Part shown: positions 1 to 64,000 of the stretch, one piece after another
Numbering within the stretch: the stretch's first letter is position 1
Layout: each line of letters begins with the position of its first letter
NCBI GenBank assembly: GCA_036971615.1
Contig: JAYKKR010000005.1
Location: 558,001 to 622,000 of the forward strand
Source of the DNA: Amyloporia xantha
Lineage: Eukaryota > Basidiomycota > Agaricomycetes > Polyporales > Adustoporiaceae
Length of the DNA: 64,000 nt
Direction: 5' to 3'
Notes under the pieces: generated by a model
Databases searched by the model: none
What the model was told of the DNA's origin: nothing
Seen by the model: the letters and a program-made list of their open reading frames with translations, nothing else
Position numbers and translations under genes: made by a program

Positions 1-774
1 TATATTGTTGATGAAAACCGACTCTTCCTCTTCCTCCTCATTCAGTCTCTGCAGTGATGTCGTCAGGACTTCTTTGAGGGTATTAACGAAGATGAGGCAA
101 ACACATACATCATTCTCTGCCGCAGCATTGATTGCCAGCCAATATGCTTCTAACGACTTCGCGTGCATGGTTAGAGTATGCTTGATCCCTTCAACTTCCT
201 CGTGTGCAAGCAAGCTTGCACGACTGAGCAACGCGCTGAAGTCGATGAAATCCGCCGTCTGACCGAAGAACAGAATGATCCATGGATTCCAACCTCGGTT
301 GTAGCCTCTTACATTCCCATCTTGATCACGATTTCCTCCAGGCCTGGATGAAGCCCATCTCACTTGCCGTAATGTCTAATGGTAAACGATCAGTAGGGTG
401 TATGACTTACAGAGCAGCATGTGAAAACATACGCCATCGGTCACAATGCACCATTCATCGGTAATAGCATAATGGTGAGTGTTCCCCGTTTGTACAGTAT
501 TGAGCCTAACAGTAATAGCAACTTGCGAGGGATAATGATCCAAGTCTAACCTCAGATAAGGAACACAAAACTCACATTTCCTAGGAACTACCTCCACCAT
601 CGATACAGAGCAGGGAGACCATCTAATCCGCATGCTATATGGTTCGAGATCCCTTGGGTCAGTAGACAACCAAGAGTCCGCAATGGACACTTCAGTGCTG
701 ACGAAGCGAGGCGTCGGTATGCTGGAGGCAATTAGCGTCATCCTATATAGGCCAGAATCAAGTGATCCACTCAC
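1..774 (-). CDS. Hypothetical helical protein, 3' end outside window
   Basis: I do not recognise this protein. Seen: a first exon of up to about 130 codons starting at an ATG at 774, with the motif CEFCVPYLRLDLD near its middle. A second long open stretch lies at about 85-285; it reads as an amphipathic helix rich in Ala, Leu and Glu and ends at a gtatgt donor. After a short intron a Glu-rich exon (LQRLNEEEEEE) runs off the left edge. The helical part resembles in style, not in clear sequence, the helical genes just downstream. The exact join between the first and second exon is uncertain. The protein could be a scaffold or adaptor, but nothing shows a reaction. Confidence 0.45.
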
Positions 775-1234
775 TCAGAAGCCATCGATAGAATTGGGAG
801 CTGAATAGCCGTCACGTTAGGCTGTTCCAGTCCCTTTTATACTCAACGAGCGGGGGAGTAGCTTTGTTTCCATGCTGTCGCATTCGATTTGGTTGCATTA
901 CGTCTGCTTGACAAAGGATCGTGAGTGGCATTTGGCTAAGCAAACTGCATTGTTTGCAATTTCCAAGAATGGAGCACTGACTACAGTGCCGGAATCTACC
1001 CCAACGTCGTCCATTGTCTCCGTCTAATCTCCAATTGGTTTCGTCTTCGGAGTGGCAACAGGAAAGTAACGCGAGTACTACAGTTGCCTTTCTCGTGGTT
1101 CGAGTAAATTAAGATGACAGCCGTGACGGCGACCTCGCTGGCGGGGGTGGGCCACGAAAGTAGGCGGAGGGTGGAGGTGTATATTGTAGGACGGTAGTGT
1201 CATGCGGATTATCGCCTTCGGAACCGCCTTCCGT
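775..1234. other. Intergenic, no gene seen
   Basis: No coding stretch with plausible splice signals was seen. It separates the partial minus-strand gene from a weak minus-strand ORF and presumably holds the promoter of the former. Confidence 0.4.
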
Positions 1235-1513
1235 CTAGCCTGGAGCATAAGGCAGGTGTAGAAGCATATACAATGCGCTAGCGCTCAATCGCCGCTCATG
1301 CACAATAGTTCGACTCATGAATTCGACGCTGCTCATGATCAGTAAGGAAAGTAGATCTCTCTCACCCAATGTAAGTGGACGCAATTCATCGTGCATTACG
1401 TCCCTATCGTGATTAATTGGTAACTTTTTTCCAACTCTACGGAGGCTGTGTGAATTCCAGGCGAAACCGTCCAGATAGTAGGCATAAGGGCTAGCTGCGA
1501 CATTGAACGCCAC
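1235..1513 (-). CDS. Small uncharacterised ORF
   Basis: An unspliced 92-codon frame (ATG at 1513) with mixed polar and hydrophobic composition, including the segment LTLGERDLLSLLIMSSVEFM. There is no recognisable domain, signal peptide or family motif. It ends about 190 bp before the start of the divergent helical gene at 1702. It could be a chance open frame or one exon of a gene with an unclear structure. Low confidence. Confidence 0.15.
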   Translation of the reverse strand: MAFNVAASPYAYYLDGFAWNSHSLRRVGKKLPINHDRDVMHDELRPLTLGERDLLSLLIMSSVEFMSRTIVHERRLSASALYMLLHLPYAPG

Positions 1514-1701
1514 TGTATATCAATAGATTGTTGTTTACATTGTTCGCAGGCGTCGCCTTCGGCAAAGCACTACACGGATTCTTCCCTCAAGATCGCCAAG
1601 GAGTCGGAAGAAAGGACTGGATCCGTCCATATATAATGGTGACAGCGCCGCTGTGCTGCTGCCACACATTTCGGTTTTCGTTATTCCTTTCTGCTCCTGC
1701 C

Positions 1702-3015
1702 ATGTCTCTGCCACTGCGAGAGGTTGATTCGCAAGCTGCTATCAGGATGCTTTCATTTGAACAGGACAAGATCGCACGACTGACTACAGCTTTGGATGAT
1801 GCTCTTACCGGGTGAGTCACCTATGCCCACTTTTAAACATGAGCTCATGGCAGGCATCACAGGGAGTTGACTCTGCTACATTTCGAGCACGTCAAAATAG
1901 GAGAGCCCTTCGCCTTGCCAGAGAAACGGCTTCGCAAAAAAAATGAACACTATCGTCTTCGCATCGCAGTCAGGCTTTGCAAACATATTCGCCGAATCCA
2001 CCGAGGAGATAACCTGCAAGAACTTCGCGCCTTGCGCTCAGAAATAGCCTCTCAATCGACTGCCATTCGTAAACTTTTTGATCAAGTAAGTTGATTAAAT
2101 CAGTACTGAATTGCGAAATCTAGTGACTACTTCATGACAGTGTTCATCCATTAGCGAGGCGACCACTTTTGACTCTACAGGGTCACAACTCTCATGCTTG
2201 CAGCAGCGCTTTGACGGCGCATTTAAATCTGTATGCAGGTTAATGGCTGAATGTGACTTCCTACAGGCCCGTTATGAACTTAGCACAGATGCCATGGATG
2301 TTCTATCTCTGCCTTATGTAAGTTTGCAGTGCACTTGTATACGAACCTGTTCAGAGTTAGCATCGGCTTAAATATAACTGACAGGCACGTTTTAAAACGG
2401 TGATCGTGGATGCTTTTACCACCACGCCCGTAGCATTTCAGGAAGCCCTGAACGATGCCACAGATATATTGAAAACACTCAAGGCAGTCCGCACTGAACG
2501 GAATCGGGTGACCTATGACACAGGATACACCCTGGCAAAACTCTCGAGCGAGATATCTGATGATAATAGAACACTCTTGTCAATGGAGACGCTCGAGTTG
2601 TTTAACCGTACATTGCAGGACTGGCAGCATACACATGCCCTTCTCCTGTCACAACAGGACATACAGCAAGGGCTGGTCGAACGGCTCAAGGTATGTTGCT
2701 TATCAACCCACTCCGCAGTCTGATTACCCTGTGTTTGTACAGAATATAATGGACAGCGCTGTCTCCATACCGGCAGAAGTGCAAGATCAGAACGGGAACA
2801 CAGTTTCTGTTCGACACCTGCAAGCCGCCTATCGTTGCTTCCGAGAGATTTCTGCTGGGCTACGGTCTATATCTACGGTGATTCCTCTGATCAAAAATTC
2901 TTGTGCGATTCTGATCAGTTGCGTTATATAGCTGCGCAAAGATATTGAGGGTCTTGTGAAGATCGCTGTAGAGGAAGCTTCTACGTTAGGTCTTCCTGAG
3001 AGTCAGGGCTGCTGA
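1702..3015 (+). CDS. Lineage-specific helical (coiled-coil-like) protein, copy 1
   Basis: Seven exons reconstruct to about 332 residues with every junction in phase: 1702-1811, 1863-2085, 2141-2230, 2267-2317, 2385-2690, 2743-2877 and 2932-3015. The product is nearly all predicted helix, rich in Leu, Arg and Glu, with Arg-rich helices near residues 55-85 and a long heptad-like stretch around 165-255. It ends in LGLPESQGC. No signal peptide or membrane segment is seen. The layout (short first exon, one long central helix exon containing a METLELFNRTLQ-type segment, short last exon) is like the genes at 3396, 20362 and 40575, so I group them as one fast-evolving family. Family membership is inferred from architecture and weak motif similarity. 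Function unknown. Confidence 0.6.
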
Positions 3016-3395
3016 AAAAGTCTCCGCCTTATAATCTGATTTTATTCGTCTGGCACATATTTCTGAGTCTACTAGTAGCTCCTTCCAACTAGTGGCTTGT
3101 ATATACTTCCGTACTATTCTAAATACATAACAGTCCATTGCATATGCCGCATCTCCCGTCATGCGCTGGTCAAAGATATAAGACCTCAGTCGGAAATTTG
3201 AATGAGAGTCGCCGCGAACTGCATTCCATCCGGATCGCACTAGAATGTACAGACAGAGATGAGCGACTATGAGAGGTTTCACGACGTCATGCTACTCTGA
3301 CAAAGGAACAGTGTAATAGATTACGTGCCACCGCAGTAATCCCGCGCCCGTACCTTCTTGTTTTCGCCGGCACGACGTGTTCTACAGCTATAGCT
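3016..3395. other. Intergenic between two helical genes
   Basis: About 380 bp with no supported gene. It should hold the terminator of copy 1 and the promoter of the next tandem gene. A minus-strand open frame here has no splice or codon support. Confidence 0.4.
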
Positions 3396-6300
3396 ATGGA
3401 CTCCCCTGAGATTGAACGCGCACTTGCAGATATCTATGAGCTCGCGGCGAAACTGGATCTCGCACTACAGATGTGAGTTACGCAACTCTTTCAGTTGCAT
3501 TTCGAGATACTAAGGTCATGATTTCTTGACGGCCACTGGCAGAGAACTGGCGGATCTGGGTATCAAGCAAAGTGCAGACCTCCTGAAGTTCCCAATGCGC
3601 CGCATTGAGAGACAGAACGAAATCTTTCGCGGGGAGGTAACAGCGCGCCTCAGATTCCAAGCACGGCAAATTCGAGAGGCACAGAAGGCAACCAAGCTAT
3701 ACGGCGTGCTCAGAACCCTCATAACTATGAACAACAGTACTCTCGTGTACCTTGATCAGGCGAGTCTTCCACGAAATTCACGCTTTCATGTTTAAGTTAT
3801 CAGCCGACTCTTACTGTTCTCACCAGTGCATCAGGTTCCACGAGCAAAAGAGGACTTTGATGACTTCAGATGAATTGGCTCGATTCAAAGATGCCCTTTG
3901 CTTGTTCCAAACAGTATCCGAAGCTTCTGAGATTGAAGTGGCGCAGCTTATCCATAACGCAAATGAGGTTCAAAGCCGCTTAGCATGCCTTGCAGCTCCA
4001 GAGGCACAATTCGAAAGGCTGCTTCGTCCCCTAATGGATGCTCCTAGTTTCGTGGACGTTAATCTGGAGGGCGATTCTATTTTTGCCGAAATCGCCCAGC
4101 AGGCGGCGGACAGACGCCATATTCTGCTTCAAGCATTGCAAACTGTCAAAACACAAAAGCGGGGTCGTCTATCTGATTATACTACGTCAATGGATGAATT
4201 GATCAGACTCAATCAGTCGCTTCAAGAGCAAGGAGCGAGGCAGACGGAGTCTTTGGGTGCTCTACGGGTACGCACAATGTACGTATGTATGTCTGAAAAT
4301 CTGACAATCTCCCTCCGAAGACCCTCATGCTCTCAGCTAAGCGTGTACCGTTGCTTGATGGAATCCCCGCGGCACGACTCCTAAAAACGGGTGCCGAATG
4401 TACTTTCCTCATTGAGGCTATCGAGGACCACATCAGGGTGAGTCACTACAGAACGAGTTTGCGAATTCTCTCATCATACTCTCATGTGGTGCTTGTTCAT
4501 CAGGAAAAACCCCTTTGGCCCTAGGTTCACCTAGGAGTGACCTAGGCTGCCCTAGGGCACTCAGAGCACCCAGAGCACCCAGAGCACTCAGAGCAACCCA
4601 GGTTGCTTTCAGAGAAAAGTTATTTAGGTTTTGGAACCCAGGTTGACCTCAGTCACGTCTCAGATTGATCCCAAGCTGAATCTGAGAGCTACCTCAGTTA
4701 GACCTCAGTCAGACCTTAGATTGTCCCAAGCAGACCTTGCATGCATCTCAATGCACTCTAAGAGTTACCTCAGGATAGGCCTCAATCGCTTCATATCTCT
4801 CATATTCTTTCAGGTTGATTTCAGTCTACTCTCAGAACACTCCGAAGCTTATGCAAGACAACTTGGGAATAGATTGCAATATAACGAATGACACGATTAA
4901 TCAAATCAAATCTCAGATGAATCCAAGCAGTGACCAGCCAGACAGTAAAAAGTAAATGTGTCGTAGAATATATCATGAATGACGCAAAAGCACCTATGAC
5001 GATCATTCATCTCTGCCTTCATCTCTGCCAAGCCCAGCCTTGGCCTCTAACAGGGCAAAGTTCAGATCGTCAAGGTTGTCATTATCAACGGCCAGATGTA
5101 AATGCGCCTTGTTCACAGATGTCCTATGCGAATGTCAGAAAATAGATACTGTTAAAGGCATGAACTTACACAATATCCGTAAACATATCCATCTGAAGCA
5201 TAGTGATCCAGTTAGGACTGCCTTTTTCCACTTTGAGCCAGGCTTTCCAGTTTGCGTGATATCTATACAGATATTCTTGTCAGCCATGAGGATGTGAAAC
5301 ACTGAGCAAAACTACCTTGTACTCATGATATCATCACTGAAGGATATCTGACGTTGTATGCCTGTCTCAAATTCCATGATTGCGCATTCCACCTGCCAGT
5401 GTGTTCCAATCAGTTAAGGCATTAACATATTAGTACATGAAGAAACCCCATACCGCTGTGACCACAAGCACAATGATACGCCCAAAGACCATCTTCTGAG
5501 AAACCATCTTCTGATACGCACGTACGTCTGCCTTACCCCTTCCAAACCATTGTTGACGAATGATATCTGTGAGAATAGGATGTGAAAAGGGCTGCTGACG
5601 ATCAACGGTCTGATCCTGTTGACAACATTGTGATGAGTCTATGATTTGAGAATTATATTGATGCTCACCGCAATCTCCATTCCACCGTACATGAAGTTGG
5701 ACTTTTCCAGCAGCCAGCGAACAGTATTTTGCACAGTAGCAGCTGGTGTCTGAGGCGTGATGCCATAATGACCATTGATCTTGAGTTTGGATTTGCTTTT
5801 GAGATCCCCTCGCAGTGCAGTCATACCGTATCCAGCCTACGGAATGCATCAGTTAATATATGTTGAAAAAGGATTCATGAAATAAACTTAACGTAAGTGA
5901 TGAGATTATCCCGCAAGTCGACATTAGTGTTAGCTTCCTCCACTCCTCTTTGCAAAGATGAAGCACTGGCACCAGCAGTCTGCACAGACTCCCAGCAAAA
6001 TAGATCAGTGTTTGTCGGAAATCCGTCGACAAGGGCAATGCGTTCACGGGTGATGCTTTTGGACAAGACAGCAAGATTACCTGTCGACGATGTGAAATCA
6101 TTCATGGTGACCTTGGTCCTGTGTGAGATTGGAGAAGATGCACGAGAAGACATGCGTGACGAGGCCAATGATCGGGCACGCTGTCTATGAGAAGACGCCT
6201 CTCTGCCATCCTCACTGATCTGAATCTGTCAAAGCTCAGCCAATGCAAGATTGGAATGAAAACAACTGACACGTACTCCGTTATCTTCTTCATCCATAGG

Positions 6301-9300
6301 AATATTGGACGGATGGTTGGGGTCATCTACTTCATACACGTCATCAACCCCAGGCTCATTGTTGTCATCCTCCTTCTCCTTGTTGTGGCCTCCATTCTCC
6401 CCGTCCTCTGAAAAAATAGATGATTGATAATAGGAAGGTCCAAATGCAAATAATTCTCACCGTCATCATCTGAATTGTGTCCACCCAACTGCTTTGCCAT
6501 GTCACGCTCAACATCATCCAGATTATCTTCCCCAGCACTTCTTTGTTTCTTCCTTTGTCCTTGCTGTGAACCATTGCCATTATTGTTGTCGCTGTCGTCA
6601 TCTTGTGCAAGCATCTCTGCATTGCGTTTGCGAATACCTACACCAGAAATCAATACAGCAATGCAATCTCACGGAAATGGAACAGGCCTTCATCTTCCTT
6701 CTGGCGCAATGCAGCTGCAGCATTCTGCGACTTAGCCTGAAGCTTCTTGAACAGAGCTTTTTCTTCTGCTGTCAGGCCAGACGACTCTGACGGGGCAGGT
6801 GTGGATGACTCAGAGGCGGTCGGGTTTTGAGGTTCTTTGCCTTTAGCAGAAGTAGATGAAGTTTTGCGCGCAGCTGCACGCTTTTTGGCAGCCATTGAAC
6901 CAGAGAAACGATGTGCGAGACACAAGGATGGTGACGGAACAAAGACAAGAAGTGACATGTGATCATGTGTGTTTATTTGTGGTCACGTGTGAAACTACAA
7001 ATTAGACAAGTTCCACGACGAATGCATATGTCCATGATCTCTCCAACCACCTAGATTCTCACTGTACTTGGCTCCCGCACCATCAGAATGAAGTACAATA
7101 GATGCCCGTAGACCACTATAATGCAAGTTAAAATGAGTGATCTTGCCTGATGGAAAAACAACCAGATCTCCATTGCGTAGTGGGATCACTAAGCCCGGCT
7201 CAGCCAAACATAATTCTCCACCTTGATAATCTCCAATAGCAAGGACCAAACAAGCAGCAAGATCCTTAACATCTCTGTGTCCATGGGTGGCCACATTGAT
7301 GTTGAGAACAAAGCCACCAAATGGATGACAAGCAGACGCCTCTCGGCCAGGCAGCGCATCCACAAACACAGACAATGTCTTGCACATGTCGGGCAAACGC
7401 GCTTCAAGCTATTCATATTGCATAAGCTTATATAGTGAATGACAAATGACTGCTTACCTTGGCACGCATCCAATCAAAGAATTCTTGAAAAGCGTTGCAC
7501 AAGTTGTGATACTCGTATTCATGCTGCTCACGCTCTTTGGAGATGTATGCCGAGAATTGCTGATGGTTGGTTTGAGAGGTACCTGTACGTCGCAGGTTCA
7601 GGGGATGCACATCCTGTGGGGCATCCTCTCCCTATCAATAATGTCAGCGATATGTGGGGTAGAAAAGAAAATATCAACTTACACGAGTGATATTACGGGC
7701 ATACCAAGAAAAGTGCAAACAAGGAAAGCGATGATCACTGCCTTGTTCAGAACTGTCCTTGTGAGTGAGAACAAAGCCATCACGTCCCTCTACCAGTAAA
7801 GCAGTGCGAATGTTGCGGGTAAGACTTTCACGCATGGTTGCTGGCATGTCAGAGGCAATGAAGGCCAATAAACTGCCGTCCGAACAGCGGAGATCAATCT
7901 CCTTACTGCAAAAAAAGTTAGAAACGCACTCAGTGTTTTCATATAGTCAACGCACTCAGCCAACACGTCATGCGACATGTGAATGTAACCACTATCTGCA
8001 CGCAGGACACCTTTCTTGTTATAGTGACTCTCAATCTGGATGAATAGAATGAAAATAATGAAAGAAGAGGGGAGAGTTGAACGCACCTGGCCCGCAAACT
8101 CATTCAAACTGTTAGCTACAAGCGCTTTTGCAGCCAAAGCGCGTTGCTTATCTGTCCACCTAAACCGCTCCTGGACATTGCCTCTTCCATACGGCTCTCG
8201 TTGATGTTCAGATGCAGCAAGGTCAAAATGTGTATTGAGGACGCAATAGTTTGAATCTGTGGAATCTGGATAATAGAACTGACCATAGGAGTCTTCATCT
8301 CTCATAGCAAAAAGGTCATCATTGTTGTCGCTTGGTATACCATGTTCGTCTTCAGAATCGGAGCAAGGGAACAGCGCCGAACGAGTTTTTGCGGGGCATA
8401 TTCGACCGTCTGCCTCCTATTCCCCCGCCCTAAGCGAAACACTGTCTCTGCCTCGCACGTCCGTTCCTCCTGTGTCCACTCTCAACCCGCCGGACGCTCC
8501 TCGTCTGTTCTGCGCGCACCCGCCGTCCAGCCCCGTACAAGTAGACGCGGGGGTGCTACTCTACCGAAGGTACGCGATCCCTTGACTACAGACAACGCCA
8601 TCCCCAGCACACCACGATGCACGACTTTCGGCCCATTGGCGTCCAGGGAAGGGAAGGGAAGGCATGAGTGTGGTATAGAAGAGTAGAAGATGAGGCCCTA
8701 GAAAGCATTTTTCTTGTTGCGTAGGTGTAGTGTTACGACTACAAAATGATAGGAATGGATCTAATACTATTGTACTAGTGCTTATCAAGCTACGAGAGAT
8801 AAAATTGTGATCAATGTTATCTCTATTCTAATCAGTGTGAACCTGACGACTGAGCCTCTTCTGAAACTCCTCGACATTATTCCTCTATGGACATCCTGGA
8901 TAATCACATTTGTCCTGCTTGTGGGCGATATTTCTCCACTAGGAAAGGTTGCAATTCGCATCTCACCAGTTCCCGCTCATGTTCTTGGTATCGTCGTGGA
9001 AAGCTTGCGGACCTCGGCCCACTGGACTTGGAAGGGGAGGGGGGACCCATGGAAGTCGTGGCAGATGTGGATGTTGGACAAGCACAGACCGATGAAGATG
9101 AAGACGTTGCGGATGTCATGGAGGAGATATCTGAAGAGAATGATCTATTCCATTTCATCCCTTTGGAGAACCCTGCTATCGGACAGGCAGGCCCTGGTCC
9201 ATCCACTCTTGCTCATGGCTCTCATGCTGCCCAATCCCGTGTTCTGGATGATGATGAGGATTCTCGAGTGGAGGATGTCTACTCTGGGGCAGCCAAGGTC

Positions 9301-12248
9301 ATTCGCATGAATGACAATCTTCATGAGAGATGGCGGAAGTCTTTCGGGCAAGATGCAGAGGAGGATAGAATGGATGTTGATGAAGACACCGACTCAGATT
9401 CCGGAGAGAAAGACAGGGGCTTCTTCTATCCATTCAACTCAGAGATGGACTGGCGTATTGCAAATTGGATGATCAAGGACAACCCCGGCCACAATGCCTT
9501 CAATCGCTTGTTGGCTATCCCTGGTGTACGTCTCCTTTCCCTCTATTCTTTGTGGCAAAGATGTAACACATGGGGAGACAGGTTAAGGAAAAGCTGGGTC
9601 TCTCCTACGAGAACACTCGGGCCCTCAATCAGATTGTCGACAGTATACCTGATCGTGCGGGGAAGTGGCATGTGAAGCACTTGGCCTTCAAAGACCGTCC
9701 TCAGGAAATTCATGTCATTCGTCACAGAGACATTGTGGAAGCTGTGCGATGTCTATGGGGAGATCCTGGGCTAGCGAAACACATGGTCTACAAGCCGAAG
9801 AAGATATTCTCTGATGCAAGTCGGACCAACAGGATTTACAATGAGATGTGGACAGGCTCATGGTGGCACGCTGTACAAGTGAGTATTCCTTTTGATATGT
9901 GAATCATTACGTATTGACCGAGAAATTCAGAGTTGTCTTCCGCCTGGTGCCACACTGGCGCCTTTGATTATAGCGACAGACAAGACACAGCTGACACAAT
10001 TCACGGGAGGCAAATCCGCATATCCCATCTATCTCACTCTTGGCAACCTGCCTAAATCCATTAAATGCATAAGCCGTCTCAGCATGCCTGTGTCTTGCTG
10101 GGCTATCTTTCGGTGGACAAAATCTCGCGAAGCAAGTTGACACAGCAAGAGCAGCGTGCACGCAATCAGCGACTCTTTCACGAGTCAATGCGCCATATTC
10201 TTTCTCCGTTATTGAAGGCCGGCAAGCAGGGGGTTGAGATGACAGGCGGAGATGGTGCCATTCGGCGAGTCTATCCAATCTTGGCTGCATATGTGGCCGA
10301 CTATCCCGAGCAATGTCTTGTGACTTGCTCCAAGTATGGTACATGTCCAAAATGTCGCTGTCCAGCCGACAGGCTTGAAGATCCAAAGCCTTCACCATTA
10401 CGCACTCAGACTTGGACGACTAGTGTTGTGGAGGAGGCCAAGCGCATGGCTGATACAACGGGAGAGTTCCACAAACTATGCATGGAGCAGGAGGTCTCTG
10501 GGAGCGTCTACCAACCATTCTGGAATGGTCTTCCCTATACCGACATTCACACTGCCATCACTCCCGACGTTCTTCACCAGTTATATCAGGGTGTCTTTAA
10601 ACATCTTGTCCATTGGTGCACGCGCATTATGAGCGCAGAAGAACTTGACTACAGGATACGCTCACTTCCTCCAACCTATGGTGTACGACATTTCAAAAAT
10701 GGCATATCTGCGTTGTCACAAATCTCGGGCACAGAGCGCAAAAATATGGCGAAAATCCTTCTGGGCTGTTTGGTTGGCATCTTTCCCAAGAAGGCTCTTA
10801 CGGCCTGTCGCGCCTTATTGGACTTCATTTACCTGGCTCAGTACAGCACTCATGACGACATCACTCTGGGATATCTTGAAGACGCCCTGAAATTGTTCCA
10901 TAAAAACAAGTCTTATTTCATTGACACGGGCGTGCGTGACGACTTTAACATTCCAAAATTCCATTCTTTGCTCCACTACGCCCAATCCATTCGCCATCTG
11001 GGTACCACAGACAACTATAATACAGAGATGTTTGAGCGACTTCACATTGATTTTGCAAAGGAAGGATGGCGCGCCTCCAATCACCGTGATGCGTTTCCCC
11101 AGATGACTTGCTGGTTGTCGCGACAAGAAAAGATGTCCTCATTTCAGAACTACATTGCGTGGAAGGAAACAAAGCAAAACCGGTCCCCAAATGCAGACAA
11201 GGCTTTGCGTGCCAAGGCGACAGGAAAGCTACTATCTTTACCCAAATTTCCAACCCAGGCCCGCAAACGCATCGCACATATTCAAGAAGAACATTGTGCA
11301 CCAGAATTCTCTGCGCATCTCAAAGAGTTTTTGAATGCCCTGCTGCCACATCCAGCGTCCAACCGCAATGCTGTTTTGCATCATCTTCCTTTTGATCGTC
11401 TGGATGTCTATCATATTCTCAAGTTTCATCCTGCTAGCCTTGATGACGGAGAGGAGGAGTGTGATGTGGTCAAGGCAATATCATCTCGGACACGTCATGG
11501 AGGTCGATTCGATACTGTGGTGGTATTACATGGGGAAAATGCTGAAGCTACTGGTCTAGAAGGTGCGTAATTTAATAGTTTATTGGATAGTTTATTTTCA
11601 ACTTGATGATATAGGAACACGCATTGCGCGAGTACGGGTGATATTTAAACTACCAGAAAGTTTAGATCATACACCAACTCCGTCATGCTGGCCAAAAGAT
11701 CCTCTGGCTTATGTCGAATGGTATACAACTCTGAAGCCTACTGCTGAGCCTGCTCACAACATGTACACTGTGAAGCGGCTGTTACGCTCTGACGGATCCA
11801 TTGCTGGTGCTGTTATACCACTCTCTAGCATCCGACAAAGCTGTATGTTGATTCCAATTCATGGAGCAACAGCCATGGACGGCTTAGCATCTAATAATGT
11901 TCTTGACAAAACTACTACATTTGCTGTAAATAGTTGGACAGATTTGTATACGTATCAAACCGTCTGGTAATATTATGGTATAATTCAAAGTACAAAATTA
12001 TACAATGCAAGTAAGCTAGTGATACGTCAGAGAAGCTCAAAGCAACTCAGGTTGACCTGGGATACCCTGAGATGACCTGAGACGACCTGATAATTCTCAG
12101 GTTTGCCAGAGTGACCCAGGTGAACCTAGAGCAAAAGTGTTTTTCCTGAAGTTGATTTTAGGCGCAGCAGAAGATGATAATTACAATGCGGGCAACGATA
12201 GTCGAAGCGGAACTGGTGATCGGGTTTCGCATGGAATATGCGGAATAG
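3396..12248 (+). CDS. Helical (coiled-coil-like) protein, copy 2, with a transposon in its last intron
   Basis: Exons 3396-3472, 3543-3759, 3827-4267 and 4321-4437 join in phase into helices starting MDSPEIERALADIYELAAKL. The second intron has a GC donor (gcgagt at 3760). Exon 4 ends IEDHIR and is followed by a gtgagt donor at 4438. The matching acceptor (ttttag, ending 12161) lies beyond a complete 7.6 kb transposon. The exon at 12162-12248 is then open in the phase-0 frame for 28 codons (AQQKMIITMRATIVEAE) and stops at TAG. The full product would be 312 residues, close to the 295 of the copy at 40575, whose last exon is also phase 0. Without the transposon the intron would be about 76 nt, a normal size here. 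If the long intron is not spliced, the protein is truncated after exon 4. Confidence 0.55.
4501..4534 (+). repeat. Left terminal inverted repeat of the Plavaka element
   Basis: It begins CAGGAAAAACCCC and continues through CTAGGTTCACCTAGG. It pairs with the reverse complement of 12115-12148 with a few mismatches and one gap. Confidence 0.88.
4558..4602 (+). repeat. Subterminal 9-bp tandem repeats
   Basis: Five successive 9-mers of the type CAC(C/T)CAGAG, the last one degenerate. They lie just inside the left terminal repeat and are followed to about 4830 by many dispersed ACCTCAG and CTCAGA words. Probable transposase-binding region. Confidence 0.75.
5166..6895 (-). CDS. DUF6532-like transposon-borne protein
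   Basis: Eight short exons can be joined from the ATG at 6895 (MAAKKRAAARKTSS) to a stop at 5166. The N-terminal 200 residues are low-complexity: Lys/Ala/Ser-rich, then Asp/Asn-rich with a basic RKRN and RKKQRS stretch that could be a nuclear signal. The C-terminal half has the pattern I know from the basidiomycete DUF6532 family: an R-D-N-L-I motif, then an FSHPILTDIIRQQWF block, then IIVLVVTAV leading into ECAIMEF, and a final YHANWKAW. The role of DUF6532 is unknown. Its start lies 100 bp beyond the 3' end of the dioxygenase gene on the same strand, within the same transposon ends, so it is probably element cargo. Family call moderately sure; exon edges approximate. Confidence 0.6.
6995..8416 (-). 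CDS. TET/JBP-like 2OG-Fe(II) dioxygenase
   Basis: The C-terminal exon (about 7396-6995) shows the double-stranded beta-helix signature of the fungal TET/JBP family: LNINVATHGHRDVKD with the HxD iron-binding pair, a GGELCLAEPGLVIPL strand, GDLVVFPSGKITHFN with the distal His, and GLRASIVLHSD with the Arg expected to bind 2-oxoglutarate. Family members oxidise 5-methylcytosine or thymine-type bases in DNA. Upstream exons give a helical region (RFRWTDKQRALAAKAL) and a region ending EFFDWMRAK. All metal and co-substrate residues I can identify are intact. The open frame passes upstream of the ATG at 8305 to a possible acceptor at 8417, so the true start is unsettled. It lies inside the Plavaka element, consistent with the known link between fungal TET/JBP genes and transposons. 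Confidence 0.82.
8417..8886. promoter_or_regulatory. Divergent promoter region inside the transposon
   Basis: About 470 bp between the minus-strand dioxygenase and the plus-strand transposase. It may also contain a first non-coding or short exon of the dioxygenase gene. No specific motif can be named. Confidence 0.4.
8887..11970 (+). pseudogene. Plavaka-type transposase, frame broken
   Basis: The N-terminus carries a zinc-finger-like CPACGRYFSTRKGCNSHL, then an acidic region, then the conserved transposase body: IATDKTQLTQFTGG, GDGAIRRVYPILAAYVADYP, a Cys cluster CPKCRCPADR, TPDVLHQLYQGVFKHLVHW, FHSLLHYAQSI and EMFERLHIDFAKEGWRASN. These are hallmarks of the fungal Plavaka family, related to CACTA/EnSpm transposases, which cut and paste the element at its terminal repeats. 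Introns at about 9525-9582, 9880-9930 and 11561-11615 are in phase. At about 10050-10065 the frame slips by one base between LGNLPKSIK and HKPSQHACVLLGYL with no usable splice pair. The copy is therefore probably inactive, or this is a sequencing error. The C-terminal exon (11616-11970) is intact. Confidence 0.82.
12030..12148 (+). repeat. Right subterminal repeats and terminal inverted repeat
   Basis: Dense CTCAGG, GACCTGAGA and CCTGAGATGACC words, mirroring the left subterminal region, lead into the right terminal repeat at 12115-12148, which ends GTTTTTCCTG. Confidence 0.8.
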
Positions 12249-12434
12249 GGATCCAATCGTTGTTTGTTATCGTGTATCGTAGTGTTATGTCATTCGCACA
12301 AGTATGAGAATGAGTATGAGACAGTTTATTGCAGGATTACAGACATCAGAGAGCGACATACAGCCAACGATTCATAAGAAATACCGCAGTCCAGAATAGA
12401 CAAAATTAATCAGTCAAACCTACTTCCCTTGTTT

Positions 12435-15400
12435 CTACTGTGCCGTGTGATCACCTTCAATAATATCACCATTCGCGTTGAAGCTGAAGAACGGATATAA
12501 TTCATCTGACACCTGCAACTTGTGCAATTCGAATGGCTGTAACGATTTTAGCCAATCCTCGCTGTAGCAGTTCCTAGGAAGCTTCGGAGGAGCAAGCACA
12601 TCATTGTCCTTCTTGTCCGAGTGTCTGCGTCTCCGAGGACGCTGGCCACGTCGCTTCCGGTGTCCACTCTTTGGTTTTCGATTGGCATTCGTAACCTCAT
12701 CGAACCTCCAAAAGAAACCAGCGAGACCATCAGAGCGCCACGCAGGCGAAACTCGCTTGAAAGAGGTCCCCGTGTTGTCGTCAGAGTCACTCTCGTCGGA
12801 GCTCATTCCTCGTGTTCCGATCCGCTTGAGAAAAGCAACTTGCCGGGCTAGAAGTGGCCTACTTTGCGCAGCAGCAATACGCGCTCGAAGAAGCTAAGGT
12901 GAAGGCATAATGTCTGCATTAGCCATTAAACTCTCTTCGTGATTAATGCTCTGCTTACTGTCTGCTTACGGCTTTGCGCAGCGTGGTGTCTGTGTTGGAC
13001 ATTGCGAGTTTGCTCGTCGACGCACATCCTGTAGTCGTTGAACTTCTTTCTGACATAGTCCAAGTGCACATCGAGCCGATAGATGACGTAGTCTATACTG
13101 AGAAATTCTTCAGGTATGGGAGGGAAATTATACCACTTGTCCACCAATATGCTGTGGCGTAGATGGTTGGCAAAAAAGAGCTTCGCGTTTTGATTGAACG
13201 AGCCGGTCATGCTTCGTCTGAAATCCAGACGATAATTCTCGACGTCGAGCTTGATGGCATTCGGCGCCCCAGTCACGAATTCGTCATGTTCCTTGTCGGT
13301 AAGCGGAGGACAGCGATGATCGTAGTTGGCCCAAGACACATCACTGAGATCGCTCATTTTAAGCAGATATAGAAAATGTTTCCTAACCACACTCTGAAAG
13401 TCGCGTGAGTACCATGAAAACACTTCTGCAGACAGATACCTTGAAATTATTTAGCTGAGGATTCCCACGATGCGGATCTTCCAGAGCTGGTGAAGGCTCA
13501 TCTTCATCATCAGATGAATCCGACGACTCCTCGTTCGCTGTACGGGCGCTGGGTGCTCGCCGGGATGAGCCACCTGGGCGACGCCTTCTTCCGGGAGTTG
13601 GTGCCGACATTCGCTCGAAACTGCTCTTGATCATTTGCTCTAGGCCCCGTGCCATAGTGGACACCTGCGCTGTAACCTCCCTGGAGTTGCCTTCGATACG
13701 TTCAAGTGCCGCGTTCTGGACATGAGTCAATGCATACGACATGAGTTCCAGCAACCGATCCTTCTCGCGTGCAAGTTGATTGGTGTCAGAAGCGGCCGTC
13801 CTCCCCGGTTCATCGGTCGATGCATTATCAAAATGCATGTCGTCGATGTCCGATACAGGACCTGTGCCAGCATGAACTCCGGGCAGAGCACCCTACATAC
13901 AAACAAGTGAGGACAGGAACGTATAAACGAAAGATTGCATTCTACTCACAGATTCTATATGGCTACTGTCATGAGCATGTGAAACGGGCACACCCTATAG
14001 GAGATGTCAAAGCAAATATATGTGCATGAATGTAGCTGTGCTCACAGAAATTGACGTAAACTGGAAGGAGCCGGTAGGAAGATGAGGCTGTGTGTCGCGC
14101 CCATCCATAGACTGCAGATCGACAAATATGATCAAATTTTGTCTCGACAAAGTTTGTTAGAAGGCGCTCACCATTATCGGATTGAACGGGAAGTTACGTT
14201 GTCCGTGTACCGGAACGTGATGGATACCGGATCCGAGCAGTCCGGGTAAGGGTGCGTACGCCACATTCGCACTAAATTCTGGGTATGCCACCTCCTATAT
14301 CATCAGCATTTCTTAGGGACCGTTGCAAGTAACGTCGACCTACCGCACTGGGCATGTCTGGAGGAAGCGACAGCTCACCAGACATCAGCGTGCTCGAATG
14401 ATGATCTTCGGACGGCCGACTTTCCGTGACCATATCTAGGCTGGAGTCGTTATGCTGTTGCTCATCATCCCATAGACGTTCCTCGGGAATGCGTTCAACC
14501 TGCTCATAACCACCTTGAGAACCACCCTGGTTTGGCTCCTGGTCTTGACCACCATGAGTCTGGTCGACAGGGTCGACCGTTTGCCCTGATCCATCCCGTG
14601 ATTGGCCGAAATTCTTTTCTGACCGAAGTGGAAAGGTTGCCACAGGATCTACTATGGGCTTGTCCTGGACAATGGCGTGATCACAACCTGCGACCGCACC
14701 GGGCATCTGTCCATAGACAGTCCGTGTTTGCACGATATCATCTTCGTTTGTCGCCCGTATCGATGCTTCTTCCGTGGTAGACTCTCCCTCCACCTGCCGC
14801 AAGTCGGTGTTAGTTGATCCTCGAGCCAAGTGGAAAACCGCGGCAGCCCGATTGTCTGTTGCAGGTTCCGATCGAGGCTCATTGAGTCGTTGCGTTGCGT
14901 TGGAAAAAGTGGATGACTACAATGCGAATTTCAGCCCCTTAATTTAGAAAGAGAGGATAGAGAAGTAACCCACAGTCTCGCGTTCCGATGGAGCTGCGAC
15001 TCTTCCCTAGATGAAAGCACTATCAGCGCAACCGAAAACAACAGAGGCACACGTAAGGACCTCATCGTCGATTTCAGCTTCCAGTCCTATTCCCCCCCTT
15101 AAGGCCTCCGTAACATGAGGAAAAGCAGAGTGCTGATGCAAGGGTTCAGTGACGAATTGATCATGAGGTAGAACAATCTGTAGGAAAAACTCACTTTCGA
15201 ACCTTGGAAGAAGCTTTCATACGATGAAGCCAAACCACCTGAATAGTTGAGGAACCGGCTGATTGTTGCAGGGCGAAGACGATTTAAAATACTATCGTTC
15301 GAACTGTCAAGCCTCGGGATCTTTGACGGTGGTAATGGGTTGAGTGGGTCTGCTGCATCTCCGCCTTCACGTCTGCGCTTCCTTGTTGTACCTGTCTGAT

Positions 15401-15572
15401 CAGTTTCATCGTTTGAAGGACTAGTACCATGCGTATGTTGGACAAGATTGCTCGATGAAGCTATGCCACTAGCACGTGGCAGATGCCGCTGCGGTCTTTC
15501 GTTGATCAGGGGCTCCTGATCCCGAGGTGGAGAGTCGGATGCGGGAGTAGAAGGACCCTCCTGATCCGACAT
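12435..15572 (-). CDS. Multi-exon hypothetical, C-terminal domain common in Agaricomycetes
   Basis: I model one gene from the ATG at 15572 (MSDQEGPSTPASDSPPRD) to the stop at 12435. The N-terminal two thirds is low-complexity (Ser, Pro, Gln, Asp), contains TRKRRREGGD as a likely nuclear signal, and is spread over small exons near 15195-15572, 14272-14829, 14180-14275, 14050-14115 and 13939-13995. A folded C-terminal part follows: a helix around LSYALTHVQNAALERIEG, then NNFKSVVRKHFLYLLKMSD, LVDKWYNFPPIPEEFLS and a final SPAWRSDGLAGFFWRFD with LPRNCYSEDWLKSL. That last combination recurs in many Agaricomycete hypothetical proteins whose role is unknown. Internal junctions such as NNFK/SVVRKH are in phase. 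The small central exons are uncertain and two genes cannot be excluded. Confidence 0.55.
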
Positions 15573-15926
15573 CCTGCAGAGCTTCGAACAGGCAAGAGTG
15601 AAGTCTTCGTGCTGTTGACCCGATCCTAGTGGATGTCTGCTAAGTCTTATACGCAACCCTCCCCACAGGAACAATAGCAATTGTGCCCAATTATCTATTC
15701 GGACTCAGCAAGCGATCGAGGAGACCAGAACTCCGATTCAGGGATATAATTATAAATGGGTGACGTTACTATAGATGACGGAGTACCTGCTTAGCTGTGG
15801 CACGTATTCATTCGAAGACCGACTTCTCATTGCGTCGCCACTTCGACGACCTATGTATTTGGTGTACATTTCATATACTTACAATATATTGCTTTCATCT
15901 AATGCCCTACTGAATAACAACAGCGA

Positions 15927-17001
15927 CTAGAAAAAGAACTTCTGCGTCAACTCTTCAACTGCCAAGCCCTTGACCAAAAAGTCTTCCAAATGATCAACAA
16001 ACGTGCACAGGAACGTGCTGTGGATGATCATCGGTATGATATCAACGAAGCGCTAACCACGAACACAAACCGTTAGAGGAGACATTAACGACGTGCCATA
16101 TAGACAACACTCACGCTTGACGAGATCTCAAAATACGCTCTAACCTCAGCCATGACCTCGATCTCTGTCCCAAACTCATCATGGTGGCGCAAATCGTCTG
16201 CATCACTCTTGGAATCCAGGACATCCGTCTGTATGACTGATGGGATGGTGATTGAGGCTTGGACACTGCTGAAGTATGCGTGATACTTTTCGACGGCTCT
16301 CAGGTAGTCAGAAGTGTTCTGCGTATACGGAATAGTAGTCTCCATCTTGACTTGCTGCAGAACGCTTCTCAGTGCATCTTCATGGACTGTGCGGAGAAAT
16401 GCATGAGCTAAAGATCTGCTGAGAATTCAGTACTGCTTCCCGGCTAGGTTGCGTCGATGACTTACTTGACTTTTGGTCCAAGATGACTGCATTTCCCGAG
16501 ATATTCATGGGCGATGTTTTCTACGGATGTTGACAACGTTTCGTGCGCTCCCTTCAAGCATAGTAGACTGCTAGACTCCCAAGATGTCTGAATATCAGCA
16601 AATACTAGCTTCTTCGCTTGATGCAGCAGTACGTGGCGCGGTAGCTCCTGGGCAGCATAACTGTTACAAGCCAATATGTTCAGTATATAACGAGACGTTA
16701 GGAACGAAATCCACCTCTGTATATAGCCGCGTATATCTTTCAAGTACACGGCCCGATGTGTTCCCGGTGGTTTCCCGTTGACTTCTATGAGACAAGAAGG
16801 AATCACGGTGCCCGCATGTCCGTCAGCGTCTTCATATGGTAATAGAATGGGAGTTGTTCCAAGTATATCCCGCTTGAACTGGGCGTATACTTCTCGGCTC
16901 GCTGAGATGAGACCCGTAGATTTGGAGGAGTCACCATGTACGCGTGACTGGAGATCACGACAGAACTGCGACACGACTTCAGATAGATAAATCACGGCCA
17001 T
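15927..17001 (-). CDS. Dynamin-related protein lacking the GTPase domain
   Basis: Four exons from the ATG at 17001 to TAG at 15927 give a dynamin stalk and GTPase effector domain. Seen in order: VSQFCRDLQSRVHGD; a stalk helix RDILGTTPILLPYE; YLKDIRGYIQ joined to SYAAQELPRHVLL across an intron; VMAEVRAYFEIS; and RFVDIIPMIIHSTFL of the GED, ending TQKFFF. All joins are in phase. In the family the GTPase head (about 300 residues with the P-loop GxxxxGKS) precedes this. Upstream only about 400 bp separate the start from a divergent gene, and I find no P-loop there, so the head is missing. A truncated dynamin could act as a dominant partner for full-length dynamins, or simply be a decayed gene with an intact frame. 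Confidence 0.7.
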
Positions 17002-17407
17002 CGATCTAGGTCGATATCGATGCCGAAGAGGTAAGTTGGTGAGTGGGCTGGTGAGTGGGCTGTCGCAAACTAGTTGGGCGAAGATGGGTCATTATGTATG
17101 TCGAATAAAGGAGACTACATCGAGCTAATTCTACCCCTGGTTTGTTTGTCATAATCAGCGTGGCACAATGCAAACACCATTGTTTGCAGACATACGATGA
17201 AGCTCACCACGCATCTGCTGTTTCTCCGTCATAATCGGCAAGGAGCTCTGATGTGCCACCATAAAAAGTAGCTGAAATGGTCGCTCCCGCACCCATCACA
17301 AGGCCCTCTGAACAAAGTTTGACTTAAATACGTTGTCGGCAGAGCCTGGAAGGACTCTCAGCCACAATAAGCATAGTAATCAGTGCCTGTTGCTTTCGGT
17401 TGGCGGA
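17002..17407. other. Intergenic between divergent genes
   Basis: About 400 bp with no coding signal. A short direct repeat (gtgagtgggctg, twice) sits at about 17039-17061. It probably contains promoters for both neighbours. No remnant of a dynamin GTPase domain was seen. Confidence 0.45.
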
Positions 17408-18869
17408 ATGTTATCCCCGACGGTGGGTTACACAATTGAGATGCACATACCACTTCATTGACACCATTCATAGAGGCGGGAATTTTCTTCGACGATCAAT
17501 GGGTGTGAGCCCAAAGATACAATCAGTGAGGATGAACTCCTATCAGAAATGGAGAGACGATTGGAAGGTGTGTCGCACTGAGTCTTCAAAGTTTCATTCT
17601 TACTCTGAGATGTCACTTCCCGCTAGATCACAAACGCCTGCACGCTAAAACCATCATAGATCTCGAATATAAGATTATGTCCGCGCTCGATGATCAAAGA
17701 GAGGCGTCCTTGAAAGAAATAACAGATTTGCAAGACAAGATGTCGACATTTCGCCATGATTTGGACACTCTGCAGTCTCAGCAAGTACGCCATCTGAGCC
17801 TGTAATTGGCGTTTCTCACGTGATGAGTAGGCGGGCTTCGACGCCCGGATGCCGGAAATCGAGGTCGAAGTTGCGCGCCTAGACAGTTTGCATGCAAACC
17901 TCACCACCCGGCTCGATAGGATCGACAAACAGTTAAGTAGGTCCCTTCCTCGTTGCCAAATTACCAGTGCTGTAATCTCACCTGCTTTGCTACGATCAGA
18001 ACGGCAGAATGAGCACCAAGCTCAAGTAGAACAGGAATTACACTCCACGCGAGAAGTAGTGAGCAGTTTGAAAGACGATGTTGCTTTGCTTGGTCGTCAA
18101 GCCGATGAAAACGAAATTTCCACACAGAGCATCTCTCGGCTGTCAGATACGATGGAGAACTTGCTGTGCAAATTATCCGACTCAGAGGACATATCTATGC
18201 ATCATGCAGATCGACGTCACCTTGCGTCGGAAATATTCTGCCTTCCGAGTGCTATGCAGACAGAAGTCGGGTCTCGCGGTCTGATCTTGACAGGTATATC
18301 TTTCATGTTCCTGTGTTGTCCGTATTGTAACACCCTTTCGATGCTTTGTGGCGACAGGTAATAGATTGGACAAAAGGCCTCAACATGTTGGAGGGGTGCT
18401 TGCGCCGGATATTAATGCGACACGGGACCGGGAAATTGGAGTAGAAAGCTATACGATGGGCGCGATCGCCTCAGCTACTGCTGCTGCCACGAACAAAACA
18501 CAGAACAGTCAGTGTGACGTCGTGCCACAGGTTGGCGCTGCGCCCGTTGAGGTCACTAATATCCATCTCCCCGAGAACCCTTGGGCAGACGCTCCTCGGC
18601 GACTCAGTCAGTTTATCATTGGCCGCGTTCTGGCTACCGCAGATGGAAGGCCGGTTCGCTTGTTTCTCCACATGATTCATCTATTGCACAGATTATACAT
18701 GCGTAATCGTGTCGGTTGTGTCACAGTTTTTGTGATCTTTATTAGCAGTGGCATTATCTGGTTCGGGAGGAAAACCAGTATCACAGCTCACGAATCAGCC
18801 CAACCACCGACATGGGCCGATTATAAACGCTCCGCGATGTGGACAAATGGTTATGCGTTGGAAGTATGA
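17408..18869 (+). CDS. Coiled-coil protein with C-terminal membrane segment
   Basis: A short first exon (17408-17422, MLSPT) joins in phase to RREFSSTINGCEPKD and on into a long coiled coil: LLSEMERRLEDHKRLHAK, SLKEITDLQDKMSTFRHDL, MPEIEVEVARLDSLHANL, ELHSTREVVSSLKDDVALL and ISRLSDTMENLLCKL. Each of about six exon joins keeps frame. A Pro/Ala-rich linker follows, then a hydrophobic segment GCVTVFVIFISSGIIWFG near the C-terminus, so the product is probably an integral membrane protein with the coiled coil facing the cytosol. No known family is recognised. It neighbours other helical genes on both sides, which suggests a local cluster of lineage-specific coiled-coil genes. Confidence 0.6.
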
Positions 18870-19227
18870 ATCCACCGTCGATCACTGTAGCTCATCATAT
18901 ATAGATTGCAGCACAGCCTTGTATGAAATAGCGTATAGCATATCTACTGCCGAAGTAGCACCCCCTTTTGAATTGACAAGAAGTTGCCCTCTGTCCCTCG
19001 CAGTATCGCAGACTGTCATGAACCCAATTCCGCCGTCTGCTATTACGGCTAGTCCTCCATTATGATTGATCACAAGGAAACTTCGACAAGATACTGAGAT
19101 TGTAATACAGGAAATCATACAATACATATATCGAGACGTGGAATGCAGCCGATCACGAATAAAATCACTGGCCACAATAGATCTCCAACTAAATTGGCGG
19201 AACACCGACCCTGAGCCCTTGTAATAC
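18870..19227. other. Intergenic between convergent genes
   Basis: About 360 bp between two 3' ends. Open frames here on both strands have no splice, codon or homology support. Confidence 0.4.
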
Positions 19228-20362
19228 CTATTTCTCCATCAGTAGTGGAATATGGTCGGAATTATAAAGACTGACGTTAAAACATTCCTCCATTGCAGTC
19301 TTGAGTGACATATATCCATTGCAAGCAGATTCCAAGTGCGTGATTTCCAGTAGGTCTACGCGAATGCCATGGGTGAGAGATGCTAACGCATTCATAGCTG
19401 CCTAGATGAAGGACTCAGCATTATGATTGTAGAAGCCATATACTTCAAATACCTTGACTGCATCCAGGAGAGCACGAGCTTCCACCTCCTGAGAAACTAA
19501 AAGCATCCGCAGACGCGCAAGTTCACGAATTTCATACTCCAGCTCTTCATCTCGCTCACCAGCCGACGATTGGCTGATTTCCTTCGCATCAAGCATAAGG
19601 CCGGCAGCTTCTGACAAAATTTCGGCTCTCGCGCTCTGATGTTCCTCTAACAGAGCGAGGATTTCGCGAATCTTGCTGATCTGCCATTGCAGTGCCGACC
19701 GAGGAACTGTCATTGGTAGAAGAAACTGAAGCATCCAATGAGATGAAATAGTGGAAACGGTAAAAGAATATCGGCTCACCTCATCAACTTGAGCTGAGCG
19801 TCTCAACACAGGTTTTAACTGGCGCCAAGCCATATCAAGAGATGCAATACTAATGGTTATGTAGTCGAAGGACTTCGTGGAGAGCCGATCACCATCTCCG
19901 ACAGAGAGGACACCACAATTCTAAAATAGCTCAGTGATGGATATATAGCTGGTGTTAACACCACATACCAAGCGAAACTGAGTGCAAAGTTGATGTTCGT
20001 ACTTCCGAAGGGAAACAATGCCCTCACTGATGAAAGCGACACCCTTCTCCGCCTTAATGCCTCTCAGCTTCTGAAGCAAATCGTCGGGGAGGCGGGGGCG
20101 TTCGAGTGATGCAAGAATCTGCGGGACATTCAACGGCCGGAGAGCCCTGCGTGACAAAAAACGATAAGCGGTACGACGGCACATACAGACCTAGCCATAC
20201 TCGTCGGTCTGAGACTGTAATTGCTCAATGCGGCCGTAGATTTCGCGATCTACCCATACGGCCAACTCTGAATTCGCACAAGTTTTGAGTAGGGGACGCG
20301 AGCAGAGAAAGACAGAACTCACCAATCACACGCGAGGCTAAGTCAGCGGGATCTTGGGCCAT
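19228..20362 (-). CDS. Helical (coiled-coil-like) protein, copy 3 (inverted-pair member A)
   Basis: Six exons from the ATG at 20362: 20362-20323, 20267-20201, 20146-19969, 19920-19780, 19680 to about 19452, and a last exon from about 19399 to 19228. Exons 1-4 have the same lengths (40, 67, 178, 141 nt) as in the gene at 40575, and all phases match. It begins MAQDPADLASRVIELAVWVD, contains NVPQILASLERPRLPDDLLQ, and later the coiled stretch ISKIREILALLEEHQSARAE. The last exon (GIRVDLLEITHLESACNGYM) is recognisably related to that of copy 4. No membrane segment is seen. The 5' part (from 20064 upward) matches copy 4, while the rest is strongly diverged. Function unknown; it shares a promoter with an F-box gene. 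Confidence 0.68.
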
Positions 20363-22180
20363 TTCGAATAGAAGAAGTGATGTGTTTTCGAGGTTTTGTG
20401 AGCAAGATTAGGGGAGCGTCGCAAGTCACGACAGGGGTCGATGTTGAGAGCACCAGTCGATGGGATAACCGAGTACGCAGACATCTTGACGGACCTATAT
20501 GTATGGGCAGCCTGCTGACACGACAATAGAGTGCCTTCGGAGTCGGAAGGAAACATCGGAAAGAGACAAGATAAACGAAGACCGACATTTTGCGGAGAGT
20601 GCAGAAAGTCGGACTGTGAAAGATACTGATGCGGACTAAGGAAGCTCTAGGGGCGCACAAAGGAGAAGTCGGAGAGAAGCTCACCTCCAAAGTCGCTGTT
20701 TCAAAAAAAATGCGGAGTAGCACACTGGCAGAACTTGCGCACAGTGGCACAATGTCTGCACAAATTGGAGGTGGTTGCTTAGTGTCCCAACAGTCCGGTA
20801 GAATAAGAGGAAGACAATCTAACTAAGCGACACAATGTCAGTACTATAGAATGTGGACTCTTTGGGACGTCTTCGACCCGTACCGTGACTGATCATGATC
20901 GATCGCGGGGCTAGCACACCAAATTAGGCCTTGCTTTCAACCCGCATCGAGTCCGCTACCAGTACTGACAGTGGCACTGGTCGCCAGTAAAGACCACAAT
21001 GCCCGCCGACTGTCTTTCGTTCGATGATTTTGGCAAGGTCCGACACACTTACATTACCCACCGCTGGCGCGCCATTGTCCGTCTGGATTCCTGTATGGAG
21101 TTCACCCGACGCCTCCGAGCCGGTACAGTGAGCCGCAGCAAGGTATAAATACAGGTCTGGTGAGCTCATGGTTTCACTACTATATTTTCATTTTTATCCC
21201 GACATTATCCATGTCTTCCAGTCCTCGGAAGAAACCCAAGCGGTCTCATAGACGCCCGCCTGCTACGCCGATTCGTAAAGATGTCATCCAATCTCTCCCG
21301 TTGGATGTTCTCTACGAGGCAAGTAATAAGTATTTTAATTCAAACCCGCGAATCTCACGATGTGTGTCTTCTCGCATCCAGATATTCAATAACCTCCAAC
21401 CAGCAGACCTGCTCGCGCTCGTTCGCACGAGCAAACCGTTCAGGCAGACACTCATGGTGCGCTCCGCGCTGCCGCTATGGCGCCGCTCACGTCAAAATGC
21501 CGGTCTTCCGAACTGCCCGCCATCAATGAGCGAGCCACTGTACGCTAGTCTCGTCTTCGATGACCTTTGCTCTGTTTGCCATGCAGAAGGGGTCGGCCCA
21601 GATGGTTTGATATGGGAGTTCAAAGTCCGGTACTGCTCAGGGTGCCGAGGAAGAATGTGCGCCATATGCCCTCCCGTTTATTCAGAGTACAGAAGAACTA
21701 ACGTTGAGCTTGTAGGCTGGTCATGGCCGATCCCTTACAACAGCTCCCGCAAGGCGACTATCTCGCCCAGACGCAGGCATCGCAGATCCTCCCTTCTATT
21801 CAAAGTAAGTCGGTGTTTGTTTATTTTCGCATGCGAGCGTGTTACTCATGTACACCGATTCAGATGGAACTATCTTTCATCTACCTGATGTCGACAACTT
21901 GAAGAATGACCTTGAAAGTCATCCGTCACCACTCAGTCGCTGTGACATTCTGGTAGTGCGAGAGATCCTGACAAGACAGGTTTCGGAGGTATGCCCTGGT
22001 TACAGTTGTCACCCACACTACGTGAAGCCGACCACACTTGATCTAGCACGCCACCTTGGGCCGAGCTTGGTCTCTTGCTGAAGCGCAGCGCCGGAAAGAA
22101 ATTATACAGCGCAGGGTGTCTTCGTGAGTGTCTTCCATACCCGTCACCGTCGTCCCTCTGACTTCTTGCTGTCTTTCTGG
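20064..22180 (+). repeat. Inverted-repeat arm A, 2.1 kb
   Basis: This stretch is the reverse complement of 38759-40873. Matching positions sum to 60937 up to about 21414 and to 60939 beyond, so a single 2-bp indel is the only length difference. Every open frame I compared inside the arms translates identically except across that indel. It covers the 5' part of the helical gene, the shared promoter and the 5' exons of the F-box gene. Similarity drops sharply at both edges into diverged paralogue sequence. Confidence 0.9.
20363..21210. promoter_or_regulatory. Shared bidirectional promoter, arm A
   Basis: 848 bp between the start codons of the divergently transcribed helical gene and F-box gene. 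The same sequence recurs inverted at 39727-40574. No named element is visible. The layout implies co-regulation of the two genes, and the match means both pairs should respond to the same signals. Confidence 0.6.
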
Positions 22181-23404
22181 CGCAGCATGGCCGAGCGCTT
22201 GAAGAATATGGGGTACAAAGATGACGTTCTTTTTCTGGGCATAGAGAACAGGAAGTTGCTGGATCATCCTCTGGCAAATAAGGCGGAGGAGTTGACAGAT
22301 CAAGGTGTGTTGTCATGCTTGCCGTGGAAACGGTTTCCCATTGATGAGCAAATCAATAACAGGGTGGAAACTGATACAATCCGTCATTATTAAATGGATA
22401 TCACGGAGAACAAACCTTCGCCTTAGGTGGACTTCCCGCGAGCTATGTCTTATGCGGCTGAAAGCCCTTGATGGCGCGCTGTCGCAATACCGCTCGACAG
22501 TGTCACCGATGACTTTGTTGCCTCAAGCCGTCGACTTAATCACCATGCCGGAAATCAAAGCGATAGTTGGTATATCGGACACAGTCATGATCACTTTGCA
22601 TGCCTTCATCAAACTGTTACCCGATCTCGTTTCGCGCTGGACATCTACGTTTCGAACACAGTTAGAAACAATCGCAGTCTGCGAATCCCTGCCCTCGAGT
22701 CGATTGGAGCTGGCTCAAGCTGTCTTCAGGTGCAAAAAATGCAATGCCGTTCAGGTATGGCCTTTCATCCTTGGTCACCCATGCAGGATGTATGCGATGG
22801 AAAACTGGTTTTCGACCCTGGGGGGTCTGCCTCCTTTCGACGGTAATCTACCAAGCTTTGCAGGTTCAATCTTTGATAATGCAGTGCTCATCTACTATCG
22901 AGGCCGCCAGCCTATGTCATCATCTCTATTTGAGTTCTGCGGAGATAAAGCGCGCGCAGTTATAAAGGCGTGTGATAGGCGAGCAGAGATAGCGACCACG
23001 GCACAGCTAGATGTGTTGGATCTACGACTATCATGCCGCATGTGTAGCACGAACACGGAACGACGACTCGTTATGGGGTGGAGATCAGCGGTATGTCTTC
23101 GGTCTTTTCGCTCATGCAGTTGTTCTCACGGTCTATGCAGATCGTCCACTCCCTTTCAAAGCATAAGTCAATGCGGGCTGAAGATCTGGCATGGGAGAAG
23201 GTGGACTCAAATACTGAATCTAGGGTTAAAGCGGCGGAGTCTAGGCGGCGGCATCTCTCTCGCCAGATCTACGACCACACATGTTTCTGGACCTGTTCCC
23301 TATGTATAGTTGGTGCAACGATGGACGCAACCAAGGATCAAGTGGAGGCTCATCTCCGGGATAAGTTCAGTAATTTCAATCAGAATCTCATGCGTAGTCG
23401 CTGA
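21211..23404 (+). CDS. F-box protein, intact copy A
   Basis: The ATG at 21211 gives MSSSPRKKPKRSHRRPP, a basic tail, then the F-box SLPLDVLYEIFNNLQPADLL (the first intron, with a GC donor gcaagt, falls inside it) and ALVRTSKPFRQTLMVRSALP. This is the standard Agaricomycete F-box opening, including a CPPSMSEPLYASLVFD-type segment. A Cys cluster (LCSVCH, CSGCRGRMC) follows, then helical C-terminal regions with VFRCKKCNAVQVWPF and HTCFWTCSLC. About eight exons join in phase to TGA at 23404. F-box proteins bind Skp1 and bring substrates to SCF ubiquitin ligases; the C-terminal half would select the substrate. An in-frame ATG at 21160 is an alternative start. The 5' half lies in the inverted-repeat arm; the 3' half is a diverged paralogue of copy B. 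Confidence 0.82.
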
Positions 23405-24393
23405 TAGCCGTTTAGTCACGGTATTCGAAATCCAACTGAGGCTGATTGTCATCGTAGACTGGACTCACTCCCATTTGTCAGCCAACCCGTGCTGCTGCGA
23501 TCTGGTCGACGTTCAGAGTAGTGCATCACAGTATAGAGAGCAAAGTCTGTGGCCTTATCGTGTTTATCGTGTCGTGTTGTACGTTGTAGTTCATTCTGGT
23601 GTCGATAATTTCATGTCATGTTACGGCGTGGGTCCCCGTGTGCGATAGCTTGTTCACAATAAAGACCGATATGGTATACAATAGCTAGGAAACTACTTTG
23701 CTTATGATCACCGGCCAGTCTGAAGCATAAAACCCTGGTCTATTGGTACCTTGTAGCGCACGGCCTCAGGTTCCCATCAGTGTTACTAGTATGTATGTCT
23801 AACGTTGCTCGCTCGCTTCAAATACCGATGTTACTGCGTGTCGTTTACTTCGTGATTCTACGATATGAATATAATTTCCGCTTCAATAAGATTCTATTGG
23901 CCTGAGTGATTTCTGATGAGACGAACAACTTCCCGCTGTCCTGCATCAAGTCGCACCACACGCCTCAGGTTCTGTAATCGCCATGAGCCAGTCTAGGGCT
24001 TCGAAGGTAATGTTGAGGATTCCTTGCAGGATAGGCGAGGCGAATATTTAAAGATAACACCCCACGAGGTGATGGCGGACGTGTTGCAAACGTTCCTTCT
24101 ACTATTCTGAAGTTGTCACTACCAGACTCGCCTCATGTCAGAAAGCTGATGTATACTTACTATCTGGGCCGTGGCGTCTGGTAAGTTTTGTCTCGTCTGG
24201 GAAGAACTAGTCTTCAGATGACGAGCATATGCACGTGTCGCAATTAATTCATGGATCACTAGCACGTATACGCACCAGGAGCTGAGATCAATTGGAGCTC
24301 CGCCAGGGTTTTCTCAGCCAGTGTACTTATCACGAACTTGTTGGCAACGCTGACCACGCTGACCACCCACTGACTGCGGCATTGTATACCCCA
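23405..24393. other. Intergenic, no gene seen
   Basis: Nearly 1 kb without a credible coding exon on either strand. No repeat or element end was recognised. Confidence 0.4.
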
Positions 24394-24996
24394 TGCCCGA
24401 GGACGACCCGCTCACTCAGAACATTGCTCAGGACAGTCTTGAGCCACTTCCGCCATCATTGTGAGTGAGGGGTCAAATACGGTGTATGGAATCTATTGAG
24501 GTCGTCGGCGTCTAGATATCAATACGAGGCAGAAGCATTTGACCGACTACTGCAAGTGCGCAACGTCTGGCGTGCTGAGGTCAAGGGAATTTCTCGAGAC
24601 TGCGAGCGAGCTGAGGCGACAGGACTCTACTCCTTGACTTCTGAAAGCAATCTTCATAGTAAGCAAGAACATTTTTATCGATCTTGTAGTGGATAGGAGC
24701 TAACCGTAACATCTGAAGCGCTTTCAAACTGTGAGCTTCGACAAATCATCACCAATCTGGCCCATGAATTGCAGCAGCGTGATGAAAGACTCCTGCGCAT
24801 GAGTGCCGCATTATCAACATCCGAGCTCTTATATGGAGAGTATCGTGGTCTCTGGATAGCCACTTGGGCTACTGAGAGAGCTGTAGAGGAGCGTGTCTAT
24901 GAGCGGCTTTCCCGCCAAGCACAGAAAGCACGCCCAAGTTCTGACACTCATCCTGTATCCCTATACTATTGTACACGGCCTCATCCATCACAGTGA
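24394..24996 (+). CDS. Small helical protein
   Basis: Three exons from the ATG at 24394 (MPEDDPLTQNIAQDSLEPL) join in phase through introns of normal size (gtgagt...ctag and gtaagc...gaag). The product of about 160 residues is mostly helical: YQYEAEAFDRLLQVRNVWRA, LRQIITNLAHELQQRDERLL and ATERAVEERVYERLSRQAQ. No membrane segment or known domain is visible. The acidic start and amphipathic helices resemble the other helical genes in this window in style only. The 3' end may contain a further intron after SRQAQ, so the last 20 residues are uncertain. Confidence 0.5.
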
Positions 24997-25364
24997 CATG
25001 GAAAATAGGTTTGATATCGCTTTCACATCGCTGTCGATATTGCTTTTGATATTGCTAAAAAATCACACTACCTACTGCTCTCGCTGATATCCAGATATCG
25101 AATCAATTGTATATACACCGTTCTCCCCACCTCCATCCATGTCACGTAACGAGTTCAATAGATTTAAATGTGCTGCGGATTAGCATATGTCAGTTCTGTC
25201 CCTAAACCCCACACATGTGGATCAAGCTGATTCAAGCATCGCCACATACAGGGGTGGTCCCTCCAGGAGTGGTGAATGCGAGTGGAGTGAACCAGGTGTG
25301 AATATGATCTGAGCCGGGTGTGTCTGGAGCGGGTGATACAGGTATGATTTATGTAAGGTAGTGA

Positions 25365-25884
25365 TCATGAGCGAGCGAACGAGACGGACTCCATGAGGTA
25401 GATTGCAGCTTTCGATCGCATGACAGTGGAGGCATAATCATGATCAGCCTCGAAGAGCTAAGAACATCGAAGAACAGGCGACGTACCGTGGATAAGCTAC
25501 TCAGTGTAGATCTGAATACTCTCCGCAGATGCTTCGACCGAGGACTGCAAAAGTGACAGGGGTTAGGCGGTGGCGTTTCAAATGTCAATGTAATCATAAG
25601 GAGCTATCGGCGTGTTCAGTCATCGCAGAGGAACTTCGTAAAACGACAAGATACGGACTTAAACTAACCTCGCTGTGCGTCATGTAGGCTCATCACAGTA
25701 CTTACCGCTCTATATGTCCGTTGTTGCGCGCCCGCTCTGTTCGCTTTCCGGCATCAAGCGGCGAGTAATCAGGATGACCACCATTGTGACTGCGCCAAGA
25801 CGCGTGATCATCGGAACCCTCCGATGAAGTATGCATGCTCGCAAATGCTCCTGGACATGGTAATTTCCTTCGACAGGCTTTCAT
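25365..25884 (-). CDS. Unrecognised small gene, divergent from heh1
   Basis: The first exon from the ATG at 25884 reads MKACRRKLPCPG and later GGHPDYSPLDAGKRTERAR, ending near a gtaagt donor. Further open pieces read SSVEASAESIQIYTE and ADHDYASTVMRSKAAIYLM, ending FARS and a stop at 25365. Composition looks coding, but I could not place every splice site in phase. The gene is not recognised. Its start lies about 120 bp from the heh1 start, so the two probably share a promoter. Confidence 0.35.
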
Positions 25885-26002
25885 TGTCTACGAACAAGTA
25901 CCCGGTTGGCCATGGATTGTCTTTGTGGTCCTGAGGTTCTGGTGTTATGGCTGAACGGAACTCTCACCTCACGCTCGTCGACACCTACGCTTCTTCCTCA
26001 CG

Positions 26003-28229
26003 ATGCCGCGAATGACCACCGCCGAAGTCATCGCAAGGGGCGAATATCTCCAGGCTGACTTCGATCCGTCTACCCTGACCATTGCTCAGCTGCTAGGATT
26101 ACTCAACTATCATGATATTCAGTATCCCACCCGACATCACAAAGACGATCTTGTCCGTCTTTTCAACACGAAAATCAAGACCAAGTCTAATCAAGCTGAG
26201 CAGGGACGGCTGCAGAGGAAGAAAAGCCAGCCTGGGGACAGTGGAAACAAAGTCGGTGTTACCGATGTGTCGGTTAATGAAACTAGGGAGGTACGCCTGT
26301 GAAACTTGCTGCTATGGACAGCTGCGTAATCCTTCCCGCAGGGGCGAAAAGCCGTCCCTAAGGACTCAGGTTGGGAATACAACAATGTATTCCAATCTGG
26401 TGCGCCGCATGTACCTTTCGTTCAGCAATCCTCCTCCCGCCCCCGTATTAGTGGTGCCCCCCCTCCTTCCGCGAAGACACGCAAGCCGATATCCCCTCAG
26501 CACGCATCTAAGAAAGGCAAGGACACTGAGCTACGAAAGGACCAACTGGGAACCAAGACACGGGAGATTCCAGCGGGTGATACGATAGATAGGCAAGCCA
26601 CCATCGTGTCGACAAGCATTACCAGAGGGAGGCGAGTCACACGGGAAAGCCACCCGCCCAAAGGAGGTCCTTCTTTGCTAGTCCTTTTTTTCATCGCGCT
26701 TCTAGCTCTATTCGGCGCCGGAGTCTTGTACGATTACAAGCACACATCGGCACAGATTGGATTCTGTGACGCCGGTATGGCGACCAATGTGATTCTCGAT
26801 GATTACAGGGCTCGTTCTGCGGCTATTGATAGCTGTAACAGGGAGAACAAGGTAATATCATCATCTGTTGATTCTACAGCGTCCGTCCCTTCCCCAGGAT
26901 TTGCCTCTACACAAACGGCTTCAGGAGAACACTCTCAATGGGAGTATGATGTGTCGGCTGGTCTCGGTGTGGAAGTATGCCCGCCACCTCCCTTTATCCC
27001 CTTATCCCACCTCCAGACTTGCACGCCATGTCCTCGGCATGCAATTTGTACACCATCAACAATGACCTGTGAGCACGGATACATTCTCTATCCACACCCC
27101 TGGCTCCACTTCATTCCAGTGCCTGGCACCCCGTCTTTGTCATCCCCCTTCTCAACGACGTCGACGACCTTCATACAACCTGGGAACATGTCATCTCCCA
27201 TTACAGATACTCCAGAGTTGATCTACTTCGTGATTGCACTTGTACTAGATGGTATGCCCGGAGTGGGTCCTATCGCATTCCCACCTCGTTGCGTAGAAGA
27301 CCCACGTCGCAGTCTTCATATCAGCACTTTGGGTGAAGCGGTGAGGGTCATGCTTGCTGCCGAACGCGGGAGGCGCTTGTGTGAAGGTGTGCCTACGAGC
27401 GAACCGGAAGGAGACGAGGAGAATGAGGTGAAACAATGGGGCGTCGAGATAGCAAAGCTCAGAGAGAAGCTCCGGGATGACCTGAGAAGCGAGGTGAACA
27501 TGCTGCAGGATTAGTCCCCTATTTTGAAATCTCCTAATGGCGAGTGTATATGCAGGCGGAGCTAGTACTCGCGTTAGATGATATATTCGATGAAGTTATT
27601 CAACAGCTGGTGCGAGCGGGTAGTGTGTTCATGGGCGAGGACGCACGGTAAGAGGAACTCTTCTGTGTAAAGCTTGCACTGCACTAAATTCCGACGTCGT
27701 AGGGGCAAGCAGTACATTGCGTGCAAGACGTCATCCATGAGCTGGTTCTGTTCTATCAAAGTCAAAGTACGAGATACTTGGTACAAATGGAAAATCTCTA
27801 TCATCGGTATGTAGATCATTCTGCCATGTATTCTTATATCATTGACTTCCCATCACATGCGGTTGTATTCTAGGTAGTATCCTTTTCATACCGTGCATCT
27901 TGGCATTTAGGATCCGGCGGGCGAAGAAAATGGCTGAGAAGAAGCGTGTTGCCGTTCTCATTCAAATCGTACTTGATCTTCTCCGGAACCAGGAATTTTC
28001 CCACCACATGGACCCGGTGATGGTGCCACAGCCGTACTTATCTTCCTTACAGCTTCGTGACCTAGTTCTGGAGGATGAACACTCTTTGAGCGTCCGTCAG
28101 CGATTGTGGAAGTACGTAGAACACGTTGTGGAAGGGAACGCGAACATTCGCACGAATCTTGAGGAAGTCGAAGGTGGGGACGAGTTAAGAGTATGGCGCT
28201 GGGTAGGTAGCGCCGGTGTGAGTTCGTGA
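26003..28229 (+). CDS. heh1: Heh1/Src1-type inner nuclear membrane protein (LEM-like/HeH plus MSC domain)
   Basis: The N-terminus (residues 18-55) is a helix-extension-helix: DFDPSTLTIAQLLGLLNYHD then KDDLVRLFN, the LEM-like fold that binds DNA or chromatin. A basic, Pro-rich linker follows, then a membrane helix (PSLLVLFFIALLALFGAGVL). The lumenal part has the Cys pattern CTPCPRHAICTPSTMTCEHGY. After a second membrane segment (about 27890) comes the winged-helix Man1-Src1 C-terminal domain with SHHMDPVMVPQPYLSSLQLRD, GNANIRTNLEEVEGGDELR and a final VWRWVGSAG. Five or more exons join in phase, including donors at 26289 (gtacgc) and about 27494 (gtgaac). The family tethers chromatin and rDNA to the nuclear envelope. 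This is the clearest conserved single-copy gene in the window. Confidence 0.88.
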
Positions 28230-29024
28230 GGGGCTGCTGAAATGATAGAGCACCAACCTACCACTACTTTCTTTCTTGATCCCAATAACAGTCAGTACCG
28301 ACTTGACTAAAATGTATGTATGGACGTTCGAATATGATGACAACCCACTCACAATATTGCGCATTATCTTCAAGGAAATATATCCTGTGCATAGTTACTT
28401 CACTTTTGCAGCAATGTTTTGAACTGGCGGCGAAACAGTTCAGTGAATTATGTCATTTCTTGCACGCAACTCACAGCCAATTCGATTGCTGGCATGCTGA
28501 AATAATGCAGTATTCGGAACCTCGAAGCAGACAAAGGAAGTTTGATCACTCGGACACAATATATTCGTCGGGAAAGATTCCTTTGTTCCATTTTCGAGAC
28601 CGAGTCAGTCGCGTGGCTCATGAGCCACTCGGTCTCTGGATCAAGAGTGGACTGCTGGGAACTTACTTATAACCATCGAGTATCCAACCTGGCCAATATC
28701 CTGACGTCCATCCCATGCGCGGAATGACAATTTTAACTTCTTGCTGGTCTCTCCTGAAACGGCTCTATATCCCTTGGTCTGCCGATGGTGGCTCTGTACT
28801 CAATGCGTGCGTGCTATTAAACAATCTTGGCCGTATGCTCATAGTTCAGTTGATGCATATAGGAAATACAAGATAATGTTTTGTGCTGATGTATACGATT
28901 TTGAGATGCGGGGTCAACAGCAGGAAAGGGTCACCAACAGCACCGGCACTCGTCCTGCAACAGTAGCATTCACACGACTTCCGTCGAGGCTTTGTGGGTT
29001 GACGGAGGCTGTCATTGTGAGGCG
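28230..29024. other. Intergenic, no firm gene
   Basis: About 800 bp. Open frames such as that at 28316-28672 show no domain or confirmed splice structure. Confidence 0.35.
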
Positions 29025-29520
29025 ATGGAGATCTCATGCAATCTATGTTCTTCAGATGTCATATCGGCGCAATACTCACTTGATCGACAAAACTCCTGTG
29101 ACATCGTCTTATTGACCGAAGAGACGAAAATCACAGCTTTTGAGGTGACTGCTTGTTACGTTCACTGAGCCGAGTACTTCTACTAATCTTTATTTGTATA
29201 TATAGGATAGCCTTACTGTTCGGTGGAGCACGAAGGAGCGACACTACCAGGCGGTACTCACCGGCGTGGAGGACTTTTGGGATTTAGTCAAATGCTTTTC
29301 TGTTAGCAGCGTCGAAGCTGAGGCGTGTCGCCGCCTTGCCGCAGAGCAAGCCAATGACTTGCAATATCATCTGCCAGTGCTCCTAGCGCAATTTCTCGAT
29401 GCGGGCGAACCAATGTTGAAAGGTGTATTGCTTTGGCGTGCTGCGCTTTCCTTGTTGGCGAGTACCACGGTACTAATGATTATTTTCCTCGTCCAGAGGC
29501 ACGAAGCGCATGTTTTGTAA
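29025..29520 (+). CDS. Small tail-anchored helical protein
   Basis: The ATG at 29025 opens MEISCNLCSSDVISAQYSL. An intron (gtgact to tatatag) joins TKITAFE to DSLTVRWSTKERHYQAVL in phase. A helix-rich stretch (VSSVEAEACRRLAAEQANDL) precedes one hydrophobic segment, LLWRAALSLLASTTVLMIIF, only eight residues from the C-terminus. That is the layout of a tail-anchored protein with its body in the cytosol. Upstream exons may exist. No family is recognised. With the genes at 17408 and 53307 it is one of three small helical proteins here that end in a membrane segment. Confidence 0.5.
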
Positions 29521-30120
29521 CTTGATAATTAGCTTTTGTTCGTAAGTGTATGCTCGTAATAGATTACTAGAAGTTGGTCATGAGTTGTCGCAACGAATGT
29601 CTATATATTTGTACGCAGCGTGCCGTGTGTCTTGGCCGGTGTAAAGAAAAAAGCGCGTGATGTCATAGCCACCGCGTGTACACTCTCACTCACTACCCTC
29701 TGCAAATCACTTTTTCGTGGCGAAGGCAACATTAAGTCCGCATGGCTCTACGTGCGACTGAATCATTCGATGACCTGCCGAGAGTCAAGGCCCGCCGAGC
29801 TGGTATGGAAATAGTATGGGACGATCTTCCGACCACTCTAGCGATACCTACCCCGCCGCGTGGCACAGCTGATCACCAATACATACAACACATGAGACAC
29901 TCAGACACAGAGGTAGTGAGCCGGCTTTATTTCACGTGAGCTCATCAGATAAATCTTAAGGTTCTGATAGCAGCCGGGAAGTAGTCCGGACATCCCTCAG
30001 CGAGAGTCCGAAGTTCAAGCTAGTGGCGTGCCAGCCTGCGATATGCAAGCCCGCGACATGCGAACCTACCAACCTCAGTTGTATAAAGTAAGTGAAACAG
30101 AGAAAGGTTACGTCGACTAA
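29521..30120. other. Intergenic, no gene seen
   Basis: 600 bp with short open frames only. One boundary of the neighbouring CACTA-type element may fall here, but I could not identify inverted ends. Confidence 0.35.
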
Positions 30121-30459
30121 ATGAGATCTGGACTGAAGGTTTCGGGACGTAAATGGCGCAAGACTCGTGGAGAGCCGAAGTCATTTGGTTGGTTTGAGTC
30201 CACAGGTTCCTCCGCTCTAGAGGACCCTCCCAGTATTCCTCCTGACAACGCCCCTCGACCTGGCGATGTTTATGTCCACCATATTGAGAGAGACGGTATC
30301 AAGATGCACCAGGCGTGGCTACGAGTTGCGCGCATCCAGTCACGTGTAGATACATGGGTTCAGATCAAGGAGGGCCACGAAATATTTGATGCTGATGGGT
30401 GCCGAAGGAAATTCTCATTAAGTATAAAGGAGGGACGACCTATCTTCAAAAAGGCGTAA
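30121..30459 (+). CDS. Hypothetical protein beside a CACTA transposase
   Basis: An unspliced frame of 112 codons. It starts basic (MRSGLKVSGRKWRKTRGEP), then reads APRPGDVYVHHIERDGIKMH and AWLRVARIQSRVDTWVQIKE with GHEIFD. Proteins with a similar RPGDVYVH and WVQIKEGH pattern occur in many basidiomycete genomes without a known role. It converges on the transposase gene and ends about 120 bp from it. It could be a second gene of the same element, which is inference from position only. Confidence 0.45.
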   Translation: MRSGLKVSGRKWRKTRGEPKSFGWFESTGSSALEDPPSIPPDNAPRPGDVYVHHIERDGIKMHQAWLRVARIQSRVDTWVQIKEGHEIFDADGCRRKFSLSIKEGRPIFKKA

Positions 30460-30578
30460 TTGTTCTTCGAGGAAGAACGAATACATACGCAGGATGTCTC
30501 AGTACAACTAACCAGATTATACAACTGCTGCTCTCGATGAGTCGTCCCCCGAAGGCTAATAGTAGAGAAGATAAAATT

Positions 30579-33500
30579 TCAGGCCTGTACATCGGACATC
30601 AATAACATGCGCAAATAATAGGCTGGCGGAAGACTTACTCTATCTAGTGAGAGGACTATCCTGTACCTCCGATCTCTCCTGTAAGGACAAGAAGCAAAGT
30701 GCGAGATTAGATCAGTGGCTTTGATGACCACCAGGCGGTGTGGTTCGCGGTGATAGAGGGCGCACTGCAAATGCGTGAATCGGCGATAGACGTCCTGCTG
30801 CGCTTCCTCCGCGCTCAGAGTAGGGAAGATCCGGACAGCAAGGAAGAATTCGGTGATCAAATTTGCAGTAGGACCCGGACGGCTATGAATGAAGATTTCT
30901 TCAATCTGGCCAGGTTCAATTGCACCGGCATATCGGAAGAGGACGAGAGCATCTTTGACAGACTTCATCGCCTTCTTGAACATCACTCCGTCGTGCCTTA
31001 GTTGAAAACATGAGCGCGCAGACGGGTCGACGCTTCGAGAATTACTGGAGGCTCTGATGGACTCCGGCGCACGACACGATACATATACCAATGATGGGGA
31101 ATCATGGTTGAGACGATCTATCAGTCGTTGATAGATGTCAGAAGACGGGTCTAGCTGTACCCCGGTACCTTTTTCCATTGTCGGCTGCTCGTTCCTGGCC
31201 TCCGGTTCACCGAGCGAGATAATGTCATTCATCAAGGTACCTCGATAGCCGGGAGCAAATTTTTCAAGCGCAATATTCTTTAGCTGCTCCAACATTTCAG
31301 GCAAACCGCGGAGGTGTAGTAGATGTCGCAAATTAGCCGCTCTGCAGAACGCTGTGATCATTGAAAGTTCAACTTCGCCTATGCATTTTCAGCACATAAT
31401 ATAACACGCAAGGTGATCACATACCAGCCTTGCTATTGGTCTTGATTCGTTGAAGGGCCCCGTTTAATCGTTCGAATGGGAACGCCCACCATCCATGCAC
31501 AGGACCGAACGATCTGAGACATTCAGGAAGGTGAAGCGATAGGTGCTGATTTGGAACGATGTCGTCTTTCGTCAGTGAGTATATACTGACCAGTGTTCGT
31601 AAATAGTAGGAGAAGCTCTGGCCAACGATCGAGATCCGCTCTTCTCCGGTAGAACGCATCGTCGCTGTTTTGATAGCGACTACTAAGGCGATGAAATTAT
31701 TGAGTACCGCTTGGTAGAAACCAGGGGGGCTCTCAAATGAAAACTCTTGAACTAGAGTAATCACCATATTCACAGTGCATACGGTTCTCCATTGATCTGC
31801 TGTGAGCTTGCCATGCCCGGGACTACCGAAATTCCGAGGAGGACGACTCATCCATGATGGGATGTGTGTCTCCTTCATGTCAGCCCAAACCTTCTCAAGC
31901 AGTTCATGAGTGAACACCGGTGGATAGTTCTTCTTCTTCTCTAGCCCAGCTAGGTCTACCGCTAAGTCGTTCGTCGGCTCTGGATGCGTAGGAGGCGTCA
32001 CAATCTGGATTCCGGGATGTGCTCGGTACTACGCACTATTAGGGACAATATTATAAAGCATTGGAGTAGAGTACATACCCAGTCCATGAGAGCTTTCACG
32101 AAATCTTTTTTATAAGGGCCATCAGCGTTGACATGATTGAAACGGGCAATAGCGATTATATAGCCAAGGCGACTGGATTGTAACGCGCTTACGTTTCCTT
32201 GACGGATAGCACTGATAATGCGCTCTAGTTCCGCAGCCTGTTGATGTCTGTCATGAGGTTTCATCTGCCTATCGTGATGTCGGCGCTTCTGTGCATTATC
32301 CAGATCCCATATGTCCCGAAAGTGATGTTGAATATCGCCTAGGAACAGATTATGCATACTGTCAAGAACAGCGAAGCGAGTGGGGTCCCAGTACGGGAGA
32401 CGAAGCAATTCTGACCAACGGACACGATGAATCTCCCAGTGCTGCTCTCTGGCTTTCTCGGATGGGCAGTCTCTCCATTGCTCCGCAAGCGATTTGTGCT
32501 CCGCCCATGTCCGACGCGGCCAAGATGAGATGTCGAAATTCAAGATCAAGTTTTTTAACAGTAGACAGAAAGAGCAAAATAAGTGCGACCTAGTTCCCGC
32601 AAACCCACCTACCTTACGAAGAGCTTGAACATCGGCGACGAGAGGAATCACAGCACAGCGGACACGCCGCCCCATAGGATACAAAACGGTTCTGGTGAAG
32701 AACACGCCTGGATTCCAAAGCTTCAGGAGTTCATCGATGAGCGGCCTGAGGAAGTTGTTGATTTCCTGTAGACTCGGTTCCTTCGGGCCCGGTATGATAC
32801 CAACAATATAAACGTTCTCGATCCTGTAGCGCAAATCTGGCGGAAGATTAAGGCAAACCATATAGATAGCTCCGAGTGAGATATGCTTTCCCGATATTTT
32901 ATTGCCGAATGGATTGAACCAGTCCACGAAGAGACTGAATACCAAACGGCCCTCGCCGAGTGGACATTCAGAGAACAGCCGTCCATCCGGGCCCCTGAAC
33001 TCGCGAAGCACAGTGCCATCCCATATATCTTTTAGATCTGCCGTGATAGAACGAGTTCTCCTCCATTTCTTGTCCAAGAGATTCTCCATGTTGGGTAGCG
33101 ACAGCATGCGAGCGAGCCAGGTTGTCATAGGCTGATAGAAGAACGGTCGGGACGGTACAGCCTCTCCAGCCTCTCGTTTGACAAGTAGTTCAGTGTTGCA
33201 GGGTAGGCTATCAGCCGTCTCCTTGAAGCAGCAAATGGAAGGATATGTAACACGATTGTCAGGGTTGATAACGGGAGGATAGATGCTTGAGCATTTGGGA
33301 CAACATGCAAACTTGACTAGATGCGGATCGAGTTTGAAAAATGTATACGCGGAGCGTAGGGTACGAGGCCAATTCTTCGTATCGAAGAATGAGTTTAGCC
33401 CGTTGTCGGCACTGGCATTATCGGTATTGCGGCGCATGGACCAGCAAGTGTATACAACAATGATTTGGATAGCAAGCAAGAGAAAATCACAGCCCGTTCG

Positions 33501-34446
33501 CGATAACCCTGCCAACAAATTCAGGACGACGACGACAAATGTGCAGCCGAGTATAGGACCAGATTGACCAATAATGGACTCTTTCATCTCGAAAAATTCT
33601 TCTGCAAGACGCAGTATAATAAGAACAACCACTTTGCTCAAGCGCGGCTGTCTACATACCTGTGCTCTGGACTGCGGCGTTGTCCATGTTGGAAGAAATC
33701 TCCGAGAGAAGAGCTGCCCGACCTTTTCGGGTGTCCCATTGTTCTGCAATGGCGCGGTCTAGTATTGCCTGATATTCTTGGATTTCACGAATTAATGATT
33801 TCCTCGCGGCGGCGACAGCCTCTGATCCATCGCTGGGAATTCTATCAAGAATTTCTATCATGTTTTGAACCCAATCCATATGCCTTATGAAGGCTTCTGT
33901 GTCGCCTTCCGTGGTCCATTTGAGAGGGGGAACGGAGGAAGAGGCTGAGGGCTCCGTAAAAACGAGATTGGGGGAGATTGTGAATGTCCGACGCCGCTCA
34001 TGAAAATCTCGCCGATAGACTGCAATCTCCATCATGCGAATCGAGGACGCATCCTCAGTGCTCTGTGGGATCTCCGGTTCATGCGTAGGAACGTGTGAAT
34101 CAGAAACAATGCCGTTGGGAGGTACCCGGGGTGTCGGAGAAGATTCTCCTCGTGGCGTCTCATAGGGATAATGGGAACGAGAGTTAATCGCAGGATCGTT
34201 CTCAACAGAGGTAGGGGAGAGTATAGCGCTCAGAACGGCACCGTCCAACATCTGCTGGTCTTGATCTATTGCCATTTCATGCAGATGGACTTGTTCATCC
34301 TCTTGATGGCGAGCAAAAACACTTCCCGATACGTAGACTCCAACAGCCATCTGTCCGGTGGCACGATCCAGAGCATTTTTCGTAATGCATTTGTGAACAG
34401 TGCATTTACAACGCTTCCACGCAGCTCGTCTATCCATGCCTGACAA
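30579..34446 (-). CDS. CACTA (EnSpm-type) Tnp2-like transposase
   Basis: The first exon from the ATG at 34446 has a Cys-rich start (RCKCTVHKC) and a long disordered region. Then follow a hydrophobic stretch; CCPKCSSIYPP; WDGTVLREFRGPDGRLF; LVFSLFVDWFNPFGNKISGK with the catalytic-region Asp; LPPDLRYRIENVYIVGIIPG; VRCAVIPLVADVQALRKVGG; HLFCSFCLL; and WDPTRFAVLDSMHNLFLGD. These are the conserved blocks of fungal Tnp2-type transposases. The C-terminal part has LSLHLPECLRSFGPVHGWW and FPFERLNGALQRIKTNSK, resembling DUF4218-like regions. Introns at about 33660-33633, 32065-32026 and 31420-31370 keep phase, and I see no premature stop, so the gene may be functional. The last exon edge near 30720 is uncertain. 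Element ends not found. Confidence 0.82.
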
Positions 34447-34918
34447 GACTCTTCAGTGGCATCCAAGCGGCATCGGATAATATCCATCCCGAATGACTTG
34501 CCTGAACATTGACCGGGCTTGAATAGTGATAGTCAAAAGACAGGTTTTTGCCGATACACACAATGGAATGATGCTCTTGGAAATGAATTTTCGGGACGAA
34601 GGAACGTTTACTTCCCTAGGTCTGAGCCTGAGGCGTAACGATAGATCGCGAATAGATCGTACTGTTTCCGGGTCTGATCGCGAGCAATGTAAGTACATCC
34701 TTTGCCACATCACGTGCAATCTCAGAGTGCACGATTATAGCACGAATCTCGCCAGGCAGCCCAGGCTCGTCAATGGCATCAGCAGGCACGCTGTGACACT
34801 AATAGCATACATAGAATTTCATACAATGGATACACAATACGCCCAGTAAACCAGATAGTTCTTTTCACCTCCGTTACTCCCACTACTCAGACATCCCATG
34901 CCGGCAGTCCCGAACCCA
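34447..34918. other. Intergenic upstream of the CACTA transposase
   Basis: About 470 bp. It should contain the transposase promoter and possibly one element end. No matching inverted repeat was identified. Confidence 0.35.
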
Positions 34919-35975
34919 TCAGTTTGCGTGTGAACGATACGCAGACTGCGACGCAGTTTCCGTCGTAGTGGTGGTGATGGTGGTGGTCTTGCTCCTTGCC
35001 GGAAGGACAGCATTCTCAGTGAAGCCAGCACCTGCCGCCGTGGTCGTGGTCGTAGTCGTCATGATGACTTGTGCCGGGGACGAACTACCTGGAAGCCCAG
35101 CACTAGCAGTCTTAGTTGTCGTTGTGGTCGTCGTATCCATATCAGTAGCGGCGATCGAAGTGGTGGTGGTTACCAGTACAGTGCCGCTCAGAACAGGGAA
35201 CGGCGCGGCCGTGTCGGTATTGCCACCATCCGAGGGGAGAAGTAGTCCGTTGAGATGGTCGGTCGAGACCGAGGGAGCAGCTGGTTTATCAAGCTGGTCT
35301 GGCTTTCCAGAATCGACCATAGGAGTATCGGAAGCATTGATATCCACAGCTGAAGAGTTAGAACCCGCATAAGATGTGGTCCCCGAAACATGATGAGAAA
35401 CAGAAGAAGCGTCAAGCCCAAGACCGGATGCCAAAGCTGAAGCAAGTGTTGTGGGGGATGAAGCTGGGGAAACAATAGAAACGGTCATCGCAGCTGGCCG
35501 AGCCTGAGGAGTCTCTGCTAAATTATGAAACCCGTCGTATCCGGTACGAGACAGATCTGGACAATTATCCGCACCGTGGATAGCATAGCCCTGCTCCCTG
35601 CTGGTCATGTTCATCGTCAAATATAGCTCGTCCGAATCGACATCGGCACAGAACCTGCCAGAGTTGTCCATAGCGGTGTCCGAGTCATCCATATTAACAG
35701 TCTCGCACGGAATGGAGTGGGTCTGAAGTAAGAGTATCAATTTTAACACTCGTCTCAAACCACAGTCCACATACCGGCGAGGACACACAGATAGGCGTGT
35801 CGGCCCAACCTGAATGTTCTAGGGGCGATCGTGGAGTGAACAGTCCCGACATCGCATCGTCAGATGTGGTCGTCAGTTTGTTATGTACTCGAGAACGCTT
35901 GTTTGAATACTCCGGATCTGGAGATAATCGGTGCTTGCCATCTCGCTGAAGAGGAGAGGAAGAACGAATCTGCAT
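34919..35975 (-). CDS. Thr/Ser-rich hypothetical protein
   Basis: Two exons join in phase: 35975-35775 (MQIRSSSPLQRDGKHRLSPD, with a basic NKRSRVHNK) and 35722-34919 (starting THSIPCETVNMDDSD). The C-terminal half is low-complexity, with five runs of five to seven Thr separated by Ala/Gly/Pro-rich spacers, encoded by ACC/ACG/ACT tracts. No membrane or signal segment is seen. The N-terminal KRSR stretch suggests a nuclear location. Not recognised. It may be a rapidly evolving regulatory or structural protein. Confidence 0.5.
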
Positions 35976-36849
35976 ATTGATCCTGTGATATGAGGATATG
36001 GGAGGTGGGCGAATTAGAGTCTGCGTGCGTTCGTCTTTTATACTGTTGAAGGAGACATTACTCCTCCGGACGATAACTTCAACAATGATCCAATCACCTT
36101 TGTTCCATGACAGCATAATCAATGTTGGACAAAACACTTTGAAGCTGGGACTGGGTGCATTGTCAGCTACGGAGTGCATTGTGGTGACGATGGTAATGAG
36201 CCTCCTTTTGTATATACTTCGGGAAAGCTTGTCAGCCGCATTGAGCATGCTCCGCGATCGTACACGCAATCGCTGTCTCTTGATCGCTTACCGTAGACAA
36301 TGGGACGCTCGATTGGTTCGTACCGCGCCATAATGGAATAGCCCATGCATGAAGAAGAGGCCAACACAGCTAGTTGCAACGCACGCCTTATATCCTGCCT
36401 GAATCGTACGTGTGTGGTCAGTTCATATAGAGAGATCGTGTCGACGGGCTAAATATCCCAAGAGGTTGATGAGGAATATGGGACAAGTCATCTTGATCGA
36501 GGTTTCCAAACCATCCGCATCACTTAGTATCATCGATAGTCTTGAATGTATCGCTTCACTTTGTTCTGTGTGCCCAAAATAGATCATCAGACTCTGTCTC
36601 AGATTGAATGTTAGAGGGGATAGAGTGACCTGAATTCAAGAACATTTCGGGCTATCTCCAATGAAGGCCGACGCTAGCGAGTCACGACTGGCTCAGGATA
36701 TCAGGAGGTCGTTTTGGCAGAGATCCTGCTATGGGTTCACCTAGTAAAGCCAGTACCGATCGCAGATGAGCAGATAGGACTCCTAACGACTGTCCTCAAA
36801 ATGGTCTTTGGGACATGGGTCACTTTGAGCATATTACTGAAGAGTATAT
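35976..36849. other. Intergenic, no gene seen
   Basis: Promoter side of the Thr-rich gene, followed by about 600 bp without coding support. Confidence 0.35.
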
Positions 36850-37038
36850 ACCAGAGTAGTAACAGTAACTCTCGCCTCAGTATTACTGCCGATCGCGGTG
36901 TTTTCTATAAATGGGATGCCTTTGCTGTGGCCGGACTGATTGCCTCATATAGTAAGGTCCGGGTGCGCATGGTCCATATCTGCCGAATAAGACCGCTGAA
37001 TAGTAACAGTGGACGACTGTTACTGTTACTACTCTGGT
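36850..37038. mobile_element. 189-bp inverted-repeat element (MITE-like)
   Basis: The ends are exact inverted copies over 20 bp: ACCAGAGTAGTAACAGTAAC at 36850 and its reverse complement ending at 37038. A further AGTAACAGT copy lies inside the right end. A 12-bp direct repeat, attactgaagag, lies outside both ends (about 36835-36846 and 37048-37059). No coding capacity. It could be a small non-autonomous transposon or a hairpin. Confidence 0.65.
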
Positions 37039-37480
37039 CGCCCCTCATTACTGAAGAGGTAGCAAAATACGAGAATGATCGGATCATGACGGTCCAGTAT
37101 GGTACGCGTACGAATGACGCCACCTTTGTCGGAAGGGAGTCCTTTGGGCAGATACTCTGCCAATGAACAGTTTATGGCCACTTCGACAAGGCCCGGTATT
37201 ACCGCTCTTGCTTGTTACCGAAATAGTACACGGAAAAGCGGAAACGCAATAAATAGTCTTCAATATCACTACGATACATTGATCTACACGGGAATCACAT
37301 AGTAGGAATAGGAGAGAGAATTCGTCACGATCCATTCCCCCTCTTGCTCGGTGTACTCCATCTCACCGCGCTGAAGTTGGTGGCATAGGAGAAGAACGGG
37401 CATGCAAGTGAACGGAGGTGAATCAAGCCTTAGGGAGAGGTCGCTTGCTGTCACATCTACAATGCTATGACTAATAATAA
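37039..37480. other. Intergenic, no gene seen
   Basis: About 440 bp between the inverted-repeat element and the 3' end of F-box copy B. No coding exon supported. Confidence 0.4.
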
Positions 37481-39726
37481 TCAGGGTGAACCGCAATCTA
37501 TGAAAAGCAGAAAGATACTCAACTGATGGCGCAGATGTAATCTTAATTCAGCCCTCGTCGCATCTTCCATTAGACCGCAACCACAGTGGGAACAAGTCCA
37601 AAAGCACACGTGATCGTGCATATCACGAGATGACTTTCTACCGATCGACTCGACCGTCTTGACCTTGAATTTCATTTCTGAGTCGACTGGCCTCCAAACG
37701 ATGTCCTCCGTGGGTAAGGACAGGTGCTCTGTGAGTGAGTGGATAACCTGGCATTGTCATGAGGACAGATTTTGGCAGTAGGACCTTGGGCTTAAGACGC
37801 ACCGCTGCTCTCCATCCCATAACAAATGCTCGTCTTCCGCCTTGACCACATATTCCACACGCCAGCCTTTCATCTAAAGCATCCAATTGTGCCGCCGTCG
37901 TAAGTTCAGGCCGCTTACCACAGGCCTTTATGACTGTACGTGCGGTATCGCCACAGAACTGTAACACAGAGGACGACCATGGTTGTCGACCGTGATAGTG
38001 CACGAGGACAGCGCTGTCGTAAATGGACCCTTCTATACAAGGCAGATTCCCGTCGTAGGGAGGACTACCGCCACGGGTTGCATCCCAGTTGGCCTGCGCA
38101 GGATGACAACAAGGATGAGCCAGCACACCAGGCCAGAATAGAATCGCGCTGCAGTGAGTGCACCGAAACACGACCTGTGCAAGCTCCAATGGGTTGGGGG
38201 GTGTGAAACGGGCGGAGCGCCGGCGGGCCAATGGAGCGTGTGACAGTGGAAGTTGAATACGGGATTCTACTTCCTGCTTCATGGCTGCCTGCCATCGAGA
38301 TATCAAATCAGGTAGCATCCGTGAGAATGCATCCACGGTAATAATGACACTTGGGGAGAGGTCCACAATCGCTTTGACCTCCGGATATGCAGTGAGGTCT
38401 ACAGGATGGGGCAAAATGTCGGTCGATGGTACCGTCGAACGATACCTCCAAATGGCTTCGTCTAGCCTCTTCAAGCGTACATAGCAGAACCTGCGAGCTG
38501 TCCATTTGAGGCGAAGGTCCTTCCTCTGGTCCATCCACTTCAACAAAGCAGGCTTCAAGGCACGCCAGTCTGCAGCCGGCGAACAAACTCTAGTCGGAAA
38601 GCGTTTACAGGGGGCGAGAGTTCAACCCACTCACTGTAATCATTCAAATCTTCAGCCTTATTGCCAAGTGGATGTTCCACTAGCTTCAGGTTTCTGAGAC
38701 CAAGGTAGAGAACGTCTGTCTCGTAACCCATCTCCTTCAAGCGCTCGGCCATGCTGCACCAGAAAGACAGCAAGAAGTCAGAGGGACGACGGTGACGGGT
38801 ATGGAAGACACTCACGAAGACACCCTGCGCTGTATAATTTCTTTCCGGCGCTGCGCTTCAGCAAGAGACCAAGCTCGGCCCAAGGTGGCGTGCTAGATCA
38901 AGTGTGGTCGGCTTCACGTAGTGTGGGTGACAACTGTAACCAGGGCATACCTCCGAAACCTGTCTTGTCAGGATCTCTCGCACTACCAGAATGTCACAGC
39001 GACTGAGTGGTGACGGATGACTTTCAAGGTCATTCTTCAAGTTGTCGACATCAGGTAGATGAAAGATAGTTCCATCTGAATCGGTGTACATGAGTAACAC
39101 GCTCGCATGCGAAAATAAACAAACACCGACTTACTTTGAATAGAAGGGAGGATCTGCGATGCCTGCGTCTGGGCGAGATAGTCGCCTTGCGGGAGCTGTT
39201 GTAAGGGATCGGCCATGACCAGCCTACAAGCTCAACGTTAGTTCTTCTGTACTCTGAATAAACGGGAGGGCATATGGCGCACATTCTTCCTCGGCACCCT
39301 GAGCAGTACCGGACTTTGAACTCCCATATCAAACCATCTGGGCCGACCCCTTCTGCATGGCAAACAGAGCAAAGGTCATCGAAGACGAGACTAGCGTACA
39401 GTGGCTCGCTCATTGATGGCGGGCAGTTCGGAAGACCGGCATTTTGACGTGAGCGGCGCCATAGCGGCAGCGCGGAGCGCACCATGAGTGTCTGCCTGAA
39501 CGGTTTGCTCGTGCGAACGAGCGAGCAGGTCTGCTGGTTGGAGGTTATTGAATATCTGGATGCGAGAAGACACACATCGTGAGATTCGCGGGTTTGAATT
39601 AAAATACTTATTACTTGCCTCGTAGAGAACATCCAACGGGAGAGATTGGATGACATCTTTACGAATCGGCGTAGCAGGCGGGCGTCTATGAGACCGCTTG
39701 GGTTTCTTCCGAGGACTGGAAGACAT
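37481..39726 (-). pseudogene. F-box protein, copy B, F-box frameshifted
   Basis: Same structure as copy A: ATG at 39726, identical first exons, GC-AG intron inside the F-box. At about 39520-39525 the run that reads ctcgcgctcg in copy A is ctcgctcg here, a 2-bp loss that shifts the frame after QPADLL and should end translation within about 40 residues. Downstream the frame is otherwise kept through all exons: MAERLKEMGYETDVLYLG, LLKWMDQRKDLRLKWTAR, VVFRCTHCSAILFWPGVL, CGICG and HVCFWTCSHC, to a stop at 37481. This half is clearly diverged from copy A. The intact remainder implies the deletion is recent or a sequencing error. If restored, it would be an F-box protein with a different substrate half. 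Confidence 0.75.
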
Positions 39727-40873
39727 GGATAATGTCGGGATAAAAATGAAAATATAGTAGTGAAACCATGAGCTCACCAGACCTGTATTTATACCTTGCT
39801 GCGGCTCACTGTACCGGCTCGGAGGCGTCGGGTGAACTCCATACAGGAATCCAGACGGACAATGGCGCGCCAGCGGTGGGTAATGTAAGTGTGTCGGACC
39901 TTGCCAAAATCATCGAACGAAAGACAGTCGGCGGGCATTGTGGTCTTTACTGGCGACCAGTGCCACTGTCAGTACTGGTAGCGGACTCGATGCGGGTTGA
40001 AAGCAAGGCCTAATTTGGTGTGCTAGCCCCGCGATCGATCATGATCAGTCACGGTACGGGTCGAAGACGTCCCAAAGAGTCCACATTCTATAGTACTGAC
40101 ATTGTGTCGCTTAGTTAGATTGTCTTCCTCTTATTCTACCGGACTGTTGGGACACTAAGCAACCACCTCCAATTTGTGCAGACATTGTGCCACTGTGCGC
40201 AAGTTCTGCCAGTGTGCTACTCCGCATTTTTTTTGAAACAGCGACTTTGGAGGTGAGCTTCTCTCCGACTTCTCCTTTGTGCGCCCCTAGAGCTTCCTTA
40301 GTCCGCATCAGTATCTTTCACAGTCCGACTTTCTGCACTCTCCGCAAAATGTCGGTCTTCGTTTATCTTGTCTCTTTCCGATGTTTCCTTCCGACTCCGA
40401 AGGCACTCTATTGTCGTGTCAGCAGGCTGCCCATACATATAGGTCCGTCAAGATGTCTGCGTACTCGGTTATCCCATCGACTGGTGCTCTCAACATCGAC
40501 CCCTGTCGTGACTTGCGACGCTCCCCTAATCTTGCTCACAAAACCTCGAAAACACATCACTTCTTCTATTCGAAATGGCCCAAGATCCCGCTGACTTAGC
40601 CTCGCGTGTGATTGGTGAGTTCTGTCTTTCTCTGCTCGCGTCCCCTACTCAAAACTTGTGCGAATTCAGAGTTGGCCGTATGGGTAGATCGCGAAATCTA
40701 CGGCCGCATTGAGCAATTACAGTCTCAGACCGACGAGTATGGCTAGGTCTGTATGTGCCGTCGTACCGCTTATCGTTTTTTGTCACGCAGGGCTCTCCGG
40801 CCGTTGAATGTCCCGCAGATTCTTGCATCACTCGAACGCCCCCGCCTCCCCGACGATTTGCTTCAGAAGCTGA
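38759..40873 (-). repeat. Inverted-repeat arm B, 2.1 kb
   Basis: Reverse complement of 20064-22180, 2 bp shorter because of the deletion in the F-box coding region. At the 38758/22181 edge a single C/T difference is followed within about 25 bp by clear divergence. At the 40874/20063 edge divergence is immediate within a coding exon. Confidence 0.9.
39727..40574. promoter_or_regulatory. Shared bidirectional promoter, arm B
   Basis: Inverted copy of the promoter at 20363-21210, between F-box copy B and the helical gene copy 4. Same length as in arm A. Confidence 0.6.
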
Positions 40874-41743
40874 AAGATATTAATAAAGACGGCGGAGTTG
40901 CCTATATTGATTTAAATCTTGCTACATTGCGGAATGTCTATGAGAAATTGCAGGCCGCGATGTCGTCAGTGCGTACTTTCTACTCTTGTACCTCTAGATC
41001 TGCTCAGCCTATTTCAGGACTTGCATATGTTGCCTGCTGGTGTCAGCCCTCTTTCGTTGCAACAGTGTATCAGTAGTGCGTCTCGTACAATTGATACTAT
41101 TGTATCGACATGGGATCAGTACAAGCCCTCAGTGCAGGACGCGCTTCAACTCGATGAGGTGATTCATCTTGATTAAGTCCTCAGGCTTACCCACACTGAC
41201 GAACATTTGCGCGATTTAGGAGCTTTTGGGGACCACAGTGTCTCCATTACTGCAGGCACCCCTCGTTAGGGAGTTGGTTGCTACGCTTGATGAGTTTAGG
41301 GGTGTGCGCTCACAGATTATGTCTGAGACGCGAGAAATCTTTCCGGCTTTGAGCCAAGCATTGCTTGCACTCCCCAACCAGGATCAAGGCGATGCAGTAC
41401 AAGATCAAGTCGAGGAACTCGCGCGATTTCATGACTTACTGATTGCGCAAGGAGTTCAACTGCGTAACACCTTACGTGCCCTCCAGGTATGAGTGCCATC
41501 CGGACAATCCTTCTCTCTGATTTGTTTGTTGAAATCTGCCCTTGTCAGGTAGCAGTGGCCACAACAGGGACTCTTACCAACGCTGTGTTTCGTGACCATA
41601 TGGAGCTGTCTCACGCTGAGATTGCTTGTGATGGTTACCTGTTCATTAAGGCAGGAATCAAGAACTGCTTCGAGGCAAGCCAGGCTTTCGTTCGGAGATA
41701 CTGTACTGACGTAAACTCAGGCCATTGTCAAACTTGCTTCTAG
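40575..41743 (+). CDS. Helical (coiled-coil-like) protein, copy 4 (inverted-pair member B)
   Basis: Six exons, 40575-40614, 40670-40736, 40791-40968, 41018-41158, 41220-41486 and 41549-41743, join in phase to 295 residues. The second exon would hit TAG if read on, but a gtatgg donor at 40737 avoids it. It begins MAQDPADLASRVIELAVWVD; later parts are helical (LVRELVATLDEFRGVRSQIM, QVEELARFHDLLIAQGVQL) and it ends with HAEIACDGYLFIKAGIKNCF. The first two exons and half of the third match copy 3; the rest is a distant paralogue with the same intron phases. No domain is recognised. The long helices suggest a bundle or oligomer. Confidence 0.7.
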
Positions 41744-43082
41744 GATCTTGCCTCATGAACAGCGTCCCATCACGACGCCTTGAATGTAGCACTACTTTTG
41801 TTGCTTCACAGATTTCCGAGCTGCGCTCTGCGTAGGGTACCACGGTGGGATGGAATCTTCGATGGGGTCTCTGCATCGGTATTTCCCTTGGTTTTATACA
41901 TGGTTGTAATGCTCCCACAATTTAGTGCAATTGTATGTTGGCCCGGGTGACCTTGCACTTGATCGGCCGGCGATCCGGCGGTGTTTCCGAGATCGCGCCA
42001 GAAAGACGCAAAATGTGACAACGTCACGCCGGCCCAAAAACATTGAGACCGGGGCTCAATAAACGTACCCATAGGAAAATGCACAGGACAAAGGCGGGAA
42101 ATGTTCCATGTCCGGTGAATGATGCTGAACAGGATTAGCAGTACGAAAATCAGTATATGTCAGCAATGTTCAGTCCCAGTCTCAGACACGAAGAATGGAG
42201 CATGTCCAGTTCAAAATCTGGCAGCGATTCATTTAGCCATATTTTGAATTCTGACGCTGCTTCCACACGCGGGTTAAACAATACCATTCGAGTCTCCGAT
42301 GTCATGTTTCTGTTCAGTAAGGCGACATGAAAATTGGCCTTTCTTGCCCATATCTACCTGTGTAACATTCTGACCAAATCTGATGTTTTTCGAAGTAATA
42401 GGCCTGTGTAAGCACAAAAAGAAATTCAAATAGTCTGTCCTCCTTACGCCGCGGACAATCAGAGGAACATTCGAAACTTATCTGCAATTTCCCACGGCGG
42501 ACAACCGCATGAATAATTCGAATTTCACTTATAATTTGGCAAATGGATTTTATAAGTCTTGTTTTGTGTTATTATCTAATGTTACGTTAGGTACAATAAC
42601 CTCGAAAGATTGGATGCAAAGTTTCTGCCAAGTTACTTTTCTGCTCGAGAGCATTTTCTATGCGACGTCGCCTTTCAACATAGGACTCTTCTGGTAGAAC
42701 CCTGAAAGAGATACATATATTCTGCCACAAACTGTTTACTGATCGTTTAACCACTTGCTGGTAAATACCTGACATTTCCCTGTTCAGACCATCGGCCTTT
42801 GCCCGCTGTGTCAAACACCGTGGAAGTTTTGGGCGAGGACGTTGTGTCGGCATCACGTGTCCTCGTCGCTCAACGCCTCTCGACACCTCACGGAGTGCAC
42901 CAGCTCCCCAGACCCCTGGAAAGGCAGCGTATATGTAGTACATGCATGTTGAAGTAATTACATCGATTGTCTTGGTCTTTGAACGGTTCGTATTTTCACA
43001 AATTAATTTCACACGTTGATCATACAGACGGAACGCACTGCCGCGACAAAAGCCTGACTCACAAAGGAATGGCGCGATAAGA
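41744..43082. other. Intergenic, one weak ORF
   Basis: About 1.3 kb. A minus-strand frame at 42587-43012 (141 codons, with VERRRRIENALEQKSNLAET) is long for chance but has no domain or splice support. The rest shows nothing recognisable. Confidence 0.35.
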
Positions 43083-44156
43083 CTAGAGCCCCCATATCAG
43101 ACTGCTGGCTTTCTTCACTGCAGTTGCCACGTCGCCTTGACCTCCACTGTCGAACCCAAGATCAATTTGCTCTGCCTCGACATCTTCCTTCATGTGCTGT
43201 TCGTTGGTCGTGCCGGAGAGCGGCGTTATGCCGTTCATCTGCGCAAGCTTGAATAAGACCTGGGCGGGTGTACAGCCCTTCGCGTGGGCAATCTGGCGGA
43301 TACTAGGGTCTGCAAGGAGTCTCGGAGAGCCAGATAAAGTCCAGAATGACCTGTCGACAGCGGTCAATTATCGTCACCAGAATGGGGATCTCAAGACACG
43401 CACTGGTATTGGATACCATTCTCCCTGCAGTATCTGCATACCTCCCGATCCCATTGATTACCCTCGTACCACCTGTTCTGTACGACTTGCACCCTCCTGC
43501 CCGTCTTGTTCTCCAGCGTTTCCAGTATCCTCACATCATACGTGTTGCTCAGCCCGATCGTCCTCAGCTTGCCCTCATTCTGGAGCCTGATAAGCACTTT
43601 CCACGCTGCCACGGTGTCGTGGATGCGCTCGAGTGGTGAATGCAGGAGAAGGCTGTCGATGTAGGCAGTTCCCAGGTTTTGAAGAGATCGCTGGACAGAA
43701 GTCTCTATCTGCGTCGAAATGTCATCCTGAGGATTGTATGGCAGGGGCTGGCTCAGGTCTTGGCCACCCAATGACGTGTATCTGGACGACAGTTAGAGCA
43801 GTCGTAATCGGTGCATTGAACATCTCACTCACTTGGTCTGTATGAAGAGGTCCTCACGCCTTATCCCGTGCTCGTCCTGCAGCAGGCGAAGCGCTTCTCC
43901 AACCAACTCCTCACTTCCATATTCCCATTACTCGCTTCGACTGCGAATAACAGTCGGGACAAAGCGTACCGATAATGCTTGGGCTGACCTGCTGGATGAT
44001 CCCAACGACAGGTCAATGATGCACGTTCGACGATAATTGAAGGCCCTTACCAGTGTCGATAGCCCGGAATCCATTCAAAACGGCTTTCACAACGAGAGCA
44101 GTAGTTCCTTCCTTTTTCCTGGCAGACTCGATGTAACTATAACAGTAAGACGGCAT
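43083..44156 (-). CDS. Aldo-keto reductase
   Basis: Exons join in phase to an AKR of near-full length: KKEGTTALVVKAVLNGFRAI, then DTG, then a 19-nt exon (43988-43970) coding QPKHYR, then EELVGEALRLLQDEHGIRRE, QTKYTSLGGQDLSQPLPYNP, YIDSLLLHSPLERIHDTVAA, GKLRTIGLSNTYDV, VVQNRWYEGNQWDREV, QSFWTLSGSP and AQMNGITPLSGTTNEQHM. The (alpha/beta)8 AKR fold reduces carbonyls with NADPH. Asp of AIDTG and Tyr of QPKHYR fit the catalytic Asp/Tyr positions, and LLLHSP supplies the His. The tiny exon is easy to miss and without it the gene looks broken. The start at 44156 (MPSYCYSYIESARKK) is a guess; an upstream exon is possible. Substrate unknown. Confidence 0.8.
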
Positions 44157-46280
44157 GCCAGTAGCAAACCTGCGCACCAGGCCGTACCGTAGATTATTTT
44201 GTGTGATGCCATAGTCATGTCTGTTGAATTGTAGATAGAAACAATTTGGAATTGTAGCTGTAAGACCGAGTCTCAAGAGAAACGCGAAGTGACAGCGGCC
44301 TGAGAGCTCCTGAGAGCCCTTCAGATTGGCGCTTATCGATGATGTACATTCCCCAGCGGGAGACCGAGGGAAAATGCCGGCCACCCTCGTGTCGCAACAT
44401 CGGAGGGTTACGCAATGCTATACTGCTTTGCGTCCGGCCGCAAGCACAAGTACTCTAACACAAGGAAGATTCCGGCGACAAACCCTGCTGCTTCACGTCG
44501 TTGTAGAGTTCGTCCATTCTCCCTTTTGCGGTCCCGCTGTCGAGCTTAGTTGACATCCAGAATGCAGGCCATTCGAAAAATTCGAAAATAGCGCGTGTTT
44601 GGTCTGATACGTCCTGCGAAAGTGCGTTGTGAGACTCCCGGTCACTGTACACGGCACTCTGATGAAACTAATATCTCCGCTAGTCCGAGCTGTGAACACA
44701 CCCAGTATAGAAGCGCATACGAGCCACTACATGACATACCTAAATGACGGTCCGCTCATCCATCCTACGGACACTGTCGTAGGCACACATGGCGAGTGTT
44801 CCATTGATCATAGCACTCCTTCGACTCATCTTCCCGAAGCTAAATTCAAGAACTTTACTTCCTTCTGTACACCGAAATCTGAGATCAGACTGCTGCTGCC
44901 GGGGGTGAGTCGCTAAAATGAAGTCGCCACCGATGACAAGAGAGGTGCAATGATGCTACAGTAAGTAAGTTCGGTGCGTATGAAGTTGAATGCATGACCG
45001 TTTTTGTCCCAGATTATTCCATCGACATGTTGAAGGGACTGGTTAGCTTCACAGATTATGGCTGCAACGGTCGGACCATTCCTGATGACTGCGAACTAGT
45101 TCCACCATCCATGAATCCCTTCGTCAAACACAGCCACTCAGTACCCTCAAACACGCTGTATGTCGTGCGCGTATCTCTCAAGATGCAGTGGACCAAAGCG
45201 GTTGCGTACAACGATGTTCTTGGCCCATGGCCGGCCCGGGGGACTAAAGTCGCACCTCCTGCTAGATCTGAAGGGGTCACTCTTCTGGTTATTAAACTTT
45301 CTATGATGCCTTAGAAAACTGGAGCGCACTAACCTGTATAAGGTGGATGCACATGCATTGACCCTCAGTGTTATCAGTATCTTGAAGCATCGGCTGAGTA
45401 GAGCTATGTACGGTCGCTTTACGCTTCCGGTGCTTAGTGCTATTTGTTTGGTCTTTGTGGGTCCACATCCATAGAACCCGATCATTGGCATTCGATCCGA
45501 TGATCGTGATTTTAGACGCCGTGACGGTTACCATGTAATAAGTAGTCGTCCCAGTATTATTGGATAAGACTAGCAATCGTCGTATTTTTCCATCAATGGA
45601 GACTGTCTGCGGTAGTCGTTTTTTCGGCCACCAAGAGGGCTCACCATTCACTCATTGTGAATCAGGGTCTACGATGTGAGACTAGACTTCATCCCTTTGA
45701 AGTGATCATCTGTGCCGGTTCCCGGAGGTAGCTTGAACGCAGGTCCTTGTGACCCAGGGCGGGAAACGGAGCCGGCTCGCAACAAGGGAACGCACTTCGA
45801 CTAGATCAAATTCATGTGGTCTGTATCTTCCCAGCAAGTCGTAACAGATACCTAATCCATGGACTCCTTTGTCTCGTTTGATAAAGCGCGAAAAGAATCA
45901 CCTCTTTATGGGCGCATGGAAACGGAACGCATGTACGGGCGGCATGCACAAAACGTGCATCCAAACAGCCAGAATAAAACCTTTTATCATGCAATTACAA
46001 TCTCACGAGCATCTCGGCTTCTCAAATACCTGTGATCTGATTAGTTTAGATATTACAATAAGGACTGTAATGACAGTATGGATGACAAGTAGGCAGTCAA
46101 TGCCTCCAGACCCTGAGCGTCAATAAAGCGACCAGCGCTCAACTAAGGCGACCGCAGAAAACCTATACGAAAGTACAGCGAGAACAAGCTCCGTGAATGA
46201 CGACTCCTGGCAGCAGCTAAGCACTATCAGTGATAATCACGGTCAATAAGGACATAAGATGGCTAGATAGGAAAGGTGCA
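44157..46280. other. Intergenic with weak ORFs
   Basis: About 2.1 kb. A minus-strand pair of frames near 45301-45651 (MNGEPSWWPKKRLPQT) and 45056-45300 could be exons of an unrecognised gene. Nothing else has coding support. Confidence 0.35.
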
Positions 46281-47111
46281 TTACCAGGGAGTAGTGCGCC
46301 CCGACATGTCACGCAGCTCGACATTGTCACTCTGACATTCCCATTCATCATCCTCCAACATCGTATCAGCGTCTTGAACGACCACCGACGCCGTCTCGCG
46401 GAATGGGTCATTTAGCGTCAAACTGCTGCCATGGCTGGCACGGTGAGGTCCCTCGTTTGTGATATGTATTGAACGTATGTCGCCATCTAAGCAATCAATA
46501 GTCAAAAGTCCGCCATTATTAGAACTCTAACCATCCTACCAAGCTGTGTCGGCTCTTCTGTATCTCTACTTCCGGGCAAAGCATCTGGTAGAGAGACGGA
46601 ACGTACTACTTCTCCATTAGACCTGCTGAGCGTCCAGAGGGCCGCACTTCGTGCTTGTTGTGACGAGGCCTGGGAGTGCGGCATTTCAATAATCGGCGAC
46701 CACAATGCACTTATTACCCACTTTCATCTTCTTGTGAAGTGCCTTAGCGTGGTCTTTATACTGACAGATCGCTTTGAACTCTTGGAACGACTCGAGAAGA
46801 TTCTCGGCTGCTATCCTGTCCCTCACTCCACAAAGACTTGGAGAAGACTAAGCGAACGCAAAATGGACTACCTACCACACAAATGCTACTTACTCATCAT
46901 ATATTTGGTGGTGCTCGTCGTGCAGTTGTCCCGGCATGATCTTCTTGGTCGCCTCCAGGAGCTTGAGAGTGGACTCTTGATATTCATCACCTCTTTTGAG
47001 CCGGGTGCCAGGAAGCAAATTGGTTACTAGTCGTATGGGAGGTTTAGTTGCAGAGACGACAGTCGCAAAATCAGCTGCAGCATCGAGAACATTAAGAAGA
47101 TCGGAAGACAT
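46281..47111 (-). CDS. Small helical protein
   Basis: Four exons from the ATG at 47111 (MSSDLLNVLDAAADFATVVS) join in phase. After HHQIYD the second exon starts at an acceptor before LCGVRDRIAAENLLESFQEF, giving a continuous helical body through ICQYKDHAKALHKKMK. A third exon starts ASSQQARSAALWTLSRSNGE and the last (DGDIRSIHITNEGPHRAS) ends in an acidic tail, EDDEWECQSDNVELRDMSG. No membrane helix is obvious. It resembles the gene at 53307 in layout: a hydrophobic N-terminal helix followed by two or three amphipathic helices. A four-helix bundle is likely. Not assigned to any family. Confidence 0.5.
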
Positions 47112-47846
47112 ATCGCGTGAGGAGAGGGGAGATGAATGTAGGCGATGAGTTCGAAGTCTTGTTAAATATTCGTACAGGTAGCGAAAACAAAGATGGCGTC
47201 GCTAGTTGACATTCAGGGAACAAAAGAGTGAAGCTTCGGCGGAAACTTGACCTCCATGCGGAAGCAGTCACGAGTGTCCCACACCGTTGGCACTTTTACG
47301 TCTTCGGAACGATTTTTACTCGCTACCGACAAGGAACCGCTCCACCTAAAGCGATAAGGCCTTCTTTTTACTTTACGATGCCATTCAAAACTTAGCGATG
47401 CCTCTGTCAGGAAACGGTGGAAAATCATCGCGTTGAACACACGGCAGGGCTTGGGCTTCGCCGATAAGCATTTTATAGTCATGTATATTGTGCGCCGGGA
47501 TGTAACGTCCACTGGTAAATTAGCCCTTTTAATTTTTTTTGAACACAGGAGACAGAATCTACATTTTTGTATCAAGGGTTCAGAGGCATGGAAACAGTCT
47601 GTTACTGCACAGCGAGACCCAAGAAAACGATAGCGCAGCTAGCCTTGAAGCTTGATGGAAGTGCACTGATTGAGGCCAGGAGCTACTGACGCCTCGTGTA
47701 TCACGTGCATCATCTAAGATCCCTCCGTTTGTATCTCTTTGTTTGCGGTTTCAGCTGGATGTTTCACGACTGTTTGAGCCGTCGTTGATCACTGCTATCA
47801 CGTATATTGCTTGCTTCAGACTTACCCTTGCAGTGACTTGACACTC
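47112..47846. other. Intergenic between divergent genes
   Basis: About 730 bp between the small helical gene and kinase-like gene 1. No coding exon supported. Confidence 0.35.
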
Positions 47847-49181
47847 ATGAGTGATGAACGGACTCAAGGCAACGTCGCTTCGACTGTTAGAAAACCTGGA
47901 GACCTTCATGACAGCGAGTATTACTGGCGTGCTCGTCAACCATGGCTCCGAGAACGTGGCTACGCACTGCGCCAGAGGTATAGCCCAGACTGGATACCGT
48001 CGTGGAATGGAACGAAAAAGCGTTTTTTTCTCTGCGAGGATGGTTGGGCACTGACTGTTCGTTTCCTACTCGAACGTATCAACTCCTGCTAATTTCGTAT
48101 TAGCATCCATATATCTTGGACGCGACTCGCATATCAGATGGGACCATGGTCATGCTCAAAAAGACGTCTAAATCTGTCCATCCATACGAGGCCGAAATTG
48201 GGCAGTTTTTCTCCTCACAACCTCTGGACGCCGATCCGCGGAATCATTGCATACATATATATGAAGTTTTTCAAGACCCCGAGGAGGACGACAGTCTCAT
48301 ATTAGTGATGCCGTTTCTGAGACCTTACAACGACCCTCGCTTTGACACCGTAGGGGAGGCTATTGAATTTTTTAGACAAGGGTTCGAGGTGTGTATGCTT
48401 TAGTTGAATTCCGTACACGTTGCATATCTTCTTAACATTCGTGCCACGTAGGGCTTGCAATTCATGCATCAGAACCATGTCGCTCATCGGTGAGTAGTCC
48501 ACTTCCACTTATAGGTATTGCTCACCTTTCTTTAGAGATATTATGGAACTCAATATGATGATGGATCCCATCCCATTATTCCCGGAACTATATCATCCGA
48601 TCGATCAATATAGGAAACGGGATTTCAGTGGTACTGTAAAACCATTTACCCGAACGAAACGTCCAACGACGTACTTTTTTGTTGACTACGGGCATGCTCG
48701 AAAGTACGACCCAGAGAGTGGTCCTCCGCTAGAACTGCCTATATTAGGTGGAGACAAGACTGTCCCAGAGTTTCAAAATGATGGGTACAATAAACCATGG
48801 GATCCATTTCCTACCGACATCTACTACATGGGCAACCTAATACGAGAGGATTTCTTACGGGTGAGCGTACAGTATTTTTGCCAGTCCTCTGTTACTGAAG
48901 CACAATCGCTGTAGAAATACACAGGTCTAGAGTTCATGGGCGCACTGATTGCGGAGATGGTCCAAGACGATCCTTCGAAGCGGCCAACCATCGATCAAGT
49001 CGTCGATAGGTTTGAAAAGATACGGCGAGCGATCACATCGTGGAATTGTCGCTCTCGTCTCGTCTCAAGGAGGGAGGATATATTAACGCGAGTGTTCAAA
49101 GATGTTAGGCACGTTTTCCGGACCACCGGTTATATTGTCAGACGTCTGCCCCCAGTCCCTACCCCATCGACCAAGTCATAG
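47847..49181 (+). CDS. Basidiomycete kinase-like protein 1
   Basis: Exons from the ATG at 47847 (MSDERTQGNVASTVRKPGDL) join in phase. An N-terminal YYWRARQPWLRERGYALRQR and W-rich stretch precede the kinase-like fold. In place of a glycine loop it has ILDATRISDGTMVMLKKTSK, where the second Lys may be the ATP-binding one. The HRD motif is split by an intron (VAHR/DIMELNMMMD) with the following Asn; the DFG motif reads DYG in FFVDYGHARKYD; the substrate-side GGDKTVPEF and PFPTDIYYMGNLI follow, then MVQDDPSKRPTIDQVVDRFE. Catalytic residues appear present, so it may phosphorylate proteins, but the degenerate glycine loop leaves pseudokinase activity open. Two close relatives lie at 51248 and 56285. 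Confidence 0.72.
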
Positions 49182-49477
49182 GCATTCCACGCTAGCGCAT
49201 GTCCTCTAGTTTATCGTCGTCTTATTTTCGTATATACCCTTATCGTCGTTGTTGCTATGGAATTGCTGATTTAGTTATTGCCCGATATTAGCTCGCTTGT
49301 TGTGCAGCCCAGCTTGCTCTACAATCGTAGAGAAAATATTGATTCGTCGTTCATGGCTAAATGTGTCGATGCATGAGCGTGATATTAGGTAAAGGACATT
49401 TCGAGGCTATCACTGGAAGACAACGCAATACTAATCCAGAGTGTTTATCATACAGGTTTCAACTACAACCACACGAA
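49182..49477. other. Intergenic
   Basis: About 300 bp downstream of kinase-like gene 1. Nothing recognised. Confidence 0.4.
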
Positions 49478-49628
49478 CACTGCAAAGAAATCACCGTTTT
49501 ATAAGCGGTGAAAAGGGTAAGATAGGCATGCAGAAGGGTTTACTTATATGGAACCATTCCTTTCTCACACCTATCTTACCCTTTTCACTAGTTTTTGCTG
49601 CTTGCGAAATGGTGATTTTTTTGCAGTG
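49478..49628. mobile_element. CACTA-type MITE, 151 bp
   Basis: The outer ends are inverted copies starting CACTGCAAA and containing AAATCACC. The inner block GTGAAAAGGGTAAGATAGG (about 49507-49525) is repeated inverted at about 49570-49588. The element is flanked by GAA on both sides (49475-49477 and 49629-49631), a 3-bp target duplication. The CACT start and 3-bp duplication are typical of the CACTA superfamily. No coding capacity. Confidence 0.82.
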
Positions 49629-51247
49629 GAATGTCAGCATCGAGGCCGCTGAGTACAGAACTCTTTGATTTCATTGTTCTGTGTAGATCTCTGTCGGAGA
49701 GCCTGCACTGTGCAGTGTACTATTGTGCAAGGGCATATTTAAGTTGATGTCAAGGGCACGTCGGACAACTGAAATACAATGCAATCACGGAGAAATGATA
49801 ACACGGGGGCCACACTTCTTCAAATCTCCCGCGCGTTGCACATGCAGTCCTCAGTTCCGCTTTTTGACAGAGATCCGGAAAAACCTGTGATATCGACAAA
49901 CCTGCCTATCCTTATTTCAGAGCATTGCCAGTGTATCAATGAATTACACGTTCTAGGCACGATGACACATACCAACGGGCAATCTGTGTTCCCATACGTA
50001 AAGATTCAATGTTAACAGGTCCTGTATCTGACTGACGTTTACTGTACCTGGTTTACAGATTTTTTTTGTCTCCACTTATTGTCTGCGAGGACATTGCCTT
50101 ATGTGTGCAGTAAGTACGGGGTTACACGGTCGGAACCCTGCGGCGCCAAAATGATGCCGTCGAGTAGGATTCCGACAAGTGATACCATAATATTAATGAA
50201 GCCGATAAACTCGCACGGCGAAGGGCCTGGAACTTATGGTACCAGCTGTCATAGGGACAAAACGGCTACGGTAAGGAAACCCCCCTTGGAATTTAACACC
50301 GATCCACGGAAGAGTGAATTGTGGTGGTGCGCCCAATAGCATGGGTCACCGATTGTCATCGGCGCGGGCGGAGACGAAGACCTCATGGTCGTTCGATCGA
50401 CTGGAACGACGCTCTCCCCCAGCTCGACGACATTCGGGCCCGCACTTTCCCCCGAGGTGCTCGGTTATGGTATCGCCATGATCATGTGGCTGCTATCCCG
50501 AGCACATAGTCGATAGGTCAAGCCATGGGCTCTGTAACAAGCCCATCGTCTCGCAGAGAAAGTCACAGCATTTATCGAGGCATTGCTGTGGATACAGTAC
50601 GAAAGTTAACACAGCGACTTCAAAACAATATCGCGAAAAGGCTATCCTCGTTCCTTACGATACAATTCCACAGGTACGATCTTCTACATGCCACCACCCC
50701 GGTTGCTCTCCGACATATGTTAGCGCTTGAAACATTCCAGCAGCGGCCACATTTGGCCTGTTTTATACTTTGTCAATGAATGTCGAGCACAGCCCATATC
50801 ACAGAAGTTAGTGGACAGATGTCGCATGTCCAGGCGCGATAAACGGACCTGGTCGGAGGCCTTATAACAATAAACCTGGCGACCTTTGTTTTAGAGAAAT
50901 CTATTGATCAATCCCGATGACAGTGCTTCTATGTTCTAGACAAGCATACCGGTAACCGTTTTGTATTGCCAAATTAGACTGAAATGTGTCGTTCCCTGTA
51001 TCCGACATTGCGTACTCGGGGGAATGCGACTGAATACAGTCCGTAATTCCACTCCCAGAAGAGATTTGATCGATCCAGGGATAACAGTCACATCATACCA
51101 GCATCAAGGGGTATATTCCAACAGTATTGAAGATGCGAGAACACTCAAAGCAAGGATAGATACAGAGCAATCGACTATGCGGAGAACGATTAAACGGTAT
51201 GAACCAGCAGCAGCCGGAAAGCAAAGAGAATGGAGCACGAGTTCAAC
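49629..51247. other. Intergenic, no gene seen
   Basis: About 1.6 kb with scattered frames of 60-96 codons on the plus strand. None has recognisable content or splice support. Confidence 0.35.
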
Positions 51248-52570
51248 CTAAGGCGTAGGAATGGGCGCACGCCTAGTAAAGATGTAACCTATTGTTCGGA
51301 AAATATGCCTAACGACACGGAAGATCCGTAAGAACCAGTGCTCGTTACGTCTCGCCAGTCTGGAACGGAGCTTCCAGTAGCCCAGCGTTCCACGTTGATC
51401 GGCAAAACGGGTAACAACCTGATGAATGGTGGGGCGCTGCGTTGGATCGTCTTGTACCATGTCATTTACAAGGGGTTGTAGGAATTCCACGCCGTGAAAT
51501 GTCTGCAGGCTACATGTCAAATTTTTTACATTCGTGATCGTGATAGCTGGCAAGACCTACCTGTAAGAAATCCTCTCTTATCATATTGCCGAGGTAGTAG
51601 ATGTCAGTAGGGAACGGATCGCAGGGTCGGTCCAACCGGCGAAATTCTGGAACAGTCTTATCCCCACCCCGTATGGGATCCTCAAGAATAGGGCCGTCGT
51701 CCGGACTGTATTTCCGAGATAGTCCGAAGTCAATGTAATAATATTTGGTCGGACGAGCAGTGCGAGTGTAGCGCTTCACTCTTCTCGTGAAGTCTAGGTT
51801 GCGGTCCAGATGCTGTGGATGGAACATATTAGGGAATATCGGTCTTGGGTCCATCATGATGTTCAGAGCCATACAGTCTCTGAAATGTCCGCTTAGTGTG
51901 AGAACATTGAGGAGGAAGCTATACCAACCGATGCGCAACACGATGACTATGCATGAAATGTAACCCCTAGAGGACGATTGTTACTGTCAACTGAATAGGG
52001 TATGATCTACTCCCTTACCTCAAACATCTGCCGTAGGAACTCTACAACTTCCCCAACTGTTTCAAATGGGGGGTTATTGTAAGTGCGCAGAAAAGGCATA
52101 ACCAGAAGTACGGTGTCGTCGTCGGGTACTTGTAGAACTTCGTAAATGGGTACACAGTGATTGTGAGGGTCTGAGGCCAGCGGTTCGACAGAGAACATCT
52201 GACTGATTTCGACCTCATAAGGGTGGTCCTTCGTTGAGACGCGTTTGAGGCCAACCATGGCACCGTCTGACATACGAGTGGCATCTAACAGTTGTGAGTA
52301 CTGCAACTCATCAGACCATGATGCACAGGAGAAGTCGAGTGGTCATACCCTCATTCCAATACCGTCTTCAAATCTCCAATAAAATGTGTCTGTTCCTTCC
52401 CATGAAGGCTGCCATCCTGGCTTGTAACGGGGGCGCAGCATGTATCCATGCTCCTGAAGCCATTCTTGGTGATCACGCCAGAAGATTTCGTATGGTAGCA
52501 ATTCTCCGGAGTACTCTTCTGAGACGATTGGTGCTTCGTCCGCAACGGCATCGGTAACTCCTATAGACAT
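51248..52570 (-). CDS. Basidiomycete kinase-like protein 2
   Basis: Exons from the ATG at 52570 (MSIGVTDAVADEAPIVSEEY) join in phase to a stop at 51248. Order: FWRDHQEWLQEHGYMLRPRY; QLLDATRMSDGAMVGLKRVS; HPYEVEISQMFSVEPLASDP; YEVLQVPDDDTVLLVMPFLR; FMHSHRVAHR joined across an intron to DCMALNIMMDPRPIFP; YYYIDFGLSRKYSPDDGP, with a canonical DFG; GGDKTVPEFRR; PFPTDIYYLGNMIREDF; and MVQDDPTQRPTIHQVVTRF. The HRD, Asn and DFG residues are intact, while the glycine-rich loop is replaced by LLDATRMSDG as in the two relatives. Same strand as gene 3 and about 3.7 kb from it. The expansion of the family and its closeness to lineage-specific genes suggest an accessory role. Substrate unknown. Confidence 0.75.
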
Positions 52571-53306
52571 GGCAAATCTGCATTCCGCATTTAGCAGCTG
52601 TCTGCGTTAAATAGTTCGAAGCTTACATGCACTCTTGCTTGACGAATCCCACGAGTTAAGACGAAAAATATGTACGCGATGAGGGAAGGGCGCCAGCGAG
52701 CCCACGCGGAGGGCCAGCTGAGCGGCGAGTACATCTTGCTCAATTGGCGCACGTCCAGCAATGTTTGTTGCTATTTGTCTCTGTGAGACACCAACAAAGC
52801 CGGTGTGCTGCTGGATCGATCGAGCAGTACAAGGAAAGTCACAGCCATGGCTCCATTGAATCCGCCAGCAAGCCGTCCGAAATTCTCCCATGGTTAGCTT
52901 TTGGACAGCTCATAGTGTTCATTTGTCACCTGCCATCTCTCCGTTGTGCAGTTCTGTTGGCGCAGTTTACGAAATGCCTTTGCCTACCGTCACCGGATAT
53001 TGTGCATCCCTTACTAGTGGGCGGCTCCACTTAATTGTTCAAGTACAAGTGGTTCTGGCAACTGCATAGGATTCTTTATGGTCACAAGGGCCTATCAGCC
53101 TCCCTGGATACGCTCTGGCAGTTTCAGAATGCCTCGCCTAAGTGCAAGACACACGCTGTGATCGGTCAGATCCGTCCCTTCATCGTTTTTAGTATGTCTT
53201 ATCCTCACGCATATCCGGAGCTCCAGATACCTGTTTATTACGTGAGGTGATGAACATATTTACCGATTACGTTTTCTCTATCCTTTTTTCGTTATAAGCA
53301 CAGTAC
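52571..53306. other. Intergenic between divergent genes
   Basis: About 740 bp upstream of both kinase-like gene 2 and the helical gene at 53307. A minus-strand frame at 52607-52891 has no support. Confidence 0.35.
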
Positions 53307-54557
53307 ATGCGTCTCCAAGCTACAGATCGTGCTTTCGTCCCATTGCATCTATCCACCACATTGTTCGAGATGCCCTTCTTTACAGTGGTAGGCACGGCCC
53401 TTTCGACTACAGCCAACTTTGCAACCACCGCGACTGGTGTGACTACTTCCGGAAATTGGATATCGAAGCATACTGCAGGCAGCTCTATCAAGCGATGCAG
53501 AAACAGTTTGCATAATGCCATGAATATTCTGAATGACATACTTGAAGAAGATATGCCCGTCCCAGAAGATGTCATTCTAGAAATCAGAAGAAAACATGAG
53601 ATGTGAGTGGACATTTATCCCAAAAGTTTCGTTCAACTGATCAGCCATACCTTAGTCTGACATCTGCTGCAGATAAGATTGATAAGGCGAGGGCCAAAAT
53701 CAGTTTCTGGACAGCAGACGGTCCTAAAAGGACATTTGAACTCTTCATCGATGCGCGCGATGCAGAGAACTCCGCTGATGAACTGCGAGCCAAAGCCCAG
53801 GTATGGAAATGAGAGTTAATAGCTACATATTCCTAATGTATTATATCAGAGAACTTCAGACATTGCCAAAAGCATGAAGATGGGGAACGGCCAACTTGGT
53901 AAACGACTTTTCACTCTCCTATGAAGTATCAAATGCTCAACATGCACCCAGTGATTCACCATACATCATCCACATGGTCCCTTGTATCAATTCGGTCCGG
54001 ATCCGCACCAAGTACCGCGATGACGACGCTCTCGGTCGTACAGGAAGCAGGAGAGAATAGCGTGAGCCTGCAGCATGGTATGTACTCAAACGATCTGGTA
54101 TTATGATTTGGGTCACCTACTTGGCAACGCAAGCTGGCGCTGATTCAGCTACCACCTCTCTACATCCAGAGGAACAAGATATCTCGGATGGGAACACGGA
54201 AGCTGATCACCGTACGTATCCAACTTGCGAGCGGTGTATATGCCATGACTTATCATTGGCCGACACAGGAACGCGGACAGACGGATTCCAGATAGACCTT
54301 GAGCCCGATGAATTGTTTATAGACAATCAATCCATCGTCTCAATAGTCATAGAGCCCAATCCTTGGAACTCGACCACAACCCTGTAAATTTCTCCATCAC
54401 TCTGCTTATGTTGATGATCTTGACACTTATGTTAGCCACCACAGCGCCCCATGGTTGGAAGGCAATTAAACCGCCTCATCGTGAAATGATGAAATGCATC
54501 GGAGTATGTAGGAAAGCCGCTACCTGGTCGCTAGGACAATTGAGAGGCAAGCGCTAG
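53307..54557 (+). CDS. Helical protein with C-terminal membrane segment
   Basis: The first exon from an ATG at 53307 (a second ATG, MPFFTVVGTALSTTANFATT, lies 21 codons on) runs through KRCRNSLHNAMNILNDILEE to KHEI, joining in phase to LTSAADKIDKARAKISFWTA and FIDARDAENSADELRAKAQ. Further exons give an acidic Thr/Ser-rich region (EEQDISDGNTEADHRTYPTC). A hydrophobic segment NFSITLLMLMILTLMLATTA near 54390-54445 is followed by a basic tail ending GQLRGKR. I could not fix the join into the membrane exon, so two overlapping frames remain possible there. If joined, the product is a tail-anchored helical protein like the one at 29025. Function unknown. Confidence 0.45.
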
Positions 54558-56284
54558 CCTAAAACATTGAACGACCGATATCTAGTGGCTAGAATTGTAT
54601 GCACTTCCATACGTTTGGAATTGTAGCTGTATACCCACAGTTTACTTCTTTCCCGCTTGTATCCTACACTAGTGTACTGTATATTTGTCTCACCTACTGT
54701 CGCAGTCCACAGCTTCAGGAAAGATGTGTCGATGTATCCGTTTCTCTCATTTTAATTTTATAAGACATGATACCGGAAAGGTTGCCCGGCGCCGGAGACC
54801 GAATTTACGGTGGACACAGGCTCAGCACATTTCGTACGCGTCCGACTTCACTGGCCCACAGTCGCTTCTTTCTGAATGGTCTCGGATGCGCTTTTGGTCA
54901 CGGCATTTTTCTCTGGGCAGAAGTTCACGGTGATCTCTCGGTCGCTCCATCGTGACTTTGGCATTGAGTCCAACGCCGTAAATTGAACTGGAGGTACACA
55001 CTTGGCGACAACGTACGCCATAGAGACGCTCCCAGTACTGCTCTACGATTCTCAAATTTCACCCAGTCTGTTTTGCTGAACGGTCTCATACCTGATGCTG
55101 TGGCTACGTTCAACTCTTGGGCTGTGGCCGGCGTGTCCGGCTGCTCAAGAGGCTTTCAATCCTGATCATTGTCAGGGCATCGTACGTCCACCACGGTTCT
55201 GCCGTCAAGTTCTGCTTCATCGTTTGTGAGACGAAGGACAATCGACGATTACCGCACCCACGTACGTTTTCACTGGCACTCCTCCCTCCCATCCTCGTAG
55301 ACTCCACATCATTGGGAGAGACGAAAATGAAAGGTTGTCGGTGACAATGCACATCCCAAAGCGCCATACTATAAGGACGTACTCAATGTCCTCTTCAACA
55401 TGATTCAGTAACATCGCATCAGGCCTGTTCGTTGTGCACTGAAGGCCAATACAGCCGCAGAACAATCCTCAAGCCTTCATAGAAGCAGTAGTATGCAACT
55501 CCTTACACTCTACCCCCTTTCATATGTTGCCATGTCATAAAACGTTGTTAACACGGCGAGATTATTCTACCCTATGTCTGTTCTCTTGGTGTCAAGTACA
55601 GAACAGCCTGAGCGCCGAATTATTGTCATAAATATAGCACTCGTTGGCCGACCCAATATGCACTTTTGATGCTGACTGACCCGTCAGTAAGGTAAATCAG
55701 GACCAAAGTTTGTCTTCCCCGAGTCGTTCCTCGACAGAACACATCTCATTTGCATGGTTGGGAGATTAGCCCTCTGCTACGTGATTTTCATCGAACTGTT
55801 ATACGTAAGTTCATCGTGGGGATGCAACCAGGTTTGAAAATATTGACCTTGCTACGGCACTAATGATTCGTACGCAACGCAGTGCAAACAGGAACTCTGT
55901 TTGGTTTTGTGGGTCCATAACGGCGTTAATCAATCTATGATCTGATTGGCCCTGCCATAAAGGTTGCAGAATTGTCCATTGTACGCATTCTGGCAATCGT
56001 TTGAGGACGTGTTTCATGTTTGATAATCATGATCACCTGCAGTGGATTTGGCGGATAGACACTGTGATACAATTGAGTCTAGGACCACATTCATTGGTAT
56101 CAACATACGATTGTCCAGTTAACGCCACTGCATTAAACGACTAACTCAAAAAGATTATACTGTCTGCCATAGAATTGCCTCAGGATTTCTTGACGTTCGG
56201 ACCCGCTTCTCTTGAGCAAATTAGTCCTGCAGCTGACGCAGTGTTGATTATAACACAGCGTTAGAAAAGACATACACAAGGCTA
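54558..56284. other. Intergenic, no firm gene
   Basis: About 1.7 kb. Short frames on both strands lack domain or splice support. Confidence 0.35.
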
Positions 56285-57672
56285 TCATGTAGGAATAGCA
56301 GGACGAAGCGTAGCAATATGACCAACGGCCCCGAAAGCATGTTTAATACCTCTGTATACCCGGTGCATACCGACTTCGTCTCGATATATCAATCGGGATA
56401 GAAGTTTCCAGCGACTGAGCGAGTCGTGAATTCGCTCGAACCGAGCGATCACATCGTCGATGTCCGGGCGCTTGACGGGATCATCCTGCACCATATCGTC
56501 GACAAGAGGCTGCATGAACTCGACACCTTGTAATCTCTGGACATCCAAATTCATCAACGACATGGCTCCAAAGCGCAGCTGCGTACATTACCTGCAGGAA
56601 GTCTTCCCTGATCAGATTTCCGAGATAATAAATGTCGGTCGGGAAGGGATCGCATGGCTCAGACGATCGGCGGAATTCGGGCACTGACTTATCGCCGCCG
56701 TATATCGGAGGTTCTCGAGGCGGGCCACCATCAGGATCATACTTCCGAGAGAGACCGAAGTCGATGAAGTAATACTTCGTCGGGTGAGTCGCACGGATGA
56801 AGTGCTTCGCGGGACGCCGCAGGTCGCACGACCAGTCGATCACTCGTGGATGGTACTTCTCGGGGAAGAGTGGTCTGGGGTCCATCATGATGTTGAGATT
56901 CATACAGTCCCTTTGTATTGTGTGAATCTCAAAGTCTGAAGATATGATGCAGGAAGACCTACCGATGCGCGATGCGGTGATGATGCATGAATTGTAGACC
57001 CTGATAGACACAAAGTTTGTCCATGGTTTCACTTATCGTCAGCAAATGACCGATGCGAGAATGTGTGCATGAACTAACTATACCTCGAATATCTGACGGA
57101 AAAAGTCTACCGCCTCCCCGACAATGTTGAATGGAGGACTGTCATATCGACGTAGAAGTGGCATGACCAAGATCACCATGTCTTTGTCTTCTGGGACCTG
57201 CAGAACCTCATAGATCTGCACGCAGTGATTTCGAGGATCGGATGAGAGGGGTTCGGAAGAGAAACACCGACTGATGTCGACCTCATATGGATGCTCTGAG
57301 GTGAGGATTCGTTTGAGAACGACCGGTTCCCCATCAGAGATCCGCGTTGCATCTAGAAGGTGGGGAACCTGGTCAAAGCGCCCATATAGCCAGGATTAGC
57401 ACAGTAGCGACCAGACACACCAGGATTGCCTGTCCGTCTTCACACCTCCAATAGGGTCTATGTGTCCCTTTCCAGGAAGGAACCCAGTCCGGTTTGTACC
57501 GCGGACGAAGCACGTAGCCACGTTTTTCTAACCACTTCTGGTGGTCGCGCCAGAAATGTTCCTCGGGTAGAAGCTGCCCTTTAAAGGGATCTGCGCAGCG
57601 AGACTTGGGTCGCGCAGACGTGGAAAGCGCATCATCGTGGGTCTCCCGCCTACCAAATGTGTTCGGTGACAT
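56285..57672 (-). CDS. Basidiomycete kinase-like protein 3
   Basis: Start chosen at 57672 (MSPNTFGRRETHDDALSTSA), since residues further upstream do not match the relatives. Exons join in phase: EEHFWRDHQKWLEKRGYVLR; an intron (gtgtgt to gaccag) that would otherwise read as a false hydrophobic tail; HLLDATRISDGEPVVLKRIL; HPYEVDISRCFSSEPLSSDP; VMPLLRRYDSPPFN; FMHHHRIAHR joined to DCMNLNIMMDPRPLFP; YYFIDFGLSRKYDPDGGP; GGDKSVPEFRR; FPTDIYYLGNLIREDF; and MVQDDPVKRPDIDDVIARF. HRD, Asn and DFG are present; the glycine loop is replaced as in the relatives. Closest to gene 2 by eye. Probably an active or recently active kinase-like protein of unknown role. Confidence 0.75.
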
Positions 57673-58191
57673 AGGAAGGATAGTCTGGAAAATGAAGGGG
57701 TATTTGCGACAAAGGCACTCGACTACTGGAAAGCCCAGGTTGGAAAAAACCTTGCGAGTGTCAGAGGGGTATAGCAGATGGTCTGTTGGCAGAGCGTGTT
57801 TCAATTATGTAGCGTAAGGCAGAGGCATCGCAGCTGGGAGGAACGCCCTGCGATCCATGCGGCGGGGATAAACACTGTAGCCTTACGTAGAATTGTCTCA
57901 AGGAAGATGCACAACTGGACGATGACGTGGCTGATCGGATTTCTCCGAAACGTCACCCCAAGGCACGATCAACAAGGCCGCCGATCGCATTGGTCTCCTC
58001 TACGCCGACTGACTTGGCTGCGAATGTCTCTAGATATCCATACCCAAGTCTGCAGTAAGCGCAGTAAACTCCTTTCGTAAGCTTACGACAGTGCTGTCTG
58101 TTGTGTAAAGTGGAAAAAACATATCTTCGAAGACTCCAGCCTTACGTCGTGTCCGCGTGTCGTATCCTCAGGAGTTACTAGTTAGCCCCCG
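57673..58191. promoter_or_regulatory. Divergent intergenic region
   Basis: About 520 bp between kinase-like gene 3 and the oxidoreductase remnant. Presumed promoter of the kinase gene. No motif named. Confidence 0.35.
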
Positions 58192-59612
58192 ATGTTTTCG
58201 TTTCTCACCCGAGTTCGCAAGGTCAGTCTATCCACTTTTATATTTTATGCGCAGTGGGTCTCATGTAGAGTCAGACTACCAATCCCCCAGCGGCGCAGAA
58301 GACGACCAATCCCCTGCGCTTCGGTGTACTTGGCGCGTCGCGTATTGCACCAGATGCTATCATCAAATCTGCTAAATGCCACGACGACGTTATTATAATG
58401 GCTGTCGCAGCTCGAAATAAAGAGCGTGCGGACGATTTCTCTCGGAAATGGGGTATCCCGAGGGTTTATGGCGGCCAGAATGGCTACCAAGGTCAGTGGG
58501 TCGGGAGACAGTGAGCATCCTGCAACTATGAACCCATGTCCGCAGACCTTCTCGACGATGCCGAAGTTGACGTTGCCTACATTGGTGTAAATTCTGGTCC
58601 CGCCGTTAGATTATTGCAGCGCGCTGACTCAGTTCTGACCACACAGCTTCCAAATGGCCTGCATTACGAATGGACCATGAAAGCGCTTAGTGCTGGTAAA
58701 CACGTTATGTGTGATAAGCCCATCGCCAACAACGAAGATGAGACTCGGAAGATGTTTGCCTTGGCTCAAGAGAAAGGGTTGGTACTTCTCGAGGCCCCGG
58801 TAAGCTGGATAATCGTGGTTCTATGCGCAAATTGAAAGTGAACACCACTGTGCTTCACAGATTTCATCCAGCCCTTCACAGAATGAAAGCTATCATAGAC
58901 GGAGGGTCTCTCGGCAAGATTGTGAAGATGTACGAACACTTCGGTCTCTGGGGTAACGTGATGTTCCCCAAAGATGTCATACGGTATGACTATAACCTCG
59001 GGGGAGGCGCATTGATGGATCTAGGTCGTAAGTCGTGCATGATATGTCGTCGTTGCCGCGCCACATTCACTCCTGCAGCTTACCCGAATAACTACATGCG
59101 CTACCTGTCGACATCCGAACCATCGTTCAGTCCGCAGAGGCAGTTTGCCGATCAGAGAATGTCGATAAACGGATGGAGACACAGCTCCTGTTCGACGACT
59201 CCCTGCCTGCCACCGTCATCGTCGACTTCTCGCTCGAAGGCTGGGGCCCGTTCAAGCTTCTTCCACAGTGGCGCAAGTTATCCCTGCGTGTCGAATGCGA
59301 GAATGGCGGCGTTGAAATTTGGAACTACCCGTTGTACACTCTCTGGAACTCCATAACGGTCACTACGCGCGATGTTGAGAAGGAATACAAGCCTCAAGAA
59401 CGAAGGGGAAAGGAGTGGTGGTCTGCGTAAGTACTCTGCGCTTGTACAGTTGTACGGGTCCTGTATGCCGTCATCACTGACGAGGGTGGAGTAGTTAACG
59501 CTATCAACTTGAAGCATTTGGGGACAGGGTCGGCAGTCGCACTCCGCAGGTATGGAGATTGGCAGAGGACTCCATGCAAGCCATGCATGTGACTGATGCC
59601 ATTACACCAAGG
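58192..59612 (+). pseudogene. Gfo/Idh/MocA oxidoreductase, decayed
   Basis: Recognisable dimeric dihydrodiol/xylose-dehydrogenase type: start MFSFLTRVRK, then NPLRFGVLGASRIAPDAII (NAD(P)-binding), VAARNKERADDFSRKWGIP, PNGLHYEWTMKALSAGKHVM, CDKPIANNEDETRKMFALAQ with the EKP-type Lys as DKP, RFHPALHRMKAIIDGG, GGGALMDLG, VDFSLEGWGPFKLLPQW and ENGGVEIWNYPLYTLW. Some introns splice cleanly. The frame fails after LLEAP (before RFHP) and again after STSEP, where one base appears lost before IVQSAEAV. Another slip is likely near the end (MQAMHVTDA). It is therefore probably a pseudogene. The intact gene would oxidise a sugar or diol with NAD(P). Confidence 0.68.
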
Positions 59613-62600
59613 TGCTGATGTTACCTCCTGGCTTTTTCCTGCCTGCTGACCTTCCTGGCTGCATAGAGTCGACTAGCCCTGCGCCCGATGTCGTGTTCAC
59701 AGCTGTAAGGAGAATGGCCATCAAAACTTCCACGCTGCAGCGTGATTGCGATGTGGATGTTTGTGTTATTCTAACGTGTGGCTGTGTTCCCTCTAAACGC
59801 TCATAATCCAGGAGGAGCAGAGCAGACTATCTAGTCTCGTTGTGTACCCGCTGCGCCACGATTGTTATGTCGGATTAGGGGTTCTGGTAAAACGTGCGGT
59901 TTGGAATCTGTTGGACGGAGTATCGCTTCCCTTGCAATGTTGCAACGGCATGCGAATATCTTGTCTAGCCCGTTTGGATACCTGTCACCTTCTGTTGGCA
60001 CGAGAGAACGAGCACGATTGCACTTCAGCCCCTGTTTGGAGGAATCCCAACGGTCGCTCTGAAATATGTTGCATCCCAGAGTGGACGAGTCTCAGTATCT
60101 CATTGCTGCACAAATACGCTTATGCAGAGGTAGATATACAGCTAAAGAGACCCAACTCTCCGATCATTGGAGAAGTGCGCTACAAATCGGACTATTCCAA
60201 CTTCTATTCCAAGGAGATATAGCAATACACTTCGTATCCTGTTTTATGTTGGAAATTCCCATGAACGTTCCTGTGAGCTATTTCCTTCTCGTGTCGACGG
60301 GCTTGTTTGCTGGTGCGTGGTGCTATAATCTATGCTGGCGAGTCCTTGACTGACAGAGCACTAGGACGTCCGCGACTCGCTGCGTTTTCAGGCATCCCGC
60401 TTTGAAATGTTAGCGCTTTGCGAACCCCAAGGAGCCACCACACACCCTGCGAGAAATCATGCACTACATCGGAGCTCCGACGGCCAAGATTACATGGTTC
60501 TCGATCGATGGTGAATATTGGATATTGAATGGCGAGGTGGTTGTATATTTACCGCACGCTTCTTCCTCTGTACTGTAAACGGGTCCTGCGCGGAACTAAA
60601 CGGAAATTTGAGATGATATATCAGAAGAAGCATTGTCGTTTCTAAGGTAAGCACTTCCTTCTATTATCCGTGATCTACCACTGCTAGAAAGTGCTGGTCC
60701 AGTCCAGAATGTCAATGGTCAAAATGTGCTGGTATCTCTATCTGGGTCACTTTGGGCCGGGCTCTTCCACCTGTTCACGAAATGACCTACTCGATGTGCT
60801 CATTACATTCGCCACTTGAGATTCTGGCTCCAAGACCAAGGACAATACCCCACAGGCGCGCGCTGCAAGTTCCCGGTACTTGGCGTCGCACTGAGACTCA
60901 AAAGCGAAGGTGGCTTGTCGATGGTCACACATAATACTGCCGTAGAGCTTCCGCCAAGGCACACGTATAAAGAGAGCCCTGTAAAGAGATACGCGCCGCT
61001 CAAACGATAAAAGGCAGGCGCACAGCACCGCTCCAAGTCCAGCTCCTCACGTCCTTTGTTCTTATCAAGATGTGCTACTACCTGATCACGTACGTCGAAC
61101 ATAGCTGCACCCACCAAATTCGTACGGGAAGGAACTATGTGAGCATCGTTGACTCTGTAGAGCGATTGATATCGAGGCCTTTTAGATCGATTGTAACCTG
61201 AGGACTTGTCGATTGAGCTGGTTGCATGATCGCGTCGAGCATGACTGTGAAAATGAGTGTACGGAACTGTAGGTAGCCCAGTCGCTAATAGAGCCCTCCT
61301 AACGACGTTGGTTCAGATTGCTCCCTGATCAGCACCTAGTCTTGGACATACGGCGAGACGAGTGCAATACCTGCCGTGGAATTCCCGAGCCGCCCGCGAC
61401 TAACGGTGTAAATGGGCACAATAACAGTGATACAGACTCTGAGTCGGAAAGTGAGACAGAAGACGAATCCTCCGTTTGAGCAGACAGGCGCACGGATCGG
61501 TGGGGACGACAGCGAGGCGATAAGGCTGCAAGGACGGTTCAAGTGATTGGGGTATATCAATGAATAGACTATCTATCCATGTGAAGGCAAATACAAATGC
61601 ACCGAGTTCGAATCGTTACTAAAAGAAAAGTGATCGATTTCATCAGTACTGGAGATGTACATACTGGGCCAAGGCGAGGAAGACCCACCAGGCAAGCTGA
61701 AAGGTAAAAGGCTCTGTGCGGAGGGGTGTGGGCGGCCCAACGATAAAATGATTCTGTGGTAGGCCGACGCGATGCGACAACAGACCCATCCCCTAACCAT
61801 AGGACATTCGCATATCTCAGGCGACAGGACTCCGGATCGGAGGCGGCTGGATCGAAGGCGACGTACGCGAGAAACGAGTCTTTCGGATGCCTCACACCCA
61901 GGCCGAGTCCCGCGCCGACGACTTGGTCGTGGTTGGCCTGGTACACTCAGAATTGTAGACTTAGTAGATGAGACACAGGGAGGACGACTCAGCGTTCTGT
62001 ACTGTGACGACCAAATCCCCCATCACATGGCCAAGAGTTGCCGTTGCTCGGGCCGCTCCCGTGAAGGAAAGGGTATTTGCCGATTTGTGCCATATGTTGA
62101 CCTTGTAAAGGATTGTCCGGGGTTTGGGGGACGTCATGAACAACTCGTGATAGTCTGGATTATAACGAGGAGTCTGGCAAGATAGGAACGACACGCCAGG
62201 TGGGACTTTGTGCGGTGGAGTCATCGAAGGCGATGCCCGCAAGTCGGCCTGCAAACGCAGCTATGTCAAAGTCCAGAAAAGAGATGACCTCCAACACGGT
62301 GCAAAATGAAAGGCAGCCACTGTGAAAACAAAGAGGTCGTCTTCTGACCTAGCAGCGGTAGGTGCAGGGGTCATGACATTGTGAAGACTTGCCTCCCGTC
62401 TGATCGCGCTAGACAATTTATTGCCCGAGAAGCGAGATGGCAGGTGGCACTTCCCGTCATGCTCACTGCAGCGACGCAAACTGCACAAAGACGTTGGGCT
62501 TCAGAACGGCGAGGCGGCAAAAGCAACTTCCCTTAGTCTGCTGCGAGAACTGCCCGACATGTTGGTGCAGCTCCCCGAGCAACACCTGCAGGCGCCGTAA

Positions 62601-64000
62601 CCGAGCTCCATCGCGGACGTCGTCGCTTGGTCTTGTCTACGACTTTCGACGACTCTGCTCTCTGGAAAAACTGTCCAGTTGCAAGGACTTACCGACTATC
62701 CGGCTCGCGATGACGTCTGTATGGGGCAACCCGGCACAGGGCTCCCTGAGGCGAATGGATTCAATTTTGCACAGGACATTGATCATGAGGAGGAAGGTGG
62801 ACCGTGCCCACCTTGCGAGTCGTTGTGAGTGTAGTCGCGGAGGCTTCATCTATTGCGGTGCGTTGGATCATCTCCCCATGGTCCGTAATCCGGACATGAT
62901 CGACCATCCCCTGCGGGACTTCTATGCATTTGGCGGTCAAAACACAGATATATGACAACCCTTCCGGGTCATTTTGTCCAGTCTGCACAATAAACTTACT
63001 GTCCGTATCTTGCTATCCTCTTATATGGGCCTCAAGAACGCAAATCATGCCGCGAAGCCTTCCCGAGGCTACGCGGGCTGAACTCCACTTGGATTACATA
63101 TCGATGCGGGAACCATGGACCATGTCACGAAATTTGCCTCGAATCGGAGTGACATTTAGGCGAAGAGACCTTTTCAAGAATGCTGTGTGCATGCCAGGTG
63201 GGAATTCCGTGCTGCATTGATGAATACAATTGCTCAATATACAGCGACTTCGGAACCGCATTAGTCTCGTGCACATGTGGGTGCAACCGGAATACTCACC
63301 GACTAGTTCTACGGGAAGAGGGGCAATACGTGAGCCCCGGATGCGTTGCTCTTTAGATTCACTGCTGGTCGATACCGCTGCGCATGTGTATAGCAGGGAT
63401 GTACATGCTGCAGATTATAAACTGAGCCATGAGTGCCTATCGATATCTTTCACATGAAACTCGTGGGGTCCCATAGGGGGTTTTCGAAATTCCAAACCTT
63501 GAAGATGTCTGATATGACCTATTATCACCAGAAGACATCAGTGAGCGTTCATCGAATGTGCTCGGATAGGCTCCGAGAGTCGGCTATCCGTAATGTAAAC
63601 CCTCAGTGTACGAGCTCTGTTTTAGCACATACTCTGACTACACGCTTTACAGGTCAGCATCATTAATGGCATCGGATGTCGGAAACGACAGGGTGTGTCT
63701 TCCTAAAGTACGTTTTCTACGTGACGCAAACCGAGTGCGTCGACTTGTTATTTGCCGATCACCGAGCACTTGAACGATATCTCCTCTCAGCTTGTGGAAG
63801 GAAGAGGGACCTCAGTGACGACATGGGTTTCTCTGCGCTTGGGAGAGTGTAGGAAGGTTCGAGGATTTTTACTGAAGTACTCACAGATGATATTGCGTGC
63901 CAGCCGTTCCCAACAACTTGAACTTAGGATGCGCCGCCTAAACAATCGACGAACGCGTACACATCCGGAGTAGCAATGCCGAAAGCACAGCTACAGCAAC
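59613..64000. other. No supported gene
   Basis: 4.4 kb with scattered short frames. Two minus-strand stretches look vaguely coding: 61569-61946 (DQVVGAGLGLGVRHPKDSFL) and about 62450-62990 (VDHVRITDHGEMIQRTAIDE; QVLLGELHQHVGQFSQQTKG). I could not build an in-phase model or name a family. They may be gene relics. Confidence 0.35.

Follow-up and report, generated by a model that had tools for sequence, protein, structure and literature searches.

The window that we analyzed is a 64,000-nucleotide stretch of Amyloporia xantha DNA (C45:558001-622000), and the genome that we searched comprises 46.8 Mb in 60 contigs. The window holds two head-to-head gene pairs, A and B, each composed of an F-box gene and a gene for a helical protein, while a third pair, C, lies 4-6 kb to the left of the window. 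The features within the window, along with a 1-kb inverted repeat, are as follows:

19189..20362, - strand: candidate V-domain ("helical") gene A; 7 exons, 287 aa, introns all GT-AG, no internal stop
20064..22180, + strand: core copy A; promoter region, exons 1-2 and part of exon 3 of the candidate V-domain gene, F-box exons 1-5
20363..21210, no strand: region between the start codons of pair A; 848 bp, putative shared promoter
21211..23404, + strand: F-box gene A; 9 exons, first intron GC-AG, 583 aa
37284..39726, - strand: F-box gene B; the same 9 exons, frameshift in exon 2
38759..40873, - strand: core copy B; compared with A, no substitution and one 2-bp deletion at 39524
40575..41783, + strand: candidate V-domain ("helical") gene B; 7 exons, sixth intron GC-AG, 293 aa
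41788..42811, + strand: I2, 1,024 bp; inverted partner I1 at C45:547480-548503, 2 substitutions

Spliced gene models were made by eye, based on splice signals and comparison among the paralogues. All three pairs share the same exon pattern, and exon phases are kept across the edges of the core. The helical genes have exons of 40, 67, 178, 141, 258-273, 126, and 39-63 bases and encode proteins of 287 aa (A), 293 aa (B), and 288 aa (C). Among the nine exons of the F-box gene, numbers 1-6 and 8 are equal in length in A and C; the proteins are 583 aa (A) and 654 aa (C), with a shorter C-terminus in A. The region between the start codons of pair A includes a TATAAA motif on the F-box side (at 21144) and a CATATA motif on the helical side (near 20501). 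In F-box gene B, the 2-bp deletion, which lies in a CGCG, leads to a stop after 90 codons. Because exons 7-8 of this gene are still open and alignable, the break is either recent or an assembly/consensus error.

The F-box domain was identified in spliced copy C by both PF12937 (26.3 bits, cut-off 24.3) and PF00646 (26.2 bits, cut-off 20.5). Gene A has the same F-box as copy C; in gene B, the frameshift falls within it. A protein search with F-box C as the sole query scored 7,998 candidates, none at E 0.001, and the F-box 3' exon of C retrieved from solved structures two viral DNA-binding protein entries (E 0.07), which we take as chance. Within the genome, the F-box 5' part matches 14 other places at 39-54% amino acid identity. 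Contig C34 carries a related F-box gene in two pieces on the same strand, its 3' part at ~174.4 kb and its 5' part at ~198.3 kb. More than 20 kb separates them and repeats lie close to each, as if an insertion had divided the gene.

The helical genes were harder to classify. The Pfam model of the ALIX V domain (PF13949) matches two of the three helical proteins, but below its cut-off (best E 0.0031); one open frame of copy C scores 16.6 bits (cut-off 30.8), and an open frame of helical copy A has no match to this model. When the PDB was searched with a provisional helical alignment, ALIX came up at E 0.016, followed at lower rank by Mediator subunits and a ribosomal protein; with the corrected alignment, nothing reached E 0.1. 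A genome search with PF13949 yielded one place above cut-off, C17:402600-403735; in the controls for this search, 2 of 14 control genomes had matches and none was above cut-off. Directly upstream of the C17 V domain are BRO1 matches (C17:404028-405565). All four scored BRO1 candidates are at C17 and none elsewhere, making the C17 gene the one full-length Bro1 gene detected in the genome.

The assignment of the helical genes rests on comparison with this C17 gene of the same genome. When built into a profile, the three helical proteins match the modelled C17 protein at 31.5 bits (hmmsearch), against 7.1 bits for the best of 1,000 shuffles, and hhalign aligns the helical profile with the C17 gene over 166 columns (probability 95%, E 3.8e-8). 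Introns of A and B lie at the same column and phase as those of C17 at columns 37, 98, and 176. Copy C shares two of these positions, its second being 5 columns off in a gapped stretch. Two further helical introns are 3 and 10 columns from those of C17, with equal phase, and no C17 intron in the modelled piece corresponds to the first helical intron. For one exon of the C17 model, the acceptor was picked among three options, all of the same phase. Because of the profile match and the shared intron positions and phases, the helical gene is best interpreted as a V-domain-only relative of the Bro1/ALIX/PalA family. Its products differ from a canonical V domain in that they fall below the Pfam cut-off, lack a Bro1 domain, are ~290 aa long, and diverge fast. 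Going forward, we refer to the helical genes as V-domain genes with this understanding.

Both genes of each pair begin within a core that is nearly the same in all three copies. Between A (20064-22180, + strand) and B (40873-38759, - strand), there are no substitutions in 2,115 aligned bases and a single 2-bp indel, which is present in A at 21414-21415 and missing in B. The initial annotation had reported exactly this match and these coordinates. It had also described two mirror-image gene pairs. The A/B mirror pair stands, but a genome search with the core DNA found three places, namely the two arms and C45:551745-553783 on the minus strand (aligned extent of copy C, C45:551685-553783). B and C have the same orientation (direct), A is opposite, and all three pairs lie within ~50 kb. 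Over ~20140-22240 (A coordinates), A and C differ by one substitution in ~2,060 interior bases, at 22020 in F-box intron 4, and by three 1-bp deletions in C, all of which lie between the two start codons. The longest identical runs are 2,115 (A-B), 1,850 (A-C), and 1,848 columns (B-C), compared with at most 79, 76, and 89, respectively, in 2,000 shuffles of the columns each (for A-B, the same columns permuted after gap columns were removed). The 97.5% upper bounds on core divergence are 0.0017 (A-B) and 0.0027 (A-C).

Such near-identity could in principle come from an assembly that collapsed similar sequences and placed one core three times. Some of the differences are indeed of the consensus-error type: each 1-bp deletion in C removes one G from a run of G (4, 2, and 4 in A), and the 2-bp loss in B falls in CGCG. 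However, every core joins different flanks on both sides, at homologous exon positions and phases, and the edges vary between copies, which makes an artefact very improbable. Purifying selection as the force keeping the cores alike is ruled out, as introns and intergenic sequence are identical along with synonymous sites. A mobile core is ruled out by the homologous positions, the kept exon phases, the differing edges, and the restriction to three places genome-wide. The GC contrast between core and flanks (GC 0.516 vs 0.466-0.522; GC3 0.573 vs 0.502-0.535) is too weak for use as a sign of GC-biased conversion.

Beyond the core, the same genes are old and divergent. F-box exons 7-8 share 50% (A-B), 52% (A-C), and 59% (B-C) amino acid identity, and their fourfold sites agree at 23/81, 24/82, and 40/92, respectively. 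Synonymous divergence in these exons is saturated and not computable for A-B and A-C, and dS is 1.2-1.7 for B-C. From exon 3 onward, identical residues in the V-domain proteins number 88/245 for A-B (36%, a value raised by ~27 residues inside the shared block in exon 3), 64/238 for A-C (27%), and 55/238 for B-C (23%). The initial annotation had taken the 3' halves for old paralogues that simple recent duplication could not explain, and both points hold: with F-box 3' synonymous sites saturated or nearly so, simple recent duplication is ruled out. A variant, in which the whole pairs duplicated recently and positive selection then drove very fast 3' divergence, would account for the unlike parts being the 3' halves. 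It is nonetheless almost inconceivable, given the state of the F-box 3' synonymous sites and the constraint seen between B and C (dN 0.30, dN/dS about 0.18-0.25). Flanks diverged to or near saturation, set against the bounds on core divergence, indicate by sequence comparison that the pairs are old and the cores young.

The homogenisation is special to this locus among the three clusters that we compared. The other two pairs of neighbouring F-box genes in this comparison, on contigs C13 and C19, are 64.5 and 58.8% identical and have no identical block; their best 100-column windows are 85 and 77, and their longest runs are 18 and 15. A tblastn search (E 0.5) for the V-domain gene in 10 stretches around F-box-related places found none, and a genome search with the 3' part of V-domain gene C returned A, B, and C alone, although such searches may miss distant relatives since the gene diverges fast, and A itself was found only at E 0.007.

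The edges of the core are sharp. A and B agree from 20064 to 22180, followed by a single mismatch and then divergence from 22205 on; BLAST extends the match on the left to 20054, across four mismatches at 20059-20063. Aligning the arms and plotting identity outward, as the initial annotation had proposed, gave an identical core and roughly 40-65% identity per 100-column window just beyond it, with the drop spanning one to three 20-column bins. The left A-B edge lies 83 bases within the 178-base V-domain exon 3, so that the proposed ending in mid coding exon is correct on this side. The right edge instead falls where F-box exon 6 begins, in the interval from 5 bases ahead of the exon to 19 bases into it. 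The A-C edges are about 7 bases within V-domain exon 3 (~20140) and 55 bases within F-box exon 6 (22240). Thus, the A-B and A-C tracts end at different places on the left (20064 vs ~20140, 76 bases) and on the right (22180-22204 vs 22240, up to 60 bases). Close to the A-C edges, there is a substitution at 22228 on the right and, on the left, a slightly diverged strip in C (20140-20166, 27 bases of intron end and exon start) where 2 substitutions and 1 indel could be traces of layered events. The p-values of a test on such shoulders are given no weight, since the shoulders were chosen with the differences in view and the count included a base past the edge.

Altogether, we consider it likely that recent, probably recurrent interlocus gene conversion has acted on the promoter and 5' exons of three old gene pairs. 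The core is bounded and far more alike between copies than the flanks are, silent and non-coding sites included, which is the pattern by which conversion is recognized. This reading is favoured because silent, intronic, and intergenic sites are identical within the core but at or near saturation beyond it, with homologous positions and kept exon phases. The initial annotation had proposed conversion between inverted arms; conversion is still the best account, but the inversion is not essential, because C, which is direct to B, is homogenised too. The differing ends on each side point to more than one conversion event. Copy A would have been party to both homogenisations, since A shares more sequence with B at the left end and more with C at the right end. 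The ends fall within 90 and 60 bases of each other, with a chance of ~0.008 under a crude model of uniform ends, and this near-coincidence suggests a homology island where conversion recurs.

Under this model, the three divergent F-box/V-domain-only pairs would have been overwritten at their shared promoter and 5' exons, resulting in one common start module in three copies while the 3' exons of both genes stay unlike. Tracts would end at or slightly within the first paralogue-specific exons (V-domain exon 3 and F-box exon 6), which suggests that selection or missing homology halts conversion there. The likely cause is that conversion requires sequence similarity and that its spread into the distinct 3' exons is disfavoured. 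The non-reciprocal nature of the transfer, its recurrence, its direction, and selection at the edges are what we infer from this arrangement, and the outcome would be that SCF adaptors and their V-domain partners come under one shared regulation.

A competing possibility is that one recent episode of templated repair or template switching copied the 2.1-kb core from one pair into the other two. According to a review (PMC3924818), interlocus conversion tracts in yeast are some 50 to several hundred bases long, and conversion takes place chiefly between sequences more than 80% identical, with a low rate below that. By comparison, a 2.1-kb block with sharp ends in ~60%-alike flanks is not what one ordinary conversion event leaves, although short tracts could add up. 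From these yeast tract lengths and this identity threshold, it follows that divergence of the core was either prevented all along or erased by one long repair event, and a single long repair fits the sharp edges about as well as recurrence does. Such a repair perhaps belonged to the same upheaval that left the 1-kb inverted repeat, which is similarly little diverged (2/1,024) and brackets the cluster. On the other hand, the differing A-B and A-C ends on both sides would need at least two tracts, the closeness of those ends would be a coincidence (the same ~0.008 of the crude model), and the slightly diverged strip at the left edge of C suggests layers. Overall, we regard a one-off repair as unlikely.

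The bracketing repeat itself may record a rearrangement. I1 and I2 occur at these two places alone in the genome, on either side of the whole 51-kb cluster. I2 starts 5 bases downstream of the V-domain gene B stop codon, and I1 begins in the last intron of a neighbouring gene, D (intron read by eye), which was found once in a genome search. Staggered-break inversions leave inverted duplicates at both ends of the segment, as the available text on Drosophila describes (PMC5080602), and I1 and I2 resemble these. It is thus plausible that they mark a ~51-kb staggered-break inversion, though compared with the Drosophila cases, the inversion here is a guess from a single genome. An inversion of this size would leave the relative orientation of A, B, and C unchanged.

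Mobile elements and other frames also occur in the window. Pieces 92-99% identical to a Plavaka-type DNA transposon (~4498-12152) occur on several other contigs, and relatives at 68-71% on additional ones; a tnp2-type transposase frame lies between the arms (32001-33758). Also between A and B is an open frame with a Man1-Src1p C-terminal domain (26330-27511). A direct pair at 51558-52483 and 56589-57555 is 65% identical; Pfam gave no match for its two open frames. The Plavaka and tnp2-type transposases, along with many short introns, are in keeping with a fungal genome, and Plavaka elements point to mushroom-forming fungi.

Three near-identical cores in both orientations, joined to different 3' halves, provide the geometry for shufflon-like re-pairing, in which crossovers within the cores swap the F-box and V-domain 3' partners by inversion (A/B or A/C) or by deletion or unequal exchange (B/C). 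As an explanation of the locus, this is quite improbable: the one assembly examined has no other arrangement, crossovers alone do not produce core identity, and the gene with the Man1-Src1p domain would travel along. Combining the two processes, the start modules might serve as an exchange platform, in which conversion keeps them interchangeable and crossovers re-pair 3' halves under one promoter. We think this rather improbable; if true, it would provide a combinatorial repertoire of ubiquitin-ligase adaptor/V-domain pairs that differs between strains.

Homogenisation of divergent gene pairs is already known from the silkmoth chorion cluster. In the available text on that system (PMC4639761), the HcA/HcB pairs are likewise head-to-head, with a common promoter region and a history of gene conversion, and the cluster also includes pseudogenes and an inversion. 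That cluster is an array of 21 eggshell gene pairs, whereas the present locus has three, not all in the same orientation, whose core ends sharply and whose 3' halves are old and dissimilar. The NWD non-self recognition genes of Podospora anserina (PMC1805685, available text) are another fungal family with concerted evolution of one gene part. There, the WD repeats (the specificity part) are exchanged, whereas here the promoter and 5' part are homogenised and the 3' parts stay distinct; the recognition role is that of the Podospora genes. Tigriopus GOT1p1/GOT1p2 have similar high-divergence islands beside converted stretches, although those described in the available text (PMC3728101) are single genes rather than divergent pairs.

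A search of open-access papers found no such fungal locus. As far as this limited search goes, the three-way core with sharply bounded old 3' halves is apparently new. The F-box/V-domain-only pairing is also apparently new within the same limited search, the literature on the V domain, ALIX, and Bro1 lying outside it.

V domains bind YPXL motifs and ubiquitin, and the pairing of an F-box gene with a V-domain gene suggests that the two may act together in ubiquitin-linked sorting or turnover. More broadly, the locus is a tidy natural example of a gene pair that stays uniform in one portion across three loci, with the remainder at saturation or close to it. Because of this contrast, the limits that homology and selection set on conversion would be readable from the edges.
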